A stretch of DNA of 34,058 nt from Rhodothermales bacterium. GTDB taxonomy: Bacteria > Bacteroidota > Rhodothermia > Rhodothermales > UBA10348. Under the pieces are notes generated by a model that searched no databases, was not told the DNA's origin, and saw only the letters and a program-made list of their open reading frames with translations. The stretch covers positions 1 to 34,058 of the forward strand of contig JANJTM010000031.1 in assembly GCA_024711125.1 (NCBI GenBank). The letters run 5' to 3'. A program made the translations under genes and the position numbers. Positions 1-34,058 of this stretch are shown here, piece by piece. Every line of letters starts with the position of its first letter. Within the stretch, counting starts at the first letter, position 1.

Positions 1-477
1 GCGTTCTCGGTTCCGACCGATCTCCGGGCGAGTTCGCTCCACCTGGAGCGGCCCTCCAACCGTCATTACCTGCGCCGATTCCTGCGCACCCTGCGCCGCA
101 AGATCCGGCAGAAGGCCGCCCTGCACCCCGATGCCTTCGACACCGACGGCCTGGACACCGTCACGACGCTTCGCGCCTTCGACGACCGTTACACGGCCCC
201 GCTGCACGGATTCCGGGACGCGGAAGACTACTGGGCGAGGGCATCGTGCGGGCCGTTCATCGCAGGCATAGCGGTACCGACGCTGATCGTGAACAGCCTC
301 GACGACCCGTTCCTTCCGCCCGAATGCTACCCGGTCGCGGCTGCGTCGGCGAGTCGGCACGTCATGCTCGAGACGCCGCGGCACGGGGGTCACGTCGGAT
401 TCGTCCGGTTCGGGGACGACGGGCGGTACTGGTCCGAGCGCCGCGCGGCCGACTTCCTGTCGGTGCACGCCGGCTGA
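1..477 (+). CDS. YheT-family alpha/beta hydrolase, C-terminal part (5' end outside window)
   Basis: The open frame enters from the window edge in frame 1 and stops with TGA at 475-477, leaving 158 C-terminal residues. It begins at 'FSVPTDLRASS', contains 'FDDRYTAPLHGF' and 'DYWARAS', then 'IVNSLDDPF' and 'GGHVGF'. These are hallmarks of the YheT/ABHD1-3 group of serine hydrolases. The catalytic Asp lies in SLDDPF (visible residues 101-102) and the catalytic His in GGHVGF (residue 131). The nucleophile Ser motif would lie upstream, outside the window. Family members are esterase-like enzymes of mostly unknown natural substrate, so only the family is assigned. The gene converges on the multicopper oxidase gene with just 7 nt between stop codons, so no separate terminator fits between them. 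Confidence 0.88.
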   Translation, partial: AFSVPTDLRASSLHLERPSNRHYLRRFLRTLRRKIRQKAALHPDAFDTDGLDTVTTLRAFDDRYTAPLHGFRDAEDYWARASCGPFIAGIAVPTLIVNSLDDPFLPPECYPVAAASASRHVMLETPRHGGHVGFVRFGDDGRYWSERRAADFLSVHAG

Positions 478-484
478 CGTACGG

Positions 485-2170
485 TCAGTGCGTTCCCGGG
501 TCGCCCACCTCGAACCCGAGCATCATGCCCGAATGCAGGTGCTCGGCGATGTGGCAGTGCGCCATCCACTTGCCGGGGTTCGACATGTCGACCAGGAAGT
601 CGACCGTGGAGCCGACGGGCACGATCGCCGTGTCCTTCCACACGAGATTGGTGTTCCGCACCCCGTCCACGTCGAGGACGAGGAACCGCTGCCCATGGAT
701 GTGGAACGGGTGGTTCATGGGGTGGAACGACTTCGGATTGTTGAAGAGGCGGATCTTGACCACCTCGCCCTCGCCGAAGCGCCAGTCGATGTCCATGTTC
801 TCCCGCCCGGTGTCGAGGTCCCGGAGGATCCATTCGACCTGCTTCGAGGTCGAGAGCCAGTTCATCTCGGGCATCGGGTCGTTGAACTCGGCGGGGGAGA
901 CGTAGAGCGTGTCCATCTCCATCATGGCCACCGTGATCTGCGGGAGGTCGCGGTGGCGCAGCGTCAGTTCGAGTCGGCGGTCGGGCGCCCGGTCGAAATG
1001 CGGGCGGAAGGCGTCGATGTCCTCCGAGACGTCGGTATTGACCCGCAGATCGGCGAACGAGGCCGCGAACGACGGCGACGCCTCGCGGCCCGACACGGTT
1101 ACGGCGCCGAGGGTGTCGACGTGGGGGAAGAACTCCCCGCGAAAGTGATCGACCGCCTGGATCGTGTTGGTGATCGTGTACGTGCCCGGCCGGTCGAAGA
1201 GCACGTCCACCACGTACCGCTCGGCGGGGGCGATCACGACCGACCGCACGGCGACCTCGCGCTCGAACTTCGACACGTCCGAGGCCACGACCTTGATCGG
1301 GGCGCCTCCGAACACCACGTTGAAGGTGCGTGAGTTCGCTACGTTGGTCAGGAAGAAGCGTACCACCTCGCCCCGGTCGACCTCCAGCCGGTACGCGGTG
1401 TCGCCGTTGACCAGCATGACGTTGCCGAAGCGGCCCATGAGCGCGTGCGTCGGGCTGTCGTCGCCGTACGGAAGCAGGCCGTACTCGTCCACGAGGATGT
1501 CGTCCAGGATGACGACCTCCTCCCGGTTGGCGGGGGCATACCAGGCGTCCGATTCCGGGTCGACGAGCATGTTTCCGTACATGCCGAGGTCCTGCTGCAC
1601 GTCCTCGCGGATGTGCGGATGGTACCAGAAAATGCCGGTGTCCGGGAAGCGCAGCTCGTAGGTGAACGACTCCTTGCGTTCGACGGGGGCCTGCCCGACG
1701 CCCGGCACCCCGTCGAAGCGCCAGTCGTGGCGCAGCCCGTGCCAGTGCACGGTCGTCGGCATCTCGATGTCGTTGGTGAACCGCACGATGACCTTCGAGC
1801 CCCGCTCGGCCCGGAGCAGCGGCCCGGGGATCTGCCGGTTGTAGCCGAACATCACGATGGGCTTCCCTGCGATCGTCTTGCGCACGATCGAGGCCGTGAG
1901 GTCCAGCGTGTCGCCGTCCTCGACGCGCACGACCTGGCGGGGTTCGGCCTCGGGGAACTGCATCGGATCGATGCCGAGCCCGGGCAGCCACGGCGCGGTA
2001 GGCGGCACGAGGCTCTCCATGCCGGGCATCATCGGCATGTTGGCCGGCATGGGCACCATGCGCCAGGCCACGCTGTCGGCGGGCGGCGGCGCGACGTGGT
2101 GGTGGTGTTCGTGCTGGGCCGCCGCCGGAAGGGCGAGCCCGAATGCGAGCGGCAAAACGGCGAAACGCAT
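485..2170 (-). CDS. Secreted multicopper oxidase with His/Met-rich N-terminus
   Basis: 561 aa. It has a signal peptide (MRFAVLPLAFGLALPAAAQ) followed directly by HEHHHH and then a Met-rich stretch, both plausible copper-binding sequences. All four copper motifs of laccase/CotA-type multicopper oxidases are present: HWHG at 142-145, WYHPHI with HPH at 184-186, HPMNHPFHIHG about 70 residues from the end, and HCHIAEHL at 538-545 with a candidate axial Met at 549. It should couple one-electron oxidation of a substrate to reduction of O2 to water outside the cytoplasmic membrane; whether the substrate is Cu(I), another metal or an organic compound cannot be read from sequence. The frame is open upstream, but the ATG at 2170 gives the signal peptide and lies only 5 nt after the upstream gene's stop. 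It is the last gene of the propeller operon. Confidence 0.93.
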   Translation of the reverse strand: MRFAVLPLAFGLALPAAAQHEHHHHVAPPPADSVAWRMVPMPANMPMMPGMESLVPPTAPWLPGLGIDPMQFPEAEPRQVVRVEDGDTLDLTASIVRKTIAGKPIVMFGYNRQIPGPLLRAERGSKVIVRFTNDIEMPTTVHWHGLRHDWRFDGVPGVGQAPVERKESFTYELRFPDTGIFWYHPHIREDVQQDLGMYGNMLVDPESDAWYAPANREEVVILDDILVDEYGLLPYGDDSPTHALMGRFGNVMLVNGDTAYRLEVDRGEVVRFFLTNVANSRTFNVVFGGAPIKVVASDVSKFEREVAVRSVVIAPAERYVVDVLFDRPGTYTITNTIQAVDHFRGEFFPHVDTLGAVTVSGREASPSFAASFADLRVNTDVSEDIDAFRPHFDRAPDRRLELTLRHRDLPQITVAMMEMDTLYVSPAEFNDPMPEMNWLSTSKQVEWILRDLDTGRENMDIDWRFGEGEVVKIRLFNNPKSFHPMNHPFHIHGQRFLVLDVDGVRNTNLVWKDTAIVPVGSTVDFLVDMSNPGKWMAHCHIAEHLHSGMMLGFEVGDPGTH

Positions 2171-2175
2171 CGTCG

Positions 2176-2706
2176 TCAACGGTACCCGAACGTGGCGCAG
2201 GGTTCCGACTGGAACGGGCCGTGACCGGCCATCGTGTGCATTTTTCCGCTCCGGGACATGCCCCGGAGCACGATGGGGCCGGTCCAGCGCTCGCCGGGCG
2301 CCGCGCCGTCCGGCTCGAGGGAGATCACGACCAGGAACTTGTTCCACGCCGTGGAGCCCGTGATCCGGTGCTCGGCGTCGAGCGGACCCAGGCGGACGAC
2401 CTCCGAAAGATCCGGCCGGGTCAGCCAGGCGACATACGTGCCGGTGCGGGCCGCGGCAAGGCGCTCGACCCCGATCGAGAGGTCGAGCGCATACGAACCG
2501 TCCTCGGCGAGCGAGATGCCGAACGGCGAGGCCGCGTACGACACCGACGCGGTCCCGGTCGCCATGTAGCTGCCCGGGACGCGCCTCGTGGTTACGAGTT
2601 CGATGGCGTAATACGCCGGCCCGACCGGGTCCACGGCCGTGCACTCGGCAACGGAGGAGCCGGGACCGATTCCGGCGGCAACGAGAAGCAGGGTGGCGAA
2701 GGTCAT
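2176..2706 (-). CDS. Small exported protein, RskA-like sequence pattern, function unknown
   Basis: 176 aa. The hydrophobic N-terminus (MTFATLLLVAAGIGPGSS) looks like a signal peptide but lacks the usual positive charges. Only two Cys are present, C22 and C170, which could form a disulfide. The middle, roughly residues 88-150, has the pattern 'TGTYVAWL...LG...FLVVISLEPDG...TGPIVLRG'. This recalls the extracytoplasmic beta domain of RskA-type anti-sigma factors, but the N-terminal sigma-binding part and the transmembrane helix of a real anti-sigma factor are missing. The resemblance is a pattern judgement, not a search result. The gene sits 7 nt after the preceding propeller gene and 5 nt before the multicopper oxidase, so it is almost certainly co-transcribed and may be an accessory protein of the oxidase. 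Confidence 0.7.
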   Translation of the reverse strand: MTFATLLLVAAGIGPGSSVAECTAVDPVGPAYYAIELVTTRRVPGSYMATGTASVSYAASPFGISLAEDGSYALDLSIGVERLAAARTGTYVAWLTRPDLSEVVRLGPLDAEHRITGSTAWNKFLVVISLEPDGAAPGERWTGPIVLRGMSRSGKMHTMAGHGPFQSEPCATFGYR

Positions 2707-2713
2707 GGCCGCA

Positions 2714-4066
2714 TCAATGCGTTCCGGTCGGCCCGTGATCCCAGTCCTGTACGCTGGAGATGTTCGCGACCCCGTACCAGGCCCCGTTCCACCCCTCGAA
2801 ACCCTTCATGCGGAAGGTCCAGAACCCCGTCGACATGTCGCTGATGAGGATCAGCCCGTCGGCGTTGCGGATGTCCACGCCGAACGCACCGTTCGCGACC
2901 GCGCCCTCCATGAACCCGACGTTCCGGGGTCCCGTGAAGGTGTCGTACCAGGCCACGGTGCGCGGCTCATTCGGATCCTCGAGGCTGAAGACCTGCAGCC
3001 CGTCGTGGTACCCCGAAACGAAGACGTAGGGCCACCGCACTTCGTGGTTGTGCACCAGGCCGTCCCAGGCGGCGGTCCAGGCCGAAATCGGGCTCCGGAC
3101 GTTCTTCACCGTGCCGTCGAGCGCCGCCTTCATGTCGAAGATGCGCAGCGGGGCATACTTGTACTCGACCTCGGTGACCGCGTAGCGGCCGTCGGGGCTG
3201 GGCGTGAACGTGTGTCCGTAATCCACGCCGCTGATGCCCGTCAGCGTGAAGAGCAGCGACGGCTTCGTGACGTCCGAGATGTCATAGACGAAGTATCCGC
3301 CGGTTCCGCCCCCGTAGAAACGGTCCTGCCCGGTTTCGGGGTGCCAGCCGGCATACAGGTCGTGGTAGGACTGGAAGGGTCCGAGCGCGCCGTCGACGCC
3401 GGGCACCTCGGAGACGAGCGCGTTCTCGACGTCGCCCTCGACCACCCTGCCCAGGTCATACACGTTCGCCTTGGGCCCGGCCACCGTCGTCAGCAGGTAG
3501 ACGCCCCCGTTGGAGTGCCTGTAAATGAAGATGTTATGGAAGCCCGTCGGGTTCTGGGGAGCCCGGATGCGGGCCACTTCCTTCACCTTGGAGGCGTCCG
3601 GCAGGCCGGTGACGTCGAGCACCACGGCTCCCAGGTCGGCGTTCGGACCGCCCGGGAAGAATTGGAGCGACTGCACCACGTAGTAGCGCCCCTTCCACTT
3701 GAAGTGCTTGATGTCCATGCCGCCGAGGCCGACGTGCAGGTCGGGGTCCTCGATGCGCCAGCGGTAGATCACGCGGGGTTTCGCGGGGTCCGAAATGTCG
3801 ATGACGTCGGTGCCGCGCTCGGTGCCCACGCCGACGGTTCCGCGCGAAACGTACGCGAACGGCCGGCCGAGCTCCTGCTCCACGTCCATGTCCATGGTGT
3901 TGAGCGGGGCGCCCAGGTTGACGTGGCCGAGCACGGTGATGTTGTCGGAACCCGGTCGGTCGGGCGTCCACGGCGTTTCGTACAACTGGGCCCGGACGGG
4001 CGTCGCGACGGCGAGCACCAGGGCGGCGGCGAGAAGGCGCATGGTCGGTTTGCGATGGATGTTCAT
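2714..4066 (-). CDS. Secreted LVIVD-type beta-propeller protein (paralog 3 of the operon)
   Basis: 450 aa. Signal peptide is within MNIHRKPTMRLLAAALVLAVATPVRAQ. The body has repeated blade-like units such as 'TDVIDISDPAKP', 'YFVYDISDVTKP', 'LRIFDMKAALDG' and 'ADGLILISDMSTG', matching the LVIVD repeat pattern. Conserved histidines lie in DLHVG, KHFKWKG, GFHNIFIYRH, SYHDLYAGWHP, YGHTFTPSPDG and HNHEVRWPY. Such a set could build a metal site in the propeller, by analogy with selenium-binding-protein/methanethiol oxidase propellers; that analogy is inference. The start at 4066 is chosen because its ATG overlaps the upstream TGA (ATGA, 4 nt), implying translational coupling; an alternative in-frame ATG lies at 4042. 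The neighbouring paralogs are closely similar, even in DNA around the 'ADGL' blade. Confidence 0.87.
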   Translation of the reverse strand: MNIHRKPTMRLLAAALVLAVATPVRAQLYETPWTPDRPGSDNITVLGHVNLGAPLNTMDMDVEQELGRPFAYVSRGTVGVGTERGTDVIDISDPAKPRVIYRWRIEDPDLHVGLGGMDIKHFKWKGRYYVVQSLQFFPGGPNADLGAVVLDVTGLPDASKVKEVARIRAPQNPTGFHNIFIYRHSNGGVYLLTTVAGPKANVYDLGRVVEGDVENALVSEVPGVDGALGPFQSYHDLYAGWHPETGQDRFYGGGTGGYFVYDISDVTKPSLLFTLTGISGVDYGHTFTPSPDGRYAVTEVEYKYAPLRIFDMKAALDGTVKNVRSPISAWTAAWDGLVHNHEVRWPYVFVSGYHDGLQVFSLEDPNEPRTVAWYDTFTGPRNVGFMEGAVANGAFGVDIRNADGLILISDMSTGFWTFRMKGFEGWNGAWYGVANISSVQDWDHGPTGTH

Positions 4067-5391
4067 CGGGAAGGTCCGTTTTCCCAGTCCTGGACGCTCG
4101 AGATGTTCGGCATGCCGTAGTCGGCGCCGTTCCAGCCCGAGAACCCTTCCATGCGGAAGGTCCAGAAGCCGGTCGTCATGTCGCTGATCACGATCAGCCC
4201 GTCGGCGTTGCGCACGTCGACGCCGAACGCGCCGTTGATGTACGGAATGAAATCGTCCGGCCTGGGACCGATGTAGGTATCGTAGTACCCGACCGTGACC
4301 GGATCGTGCGGATCCTCCATCGAGAAGACCTGCAGCCCGTCGAGGTACCCCGAAACGAAGACGTACGGCCAGCGCACCTCGTGATTGTGCACCAGGTTGC
4401 GGTAGTCGGGGGTCCAGGCCGAGATCGGGTCGTTGATGTTGCGGCGCTCGCCGTCGAGCGCGGGCTTGAGATCGAAGATGCGCAGCGGCGCGAATTCGTA
4501 CTCCACCTCCGCGACCACGTACCGCCCGTCGGGGGTCGGGGTGAACGTGTGCCCCCAGTCCACCCCGCGAACGCCGGTCAGCGTGATCTCGAGCTTCGGA
4601 TTGCGGATGTCGGAGATGTCGAAGATGTAGTATCCGCCGGTTCCGCCGCCGTAGAAGCGGTCCTGCCCGGTGTCCGGGTGGTATCCGGCGTACAGGTCGT
4701 GGTAGGACGTGGTCCGTTCGTCCACGCCGGCCTGCGCAGGGATCGGGATCCGGCTGACCAGCGCACCCGCCACGTCCCCCTCGACCACCTTTCCGAGATC
4801 GTACACGTGCGCGGCTCCGCCCCGGATCGTCGTCAGCAGGTAGACGCGACCGTCCGTGTGTCGGTAGATGAAGATGTTGTGGAAGCCCCCGGGCAGGTCG
4901 GGTTCGCGCAGGCGCGCGACCTCGCGCACCTTGGAGGCGTCCGGAAGCCCCGTCACGTCGAACACGATGCCCCCGAGGTCGGCGTCCGGGCCACCCTGGC
5001 TGAATTCGAACGATTGCACGATGTAGTAGCGGCCCTTCCACTTGAAGTGCTTGACGTCCATGCCGCCGCGGTTCGTGTGCAGGTCCTCGTCCTCGAGCCG
5101 CCAGCGCAGCAGCACTTTCGGCTGGGTCGGATCCGAGATGTCGATCATATCGACGCCCTTGGGGCCGCCGTCGACCAGCGAGGCGCGGCTCACGTAGGCG
5201 AACGGGCGCGAGAGCTCCTGCTCGATGTCCAGGTCGGTGACGGTGAGGCGCTTCCCGAGCGGGATGTGGCCGACTACCTCGATGTTGTCCGATCCCCGGT
5301 CGAGCGGGGACATCGTGGACTGGGCCGCGGCCTCGCCGCAGATCGTGACCAGGAGGGCAGCGCCGGTCAGCGCCGAAAAAAGTCGTCTCAT
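4063..5391 (-). CDS. Secreted LVIVD-type beta-propeller protein (paralog 2)
   Basis: 442 aa. The chosen ATG at 5391 gives a clean signal peptide (MRRLFSALTGAALLVTICGEAAAQ) and has GGAG 6 nt upstream. A longer in-frame start at 5424 would add 11 charged residues and overlap the upstream gene. The protein aligns end to end by eye with the next gene: 'GVDMIDISDPTQP', 'GGMDVKHFKWKGRYY', 'GFHNIFIYRH', 'YHDLYAGYHPDTGQDRFYGGG', 'WGHTFTPTPDGRY', 'HNHEVRWPYVFVSGY', 'FGVDVRNADGL'. The histidines of these motifs are all kept. It is probably a periplasmic or surface propeller that binds metal or a protein partner; no enzymatic activity can be assigned. It overlaps the next gene by 4 nt (ATGA). Confidence 0.88.
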   Translation of the reverse strand: MRRLFSALTGAALLVTICGEAAAQSTMSPLDRGSDNIEVVGHIPLGKRLTVTDLDIEQELSRPFAYVSRASLVDGGPKGVDMIDISDPTQPKVLLRWRLEDEDLHTNRGGMDVKHFKWKGRYYIVQSFEFSQGGPDADLGGIVFDVTGLPDASKVREVARLREPDLPGGFHNIFIYRHTDGRVYLLTTIRGGAAHVYDLGKVVEGDVAGALVSRIPIPAQAGVDERTTSYHDLYAGYHPDTGQDRFYGGGTGGYYIFDISDIRNPKLEITLTGVRGVDWGHTFTPTPDGRYVVAEVEYEFAPLRIFDLKPALDGERRNINDPISAWTPDYRNLVHNHEVRWPYVFVSGYLDGLQVFSMEDPHDPVTVGYYDTYIGPRPDDFIPYINGAFGVDVRNADGLIVISDMTTGFWTFRMEGFSGWNGADYGMPNISSVQDWENGPSR

Positions 5392-5410
5392 CGGATCTCC
5401 GGTTGGCGGT

Positions 5411-6787
5411 TCATCGGACTTCATCCCACGGCTGGGCGCTCGACACGTCCGGCATGCCCCAGTCGGGACCGTACCAGCGATGGAAGCCCTGCATGCGGAA
5501 TGCCCAGAATCCGGTGGTCATGTCGCTGACCACGATCAGCCCGTCGGCGTTGCGCACGTCCACGCCCCACGCGCCGTCGTAGACGTTCCACGTATACGGG
5601 CTTCCGGGCATGCGGGCCGACTCGCTGCGGTTGTCGTGCACGCCGTCGAAGGTGTCGTAGTAGGCGACGGTGAACGGACGCGCGGGGTCGGTCATGTCGA
5701 ATACCGAGAGACCCGTCTGGTAGCCCGCCACGAAGACGAAGGGCCACCGCACCTCGTGGTTGTGCGCGACGCTTTTCCAGTCGGCGTGCCAGACGCCCAC
5801 GGCTTCGTCGATGTTGTCCACGACGCCGTCGAGCGCCGGCTTCAGGTCGAAGATGCGAAGCGGCGCATACTGGAATTCGGTCTCGGCGACGGCGTAGCGG
5901 CCGTCCGGGGTCGGGGTGAACGTGTGGCCCCAGGGCACCCCGGGCACGTCGAGGATCGTCGCGAGCAGTTCGGGGCGGGCGAGATCAGAGATGTTGTAGA
6001 CGTAGTATCCGCTTCCGCCCCCGCCGTAAAACCGGTCCTGGCCGGATTCCGGGTGGTAGGCCACGTAGAAATCGTGGTACCCGTTCGCCCACATGTTCTC
6101 GCTCTCGGCCACGGGCACCAGGCCGGACAGCGAACGATTCTCCGTCGCCAGCACGGCGTCCATCTCGGTGCCGCCGGACTTGAGGAAGAGGTCCATGTCG
6201 AACACCTTCGCGTACTGGCCGCTGGTCGCGAAGAGCAGCGGCTTTCCGTTCGAGTGCCGGTACATGAACATGTTGTGGAAGCCGCCGGGCGAATCGGGCT
6301 GCCGGATGCGTCCTACCTCGACGACCTTGCCGGGGAGATCGGTCATGTCGAAGACGATTGCGCCGACGTCCGAATTGGGGCCGCCCTGCGAGAACTGGAC
6401 CGACTGGACGTAGTACGTGCGCCCCTCGTGCTTGAAGTAGCGGCCGTCCATCGCTCCACCCACGTGCAGGTCGGGATTCTCGATGCGCCAGCGATGGATC
6501 ACCCGGGCGTGGTACGGGTCGCGTAGATCGATCACGTCGAAACCGATCTCGTGCACGCGACGGGCCACGTAGGCGTAGGGGCGTTCCGGATCCTGCTCGA
6601 TCTCGATATCCGACACCGACCCGGCCATGCCGAGCGGGACATGGGCGACCACCTCGATGTTGGCGCTTCCGCGCGCTCCCGGCTCGGGCGGATGCTGCGG
6701 GTGTTCGAGACCCTGGCCCGCCACGGGCACGGCACAGGGCAGCAGGGCGATGACGGCCGCGGTCGCGGCCCGGCGTATCGTATGCAT
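5411..6787 (-). CDS. Secreted LVIVD-type beta-propeller protein (paralog 1)
   Basis: 458 aa. Start is placed at 6787, which gives the signal peptide MHTIRRAATAAVIALLPCAVPVAGQ and lies 5 nt after the upstream stop; the frame is open to 6829 but that extension would precede the signal peptide. The mature N-terminus has a short His-containing segment (LEHPQHPPEPG). The propeller motifs shared with paralogs 2 and 3 are present: 'DLHVGGAMDG', 'GFHNMFMYRH', 'YHDFYVAYHPESGQDRFYGGGG', 'WGHTFTPTPDGRY', 'HNHEVRWPFVFVAGY', 'WGVDVRNADGLIVVSD'. It differs in having KHEG in place of KHFKWKG and two insertions, near 'FLKSGGTEMDAVLATENRS' and near 'SESARMPGSPYTWN'. Same inferred extracytoplasmic role as its paralogs. 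Confidence 0.87.
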   Translation of the reverse strand: MHTIRRAATAAVIALLPCAVPVAGQGLEHPQHPPEPGARGSANIEVVAHVPLGMAGSVSDIEIEQDPERPYAYVARRVHEIGFDVIDLRDPYHARVIHRWRIENPDLHVGGAMDGRYFKHEGRTYYVQSVQFSQGGPNSDVGAIVFDMTDLPGKVVEVGRIRQPDSPGGFHNMFMYRHSNGKPLLFATSGQYAKVFDMDLFLKSGGTEMDAVLATENRSLSGLVPVAESENMWANGYHDFYVAYHPESGQDRFYGGGGSGYYVYNISDLARPELLATILDVPGVPWGHTFTPTPDGRYAVAETEFQYAPLRIFDLKPALDGVVDNIDEAVGVWHADWKSVAHNHEVRWPFVFVAGYQTGLSVFDMTDPARPFTVAYYDTFDGVHDNRSESARMPGSPYTWNVYDGAWGVDVRNADGLIVVSDMTTGFWAFRMQGFHRWYGPDWGMPDVSSAQPWDEVR

Positions 6788-6792
6788 GGCAA

Positions 6793-7974
6793 TCACCAGC
6801 GGTCGGCTTCGGTCGGAAGGCGGCTCCATCGCTGGGCCGGCCCCAGGTCAGGCACTCCCCAGCCGCGGCCGTCCCAACCGCGAAAGTCCTCGATGCGGAG
6901 CAGCCAGAGTCCCGTGGCGGCGTCACTGACGGCGACGAGGCCGTCATGGTCCCGGACATCGACCGAGACCGCCCCTTCCGCCTCGTCCGTGCCCTCCCAG
7001 GTTCGCCAGAACGCGGTCGTGTAGGCCTCCTGGGGGTTGCGCACGTTCACCACGTGGAAGCCGGCCGGGCCGGAGGCGACGAACAGGTAGGGCCAGCGCA
7101 ACTGGAAGTCCCGGGCCACGCCCCGCCAGTCGGCGGTCCAGGCCCCGACGTCGGTCCGCACCGTCGAAACGCTGCCGTCGAGCGCGGGGCGCAGGTCGAA
7201 GATCCTCGTCGGAGCGGTCGCGTAGCCTGCGGTAGTCGCCAGCTGCAGGCCGTCCGGGGAGACCTGGGCCCTCGTGCCGACGTCGACGATGGCGGGCTGA
7301 ACGAAAGTCACCAGGCGTGCGCCGGTCCAGCCCGTTACGTCGAAAACCGAGTATCCACCGGTTCCGGACGTGTAGACCCGGTCGGTACCCGTCGCGAGGT
7401 CGAAGAGGGCGAAGACGCCTTCCATCGTTCGATGGCGACCGCGGGCACCTTCGGGGATGCCGATCTCGAAGAGCGCGAGAGACGGCGCCGCGGCGTCGAT
7501 CACGAACGCCCGGTCGCCCGCGGCGGCCAGCAGGATGCGTCGACCGTCTGACGCGTGGTACGCGAACAGGGCCTTGACGCCGGGGAGCACGGTCCGCGTT
7601 CCGCGGGACGGACGCCGCGGATCCGAGACGTCGATCCAGTCGATGCCCTCGTCGTGGCCCACGGCCAGAAGGTGCCGCCGGTCCCGGGTCTCGAGCAGGG
7701 CCAGGGCGCGTGGCGCGGGCTCCTGCCCGATGCGGCCGAGCACCCGGGGGTCTGCGGGAGCCTGCACGGAAACGACGGCCACTTCGGCATCGAGGGCCAC
7801 GTACGCGTACGGCCGATCGGGGTGCTGATCCAGGAACAGGGCACCGGCAGTGCCGCCCAGCGGCAGCCGGGCTTCGAGCACGACGTTTCGTGAGCCGAGC
7901 GTGGACTGCGCGGTTGCCTGGGGAGAGGCAACGACGAGCCACGCGGCCACGAGGCCGAGGAGGCTTCGGGGCAT
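6793..7974 (-). CDS. Divergent secreted propeller paralog lacking the conserved histidines
   Basis: 393 aa, the first gene of the operon. The ATG at 7974 gives signal peptide MPRSLLGLVAAWLVVASPQATAQ; a longer open frame to 8127 is rejected because it precedes the signal peptide and runs into the tRNA-remnant region. The blade framework of the three downstream paralogs is recognisable ('IDWIDVSDPRRP', 'SGTGGYSVFDVTGWTG', 'TRIFDLRPALDGS', 'AWTADWRG', 'LRWPYLFVASG', 'VDVRDHDGLVAVSDAATGLW', 'FRGWDGRGWGVPDL'). The His motifs are gone: HNHEVRWP has become RDFQLRWP, GHTFTP..DGR has become GTRAQVSPDGL, and the YHD..HP..GQDRFYGGG block has become GVFALFDLATGTDRVYTSG. It may be a structural or regulatory partner rather than a metal-binding copy. 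Confidence 0.83.
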   Translation of the reverse strand: MPRSLLGLVAAWLVVASPQATAQSTLGSRNVVLEARLPLGGTAGALFLDQHPDRPYAYVALDAEVAVVSVQAPADPRVLGRIGQEPAPRALALLETRDRRHLLAVGHDEGIDWIDVSDPRRPSRGTRTVLPGVKALFAYHASDGRRILLAAAGDRAFVIDAAAPSLALFEIGIPEGARGRHRTMEGVFALFDLATGTDRVYTSGTGGYSVFDVTGWTGARLVTFVQPAIVDVGTRAQVSPDGLQLATTAGYATAPTRIFDLRPALDGSVSTVRTDVGAWTADWRGVARDFQLRWPYLFVASGPAGFHVVNVRNPQEAYTTAFWRTWEGTDEAEGAVSVDVRDHDGLVAVSDAATGLWLLRIEDFRGWDGRGWGVPDLGPAQRWSRLPTEADRW

Positions 7975-8009
7975 CGTTGGTTCCGGGCAGGAAGGACTTC
8001 GGGGGTCCG

Positions 8010-8040
8010 AAACTGTACGACCCTTCCTCCGGAAATGCAA
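8010..8040 (-). promoter_or_regulatory. Possible promoter of the propeller/multicopper-oxidase operon
   Basis: Read on the minus strand, a TTG (plus 8038-8040) is followed after 20 nt by TACAGTTT (plus 8010-8017), about 36 nt before the ATG at 7974. Spacing resembles the Bacteroidota -33/-7 promoter layout (TTTG and TAnnTTTG), but the -7 match is imperfect. Confidence 0.3.
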
Positions 8041-8043
8041 AAG

Positions 8044-8118
8044 GTGGGCCCGCCGGGATTTACTTCGGCGCTGCGCGCCTTCGTCAGTCGCTCGCTGCGC
8101 TCGCTCGTGTGAACCCGG
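8044..8118 (-). repeat. tRNA 3'-end remnant split in the T-loop by a 49-nt insert
   Basis: The 18 nt at 8044-8061 are identical to 8164-8181, which is the 3' end of the intact tRNA. On the minus strand the remnant reads CCGGGTTC (plus 8111-8118), then 49 nt of G+C-rich sequence (plus 8062-8110), then AAATCCCGGCGGGCCCAC. Removing the 49 nt restores a perfect 5-bp T-stem (CCGGG/CCCGG) with loop TTCAAAT. The insert contains a small hairpin (GGCGC-TGC-GCGCC) and a GCGAGCG/CGCTCGC-rich half. No D-arm or anticodon arm is present. Next to the remnant, GAACCC-GGT-GGGTTC at 8111-8125 forms an inverted repeat. See findings. Confidence 0.75.
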
Positions 8119-8131
8119 TGGGTTCAACTCC

Positions 8132-8148
8132 CGGCGGCTAATCCGCCG
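8132..8148. repeat. Short perfect hairpin between tRNA and its remnant
   Basis: CGGCGG (8132-8137) and CCGCCG (8143-8148) form a 6-bp perfect stem around a 5-nt loop. It lies just downstream of the tRNA on the transcribed strand and might help end or process the tRNA transcript, but there is no T-run. Confidence 0.4.
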
Positions 8149-8164
8149 AGGCTACCAAGAACAG

Positions 8165-8237
8165 TGGGCCCGCCGGGATTTGAACCCAGGACCAATCGAT
8201 TATGAGTCGACTGCTCTAACCGCTGAGCTACGGGCCC
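8165..8237 (-). tRNA. tRNA with CAT anticodon (probably tRNA-Ile2, possibly tRNA-Met)
   Basis: 73 nt on the minus strand folds as a full cloverleaf. The acceptor stem is GGGCCCG/CGGGCCC. The D-arm is GCTC...GAGC. The anticodon stem is GTCGA/TCGAT with loop CTCATAA, giving anticodon CAT. The T-arm is CTGGG-TTCAAAT-CCCGG, and the discriminator base is A. The 3' CCA is not encoded (the DNA continues CTG), so it must be added by the CCA-adding enzyme. The anticodon arm and variable region ('ACTCATAATCG.TTGGTC') resemble bacterial tRNA-Ile2, whose C34 is modified to lysidine by TilS to read AUA, more than elongator or initiator Met tRNA. That choice is a judgement from memory of the family. Confidence 0.93.
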
Positions 8238-8240
8238 GTC

Positions 8241-8262
8241 GCCCGCGGCCGAAGCCGCGGGC
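8241..8262 (-). terminator. Hairpin with UUCG tetraloop after the surface-protein gene
   Basis: GCCCGCGGC (8241-8249) and GCCGCGGGC (8254-8262) form a perfect 9-bp stem. On the minus strand the loop is TTCG closed by C-G, the unusually stable C(UUCG)G tetraloop. It lies 44 nt after the stop of the gene ending at 8307 and ends 3 nt before the tRNA 5' end. No U-tract follows, so it may be a factor-assisted terminator, an RNA 3'-end stabiliser, or a leader structure for tRNA 5' processing. Confidence 0.5.
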
Positions 8263-8306
8263 CGGGCCGAAGATACCGGAAATGCCCGCGCGGGTTCAAA
8301 CCCGGG

Positions 8307-11300
8307 TCACTTCGTGAGGACCAGGCTGCGGGACAACACCCCGAGGGGCGTATGCAGCCGGTAGACGTAGATACCGGTCGTAAGCCCGGCGGCGTCGAAT
8401 ACGGCCGCGTGGCGACCGGACGGGATCGTCGCGTCCACGAGCCGAGCGACCGGACGGCCGAGTACGTCATACACGATCAGTCGCACGGAGACCGGTTCCG
8501 GTACGCTGAATTCGATCGCCGTGGTCGGATTGAACGGGTTCGGGTAGTTCTGGAAGAGTTCGTACCCGCCCGGCAGGTCGGTGTCACCGGGCTCCTCGAG
8601 CCCCGTCGTGACGGCTGCGACGCACTCCGAGAATTCGGATGTGTTGCCCTCCCGGTCCCGAAGGATCGCCGAAACGGGCGTCCCGATGTCCAACGCGGCC
8701 GCCAGCAGGATTTCGAACGAGCCGTCGGCCAGCGTGATGAACGAATCGACGAACGTTTCACCCTCGCCGTATCCCGAAGGATCGCACTCGGCATTCGAGT
8801 ACAGTTCCACGGCACACGAGGCGCACGTCGTGGTGCCGACCACGCGTCCGTTCTCGGCCGTCACGAGCGAAAGGACCGGCGTGTTGAGCAGGTCGTTTGC
8901 CCCGGTGTCCCCGTCCGCCACGTCGTTGACGGTGACGCCGCTCACGGGGTCCGACGGCGCGGCGAGATTGATCCCAAGCCCGCCGTTGTCGGCATAGGTG
9001 TTGCCCGACAACACGTTGATTCGACCCGACTCGACGCGGATTCCGTCCCCTCCGTTCCCGGTCACGCGACTGTTCCGCACTTCGTTGTCCGAGCCGGCGA
9101 TCACGATACCATGTCGCTCGAATCCCTGCACGGTGAGCGAGTGGACCGTGGCCCCGTCGGTCTCCAGAACGAGGCCCGACGCATCGCCGGCCAGCGAGCC
9201 GTCCAGGGTCGCCTGGCTACCCACGATCTCGACGGACGCCCGCACGACGGGCAGCGCCGACGTCGGCCGGAAAACGGCCGCCCCCGATTTGCCGGCCGCC
9301 CCGAGGTCGATGACATACACGCCGCCTCCGGCAGCGGCCTCCTCCAGCGCCGCCCTCAATGTGCACGCGCCCATGGCATCGGCGCAGACCCCATCCCCGG
9401 GAGCCGCGTCCGGCGTGTCGGCCGTGGACCCGACGGGCACGGGGGCGGTCACGAGCACGACGAAGTCCTCCACCTCCCCTCCGACCGCGGGTCCCGTCGC
9501 TTCGAGACTCGAGCCGGTATGGAACCGGAAGCGCGCATACGTGAACCCGGACGCCGCGGTACCCGGCACGGTCAGGAAGAGCGTGTCGGACGGGGATTCC
9601 ACCTGCGCAGACCGGAATACCGTCTCGCCGTCGTCGGACCAGTCTCCGTCCCGATTCCAATCCACCCACCCTTCGATTCGCCCCCGTACACTGGGTCGAA
9701 AGACCATGCGTCCCATGCGGTTACGCGCAAGGACCGGGATCCGGACCGGATCCGGAGGACCCGGGTCGAACCGGATCGATGCAGAACCGAACGGGTCGAT
9801 GAACCCGACACCGTCCTCGTCGTCCGGCATCGCGTTCGGGAACGCGTCGTCGCCCAGCGCCAGGAACTGGGGTCGTCCTTCCGCTTCGATGTCCAGGTAG
9901 TCTCCGAGCATTACACTCGGGACCGGGAGGTGGCGCGCACCGTTCGCGGCGGACGTCACCGGGTATCCCCACGGGAACTGTACGTGCGACGGATCGACCA
10001 CCTGGAGCGCGTCTCCGAAATCGAGCGCACCCGGGGCATTGCCGAACAGGTAGATCGATCCGCTCGGAATGCCCGGCAACAGCGTGACAGTGTAGGATCC
10101 GGATGGCGGAACGGTGGGCGTGAACCCATCCGGCGCGACTTCGCGCAGGGTATACGTACCGGGTCCGAGGCCGGTGAAGACCGCATACCCCGGTTCGCCC
10201 GGAGCCCTGTCGGACGACACCGCCTCGGTTTGCCCGCCCGTGGGCCCGGTGAGGCGGAAGGTGACGCCGTTGAGTCCGGGGTCGAACGAATCCATGTCGC
10301 CGTCTCCGTCGAAGTCCACGAACTTGAAGGCCGTGATCGTTCCGTCGTTCGTGGGCTGCACGGGGGTCTGGGGATCGAACAGTCCTCCCGACTCCGCACG
10401 GTAGGATCCGGTTGAAGTCCCGTTGATCGTATACCCCGGGGGCGGCGTGATCGTGTACCGGACGGTCGTGCCCGGCGCGACGATCGTCGGCGGGAACGCC
10501 CCTCCGGCATCGGTGAACACGTCGAAGAACGAGGTGGTCGACGGATCCTCGTACAGTTGCAGGCGCGCGTCGGGCACGCCCGTGTCGCCGGTTCCGAAAG
10601 AGCCGTCCCCGTTCGTATCGACGAACACGCGGCCGGCCGTGGTGGAGTTCGTGCTCAACCAGAAGGCCTGGTTCTGGAGCCGCGTACCGCTGGGAAGGGA
10701 AAACGTCTCGGTACGGATCGTGTATCCGGGCATCGGCGTGGTCCCCACGTACTCGCCCGGCTTGAGGCCTTCGAGGTTGAGCGTTCCGCCCGAGAACTTG
10801 ACGAGCGGCGGCGTGAAGTCGGCCGGCGGACAGTGGGTGCAGCCGGGGGCCGGGACGAGCGTGACGTCGAAGGGGAACGGCGTCGCGCAGAACGCACCGC
10901 CCGGTCCGGCGGGACAGGGTTCGCAGCCGGTTCCGTCGGGCGTGGACCACTGTCCGGGCGGACACTGCGGCCCGGGCGGCCACGTGTCGTAGCGGCTCAT
11001 CCAGGGCTGGCCGGTGAGCGAGGAGTACCGGGTGTTCAGGAAGGTGTACGGGGCCGGATCGGGGCCGGGCACCGAGAGATCGAACGTCGTCTGTCCGCCG
11101 GGCGGATAGGTGGCGTAGCCCTCCGCACCCGACCACTGCTCCAGCAGGGCAACGGTGCCGGCCGCATGCGGGGATACCATTGCCGTGCCGAAACCGTCCG
11201 GGCCGGTCGAAAAGCGGGTGTCGGTCTGGCTGCAGCCCTGCAGTGGGTCGATCGCGATGCAGAAGTCGATCCCGGGCATCGGCGGGTCGCCCGGGTTGGC

Positions 11301-12866
11301 GACACCGTCTCCCCATAGGTCCTCCCGCTTTTCCACGGTGAAACTCCAGGGATATCCCACGGGGTACTGCAGCACGTGGGTAACGCCCGACTCGACCATG
11401 AACGTGGTCGAGTACGGATCGGACCACGATCCGGGCGGAGGATCGATGGTGACGGTAACCGTCGTTCCCGGCAGGGCGCCGGTCTGCTCCCAGACTCCGA
11501 ATTCATTCGTTTGCACGGTCGAGGAAGACCCTCCCCACCAGTTCACCTCGACGGGCACGTCGGCGAGCGGAGGCTCCCCCGGATCCCATGCCGAGTTGCG
11601 GTTCAGATCCTGCCAGACGTTGGTCTGCACGGACCCATGGCGGTACCAGCTGTTGACGAGACTCTGGTTGTCGCCGCTGTAGAACGACCCCGTGGACGGG
11701 TCGAGGAGGCCGACCTGCGGGTCGTCGGGCTCGAAGAGGTAGGTTCCCCAGTAGATGTCGCCGGCCGTCCAGGAGCCCCCGTTGAGCGGCACCGAAAACG
11801 GCGTGAAGCTCGACGGAGCGGGGTAGGCGCCGTCGAGCACCGGGTTGACCAGGACCTGGTCGGGCGGATTGGCGCAGGGTGATCCGGCGGGGCACGGTTC
11901 GCACACGGTGCCCGCCGTGTTGGCCTGCTGTCCGAACGGACACGAAACCCCGGCAGAACCCCAACGCGCGTACTTCCAGTACCCTGAAACCTGTACGAGG
12001 AGAAAATTGGCGAACTGGTACGTCGCGTAAGGGGTCGAAGGATTGGACAGGTCGACGGAGTGGGTTCCGCCCGGCGGGTACGTGAGGACCGAGCCGGGCG
12101 ACGTCCGGTTCTCGCCCAAGGGGTAGGTACCCGAGGTCGGGAGGTTCGGAATGGAGAAGCTTCCGTCCGACGCCGACGTGCCCGACTGCTCCGAGGGGCC
12201 GAGCAGGCCGTCCGAATCCTGGTCTACGAAGAGCACGGCCCCGGGATAGGGCGTGTCTTCCGGATCCCGAACGCCGTTTCCGTTGAAATCCTGCCACTTG
12301 GAGCCCATCACGGTCACGGTCGCCGGGGGCATCCACGTGATGCTTCCCACCGTCTGCCTCGTGCCGGTGTTGATGTTGGCGGTCCCGAGCATCGAGGTGC
12401 TCGAGCTGACGCCCGACAGTTGGACGCAGACGGTCAGCGTGCTGCCCGGACCTCCGCCCTGTGCGTAGCACCCCTTGGACCCGGCGGGGCCGCTGGTGTC
12501 GTTGTAGCAGTACCCGTTCGCCATGGTCAGCGACTGTCCGGCCGCACCGGTGCCCGAGATACCGGCGATCGTGGCCATGTGCGGCCAGACGACGAGATCC
12601 TGGAAGGCCGGAGCGGGCTGATTGACGTTCAGGACCAGGAAACACAGGTTGGGAGGGTTCCACGTGGTCGACAGGACGTACCCGCCGGCACCGACGAGCC
12701 AACCGGCCGGAAGCCGCGTGCTGTCGACGACCGCCGCAGGCCCCGGGTCGGGGGTGGCGGATCCGGTCGGGGCCGGCCCAGGCACACCACCCCCCGTTAC
12801 GATGAGAACGACGAGCGCCCACGTCGAGCGCTGCAACCCTGCATGAGCCATCCCTCGGGATCTCAT
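8307..12866 (-). CDS. Large modular T9SS surface protein (SdrD/Cna-B-like, GEVED-like, beta-helix, sorting domain)
   Basis: 1519 aa from ATG 12866, which has GGAG 6 nt upstream; the frame is open to 12893. A hydrophobic leader (STWALVVLIVTGGGV) serves as signal peptide. Five SdrD/Cna-B-like modules start with Asp/Asn-rich turns: 'DFNGNGVRDPED' near residue 200, 'DLNRNSAWDPGE' near 420, 'GDGVANPGD' near 520, 'DTNGDGSFGTGD' near 750, 'DFDGDGDMDSFDPG' near 850. Two Cys-rich inserts ('GTVCEPCPAG', 'GTGCEPCPAG') lie near 305-335 and 630-660. A GEVED-type segment ('WVDWNRDGDWSDDG', 'GGEVEDFVV') spans about 990-1130. A 'CTLRAALEEA' segment and parallel beta-helix turns ('HGIVIAGSDNEVRNSRVTGNGGDGI') follow. 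The C-terminus is a T9SS type A sorting domain with 'FQNYPNPFNPTT' (about 1435-1519). It is probably exported and surface-attached or released; adhesive or structural role inferred. Confidence 0.92.
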   Translation of the reverse strand: MRSRGMAHAGLQRSTWALVVLIVTGGGVPGPAPTGSATPDPGPAAVVDSTRLPAGWLVGAGGYVLSTTWNPPNLCFLVLNVNQPAPAFQDLVVWPHMATIAGISGTGAAGQSLTMANGYCYNDTSGPAGSKGCYAQGGGPGSTLTVCVQLSGVSSSTSMLGTANINTGTRQTVGSITWMPPATVTVMGSKWQDFNGNGVRDPEDTPYPGAVLFVDQDSDGLLGPSEQSGTSASDGSFSIPNLPTSGTYPLGENRTSPGSVLTYPPGGTHSVDLSNPSTPYATYQFANFLLVQVSGYWKYARWGSAGVSCPFGQQANTAGTVCEPCPAGSPCANPPDQVLVNPVLDGAYPAPSSFTPFSVPLNGGSWTAGDIYWGTYLFEPDDPQVGLLDPSTGSFYSGDNQSLVNSWYRHGSVQTNVWQDLNRNSAWDPGEPPLADVPVEVNWWGGSSSTVQTNEFGVWEQTGALPGTTVTVTIDPPPGSWSDPYSTTFMVESGVTHVLQYPVGYPWSFTVEKREDLWGDGVANPGDPPMPGIDFCIAIDPLQGCSQTDTRFSTGPDGFGTAMVSPHAAGTVALLEQWSGAEGYATYPPGGQTTFDLSVPGPDPAPYTFLNTRYSSLTGQPWMSRYDTWPPGPQCPPGQWSTPDGTGCEPCPAGPGGAFCATPFPFDVTLVPAPGCTHCPPADFTPPLVKFSGGTLNLEGLKPGEYVGTTPMPGYTIRTETFSLPSGTRLQNQAFWLSTNSTTAGRVFVDTNGDGSFGTGDTGVPDARLQLYEDPSTTSFFDVFTDAGGAFPPTIVAPGTTVRYTITPPPGYTINGTSTGSYRAESGGLFDPQTPVQPTNDGTITAFKFVDFDGDGDMDSFDPGLNGVTFRLTGPTGGQTEAVSSDRAPGEPGYAVFTGLGPGTYTLREVAPDGFTPTVPPSGSYTVTLLPGIPSGSIYLFGNAPGALDFGDALQVVDPSHVQFPWGYPVTSAANGARHLPVPSVMLGDYLDIEAEGRPQFLALGDDAFPNAMPDDEDGVGFIDPFGSASIRFDPGPPDPVRIPVLARNRMGRMVFRPSVRGRIEGWVDWNRDGDWSDDGETVFRSAQVESPSDTLFLTVPGTAASGFTYARFRFHTGSSLEATGPAVGGEVEDFVVLVTAPVPVGSTADTPDAAPGDGVCADAMGACTLRAALEEAAAGGGVYVIDLGAAGKSGAAVFRPTSALPVVRASVEIVGSQATLDGSLAGDASGLVLETDGATVHSLTVQGFERHGIVIAGSDNEVRNSRVTGNGGDGIRVESGRINVLSGNTYADNGGLGINLAAPSDPVSGVTVNDVADGDTGANDLLNTPVLSLVTAENGRVVGTTTCASCAVELYSNAECDPSGYGEGETFVDSFITLADGSFEILLAAALDIGTPVSAILRDREGNTSEFSECVAAVTTGLEEPGDTDLPGGYELFQNYPNPFNPTTAIEFSVPEPVSVRLIVYDVLGRPVARLVDATIPSGRHAAVFDAAGLTTGIYVYRLHTPLGVLSRSLVLTK

Positions 12867-12910
12867 GGCGGTCTCCGGTTGGTTTCGCCGCAACCAGCTC
12901 CGACGAGACC

Positions 12911-12939
12911 TCTTTAGGTAAGGATCAGTCCGAAATCAA
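12911..12939 (-). promoter_or_regulatory. Possible promoter of the modular surface-protein gene
   Basis: On the minus strand, TTGATT (plus 12934-12939) and TAAAGA (plus 12911-12916) are separated by 17 nt, 45 nt upstream of the ATG at 12866. This resembles a sigma-70 layout. Bacteroidota-type boxes are not clear here. Confidence 0.3.
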
Positions 12940-13036
12940 GCCTTGCGGCCAAAATCAGGCGGTTCCCTACAGGCCTCCGGGACTTCGACCGACAGCGACC
13001 GACCGCCTTCCTCCGCTCCGGGTTCGGCAGGCCGAG

Positions 13037-15511
13037 CTACTTCGGGGATGGCCGCAGGTCCGAGTCTGCCGGAGGCACGTCGGGTACCCGGACCGTGGTC
13101 CCGTTCGCGACGTCCCTCTCGCTCACGTGGACCACGATGCGATAGGGCTCCCCGCCGGAGGAAACGTGGAGCACGACCGGTTCCACGGGGTGCAGGTCGG
13201 TCCACGACGAGTCGGCACGGCTCGGGTACGGGATTCGGAGCCTGTATCCTCCAGAGGCATCGGCGGCCGTCCGGCGGTCCCACGTGACGGTGCGACCGGT
13301 CGATCCCGACCTCATCGATACGCGGGCTTCGACCAGGGCACCCGGTGAGGCTGTTCCGACGAGCAGGGCACCGCGGACTACCCGGAAAACCTTCACCGCC
13401 GGCGACACGAAATGATCGAACAGTACCCGGCTGCCCTGTGCGACGATCGGATCGCGGACCGGGACTTCCGTCCACGCGACCGGCGACTCGGCCGGCATGG
13501 GCCGCGAAGCGAACTCGAGGGTCCGGAGAGACCGATCGAACGCCAGGGCAGAGTACCACGCGGCGGCGCTCTCGCGCACGAGGCGATAGTGCTCGAGCCC
13601 GCTTCCGTCCTCGAAATACAGTCGGTAGGCCATGCTGCCGACGAGCGTGGAGTCGAACCGGTACAGCGTTCCGAACGGGGTGCCGGTTTCGAAGGCAACG
13701 GTGCGGGGTGGACGCCCTGTCAGTCCGAGCTTGGTGATCAGGCCCGGACCGGAGCGATCCGCATCGACGGCAGCGTAGACCGTCCCCTCGTTCCGACCGC
13801 ATCCGGGGCAGAGCAGTCGCAGCGACGCAGACTCGTTTCGTTCGCCAAGCCAGAGCGCGTCGGCCGGAGTCGGGTAGCGACTGGCCACCGGCAGGCGTTC
13901 CGCGACCAGGGACACCGCATTGCCCGCGTCCCACGGTGACATCACTCCGTAGGTACCCGGCGCGTAGCCGAGCGAATCGCGGACGGGAGGATCGGCGAAG
14001 GGTGAGACGGTCGGAACGGGGCTGTGGTCGCGCAGCCACGTCATGGCGTCATACCAGGCGGCGTCGAGTGCCGTACCGTCACGCACGTCGACCGGACCCG
14101 GCCACGGCGGACGCACCCCGCTGCCCGGGAGGAAAGCGGGCGATACCACGGCGGCGGTCACGGCCAGCGCCAGGACGGTGCGTTTCACGCGATCGAGGGC
14201 GAAGAACCGGGACACCGGCGACTCCACGGCGCGGATGAACCGTGCAAGTCCCGGTCCGGCCAGCGCGAATACCAGCAGCGGGCCTGCATATTCGAAGTCA
14301 TGGGCCGACAGCCAGGTCCCGGTGAGCGCGCCTGCAAACAGGGCGACGAACGTCACGGAGACCCTTTCGGGGCTGCGGGCGCAGGCCAGGAAGCCGAGCA
14401 CGGCGAGCGGGTACACCGGACCGTAGAGCACCCACAGATCCCGCAATCCGGCCGCCTGCTGCTCGGCAACGTCGGCTCCCCGGGCGGCGGTGGCCCAGGA
14501 CCAGTACGAGGCGCCCTGCTCCGTTCCGAATACGAGCCACGCGGATGCGGCGACGCACGAAACGCCGGCAAGGGCCGCAAGGAGCGTCCTTCGGGGTCCA
14601 CGCGGGGGCAGCCGCCGGAAAGCGTGGACGGTGCCGACAAGCAGCACGGGTGCGGCGAACGTCGCGGCGAGTACGTGGCCGGCCACCCCAGGCAGGAATT
14701 CGACCGCGAGCTCGGGCCAGAAGGTCCGGACCAGCACCTGCCAGGCCCCGAAAGCGAGAAAAATCGTCGCGAGGCCCTTCGCCCATGCCCGTGCGTGGTC
14801 CTGGTCGGCCAGCGCCACGACGAATGCGCCTGCGGCGGCGGCGCCGAACAGCGCGACGTACAGCGGGGCTCCGAGCCAGGTGTAGAGCAGCACCGCGAGC
14901 GGAAGCCCGTACCCCAGGCCCCGTCGAGCCAGCACGAGGGCCGGAGCCGTCTGCGCACGGCGGGCAGCGGCCACTGCCGCCACGGCCGCCCACACGAGCA
15001 GCGTGAACTCGGCCACGTGCTGGTCCGCATACCCGAGGAGGGACCGCGTCCCTACCGCGCCCGGATACGCCAAGGCCAGCAGACCGGCCAGAAGGGCGGC
15101 ACGGTGGCCGGCCAGCAGGGCCGTCAGCAGCATCATGCCGGCGAGCGAGACCGTGCTGATCGCGACCGGCGACCACGCCGCGACCGTTTCCACGAAGGCC
15201 GGATCCGGCCTTCCGCCCGACCCTGCGATCGCGGCGGCGGCGATGGCCACGTTATACAATCCGGCGGCATCGGCGAACTCCACCGACGGATAGTGCGATG
15301 CCGGATCCCTGCGAAGGACGTGCGGAAAGTTGTCGGCGGAGATCCGGGCATGCCGGGCATGAAAAAGCGGATCCACGCCGAGGAGGACCGGGCGGTCCGG
15401 GCGCGAGAACACCACGTCGGCGGTCGGGAGCGTACGGCTCACGGCCCAGGCGACCAGGACCAGGCATGCCAGCCAGGGACCGGCGCGGTACGATCTCTTC
15501 GTGTCACCCAT
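13037..15511 (-). CDS. STT3/AglB-like oligosaccharyltransferase candidate, membrane protein
   Basis: 824 aa. About a dozen hydrophobic segments fill residues 10-470, followed by a soluble domain, the STT3/AglB/PglB layout. Three catalytic-region motifs are recognisable. 'LLGVDPLFHARH' (D47, H51) matches the first acidic loop motif. 'GYADQHVAEF' (D163, H165, E168) matches the D-H-H-x-x-E region. 'MSPWDAGNAV' near 525 lies where WWDYG normally is and is followed by an 'AERLPVASRY' stretch typical after it. The C-terminal ~100 residues ('VGTASPGALVEARV') look like a small beta domain. Predicted role: transfer of a lipid-linked glycan to exported protein. The WWDYG change could alter acceptor specificity, so a different GT-C enzyme is possible. 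The start at 15511 overlaps the upstream stop by 8 nt (ATGGGTGA). Confidence 0.75.
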   Translation of the reverse strand: MGDTKRSYRAGPWLACLVLVAWAVSRTLPTADVVFSRPDRPVLLGVDPLFHARHARISADNFPHVLRRDPASHYPSVEFADAAGLYNVAIAAAAIAGSGGRPDPAFVETVAAWSPVAISTVSLAGMMLLTALLAGHRAALLAGLLALAYPGAVGTRSLLGYADQHVAEFTLLVWAAVAAVAAARRAQTAPALVLARRGLGYGLPLAVLLYTWLGAPLYVALFGAAAAGAFVVALADQDHARAWAKGLATIFLAFGAWQVLVRTFWPELAVEFLPGVAGHVLAATFAAPVLLVGTVHAFRRLPPRGPRRTLLAALAGVSCVAASAWLVFGTEQGASYWSWATAARGADVAEQQAAGLRDLWVLYGPVYPLAVLGFLACARSPERVSVTFVALFAGALTGTWLSAHDFEYAGPLLVFALAGPGLARFIRAVESPVSRFFALDRVKRTVLALAVTAAVVSPAFLPGSGVRPPWPGPVDVRDGTALDAAWYDAMTWLRDHSPVPTVSPFADPPVRDSLGYAPGTYGVMSPWDAGNAVSLVAERLPVASRYPTPADALWLGERNESASLRLLCPGCGRNEGTVYAAVDADRSGPGLITKLGLTGRPPRTVAFETGTPFGTLYRFDSTLVGSMAYRLYFEDGSGLEHYRLVRESAAAWYSALAFDRSLRTLEFASRPMPAESPVAWTEVPVRDPIVAQGSRVLFDHFVSPAVKVFRVVRGALLVGTASPGALVEARVSMRSGSTGRTVTWDRRTAADASGGYRLRIPYPSRADSSWTDLHPVEPVVLHVSSGGEPYRIVVHVSERDVANGTTVRVPDVPPADSDLRPSPK

Positions 15512-16361
15512 CGCATCGCACGACGACGAACGTTCCCCCGACGAGGGCAATCACGGCCCAGGCTTCCCACACCCGAAGGCGGTGGTACCGCCGCCCCGAT
15601 TCCTCGCTCCACGCGACGTACGGCACCGGATGCTGGGGCCGATTCCATCGCTGGAGCGGGTACCGACCCGTGTCGGCGTAATTGCCGATCCATCCGAATG
15701 AATACGACGTCGCCACGACCGCGAGAAGAACGGCGCCTGCCGAGGCGGCGGGGAACCGGTACCAGGCCCGTGCCTCCCCGGGTCGTCGCGAAGCCGCGCT
15801 CCACGCCGAGGCGGCCAGGATGCACCCCAGGAGATTGAGGACGACGTCGTTCCAATCCAGGTACGGTTGCCAGTCCCGGTGAAGCCAGGAGTACTGGTAC
15901 GCCTCGTCGACCATTCCGACCAGAAATGCGACCAGGGCGGCCTCGGGTGTGCGTCCCACCACCGGAACCAGCAACCAGGTGAGCAGCCCGTACTGGACGA
16001 AATGCACGAACTCGATGGACTTGATCATCAGCAGACCGTGGCTCAGCAGCGCGAGGGCGCAACCGGCCGCCGCCCATGCCCAGGCGCGCGGCCTCGGGGG
16101 CACGGTCCACACCCGGCGCAGCCAGAACAGGGTGAACACCGAAGCCGAGAGCAGCGCGGCCACGATGCTCATCCGGTTCCACGCCGCGGTTCCGACCCGG
16201 GACTCGACCCGAAGCGCCGGCTCCTGCGCGAGGTCGTGTCCGGAGATCACGAGCCAGGCGTACAGGCCCGCGACCGCCGCCAGGAGAAGCCGGAGCGGAA
16301 CGGCGGTCGGCGCAGGCGCGGGGATGAAGCCCCCGGTGCCGTGGGGATTCGAGCGGGCCAT
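15504..16361 (-). CDS. VanZ-like membrane protein
   Basis: 285 aa from ATG 16361 (a GTG at 16406 could extend it). Six to seven hydrophobic segments are visible. The core 'EFVHFVQYGLLTWLL' (117-131), 'GMVDEAYQY' (149-157) and 'WNDVVLNLLG' (170-179) is the VanZ-like signature: His in the second helix, Glu of D-E-x-Y-Q, and a D-x-x-x-N motif. VanZ relatives are small membrane proteins linked to glycopeptide resistance in some species but mostly of unknown biochemical role. The C-terminal region holds a soluble-looking loop ('WNRPQHPVPYVAWSEESGRRY') and a last helix. It overlaps the STT3-like gene, so the two are probably translated together. This may be a lipid- or cell-wall-glycan partner of that enzyme; inference only. 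Confidence 0.83.
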   Translation of the reverse strand: MARSNPHGTGGFIPAPAPTAVPLRLLLAAVAGLYAWLVISGHDLAQEPALRVESRVGTAAWNRMSIVAALLSASVFTLFWLRRVWTVPPRPRAWAWAAAGCALALLSHGLLMIKSIEFVHFVQYGLLTWLLVPVVGRTPEAALVAFLVGMVDEAYQYSWLHRDWQPYLDWNDVVLNLLGCILAASAWSAASRRPGEARAWYRFPAASAGAVLLAVVATSYSFGWIGNYADTGRYPLQRWNRPQHPVPYVAWSEESGRRYHRLRVWEAWAVIALVGGTFVVVRCDG

Positions 16362-16492
16362 GCGGGAATATCGGTGCTGGAGACCGGAGGGCAAACCGCC
16401 GGCCACATGGCCCGAGGGGACGCGCTCGGCAGAGGTATTGTGAATAGTATCGACCGATGGGGATATCCGTCCTTTCTTTGTTAGGAATGTGG

Positions 16493-16500
16493 TATCTTGG
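16493..16500 (+). promoter_or_regulatory. Possible -10/-7 element upstream of the Lrp-family regulator gene
   Basis: TATCTTGG lies in an A/T-rich island (16470-16515) that stands out from its G+C-rich surroundings, 10-22 nt before the candidate starts. It approximates the Bacteroidota -7 consensus TAnnTTTG. No convincing -33 box is seen at the right distance. TATCTT recurs upstream of the sigma factor and thyA genes. Confidence 0.25.
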
Positions 16501-16509
16501 CCTTAATTA

Positions 16510-17007
16510 ATGATGCTCTTCATGGATCGAATCGACGATATCGACGTCCGCATCCTGGAACTCCTCCAGGAGGACGGCCGCATCAAGCGCAACCAGATCG
16601 CCGAGGCCGTCGGCCTGTCGCTTCCGTCGGTCAGCGACCGCATGCGGAAGCTCGAGGAGCGGGGCGTGATCATCGGATACCACGCCGTGGTCGATGCCAA
16701 GCGCCTTCACTACGACATCACGGCGTTCATCCGCGTGATGGTCGACCGCTCGGACAACTACGCCGCATTCGTCGATCGCGCCCGGTCGCTCGAGGAGATT
16801 CTCGAGGTTCACTCGATCACCGGCGAAGGATCGCACATCCTCAAGGTGCGCACCCTGAACACCACGTCGCTCGAGCGACTGCTCTCGACGATCCAGTCCT
16901 GGCCCGGCGTGCACGGCACGTCGACGAGCATCGTGCTCTCTTCCTTCAAGGAATCCCGAACCGTCCCCATCCGTCCGGTCCACCTCTCGCAGCCCGACGG
17001 CGAGTAA
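16510..17007 (+). CDS. Lrp/AsnC-family transcriptional regulator
   Basis: 165 aa from ATG 16510; in-frame ATGs at 16513 and 16522 are also possible, and the last gives the usual family start (MDRIDDIDVRIL). The N-terminal helix-turn-helix ('ILELLQEDGRIKRNQIAEAVGLSLPSVSDRMRKLEERGVI', about residues 15-55) is followed by the ligand-binding RAM domain, with 'ITGEGSHILKVRT' and a final beta strand ending 'TSTSIVLSSFKES'. Lrp/AsnC proteins sense amino acids or related nitrogen compounds and act as octameric or higher DNA-wrapping regulators. The gene lies 42 nt upstream of type III glutamine synthetase on the same strand, so it probably controls that gene and itself according to nitrogen or amino-acid supply; this is an inference from context. 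Confidence 0.93.
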   Translation: MMLFMDRIDDIDVRILELLQEDGRIKRNQIAEAVGLSLPSVSDRMRKLEERGVIIGYHAVVDAKRLHYDITAFIRVMVDRSDNYAAFVDRARSLEEILEVHSITGEGSHILKVRTLNTTSLERLLSTIQSWPGVHGTSTSIVLSSFKESRTVPIRPVHLSQPDGE

Positions 17008-17049
17008 CCCGGACCCGTTCCTGCCGCATTTTCCACCCGACAACGGACC

Positions 17050-19224
17050 ATGACCCGCCACGTCACCGATTACAACCTGATCGCCGCCACGAAGTACGCG
17101 AACGGCGGCAGCCGAGCCGATTCGGCCCCGATGGACATCGAACGCATCTTCGGAGAGAACGCCTTCGGCCTCGAGGAGATGAAGAGCCGGCTTCCCAAGT
17201 CGGTTTACCAGTCGATCGTAGCGACCGTCGAGAAGGGACAGCCGATCGACCTGACGATCGCCGACACGGTCGCGCTCGCCATGAAGGAGTGGGCCGTCGA
17301 GCGGGGCGCAACGCACTACACGCACTGGTTCCAGCCGCTGACGGGCACGACCGCCGAGAAGCACGACTCGTTCATCACGCCGAACAAGGGCGGCGGCGCC
17401 ATCGCGCACTTTTCGGGCAAGGACCTGATCCAGGGCGAACCCGATGCGTCGAGTTTCCCGAGCGGAGGCCTGCGCGCGACGTTCGAGGCGCGCGGATACA
17501 CGGCGTGGGACCCGACCTCCCCGGCGTTCATCGTCGAGAACCGCGATGGTTCGTACCTGGCCATTCCGACCGTATTCGCGTCGTGGAACGGCGAGGCGCT
17601 CGACCACAAGACCCCGCTGCTGCGCTCCATGGATGCCGTGGACCGGCAGGCGCGGCGCGTTCTTCGGCTCTTCGACGTGAAGGACGTGCACAAGGTCACC
17701 GCGACGGTCGGTGCCGAGCAGGAGTACTTCCTCATCGACGAGGAGTACTACTATCGGCGCCCGGATCTCGTGACGTGCGGCCGCACCCTCTTCGGTGCCA
17801 AGCCACCGAAGGGCCAGGAGCTCGAGGATCATTACTTCGGAAGCATCCCCGACCGCGTGCTTTCGTGCATGCTCGAGGTCGAGAAGGAGCTCTACCGCCT
17901 CGGCATCCCGGTGAAGACCCGTCACAACGAGGTCGCGCCGAGCCAGTACGAGATCGCTCCGATCTTCGAGACCACCAACATCGCGGCCGACCACCAGCAG
18001 ATCACGATGCTCACGCTGCAGCGCGTGGCGCGGAATCACGGCATGGTCTGCCTGCTGCACGAGAAGCCGTTCGCCGGCGTCAACGGCTCGGGCAAGCACA
18101 ACAACTGGTCGATCGGGACCGACACGGGCATGAACCTGCTCGAGCCGGGCGACAATCCGCACGACAACATGCAGTTCCTGTTCTTCTGCGCCGCCGTCGT
18201 GCGCGCGGTGCACAGGCACCAGGACCTGCTCCGCATCTCGGTCGCGTCGGCCGACAACGACCATCGCCTCGGCGCGAACGAAGCGCCCCCGGCCATCATC
18301 TCGATCTTCCTCGGCGAGCAGCTCGAGGACGTGTTCCGCCAGCTGGAGAAGGGCCCGGCCAAGTCGTCGAAGCAGGGCGGACTGCTGGGCCTCGGCTCGG
18401 CGGTGCTTCCGCACCTGCCGCGCCACGCGGGCGACCGCAACCGCACGTCCCCGTTCGCCTTCACGGGCAACAAGTTCGAATTCCGGGCCGTGGGCTCGTC
18501 CCAGTCGATCTCCTTCCCGAACATCGTGCTCAACACGATCGTCGCCGAGTCGCTCGACGAGATGGCGACGATGCTCGAGGGCAAACTCAAGGGCCAGAAG
18601 AAGAATCGGAAAACCTTCGAAGCGGCCGTCGCCGATGTGCTGCAGGAGGTGATCCACGCGTCCAAGACGGTGATCTTCGGCGGCGACAACTACTCGGAGG
18701 CCTGGCACAAGGAGGCCGAGAAGCGCAAGCTGCTCAACCTGCGCACCACGATGGATGCGCTGCACCACCTCCTCGACGGGAAGAACCTCGCGCTGTTCTC
18801 CCGTTTCGCGGTCCTTTCCGAGAGCGAACTGCGCAGCCGGGAGGACATCTACGTCGACCAGTACTTCAAGAAGGTCAACATCGAGGGCGAGACGACCGAG
18901 GCCATCGCCCGCACCATGATCCTGCCCGCCGCGGTCCGCTACCTGAACGACCTTCAGGTTTCGGCCGGGGTGTCGAAGGGCGTGGCCGCGACCGCGAAGG
19001 ACGTGGCGGCGAAGGTCGACGCGCTCTGCACGGGCATCGAGAGGCTCTCGAAGCAGAACCGTGAGCTGGGCGGAGACACGGTGCACGAGAAGGCCCACCA
19101 CGTCTGGAAGAACGTCATCCCCGCGATGACCGAGGTCCGCGCGGCGGCCGACGCACTCGAGAAGGTGGTCGCGCACGACTACTGGCCGATGCCGACGTAC
19201 CGGGACATCCTCTGGGTGAAGTAG
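17050..19224 (+). CDS. glnN: Type III glutamine synthetase
   Basis: 724 aa, the usual size of GSIII (about 700-730) and much longer than GSI. It makes glutamine from glutamate, ammonia and ATP in the cytoplasm. Diagnostic stretches are the N-terminal '[20 protein letters not shown]' (the GSIII-type substrate/dodecamer region), '[20 protein letters not shown]', the catalytic '[10 protein letters not shown]', '[16 protein letters not shown]' and '[10 protein letters not shown]'. The long C-terminal helical extension typical of GSIII runs from about residue 520 to the end. There is no adenylylation-type Tyr motif as in GSI, so control is more likely transcriptional, consistent with the Lrp-type gene just upstream. 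A perfect 15-bp hairpin follows the stop. Confidence 0.97.
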
Positions 19225-19252
19225 TTCGGCCGTCGACCGATCCCTGAACGGC

Positions 19253-19285
19253 AAGCGCCCGCCCCGGCATCCGGGGCGGGCGCTT
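19253..19285. terminator. Strong bidirectional hairpin terminator
   Basis: AAGCGCCCGCCCCGG (19253-19267) pairs perfectly with 19271-19285 around a CAT loop, a 15-bp stem with only a 3-nt loop. It sits between the stops of the convergent glutamine synthetase gene (19224) and the 1597-aa T9SS protein gene (19309). The A-A/T-T ends of the stem give a short T-run at most; plus-strand sequence continues CGGCGTTC. Confidence 0.85.
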
Positions 19286-19308
19286 CGGCGTTCTAACGGC
19301 CAGTGAGC

Positions 19309-22300
19309 TCAGCGGACCAGCAGCATGCCGCGGGTCTGCGTCCGATCCGCCTGCGACAGCCGGAAGAAGTAGACACCGCTCGACAGGTCCCCGGCGTCCC
19401 ACTGCACCGCATGCCGTCCGGCTCCCATGATTCCGTTCACCAGGGTCACCACGAGGCGTCCGACCGCATCGTAGACGACCAGTTGCGTGGGCGCGGTCTC
19501 GGGAAGCCGGAAGGCTACCGTGGTGGTTGGATTGAAGGGATTCGGGTAGTTCTGCTCCAACGCGAACCGGTATGGACCGTCCTCCGATTCGACCCCAGTT
19601 CCAACAACCGATACCGCCACCGATGCCGGTAGGGTGCCCTCCACGTTGCCCACGGCGTCGCGGGACAGGGCGTAGAATCGATATGAGTGCCCCGGTGTCA
19701 CGCTGACGACCAACGAATCACCGTAGCTTGTGCCCACGGGCTCGAAGGCGCCTCCGTCGGCTGACGCGAACACGGTGGTCGAGGAGACTCCGGACTCCCC
19801 GGGTCCGTCCAACGCCGTCCACCGCAGCGTCAGAGGGCCGGAGGACACGGTTGCGGGCGGGGCATCCATCACGGTAGTGGGCGGTCCGAAGTCCAGGGTG
19901 TTCAGTACCGTGTTCGTCATTATGGGCCGGTTCAGGTCGAAAACGATCACGGCACGGTTGGCCAGGACCGTGCCCGACGGCAGGCCCGGAACCGCGTCGA
20001 CCGAGAACTGGACATAGCCTTCGCCCTCGGGTGGAACCACGTTCGGCGGGAGTTCGATACCCTCGATCACCCACTGCAGCCGGTTGCCGTTGACCGTGAA
20101 GGTCCATCCCTGGTGGGACGAACCCTCGAATTCGACCGTGGACGGGTCGAAGACCGTCGAGAGCGTGTCATCGATAACGATGCGCCACGCAGGCGCCGTG
20201 GCCTCCTTCTTGTTCTCGAAGAGGATCTGGTAGGTCATGCGACCCACCGACGGAACGAAACCGAGGGCCCCCTGTCCGGCAGGCCCCACTTTCTCGTTCG
20301 GGTCCCATGACGTGACCTTCTGCAGGCCCTGGGCAACCTCGAGGTCCTCGAGTGTCAGCGGAATACCCTGGCAATCGACAATCGACTGCCCCCGAGCGAC
20401 GGCTTGCTTGCCGAAGGCACGTTCGATGGTGCTCCAGTTGTTGCTGACCTCGCTCTCCGGGACACCCAGCCTGCGCGCAATCTCCTTCTTCACCTCGTCT
20501 GCGAACTTGGGCGCCGGTCTCTCCAGATACCCGAGAGAAATCTGTTCGTTCGTCCGGTACTGCGCCCGCCAGAACACCTCCCACATGTAGGAGGAGAACT
20601 CCTCGCAGTTTCGGATCCTCGTTGCGTCTCTCCACCACAGATCCGAAAGTGCGTTTCCAACCGTGATAGCGCTCCGGATCTTCCACAGCGTGACGGCCCA
20701 ACCCCACGCTGCGACCAGCGTGACCCCTGCAGCGGCCTCCGCATCCGAAATCTCGTGGGCCTTCCCGGACGGATCCGGGACCGCGGTCAACACGATGTCG
20801 AACGAGCGCTCCTCGTAGGGAGCCATGCCCATGATGAAGATGTGCGCCACGCCCGGATCGGTGGCGAAGCGGTACTCCGAGGCCGGTATGGGTTCGATCG
20901 TGTGGCCGGGAAACGCGGACGGAATGACTGAATGCAAAGACACACCGCCGTCGGTCTCGATCATGATCTCGAAATCCCCAACCGGGATTGCGCTGTTGTT
21001 GACGTAGTGGATCGTGTACCGGTTCGGCGGTCCCACGCGGATCTGCGAGCGTCCGATGAGAGAGACGATCACGGTCGGCAGTACCGAAACCGGGTCGGGA
21101 CTCGAGGAAAGCACGTAGTCCCCGGTCGGGGGCGCTCCGTTCAGCCGGATCCAGTTGGCCTGCGTATCCCGGGTGACGATCGCGGACGTGGAGACCTGCC
21201 TCCACGATGCCCCTCCGTCTTCCGAGTGATACACCTCGAGCAGCGATTCGGAATTGGCTCCGAGCTGCGTTTCGTCGTACTGGAACTGGATCCAGGGGAC
21301 GTTCTCGCTCGTGGCCGGGTCGTGCCGGAACCGCCACCAACTGCGCGCTGCATTGGCGAACGTGCCCGGAACCTGGTCGCCGTAATGCTCGACCCGCAGC
21401 GCCGCCGGGGTGGTCGTGCCGAGGTCGAGCGATGTTCGGAACCCGGTCAGCGTTTGGGACGGTGACTGCCACGAAGTAACGACGAGGCCGTGGCTCTCGA
21501 CGGTGCCCGGAACTACACCGGACCCGAGTTCGAGGCGCCCCCCGGCACCGAGGACGAGACGGCCACCCGTATGGTGAAGGTTGGAGAGCAGGTTCTCCCC
21601 GACGAGGACGACCTCCTCGCCAGTCGATTCGATGCGTGAGGCAACGGCCGGGGCCCAGATGTTGCGAAGGCCGGAACCGGCGAGGCGCAGCGGATCGGTC
21701 GACCATGTGCCGTCCGAGAACACGTTCCCGGTGACGGCGACGACCAATGGCCAACCACCCGCCCCGGAGCGGACGGTGCCATGATTCGTGACGCTTCCTT
21801 CGACGTCAAGTTGGCGATAGTAGGCGCTCGCGTGCAGTTCGGCACCCGTAGGGATGGTCAGCGATCCCGTGACCCGGACACCCTCCTGTACGCCGACCGA
21901 GCCCGCGAACGTGATCGACCCGAGGAAGTGGATGTTCCGGAACGTGAACTCGTTGCCGTCCACGCCCTGCACCGTGCCGCTTCCGAGGATCGTGCCGTTC
22001 TCGACGTAGGCGCTTCCCGGGACACTCAGCGTATGGCTGCCCATGTCGAGCGTGCCGCCGAGAAGGTTACACAGCACGGAGAAGGTCAGGTCCGTCGTGG
22101 CCGTCGCCCGGACCGCGCCGTTCTCCAGGTAAAAGCGCGTGCTCCACGAACGCCCTGCCCCGAGTGCTATCTCATGCGGCCCCGCCCCGGTCAGGACCGT
22201 ATCCCAGGCATTCCAGTTGCCGAGATTCGTCACGTGTCCACTGACGTTGAGCGTGAGGTACCAACCGCCCGCCGGGTCGTTGCGGATCGTACCGTTGTTG

Positions 22301-24102
22301 ACGAGATCTCCGGTGACGATCACGGTCCGGTAGTAGGCCTGGGCCTCCAGCGTCCCATCGACGGTCAGCGTACCCTCGAAAACCACTCCGCTGCGAACGG
22401 GGAGCGTTCCGACGATCGTGGGACTGCCGGAAACCGTGATGGATTCCAGCCCGAACACCGCACCGGTTCCCTGGAGGATTCCCTGCGACGTCGCCCGTCC
22501 GTTGAGGAACCGCCCGTCACCGAGCAGTGATATCGTGTAGGCTCCGAGGTCGATCGTGGATCCCGCGAGGTCGAAGGGCCGGGCAAAGTCCAGGTCCGAT
22601 CCCGCGACGGGAGCGACGGTACTGCTTCCCGACAGGAAACTGCTCTCGAATACGGCCCCGGTGGTCTGGGTGATCGTCTGCGGCGCGGTGCCGTTGAGGA
22701 GGGTTCCGCCGGCGAATGTCCACGTTCCGGCGTTGTGAAGGTCACCCGCAATGGCCACGCCGAGAAACCACCCCCCGTTCGGGTCGTCGCGCAGCGTGCC
22801 GTTGTTGAAGAGGTCGCCCGTAATCGTGATGGACTGGTAGTATCCCGCGGGATGCAGAGTGCCGTTGACCGTCAAGTCTCCGTCTATGACGACGCCGCTT
22901 CCGATCGTGACCAGGCCGCCGAACGTCGGCCGACGCAGGACGGTAACCGCTTGCAGCGTGGTCCCGCGGTCGCCTTCATGACGTATTTCGCCGACGGTAT
23001 CGATCGTGCCGGAATGGATCCGTGCCGACGGTCCCACCAGGACCAGGGGCGCGCCACCCATCTCCAGAAGCCCCCCGTTGAGGTTGAAATCCTGGTTGGT
23101 GCGGATCCACGATGCACCGCTGATCCGCTCGGCGGGACCGGCAAGAACGAACCGGCTTTCAAAGATCGAGGTCGAGCCCAGCCGGATGCTCTGCAATGAG
23201 CCGCCGCCGTCGAGGGTGGTGGTCTGATGTTGCCACAGCCCGTGGTTGTTGATATCGCCCGACACGGAGATGTTGAGGTGCCATCCCCCGTTGGGATCGT
23301 TCCGGACCACGCCGTCATTGGAAAACGTACCGTTGACATCCAGGTCGCGGTAGTAGCCGGAGGCCTGGAGTATTCCGGTACCGAGCACGGCCAGGCTCCC
23401 GTCCACCACCACGCCCGATCCGAGCCCGATGGTACCGTCAAGCTGCGGAGCACCGGCGATCCGGACGTTCTCGAGGGCAAGAAGGTTGTTCTCGATGCCT
23501 TCCAGCTTGTTCAGGACCTGGAGGGATCCATTCCGGATGACGGCCCCCCCGGCGATCTGCACGGTGGCGAAGCCCGTGTCGAACATCCCGCCTCCCAGGT
23601 CCACGGAACGGGCGAACGTTTGATCGTCATATGCGTCAATGATCACGGCGGCGGATTCGAGGGCAAACGCCGACTCCCAGCGTCGCCCGACCTGCTGCAC
23701 CAGCGTGTGGCGCCCGGCACCGGTCACCGTGGTAGTCTCGCATTGCCAGGTGCCCCAGTTCTCCAGGTTGCCCCCGACCCTCAGGTTCAGATGCCATCCC
23801 CCGTTGGGATCGTTCCGGATCGTTCCGTGATTCACGACCTTCCCGGTCACGACGAGGGTACGATAGTACCCGGACGCAGCAAGGGTCCCGCCGGAATTCA
23901 CGTCGATCGATCCTACGGTGACGCCGTCCACGTTGAGCGCCACGGGCCCGTTGATCACGACGCCGGACCCGGCCGTGGGCACGGTCCCGCCGATCCAGGT
24001 CGTGGGTTCGCTCCAGGCTCCTCCCGCGTTCGTGGACGCTTGGCGGGCAGCGGCCGGGAGAACCACTAACACCAGCACAAAGGCAAACGATGATGCGCGC
24101 AT
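19309..24102 (-). CDS. Giant T9SS-exported protein with five ~170-residue repeats
   Basis: 1597 aa from ATG 24102, with GGAG 5 nt upstream and signal peptide MRASSFAFVLVLVVLPAAARQ. Residues 25 to about 870 hold five repeats starting at 'GYYR.L.V.G..VNHGTIRNDPNGGW' near 77, 250, 420, 590 and 760. They look like beta-solenoid turns ('GSGVVIDGSLAV', 'WESAFALE'). A CARDB/DUF11-like part follows ('NRYTIHYVNNSAIPVGDFEI'), then a helical stretch of about 130 residues (roughly 1130-1260), then 'SWDPNEKVGP' near 1267 and 'GYVQFSVDAVPGLPSGTVLANRAVIVFD', which is common in T9SS cargo. A fibronectin-III-like module precedes the C-terminal sorting domain ('LEQNYPNPFNPTTTV', last ~85 residues). It is expected at the cell surface or outside; the role is unknown, plausibly adhesion or envelope structure. 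Confidence 0.92.
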   Translation of the reverse strand: MRASSFAFVLVLVVLPAAARQASTNAGGAWSEPTTWIGGTVPTAGSGVVINGPVALNVDGVTVGSIDVNSGGTLAASGYYRTLVVTGKVVNHGTIRNDPNGGWHLNLRVGGNLENWGTWQCETTTVTGAGRHTLVQQVGRRWESAFALESAAVIIDAYDDQTFARSVDLGGGMFDTGFATVQIAGGAVIRNGSLQVLNKLEGIENNLLALENVRIAGAPQLDGTIGLGSGVVVDGSLAVLGTGILQASGYYRDLDVNGTFSNDGVVRNDPNGGWHLNISVSGDINNHGLWQHQTTTLDGGGSLQSIRLGSTSIFESRFVLAGPAERISGASWIRTNQDFNLNGGLLEMGGAPLVLVGPSARIHSGTIDTVGEIRHEGDRGTTLQAVTVLRRPTFGGLVTIGSGVVIDGDLTVNGTLHPAGYYQSITITGDLFNNGTLRDDPNGGWFLGVAIAGDLHNAGTWTFAGGTLLNGTAPQTITQTTGAVFESSFLSGSSTVAPVAGSDLDFARPFDLAGSTIDLGAYTISLLGDGRFLNGRATSQGILQGTGAVFGLESITVSGSPTIVGTLPVRSGVVFEGTLTVDGTLEAQAYYRTVIVTGDLVNNGTIRNDPAGGWYLTLNVSGHVTNLGNWNAWDTVLTGAGPHEIALGAGRSWSTRFYLENGAVRATATTDLTFSVLCNLLGGTLDMGSHTLSVPGSAYVENGTILGSGTVQGVDGNEFTFRNIHFLGSITFAGSVGVQEGVRVTGSLTIPTGAELHASAYYRQLDVEGSVTNHGTVRSGAGGWPLVVAVTGNVFSDGTWSTDPLRLAGSGLRNIWAPAVASRIESTGEEVVLVGENLLSNLHHTGGRLVLGAGGRLELGSGVVPGTVESHGLVVTSWQSPSQTLTGFRTSLDLGTTTPAALRVEHYGDQVPGTFANAARSWWRFRHDPATSENVPWIQFQYDETQLGANSESLLEVYHSEDGGASWRQVSTSAIVTRDTQANWIRLNGAPPTGDYVLSSSPDPVSVLPTVIVSLIGRSQIRVGPPNRYTIHYVNNSAIPVGDFEIMIETDGGVSLHSVIPSAFPGHTIEPIPASEYRFATDPGVAHIFIMGMAPYEERSFDIVLTAVPDPSGKAHEISDAEAAAGVTLVAAWGWAVTLWKIRSAITVGNALSDLWWRDATRIRNCEEFSSYMWEVFWRAQYRTNEQISLGYLERPAPKFADEVKKEIARRLGVPESEVSNNWSTIERAFGKQAVARGQSIVDCQGIPLTLEDLEVAQGLQKVTSWDPNEKVGPAGQGALGFVPSVGRMTYQILFENKKEATAPAWRIVIDDTLSTVFDPSTVEFEGSSHQGWTFTVNGNRLQWVIEGIELPPNVVPPEGEGYVQFSVDAVPGLPSGTVLANRAVIVFDLNRPIMTNTVLNTLDFGPPTTVMDAPPATVSSGPLTLRWTALDGPGESGVSSTTVFASADGGAFEPVGTSYGDSLVVSVTPGHSYRFYALSRDAVGNVEGTLPASVAVSVVGTGVESEDGPYRFALEQNYPNPFNPTTTVAFRLPETAPTQLVVYDAVGRLVVTLVNGIMGAGRHAVQWDAGDLSSGVYFFRLSQADRTQTRGMLLVR
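23279..23819. repeat. 28-nt exact DNA repeat within protein repeats 1 and 2
   Basis: The 28 nt at 23279-23306 and 23792-23819 are identical and encode the 'RNDPNGGWHLN' stretch of two adjacent protein repeats 513 nt apart. Other repeats show the same residues with diverged codons. This indicates a recent duplication or conversion between the first two units. Confidence 0.8.
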
Positions 24103-24170
24103 GGTGGCTCCAGTCTGTGAAAAGACAAAGTGGAGCGTATGCGATTCGCCGCATCCGCGGTAACGGAGTA

Positions 24171-24202
24171 CGTAGGAAACGGCTGTAGGATGGTTTCCTA
24201 CG
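24171..24202. promoter_or_regulatory. Perfect 10-bp inverted repeat upstream of the giant T9SS protein gene
   Basis: CGTAGGAAAC (24171-24180) and GTTTCCTACG (24193-24202) are perfect inverted copies separated by 12 nt. The element is 69-100 nt upstream of the ATG at 24102 and downstream of the protease terminator. Symmetry, size and position suit a dimeric regulator's operator; an RNA hairpin is the alternative. Confidence 0.5.
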
Positions 24203-24234
24203 GAGAACGCGCCGCCGCGCATGCCTGGAAACGG

Positions 24235-24269
24235 CAGAGGCCCGCCCGGAAAACCGGAGCGGGCCTCTG
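24235..24269 (-). terminator. Hairpin terminator after the first subtilisin-like protease gene
   Basis: CAGAGGCCCG (24235-24244) pairs with CGGGCCTCTG (24260-24269), with a further CCGG/CCGG pairing inside and an AAAA loop (TTTT on the minus strand). It lies 25 nt after the stop at 24295. On the minus strand GCCGTTTCC follows, a weak T-run. Confidence 0.7.
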
Positions 24270-24294
24270 ACGAAGGGGTAACCACGAGGCAGGC

Positions 24295-25476
24295 TCAGCG
24301 CACCGCGATCACATCCGGGTTCCCGTCCGGGTCGCCGCTGACCGTGCCGCCATTGCGCGGCGAGCCGAGAAGGAGCAGTCCCGCCACGTGCGGAGTCGCC
24401 ATGGACGTGCCGCTGATCGTGTTGTAGCCGCCGTCCTTCCACGTGGACTTGATGGAGACGCCCGGCCCTGCCCAGTCGATCGGCGGATTTCCGTAGTTGG
24501 AGAAGGAAGCCCAGGTGTCGCCGTTCGCGAAGGCAGAAACCGTCACGATGTTGGTCCCGTTCGCCGACGCGGGTGACTTGGTCGTCGCGCTCGTGCTCTC
24601 GTTGCCCGCGGCCAGAGCGAACTTCACCCGGGCCGAAGCGGCCACGACCGCGTCGTTCAGGGCCTGCGAGAACGAGCCGCCGAGGCTCATGTTGGCGACG
24701 TCGCCTGCGGCGCCATTGGCCCCGACGTAGTCGATGCCCGCGATGACTCCCGAGTACGAGCCGCTGCCGCGCCGGTCCAGTACGCGAACGGAGACGACGG
24801 TCGCCCCCGGGGCGACGCCCACGACACCGATGGTATTGTCGACGGCGGCCACCGTGCCCGCCACGTGCGTGCCGTGCCCGTTCTGGTCATCCGGGGTACT
24901 GCTTCCGCCGAGGAACGTGCGGCTCCTGGCCACGTCCACGTTCAGGTCGGGGTGGTCGAGGTCGATACCGGAGTCGATGATCCAGGCCGTGCCGCCCGAG
25001 GCCTGGCCGCTGCCGCCACCGACGCGGGTGATGCCCCACGGGATTTCCTGGACGGTTGATCCGCCTCCGCCTCCGGGCTTCCGTGCTTCGGCCTCGACGT
25101 CCCCGCCGCCGAACGCGGAAATCGGGGGCAACGAGATCATCCGGTCCGGCTCGATGTACGCGACACGCGGGTCGTTGCGCAGGCTCTTGAGGGTCGTTCC
25201 GTCCAACGCGCCGGCAAATCCGGCAATCGTGGATCCGTAGCGGAGGTCCGGGGTCGCGGCGTGTTCGGTCACGACCTGGTCCACGACCTGCAGGGCAGAC
25301 TTTCCGGCGACGGCGGCCGGATCCAGCACGACGATGTAGCGGCCCGGGATGATCGTGCCGGACTCGACCGCGCGCGCGCCGGGCGTGTCATCGGGGGTGA
25401 CGGCGGCCTGGTCGCAGGCCGAGAGGAAGAGCGCTGCCGAGACGGCAAGGAGCGCTCCGCGAACGAGGTGCTTCAT
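24295..25476 (-). CDS. Subtilisin-family (S8) protease, predicted lipoprotein
   Basis: 393 aa. The signal peptide ends in a lipobox (FLSAC, acylated C21), so the mature enzyme should be anchored to a membrane. A propeptide/I9-inhibitor-like domain spans about 43-112 ('GRYIVVLD', 'DPRVAYIEPD'), followed by a Gly-rich linker (134-140). The S8 catalytic set is complete: D168 (IIDSGID), H201 (NGHGTHVAG), oxyanion N292 (AAGNES) and S358 (SGTSMATPH). The short tail ends 'GDPDGNPDVIAVR' with no sorting domain. It is paralogous to the next upstream gene, with a 133-nt gap holding a terminator-like hairpin, so each may be its own transcription unit. Substrate unknown; roles in nutrient acquisition or processing of exported proteins are both possible. 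Confidence 0.95.
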   Translation of the reverse strand: MKHLVRGALLAVSAALFLSACDQAAVTPDDTPGARAVESGTIIPGRYIVVLDPAAVAGKSALQVVDQVVTEHAATPDLRYGSTIAGFAGALDGTTLKSLRNDPRVAYIEPDRMISLPPISAFGGGDVEAEARKPGGGGGSTVQEIPWGITRVGGGSGQASGGTAWIIDSGIDLDHPDLNVDVARSRTFLGGSSTPDDQNGHGTHVAGTVAAVDNTIGVVGVAPGATVVSVRVLDRRGSGSYSGVIAGIDYVGANGAAGDVANMSLGGSFSQALNDAVVAASARVKFALAAGNESTSATTKSPASANGTNIVTVSAFANGDTWASFSNYGNPPIDWAGPGVSIKSTWKDGGYNTISGTSMATPHVAGLLLLGSPRNGGTVSGDPDGNPDVIAVR

Positions 25477-25559
25477 GGTGCGGAAGTTCGGGGTGAGACG
25501 AGCGAGGGGCGATGCGGGATGTAAGGGAAATCCCGGCAGAGATGCAACAGGTCAGCCGG

Positions 25560-25586
25560 CCGGGCGGTCTGCGAACGACCACCCGG
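25560..25586 (-). terminator. Hairpin after the second subtilisin-like protease gene
   Basis: CCGGGCGGTC (25560-25569) and GACCACCCGG (25577-25586) form a 10-bp stem with one mismatched pair and a 7-nt loop, 24 nt after the stop at 25610. There is no clear T-run. Confidence 0.5.
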
Positions 25587-25609
25587 CGCAGAAGCCCCCC
25601 GGCGCCCGA

Positions 25610-26794
25610 TCAATGCACCACGATCGGATCCGGCATGCCGTCCGGATCTCCGGTCACGTAGCCGTCCAGGTTGAGGCCGCCGATCAGGATCAGACCGGCA
25701 ACGTGCGGCGCCGCCATCGACGTACCGTTGAGAATCGCGTACCGGCCTCCCTTGTACGTGGACCGGATACGTACGCCCGGGGCGGACACGTCGACCGGCG
25801 GATTCCCGAAATTCGAGAACCACGCCAGTACGTCGCCCTCGGCGAACGCAGAGACCGTATAGATGCCCTCGCCGTTTGCGCTGGCCGGCGAGTACTTCGC
25901 GGCATCCCGGGCACTGTTGCCCGCCGCGAGGGTGAATCGCACGAGGTTGGACGCCGCGGCCTTCACGGCCTGGTTGACCGCCCGGCTCCTCCCGCCCCCG
26001 AGACTCATGTTGGCGACGTCTCCCGGCGCTGCGTTGGCGGCTACGTAATTGACGCCGGCGATCACTCCCGAATTCGTGCCCCACCCACTCTTGTCCAACA
26101 CCCGCACCGACACCACGGGAGCGCCGGCGGCGACTCCGATGACCCCGCCCTTGTCGTCGATGGCCGCGATCGTGCCGGCGACGTGGGTGCCGTGGCCGTT
26201 CTGGTCGTCCGGGTTGGATGCCTGGCGTCCGGTGAGGAAGGAACGACTCCGCGCGACGTCGACGTTGAGGTCCGGATGATCCAGGTCGATGCCGGAGTCC
26301 AGGACCCACGCGCGGTTCGATCCGGTATACACGACACCGCCGCCGACCCTTTCGACACCCCAGGGAGTCTTCTGGATCGCCGCCGCCGCCGGATCCTCGA
26401 CGCCGTACGGCCCGCCTTCGCCCGTGCCGATGGTGTCGGCGCGGATCGGTTCGAGGCCGACGATTCCGTCGGGTTCGACGTAATCGACGCGGGGATCGGC
26501 CTCGAGATCGGCCACTGCGGCCGCCGTCAGTCGTGCTGCAAAACCCGCGAGCGCCGCGTCGTAACGGAAGATCGGGGTGACCCCATGTTCGTCGATGACC
26601 GTTTCGACGACCTCCAGCCGGGTCTTTCCGGCCAGTTCGGATTCGTCCAGGACGACGATGAAACGGTCCCGGACGTCGGGCGGCGCGTACGCTTCGTCGG
26701 CGGCGTCGTAGGCCGACGGGGCCGGCGTCGTGTCACAGGCGGAAACCAGGAGCGCCGAGACGAGCAGGGCGAAGGGGAAGCGGAGCGTCGTCAT
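25610..26794 (-). CDS. Subtilisin-family (S8) protease, predicted lipoprotein (paralog)
   Basis: 394 aa from ATG 26794; an in-frame ATG at 26803 would add three residues. Signal peptide and lipobox LVSAC give an acylated Cys. The I9-like prodomain ('[22 protein letters not shown]', '[12 protein letters not shown]') precedes an S8 catalytic domain with '[12 protein letters not shown]', '[11 protein letters not shown]', 'LAAGNSARD' and '[12 protein letters not shown]', so Asp, His, Asn and Ser are all present. The protein aligns with the downstream protease along its whole length, including the tail 'TGDPDG.PD.I.V', which indicates tandem duplication. It is transcribed divergently from the ECF sigma factor gene; shared regulation is possible but not shown. 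Confidence 0.95.
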
Positions 26795-26998
26795 CCCGAG
26801 CATATGCGTTCGTTGGGTTCGGAAAAGGGATTATGGGGGTCGTTCCGTAGCATCTGCGGGCGAGGGACCGCCCCGATCCCGCATCATGACATGGTACGAC
26901 GCGGACGGTAGCGGCGCGAGGGCCGGCAGGCAGACTCCCTTCGGTTTCGACCGTGTGCCGTCCCTGTGGAGCATTCCCGCGCCCACGTGAGAATTCAA

Positions 26999-27004
26999 TA
27001 TCTT
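26999..27004 (+). promoter_or_regulatory. Possible -10/-7 hexamer TATCTT before the sigma factor gene
   Basis: TATCTT followed by AA lies in an A/T-rich patch (26990-27006), 27 nt before the ATG at 27031. The match to TAnnTTTG is partial and no clear upstream box is seen. The remaining 26795-26985 stretch between the divergent genes shows no gene. Confidence 0.22.
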
Positions 27005-27030
27005 AACGGGTCTCTGCACCGCCGCAAGGC

Positions 27031-27639
27031 ATGTCCCGACCCGACGATACCGCACCCTCCGCCTCCAGCGAGCAGGACCGCCTGCTCGTCGAGGCGGCGC
27101 TGGCGGGTCGCCAGTCGGCGTACCAGGAGATCGTGGACAAGTACCGGGGGGCATTGACCCGGCACATCCAGCGCATGGTGCGTGCCACGGACGAAATCGA
27201 CGACCTCGTCCAGGAGTGTTTCATCAAGGCGTTCTCGGCCCTCGACTCCTACTCGACCGACTACGCCTTCTCCACGTGGCTGTACAAGATCGCCACGAAC
27301 CACACGATCGATTTCCTGCGGCGCAAGCGGCTGGCAACGTTTTCGATCGACCGTCCGATCCAGACGAAGGACGGTGAGGTCGATTACGAACTTCCGGACA
27401 CCACCTATCGCCCCGATCGTCACATCGTCGAGGACCAGCGCAAGGAGCTGATCCAGGCCGCGATCGACTCCCTGCCCGAGAAGTACCACCGCGTGATCGT
27501 CATGCGGCACCAGCAGGAGAAGTCCTACGAGGAGATCGCGGCCGAACTCGACCTGCCGCTGGGTACGGTGAAGGCGCACATCTTCCGCGCGCGCGCGCTC
27601 CTCTACAAGTACCTGAAGGACAAGCGCGAGACGCTCTGA
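27031..27639 (+). CDS. ECF-type RNA polymerase sigma factor
   Basis: 202 aa. Region 2 covers about 35-105, with 'RMVRATDEIDDLVQECFIKAFSALD' (core binding) and 'YAFSTWLYKIATNHTIDFLRRKR' (-10 recognition). A linker with 'DYELPDTTYRPD' follows, then region 4 with a helix-turn-helix ('SLPEKYHRVIVMRHQQEKSYEEIAAELDLPLGTVKAHIFRARALLYKYL', about 148-196). Regions 1.1 and 3 of housekeeping sigma factors are absent, as expected for an ECF sigma. No anti-sigma factor gene is adjacent; purB follows after 13 nt. It may be constitutive, controlled by a distant anti-sigma factor, or regulated at transcription. The regulon is unknown. Confidence 0.94.
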   Translation: MSRPDDTAPSASSEQDRLLVEAALAGRQSAYQEIVDKYRGALTRHIQRMVRATDEIDDLVQECFIKAFSALDSYSTDYAFSTWLYKIATNHTIDFLRRKRLATFSIDRPIQTKDGEVDYELPDTTYRPDRHIVEDQRKELIQAAIDSLPEKYHRVIVMRHQQEKSYEEIAAELDLPLGTVKAHIFRARALLYKYLKDKRETL

Positions 27640-27652
27640 CCCGGTCAAGACC

Positions 27653-28948
27653 ATGATCGATCGCTATACCCGGCCCGAAATGGCGGCGCTCTGGAGCGAG
27701 GAGGGCCAGTTCCGGGCCTGGCTCGAGGTGGAACTGGCAGCCTGCGCCGCCTGGAGCGAGCTGGGTGTGATTCCGAAGGAAGACGTCGACACGTTGTACG
27801 AGCGCGCGTCGTTCGACGTGCGCCGCATCCACGAGATCGAGGAGAGCACCCGGCACGACGTCGTGGCCTTCACCCGCGCGGTCTCGGAGACGCTGGGGGA
27901 GGAGCGCAAGTGGGTACACTACGGACTGACGTCGTCCGACGTCGTGGATACCGCCTGGTCGCTCCGGCTCGCAAGGGCCAACGCCCTCATCCGCGAGCGG
28001 ATGGAGGCGCTGATGGCCGTGCTGGAGCGCCGGGCCCGCGAACACCGCATGACGCTCATGATGGGCCGGACCCACGGAGTGCACGCGGAACCCACGACGT
28101 TCGGGCTCAAGCTCGCCCTGTACCACGCCGAGATGGCTCGCAACGTGGCGCGTTTCGACGCGGCCGCCGAGGGTGTGCGGGTCGGAAAGATCTCGGGGGC
28201 GGTCGGAACGTTTGCCCATCTTCCGACCGACGTCGAGCGCATCGCGTGCGAGCGGCTCGGCCTCGTTCCGGCGCCCATCTCCACGCAGGTCCTCCAGCGC
28301 GACCGGCACGCGCACTACGTCGGCGTGCTCGCCCTCGTCGGCGCGACGCTCGAGAAGATCGCGGTCGAGATCCGCGGGCTCCAGAAGAGCGAAGTGCGCG
28401 AGGTGGAGGAGGCCTTCGGCAAGGGGCAGAAAGGCTCCTCGGCGATGCCCCACAAGCGCAACCCGGTGTCGAGCGAGAATGTCACCGGATGCGCGCGCCT
28501 CCTGCGCGGCTACATGGTGGCGGCCTACGAGAACGTGGCGCTCTGGCACGAGCGCGACATCTCGCATTCCTCGGTCGAGCGGGTCATCCTGCCCGACGCG
28601 ACCACCGTGCTGCACTACGCGCTCGACCGGATGACCCGCATCCTGGACCAGCTCGTCGTCTACCCGGAGACCATGCGGCGCAACATGCAGCGCACGTACG
28701 GGCTCTACAACAGCCAGCGCCTGCTCAACAAGCTGATCGCCAAGGGACTGGCGCGGGAAGACGCGTACGACCGGGTCCAGCCGCGCGCCATGCAGGCGTG
28801 GGAAGAGCAACGTTCGTTCCGCGACATCGTGGCTTCGGCGCCCGAACTTCGCGAATATCTCTCGGAGGAGGATATCGACGACGCGTTCGACGACGCATTC
28901 CACGTACGCCGCGTCGACGAGATCTTCCGCCGCGTAGGGCTCGACTGA
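27653..28948 (+). CDS. purB: Adenylosuccinate lyase
   Basis: 431 aa, the usual size. It cleaves SAICAR to AICAR plus fumarate, and adenylosuccinate to AMP plus fumarate, in purine synthesis. The fumarase/ASL-superfamily signature GSSAMPHKRNP is at 261-271 and carries the catalytic Ser. The catalytic His lies in 'GRTHGVHAEPTTFG' (H141), 'HYGLTSSDVVDT' (89-100) forms part of the substrate site, and 'WHERDISHSSVER' completes the active site. It follows the ECF sigma gene after 13 nt, probably on the same transcript. Its stop is only 5 nt from the stop of convergent folA. Confidence 0.97.
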   Translation: MIDRYTRPEMAALWSEEGQFRAWLEVELAACAAWSELGVIPKEDVDTLYERASFDVRRIHEIEESTRHDVVAFTRAVSETLGEERKWVHYGLTSSDVVDTAWSLRLARANALIRERMEALMAVLERRAREHRMTLMMGRTHGVHAEPTTFGLKLALYHAEMARNVARFDAAAEGVRVGKISGAVGTFAHLPTDVERIACERLGLVPAPISTQVLQRDRHAHYVGVLALVGATLEKIAVEIRGLQKSEVREVEEAFGKGQKGSSAMPHKRNPVSSENVTGCARLLRGYMVAAYENVALWHERDISHSSVERVILPDATTVLHYALDRMTRILDQLVVYPETMRRNMQRTYGLYNSQRLLNKLIAKGLAREDAYDRVQPRAMQAWEEQRSFRDIVASAPELREYLSEEDIDDAFDDAFHVRRVDEIFRRVGLD

Positions 28949-28953
28949 GGCGG

Positions 28954-29457
28954 TCAGACGCCCGTGCGCCGGACGTACGTGTTGAACCGGAAGCCCCGGC
29001 GCACGTCTTCGACCGCGAGTTCGTACACCGTGCCCACCAGGTGCTCCCATGGCGGGAAGAACACGTCCCCTTCGGGGGCGCCGTCCACGAGGGTAAGTTC
29101 CAGGCGGTCCACGATCGGCAGGAAATGTGCGTAAATCGATGCGCCTCCGCCGATGAAGACCCGTTCCGCGTCCCCGACCGCCGCAAGCGCCTCTTCGATC
29201 GACAGGTAGACCTCGGCGAGATGGGCCCCCGGGAAATCACGGTGCGTGGAGACGACGACGTTCCGACGACCCGCCAGCGGCCCCCCGAACTGGTGCACAA
29301 GGGACTCGAACGTCCGTCGCCCCATGACCAGGGGATGACCGAGCGTCAGGGACTTGAACCGCCGAAGGTCTTCCGGAAGACGCCAGGGCAGGTCGAGACC
29401 CTTCCCGATGACGCGGTTTTCGGCGCCGACGGCGGCAATGAGGACCAGTTCATGCAT
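28954..29457 (-). CDS. folA: Dihydrofolate reductase
   Basis: 167 aa. It reduces dihydrofolate to tetrahydrofolate with NADPH. Visible signatures are 'LIAAVGAENRVIGKGLDLPWRLPEDLRRFK' (substrate-site loop, with the acidic residue D/E of PWRLPED in the usual place), 'HPLVMGRRTFES' (NADPH binding), 'RRNVVVSTHRDF' and 'VFIGGGASIYAHFL'. It lies 13 nt downstream of thymidylate synthase on the same strand, the classic pairing: ThyA produces dihydrofolate, which FolA recycles. The start at 29457 fits the usual N-terminus. It is convergent with purB, with almost no intergenic space. Confidence 0.97.
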   Translation of the reverse strand: MHELVLIAAVGAENRVIGKGLDLPWRLPEDLRRFKSLTLGHPLVMGRRTFESLVHQFGGPLAGRRNVVVSTHRDFPGAHLAEVYLSIEEALAAVGDAERVFIGGGASIYAHFLPIVDRLELTLVDGAPEGDVFFPPWEHLVGTVYELAVEDVRRGFRFNTYVRRTGV

Positions 29458-29470
29458 GGGATCGGTCTCG

Positions 29471-30265
29471 TCAGACCGCGACCGGCGCCTTGATGGCCGG
29501 GTGCGCGACGTAATCGACGAGTTCGAAATCCTCGTACTCGTACTCGAAGATCGAGGGCGGACGGCGCTTCAGCACGAGCCGGGGCAGCGGGAACGGCTCG
29601 CGGGCGAGCTGCTCGTCCACCTGGTCGAGGTGGTTGAGGTACAGGTGCGCGTCCCCGATCGTGTAGACCAGTTCGCCGACCTCGAGATCGCACTGCTGCG
29701 CGACCATGTGGGTCAGGAGCGCATACTCGGCGATGTTGAACGGCGCGCCCAGGAAAAGGTCGTTCGAGCGCACGTACAGCTGGCACGACAGCCGGCCCGC
29801 CCCCACGTAGAACTGGAAGAACATGTGGCAGGGCGGAAGGGCCATGCGGTCGACCTCGCCCGGGTTCCACGCCATCACGAGATGCCGGCGCGAGTCGGGT
29901 TTCGTGCGGATCTGGTCGACGAGCTGGGCGACCTGGTTCACCTGCCGCCCGTCCGGGGCGTCCCAGGCCACCCACTGCTTGCCGTAGACGGGTCCAAGGT
30001 TTCCGTCGGCGTCGGCCCAGGCGTCCCAGATGCGCACGCCGCGCTCCTGGAGCCAGCGCACGTTCGTGCCGCCCCGGAGGAACCACAGCATCTCGACCGC
30101 GAGCCCCTTGAAGAACACCTTCTTGGTGGTCACGAGCGGAAACCCCTCGGCCAGGTCGAACCGCAACTGGTACCCGAACACGCTGAGCGTGCCGGTGCCC
30201 GTGCGGTCCTCCTTGCGCAGCCCGTTCTCGCGGACGTGGCGGAGCAGGTCGAGGTAAGCGCGCAT
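29471..30265 (-). CDS. thyA: Thymidylate synthase
   Basis: 264 aa, the same length as the E. coli enzyme. It methylates dUMP to dTMP using methylenetetrahydrofolate. The catalytic Cys is C146 in '[12 protein letters not shown]', and the phosphate-binding Arg pair lies in '[12 protein letters not shown]' (135-144). Other hallmarks are '[12 protein letters not shown]', '[25 protein letters not shown]', 'GPVYGKQW', '[12 protein letters not shown]' and '[11 protein letters not shown]'. Upstream, on the minus strand, a hairpin and a TATCTTTC element lie in the 5' leader. The gene is followed by folA after 13 nt. Confidence 0.98.
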
Positions 30266-30308
30266 GGCCGGATCTTCTGCGGGGTCGTGGGGTTGCCGAC
30301 GGCTCGAG

Positions 30309-30338
30309 GCGCCCGTCCGGGCGCACGGCAGAAAGATA
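30309..30338 (-). promoter_or_regulatory. thyA leader: hairpin and possible -10/-7 element
   Basis: On the minus strand TATCTTTC (plus 30331-30338) matches seven of eight positions of the TAnnTTTG pattern, counting the two free positions, and lies 66 nt before the thyA ATG. A CTGACT 18 nt further upstream could be a -35 box. Between this and the gene, GCGCCCG (30309-30315) and CGGGCGC (30318-30324) form an inverted repeat that could fold in the leader RNA. Confidence 0.3.
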
Positions 30339-30418
30339 GTCCGTTCGCCATGCTCCAGTCAGGCAGCGGCTCCAGGAAGATGGAGCCGAACCTCCACCAG
30401 GCCCAGGGGATCAACCAC

Positions 30419-30640
30419 ATGAACCGCGTGCTCGCCTACGCGCGCTTCGTCACCGAGAACGGCAGGGCCACCGTGCACCTGACCGGCGAGGACTGGAGCG
30501 TGGTGGCCGATACGCTCTTCCACATGGAGACGCCCCGCGAACTCGTGCCCGAGGCAATCACCGCATGGCGCCTGGTGCCGGGCGAACGGGCGATGGAGCT
30601 GACCACGGCCGACGCGGTGATCCGCGTCGAGCCTTTCTGA
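30419..30640 (+). CDS. Small conserved-looking protein of unknown function
   Basis: 73 aa from ATG 30419, chosen because AGGGGA lies about 8 nt upstream. Longer in-frame starts at 30350 (97 aa) and 30380 are possible. The sequence (MNRVLAYARFVTENGRA...VIRVEPF) has no signal peptide, transmembrane segment, Cys or known motif. It is rich in Glu, Val, Thr and Arg, with an alternating pattern suggesting a small alpha/beta fold. It is divergent from thyA and convergent with apaG (10 nt between stops). Codon use is the same as in neighbouring genes (third-position G/C), which supports a real gene. I do not recognise the family. Confidence 0.6.
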   Translation: MNRVLAYARFVTENGRATVHLTGEDWSVVADTLFHMETPRELVPEAITAWRLVPGERAMELTTADAVIRVEPF

Positions 30641-30650
30641 AGCCCGGCGA

Positions 30651-31034
30651 TCAGTTCGCCGCCGCCCGCAGGTCGAACCGCGGGATGGTCACCTTGAACC
30701 GGCTGCCGGCGCTCCGCTCCATGAGGTAGGTGCCCTCCATGCTGCCTTCGAACGTCTCGATGATGCAGAAGGAGTTGTACTCGTGGAAGGCCCCCGGAGA
30801 GATCACCGGAGTCTGGCCGACGACGCCCTCGCCCTCCACCTCCTGCACGTGTCCGCGCGCGTCGCGGATATGCCAGTGGCGTCGCAGCAGCTGGACGTCG
30901 TCGCCGCCCCGGTTCTCGATGCGCACGAAATAGCCGAACACGAACCGGCGCGCAAGCACGTCCGACTGCCCGTCCAGGTAGACGGGCCTCACGGTTACGG
31001 CGATGTCCTCGGTGACGGCTACGTAGGGGACCAT
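30651..31034 (-). CDS. apaG: ApaG-family protein (Co2+/Mg2+ efflux-associated)
   Basis: 127 aa from ATG 31034, matching the usual ApaG length (about 125). Upstream in-frame starts at 31061 and 31184 would add a Pro/Gly-rich tail unlike the family. The fibronectin-III-like ApaG fold is clear from 'ITVTVRP'-type first strand (here IAVTVRPVYL), 'FVFGYFVRIENRG', 'VQLLRRHWHIRDA', 'VEGEGVVGQTPVISPG' and 'FEGSMEGTYLM'. Its molecular role is not settled; mutants in enterobacteria affect Co2+ resistance and Mg2+ efflux. It follows the BtpA-family gene by 79 nt on the same strand and may be co-transcribed. Confidence 0.95.
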   Translation of the reverse strand: MVPYVAVTEDIAVTVRPVYLDGQSDVLARRFVFGYFVRIENRGGDDVQLLRRHWHIRDARGHVQEVEGEGVVGQTPVISPGAFHEYNSFCIIETFEGSMEGTYLMERSAGSRFKVTIPRFDLRAAAN

Positions 31035-31113
31035 GGGTCGTTCGTTCGGAACGGGCGGCATACGCGGCGAGGGCTCTCCGGATCCGCCGGCGGCACCCGC
31101 CGGCCGGTCCGGC

Positions 31114-31935
31114 TCAGCCGCCGCTCCGCACCCGCGCGGCCGCCGCGACCACCCGTTCGACCCGTGATTCGCTGACCGGGGCATCCCAACGCCCGTTCTC
31201 CTTCATCGCGCTGCCGACGATGAACCCGTCGGCGAGCGGGGCGAGTTCGGCGAGGTTGTCCACGGTGATGCCGCTGCCGACGAGGACCGGCAATTCGGTC
31301 GCCCGGCGCACGGCCTCGAGATCGGCCGGCATCGGCGCAAGGCCCGTGTGCACGCCCGTCACGATGACGGCATCCGACCGGTTGAGCGCCATGCCGAGCG
31401 CGATGTCTCCGGCATCCAGGTCGCTCGTCCACGCGTGCGCTGCGTGTTTCTTGCGGATATCGGTGAAGACAGGGATGTGGTTCGCGCCGATCAGGTGGCG
31501 GTAGCGGATCACCTCGCCCGCCGAGGCCTCGGCGATGCCCTTGTCCGAGACGTGGGCATACGTCCAGCCTTCGGCCCGGACGAAATCGCAGTCGGCGGCG
31601 AGGGCCGCGGCAAGCGCCGTGCGGTTGCCCTGGAACAGGACATGAACCCCGACCGGGATGCGCCCCGCCTTGCGCTTGACGGCACGCGCCACGCGGGTCA
31701 TGAACGCGGCGACCTCCGGTCCCATCTGCCGCTCGTGCACGCACGGGAAATCGTGCATGTTCTCCACGATGATGCCATCCACGCCCGCCTGGACGTAGAC
31801 GTCGGCTTCGGCGATCGCGCGATCGACCGGGCTGTCGACACAGAGGAAACCCGGAACACCCGGGCTCGGACCCGTGTGGATCACGCCGATGACCGGCCGG
31901 GGCCTGGGGAAGAGGTCGCCGAACGAACGCTGCAT
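31114..31935 (-). CDS. BtpA/SgcQ-family TIM-barrel protein
   Basis: 273 aa. The pattern 'VIGVIHTGPSPGVPG' near the N-terminus, 'VDGIIVENMHDFPC', 'AGRIPVGVHVLFQGNRTALAAA', 'DFVRAEGWTYAHVSDKG', 'HIPVFTDIRKKHAAHA', 'DAVIVTGVHTG' and 'LPVLVGSGITVDNLAELAPLADGFIVGSAMK' is that of the BtpA family, a phosphate-binding TIM-barrel group. BtpA itself was linked to photosystem I stability in cyanobacteria. Relatives such as SgcQ occur in sugar operons, and the enzymatic activity is not established. The final 'GSGIT' and 'GSAMK' loops suggest binding of a phosphorylated ligand. It is divergent from the 2-oxoacid oxidoreductase gene across 196 nt and upstream of apaG. Confidence 0.9.
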   Translation of the reverse strand: MQRSFGDLFPRPRPVIGVIHTGPSPGVPGFLCVDSPVDRAIAEADVYVQAGVDGIIVENMHDFPCVHERQMGPEVAAFMTRVARAVKRKAGRIPVGVHVLFQGNRTALAAALAADCDFVRAEGWTYAHVSDKGIAEASAGEVIRYRHLIGANHIPVFTDIRKKHAAHAWTSDLDAGDIALGMALNRSDAVIVTGVHTGLAPMPADLEAVRRATELPVLVGSGITVDNLAELAPLADGFIVGSAMKENGRWDAPVSESRVERVVAAAARVRSGG

Positions 31936-32061
31936 GGAACTCCGGGCTTCGGGACGAGGGCGCTTAGTCCGATGCCCCGTGCATGTTCCGGACCGCCGTT
32001 CGCACCGGCTTCCGGAATCCGCTATCATCCGGCCGCGTTCACAGGGACGCTCCCGTGACGG

Positions 32062-32069
32062 TATTTTGC
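32062..32069 (+). promoter_or_regulatory. Possible -7-like element upstream of the 2-oxoacid oxidoreductase gene
   Basis: TATTTTGC lies in the 196-nt gap (31936-32131) between the divergent btpA-family and oxidoreductase genes, 62 nt before the ATG at 32132. It is the only A/T-rich patch of this type there. No matching upstream box is seen. Confidence 0.2.
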
Positions 32070-32131
32070 CCTGCGGATGCAGGCAATTCCCCGCGGTACC
32101 CCTGCCAAGAGAAGCAGAGATCCCCTTTCCC

Positions 32132-33997
<1,866 letters not shown>

Positions 33998-34016
33998 ACC
34001 CCTTCGACCGACGACC

Positions 34017-34058
34017 ATGGATTCCTCCTCCGAATCGCCCCGCAAGCCGACCCTGCCG
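34017..34058 (+). CDS. Start of the probable oxidoreductase beta subunit (cut by window end)
   Basis: An ATG at 34017 opens a frame of 14 codons (MDSSSESPRKPTLP) to the window end, 19 nt after the stop of the alpha-subunit gene. The position and the Ser/Pro-rich leader before the expected TPP-binding domain suit a KorB-type beta subunit. Nothing in the visible residues proves it, so the call rests on operon context. Confidence 0.6.
   Translation, partial: MDSSSESPRKPTLP

Follow-up and report, generated by a model that had tools for sequence, protein, structure and literature searches.

The best solved relative of the protein described here is the long AglB of Archaeoglobus fulgidus (AfAglB; 3waj, 5gmy, 7e9s). 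According to passages of PMC8342417, residues D47, D161 and H163 of AfAglB bind the metal, and E360 acts by way of water; both H81 and R426 lie near the phosphate, and the Ser/Thr pocket is made up of the WWDYG and DK motifs. In PglB of Campylobacter, R375 and Y196 touch both phosphates, and the alanine mutant of each residue is inactive, as stated in part of PMC6215017. According to the portion of PMC7226087 dealing with yeast Stt3, this Arg and the WWD motif are conserved between bacteria and eukaryotes and play a central part in N-glycosylation. That an STT3-like fold can serve another acceptor is shown by the tryptophan C-mannosyltransferase DPY19, which, as described in sections of PMC10154233, uses a monophosphate donor and modifies a residue other than Asn. 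In published trees, as outlined in part of PMC4973528, a few bacterial homologues nest within euryarchaeal AglB, corresponding to at least two transfers from archaea.

Gene, family assignment and predicted fold

The window, i.e. the whole analysed stretch of 34,058 nucleotides from a Rhodothermales bacterium (contig JANJTM010000031.1), encodes on its minus strand an AglB/STT3-type GT-C glycan transferase of 824 aa, running from ATG to stop (13037..15511). The initial annotation had placed a bacterial STT3/AglB-like enzyme here; the gene is real and its coordinates were correct, the minus strand having gone unmentioned. The reading frame starts with ATG at 15511, and the automatic ORF call reaches further upstream to a TTG at 15550.

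Family assignment follows from profile, phmmer and predicted-fold comparisons. The protein matches NCBIfam TIGR04154 with 187.2 bits (E 5e-55), the peripheral AglB_L1 domain PF18079 with 40.8 bits (E 2.4e-10, cut-off 23.6) and the AglB core domain PF22627 with 29.2 bits (E 1.2e-6, cut-off 27). Both Pfam scores exceed their cut-offs; the TIGR04154 score stays below the curated cut-off of 450 bits, and so do those of the clade mates introduced below (271–298 bits). The AglB_L1 domain covers residues 714–807 (13091..13372, minus strand) and is retained in all four clade members. The standard STT3 model, Pfam PF02516 (STT3 N-terminal domain), overlooked the window protein entirely, giving no match in the Pfam domain search; among the clade mates, L027 and L034 pass this model and L024 is absent from the match list. 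By phmmer, AfAglB was matched with E 4.8e-18, its WWDYGH being aligned over PWDAGN, and a profile of four relatives gave one continuous alignment with AfAglB (profile 17–834 to AfAglB 12–866, E 4e-46). The window protein is a full-length AglB-type STT3 homologue, and its homology to AglB is secure. Membership among the canonical N-oligosaccharyltransferases is insecure, since three features that were looked for, namely the WWD motif, donor-phosphate Arg and DK Lys, are missing.

The structure prediction proposed in the initial annotation was carried out with AlphaFold2, using 13 sequences (pLDDT 78.3, pTM 0.81). The model predicts a GT-C fold with a C-terminal globular domain of the oligosaccharyltransferase kind, which is nearest to AglB. 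Foldseek ranked AfAglB first (E 1.7e-26, TM 0.74/0.71), then eukaryotic STT3 and, at lower ranks, PglB (E 3.4e-9) and ArnT (E 1.2e-4). With VIA-align, AfAglB was superimposed over 682 residues with an rmsd of 4.4 and a Z of 31.2, followed by eukaryotic STT3 (Z 25–30), DPY19 (24.6) and PMT (16–18). By Z alone ArnT (24.0, 456 aligned) is level with PglB (24.1, 534 aligned), both lying below AglB. ArnT/PMT-type transferases, which the initial annotation had named as the competing identity, were rejected: no PMT or ArnT family appeared among the matches up to E 10, and in both profile and fold the closest relative is AglB.

In structural alignments the window protein and AfAglB share 17–19% identity. 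They correspond to each other in a full-length alignment, in the GT-C membrane part with its globular domain, in AglB_L1 and in the equivalents of D47, D161/H163 and E360. PglB shares the fold of the model and possesses equivalents of the catalytic Asp/Glu residues, but AglB is the closer of the two; the window protein carries AglB_L1 and has no equivalents of R375 and of the first Trp.

Conserved and exchanged residues of the active site

Active-site columns were compared in a first set of 37 canonical rows (33 archaeal, 4 bacterial) and in the four rows of the clade, namely the window protein, L024, L027 and L034. The 30 archaeal rows L102–L131, several of them near-identical, are the best-scoring ones and therefore biased towards the canonical state. 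For this reason 20 lower-scoring archaeal AglBs were added in a separate alignment, and the combined counts refer to 57 canonical and four clade rows.

The residues expected to hold the metal are retained. The first metal motif on EL1 (LLGVDPLFHARHA, residues 43–55; 15347..15385, minus strand) contains D47, which aligns with D47 of AfAglB and is Asp in all canonical and all clade rows. In the same motif, H54 is His in each of the four clade members and in none of the 57 canonical rows. On EL2, the second metal motif (RSLLGYADQHVAE, residues 156–168; 15008..15046, minus strand) provides D163 and H165, which correspond to AfAglB D161 and H163 in the profile and multiple alignments. Both residues are invariant in the clade; Asp is found in 51/57 canonical rows (Asn in 6), and His in 44/57 (24/37 of the first set and 20/20 of the added one). 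By alignment, two DXD-type metal motifs (D47; D163/H165) are present, which predicts a metal site. Moreover, profile and multiple alignments equate E350 (14462..14464, minus strand; context DVAE) with E360 in the TIXE motif of AfAglB. This Glu of the TIXE/SVSE motif on EL5 occurs in all 61 rows (57/57 canonical, 4/4 clade), the Thr of TIXE being absent in the window protein. The motifs listed in the initial annotation, DPLFHARH (residues 47–54), GYADQHVAE (160–168) and PWDAGN (526–531), were all found in place, with D47, D163 and H165 correctly numbered.

At the donor-phosphate site, the canonical xRFxY is replaced by H404-D405-F406-E407-Y408 (14288..14302, minus strand), so that D405 occupies the position of the donor-phosphate Arg (AfAglB R426, PglB R375). 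This column holds Arg in 55/57 canonical rows, Asp in none of them and Asp in 4/4 clade members. The remaining two rows, near-identical archaeal AglBs, carry Gln, so the Arg is not strictly invariant. The match between R426 and D405 was also obtained by profile alignment to 3waj, with residues counted by hand from the printed rows.

The equivalent of WWDYGH is P526-W527-D528-A529-G530-N531 (13919..13936, minus strand), as aligned by phmmer, profile and multiple alignment. Its first position is Trp in 56/57 canonical rows (Leu in one); three clade members have Ala and the window protein has Pro, so the WWD motif is broken. Both the second Trp (W527; 57/57 and 4/4) and the D/E of WWD are retained in the clade, and G530 is Gly in every canonical and every clade row. 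The exchange of Tyr for A529 is confined to the window protein. The Asn following the Gly (N531) is present in all four clade members; as a clade-specific change it was dropped and is not diagnostic, because Asn also occurs in 9/57 canonical rows (1/37 in the first set, 8/20 in the added one).

In the region of the DK motif (13730..13744, minus strand), the alignments place G590 in the column of AfAglB K618. Lys occupies this column in 53/57 canonical rows, the others having Thr (2), Ile (1) or Gly (1); in the clade it is Leu in two members, Gly in one and Phe in one. Four residues further on, K594 is Lys in 4/4 clade members and in 0/57 canonical rows, and may stand in for the lost Lys. Position by position, the window protein differs from AfAglB in R426 to D405, W550 to P526, Y553 to A529, H555 to N531 and K618 to G590 (Lys at 594).

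The altered acceptor motif pointed out in the initial annotation is real, but it is no one-off, a notion rejected because no member of the clade has the first Trp and just the Tyr-to-Ala exchange is private to the window. Judged by the alignments, WDAGN belongs to a wider remodelling, of which the Arg-to-Asp exchange and the loss of the DK Lys had gone unnoticed.

Two readings of this pattern have to be weighed. The window protein could be an ordinary N-oligosaccharyltransferase that transfers a lipid-linked glycan to the Asn of NxS/T, the motif changes being tolerated drift. The retained second Trp, D/E of WWD, D47, D163, H165 and E350 agree with this, as do a DGSGLxHYR block common to the window protein and AfAglB and the Gln found at the Arg column in two archaeal rows. 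Against it stands that the Arg-to-Asp exchange, the replacement of Trp by Ala or Pro and the loss of the DK Lys are common to four deeply diverged sequences and look fixed rather than drifting because of that; in addition, R375A of PglB is inactive (stated in part of PMC6215017). An ordinary enzyme of this kind is thus regarded as unlikely.

We favour, with a probability of about one half, a metal-dependent GT-C glycan transferase that faces the periplasm and descends from AglB of the long, P1-domain type; it would be active and would read donor and acceptor non-classically. It is the best reading because both the catalytic and the replacement residues are invariant over four distant lineages. 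Such an enzyme would move a polyprenyl-(mono- or di-)phosphate-linked glycan onto an extracytoplasmic protein, with rebuilt subsites for the donor phosphate and for the Ser/Thr at +2. If the +2 residue is read in another way, the acceptor rule would differ from NxS/T; given the rebuilt subsites, NxS/T glycosylation of the ordinary kind cannot be taken for granted, and the enzyme probably glycosylates something by other rules. As speculation, Asp at the phosphate site could imply another donor or a second metal, and it is perhaps together with the new His54 that it would hold the second metal or a monophosphate donor. DPY19, the precedent for a changed acceptor, is metal-independent, whereas the window clade retains the metal ligands. 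A clade which keeps the metal site, inverts the charge and drops the first Trp would allow a direct test of which active-site parts set donor and sequon, and could give a glycosyltransferase of new specificity for glycoengineering.

Distribution and phylogeny

Matches to the enzyme are present in 4/60 related genomes: the window's own, the Bacteroidetes MAG G006 (three pieces), G007 (partial) and G052 (weak, 89 residues). A class-wide search returned 3/244 genomes, all within the window's own family, and 16/394 genomes of the phylum matched TIGR04154, the window's genome with E 7.8e-40 and the next best with 7.7e-7. In the order of Planctobacterium marinum 2/295 genomes match, one of them weakly. 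A scan of a contig collection yielded 68 candidate stretches, of which 12 were confirmed. Five of these are of the window's kind or alike: the full-length loci L024 (Bacteroidetes MAG), L027 (Myxococcota PL23a MAG) and L034 (P. marinum K7), and the pieces L025 and L026, which are N-terminal and do not reach the R/D and WWD columns. The remaining loci are canonical-like and belong to Methanothrix/Methanocrinis, Planctomycetota (of L029, just the N-terminal part), Dehalococcoidia and Eisenbacteria. With 440 bits, row L032, an Eisenbacteria sequence with a variant WWD, narrowly misses the TIGR04154 cut-off of 450 bits. Single-protein pattern scans of genome contigs and of viral contigs gave no confirmed relative, and a scan of a plasmid collection gave no relative.

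Phylogenetic placement among STT3 homologues, likewise proposed in the initial annotation, was addressed by a maximum-likelihood tree of 32 rows, drawn with a midpoint root. L002 (same as L024), L025, L026, L029, L048 and L077 were excluded from the alignment of relatives, and L067, L071, L074, L075, L076, L080, L082 and L083 additionally from the tree. A branch supported by 100/100 sets the window protein, L024, L034 and L027 apart from the rest; support is 100/99 for the canonical group and 100/100 for the myxococcal family. The clade comprises just these four full-length sequences, and its internal branching order has weak support (88/76, 90/72). With a length of 1.54, flagged by the tool, the branch of the window row exceeds all others, and composition is unusual in 11/32 rows. 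The initial annotation had named epsilon- and some deltaproteobacteria as the best-known bearers of bacterial N-glycosylation of this type; the nearest bacterial relatives found are spread across Bacteroidota, Myxococcota and one gammaproteobacterium.

The myxococcal AglB-like family resembles the clade in its DHH motif (30/30 aligned) and in the lost WWD, and the clade profile matches both of its ends. Unlike the clade, it keeps the Arg of QxR[FY] in 28/30 aligned sequences (one Val, one gap) and forms its own branch. These WWD-less relatives suggest that such enzymes are not rare in bacteria. Among the literature matches listed, judged by title and beginning of the abstract, no earlier description of the clade or of WWD-less bacterial AglB relatives was found.

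The long branch of the window row bears on a further explanation, namely that the protein is a paralogue which lacks catalysis or is decaying and may serve in binding or as a scaffold. This would also fit the missing Arg, which PglB cannot do without (part of PMC6215017): given the inactive R375A mutant, Asp at this site could equally mean lost transfer. G006 contains, besides an intact enzyme, an N-half and a C-half, the C-half sharing a contig with the intact copy and the N-half lying on another one. Such a paralogue is nevertheless considered very improbable: no metal or acidic residue varies between the four distant lineages, the clade shows no variation at the newly acquired D405, K594 and H54 either, and the ORFs of the window, L024, L027 and L034 are intact. 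By eye, insertion-sequence-like ORFs lie close to both halves in G006, which may be two remnants or one.

Beyond the active transferase favoured above, the clade could constitute a separate, AglB-derived class of bacterial protein glycosyltransferases, spread between phyla, with a charge-reversed phosphate site and a replaced NxS/T reader, which would form an undescribed linkage or sequon on surface proteins and have a VanZ-like partner in some lineages. This wider proposal can be put forward only very tentatively.

Gene neighbourhood and putative partners

On the minus strand, the enzyme is preceded by a VanZ-like membrane protein (15504..16406; 29.6 bits, just below the cut-off of 30.1), which overlaps its start by 8 bases. 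Directly downstream lies a giant T9SS surface protein with matches to SdrD_B, GEVED and beta-helix domains (8307..12893), followed by three choice-of-anchor-B-like proteins (6793–8127, 5411–6829 and 4063–5424, all under the family cut-off) and a multicopper oxidase (485..2644), assigned by domain match and operon comparison; all are encoded on the minus strand. The initial annotation had placed the enzyme near T9SS cargo, in agreement with TIGR04183 matches in the giant (27 bits, cut-off 23) and in a second minus-strand protein (19309–24285; 36.1 bits); Pfam Por_Secre_tail on the giant remains at 20.6 bits, under its cut-off of 27. The giant is a candidate acceptor.

In G006 related arrangements occur at two places. 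One consists of CBM9, VanZ, enzyme and giant; the other has a pair of choice-B-like proteins, a protein of 192 aa, multicopper oxidase, VanZ and an enzyme N-half. The giants of the window and G006 share 37% identity over 780 residues and the VanZ proteins 33%. A VanZ homologue was found in 2/60 relatives (the window genome and G006), adjoining the enzyme each time, at both places in G006; in G007, which holds an enzyme fragment and is 78% complete, VanZ is absent. G001 carries genes for choice-B, a 188-aa protein resembling the 192-aa one by eye, multicopper oxidase and the giant in a row, with neither VanZ nor the enzyme among them and no match to the enzyme genome-wide. Because G001 has the operon without the pair and VanZ is always beside the enzyme, the two resemble an optional cassette within a surface-protein operon. 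The VanZ-like partner may serve the same reaction, in donor handling or complex formation. A dedicated pairing of enzyme and giant was weakened as a candidate: giant matches occur in 21/60 relatives, mostly over part of the query, with near-full-length matches in the window, G001, G006 and G031, versus 4/60 for the enzyme, and G001 has the giant without the enzyme.

The surroundings differ in the clade mates. In P. marinum the genes around that of the enzyme encode GDP-mannose 4,6-dehydratase, epimerases, GT2 and GT15 enzymes and an ABC-2 exporter together with the exporter's ATPase. The Myxococcota MAG has an epimerase gene and two GT4 genes next to that of the enzyme and, on the opposite side at a distance of about 9 kb, a Polysacc_synt (Wzx-type) gene. 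No VanZ-like gene was present among the neighbours examined in either genome. These surroundings support a lipid-linked glycan donor of some kind. They would also suit a glycan ligase that transfers lipid-linked polysaccharide to a glycan or lipid in surface polysaccharide assembly, and the pocket for the protein sequon is among the changed parts. AftA, AftB and EmbB, GT-C enzymes that act on saccharide acceptors, share the fold of the model at lower Z in VIA-align. A non-protein acceptor is nonetheless improbable, considering that AglB_L1 persists in 4/4 clade members, that the TIXE Glu is retained and that the Bacteroidota copies lie in a surface-protein operon rather than in a polysaccharide cluster.

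Glycosylation of exported proteins, as the initial annotation had suggested, is a plausible conjecture, which the operon of G001 without the enzyme and the sequon counts of the neighbours do not bear out. Among 17 proteins counted, none is enriched in NxS/T beyond +1.6 SD, which is also a weak argument against an ordinary N-oligosaccharyltransferase. The single conspicuous value concerns D[ST][AILVMT], which occurs six times in the multicopper oxidase of the window (1.5 expected, +3.7 SD); the oxidase of L025 has it five times (2.1 expected, +2.0 SD).

An uncharacterised AglB-like family in Myxococcota

The AglB-like sequences of Myxococcota constitute an uncharacterised family. In a profile search, 49 out of 235 Myxococcota genomes matched the profile of the clade to which the window enzyme (13037–15511, minus strand) belongs, and several of these genomes contain at least three separate matching ORFs. 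Within the Myxococcota set (L052, L053 of genome G541, and L055–L083; 30 rows aligned), the motif DHH is present in every aligned row, and the donor-phosphate arginine of the QxR[FY] motif is retained in 28 of the 30. The acceptor motif WWD is found in none of the 29 rows covering that region, where it is replaced by sequences such as APSGIGH, AHPNLGH or TAWGDGH. In many rows the C-terminal AglB_L1 region is matched as well.

Archaeal, cyanobacterial and Bacteroidetes sequences

In the alignment, glutamine occupies the position of the donor-phosphate arginine in L136 and L137, two near-identical archaeal AglB rows. Synechococcus elongatus is among five control genomes matching the archaeal STT3 model TIGR04154, the cut-off being exceeded by only two of the five, not necessarily including this cyanobacterium.

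The Bacteroidetes MAG harbors one intact copy of the enzyme alongside an N-terminal and a C-terminal half situated on different contigs (L005/L025, L006/L024), and the WWD region of the C-terminal half reads TAWEYGN. Insertion-sequence-like ORFs are located near the halves.

Surface operon and T9SS proteins

A conserved operon of surface-protein type is shared by the window (485–12893) and the loci L025 and L095 of related genomes. It comprises genes for choice-of-anchor-B-like proteins, a 188–192-residue protein and a multicopper oxidase, together with one for a giant T9SS protein; the 188–192-residue gene was not identified in the window. Tripeptides of the form D[ST][AILVMT], the Bacteroidetes O-glycosylation motif, are more common than in shuffled sequences in the multicopper oxidases of the window (485–2644; 6 versus 1.5 predicted) and of L025 (3290–5059; 5 versus 2.1).

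A second giant T9SS protein (window 19309–24285) contains a DUF7619 domain and is adjoined by two S8 peptidases with I9 propeptides.
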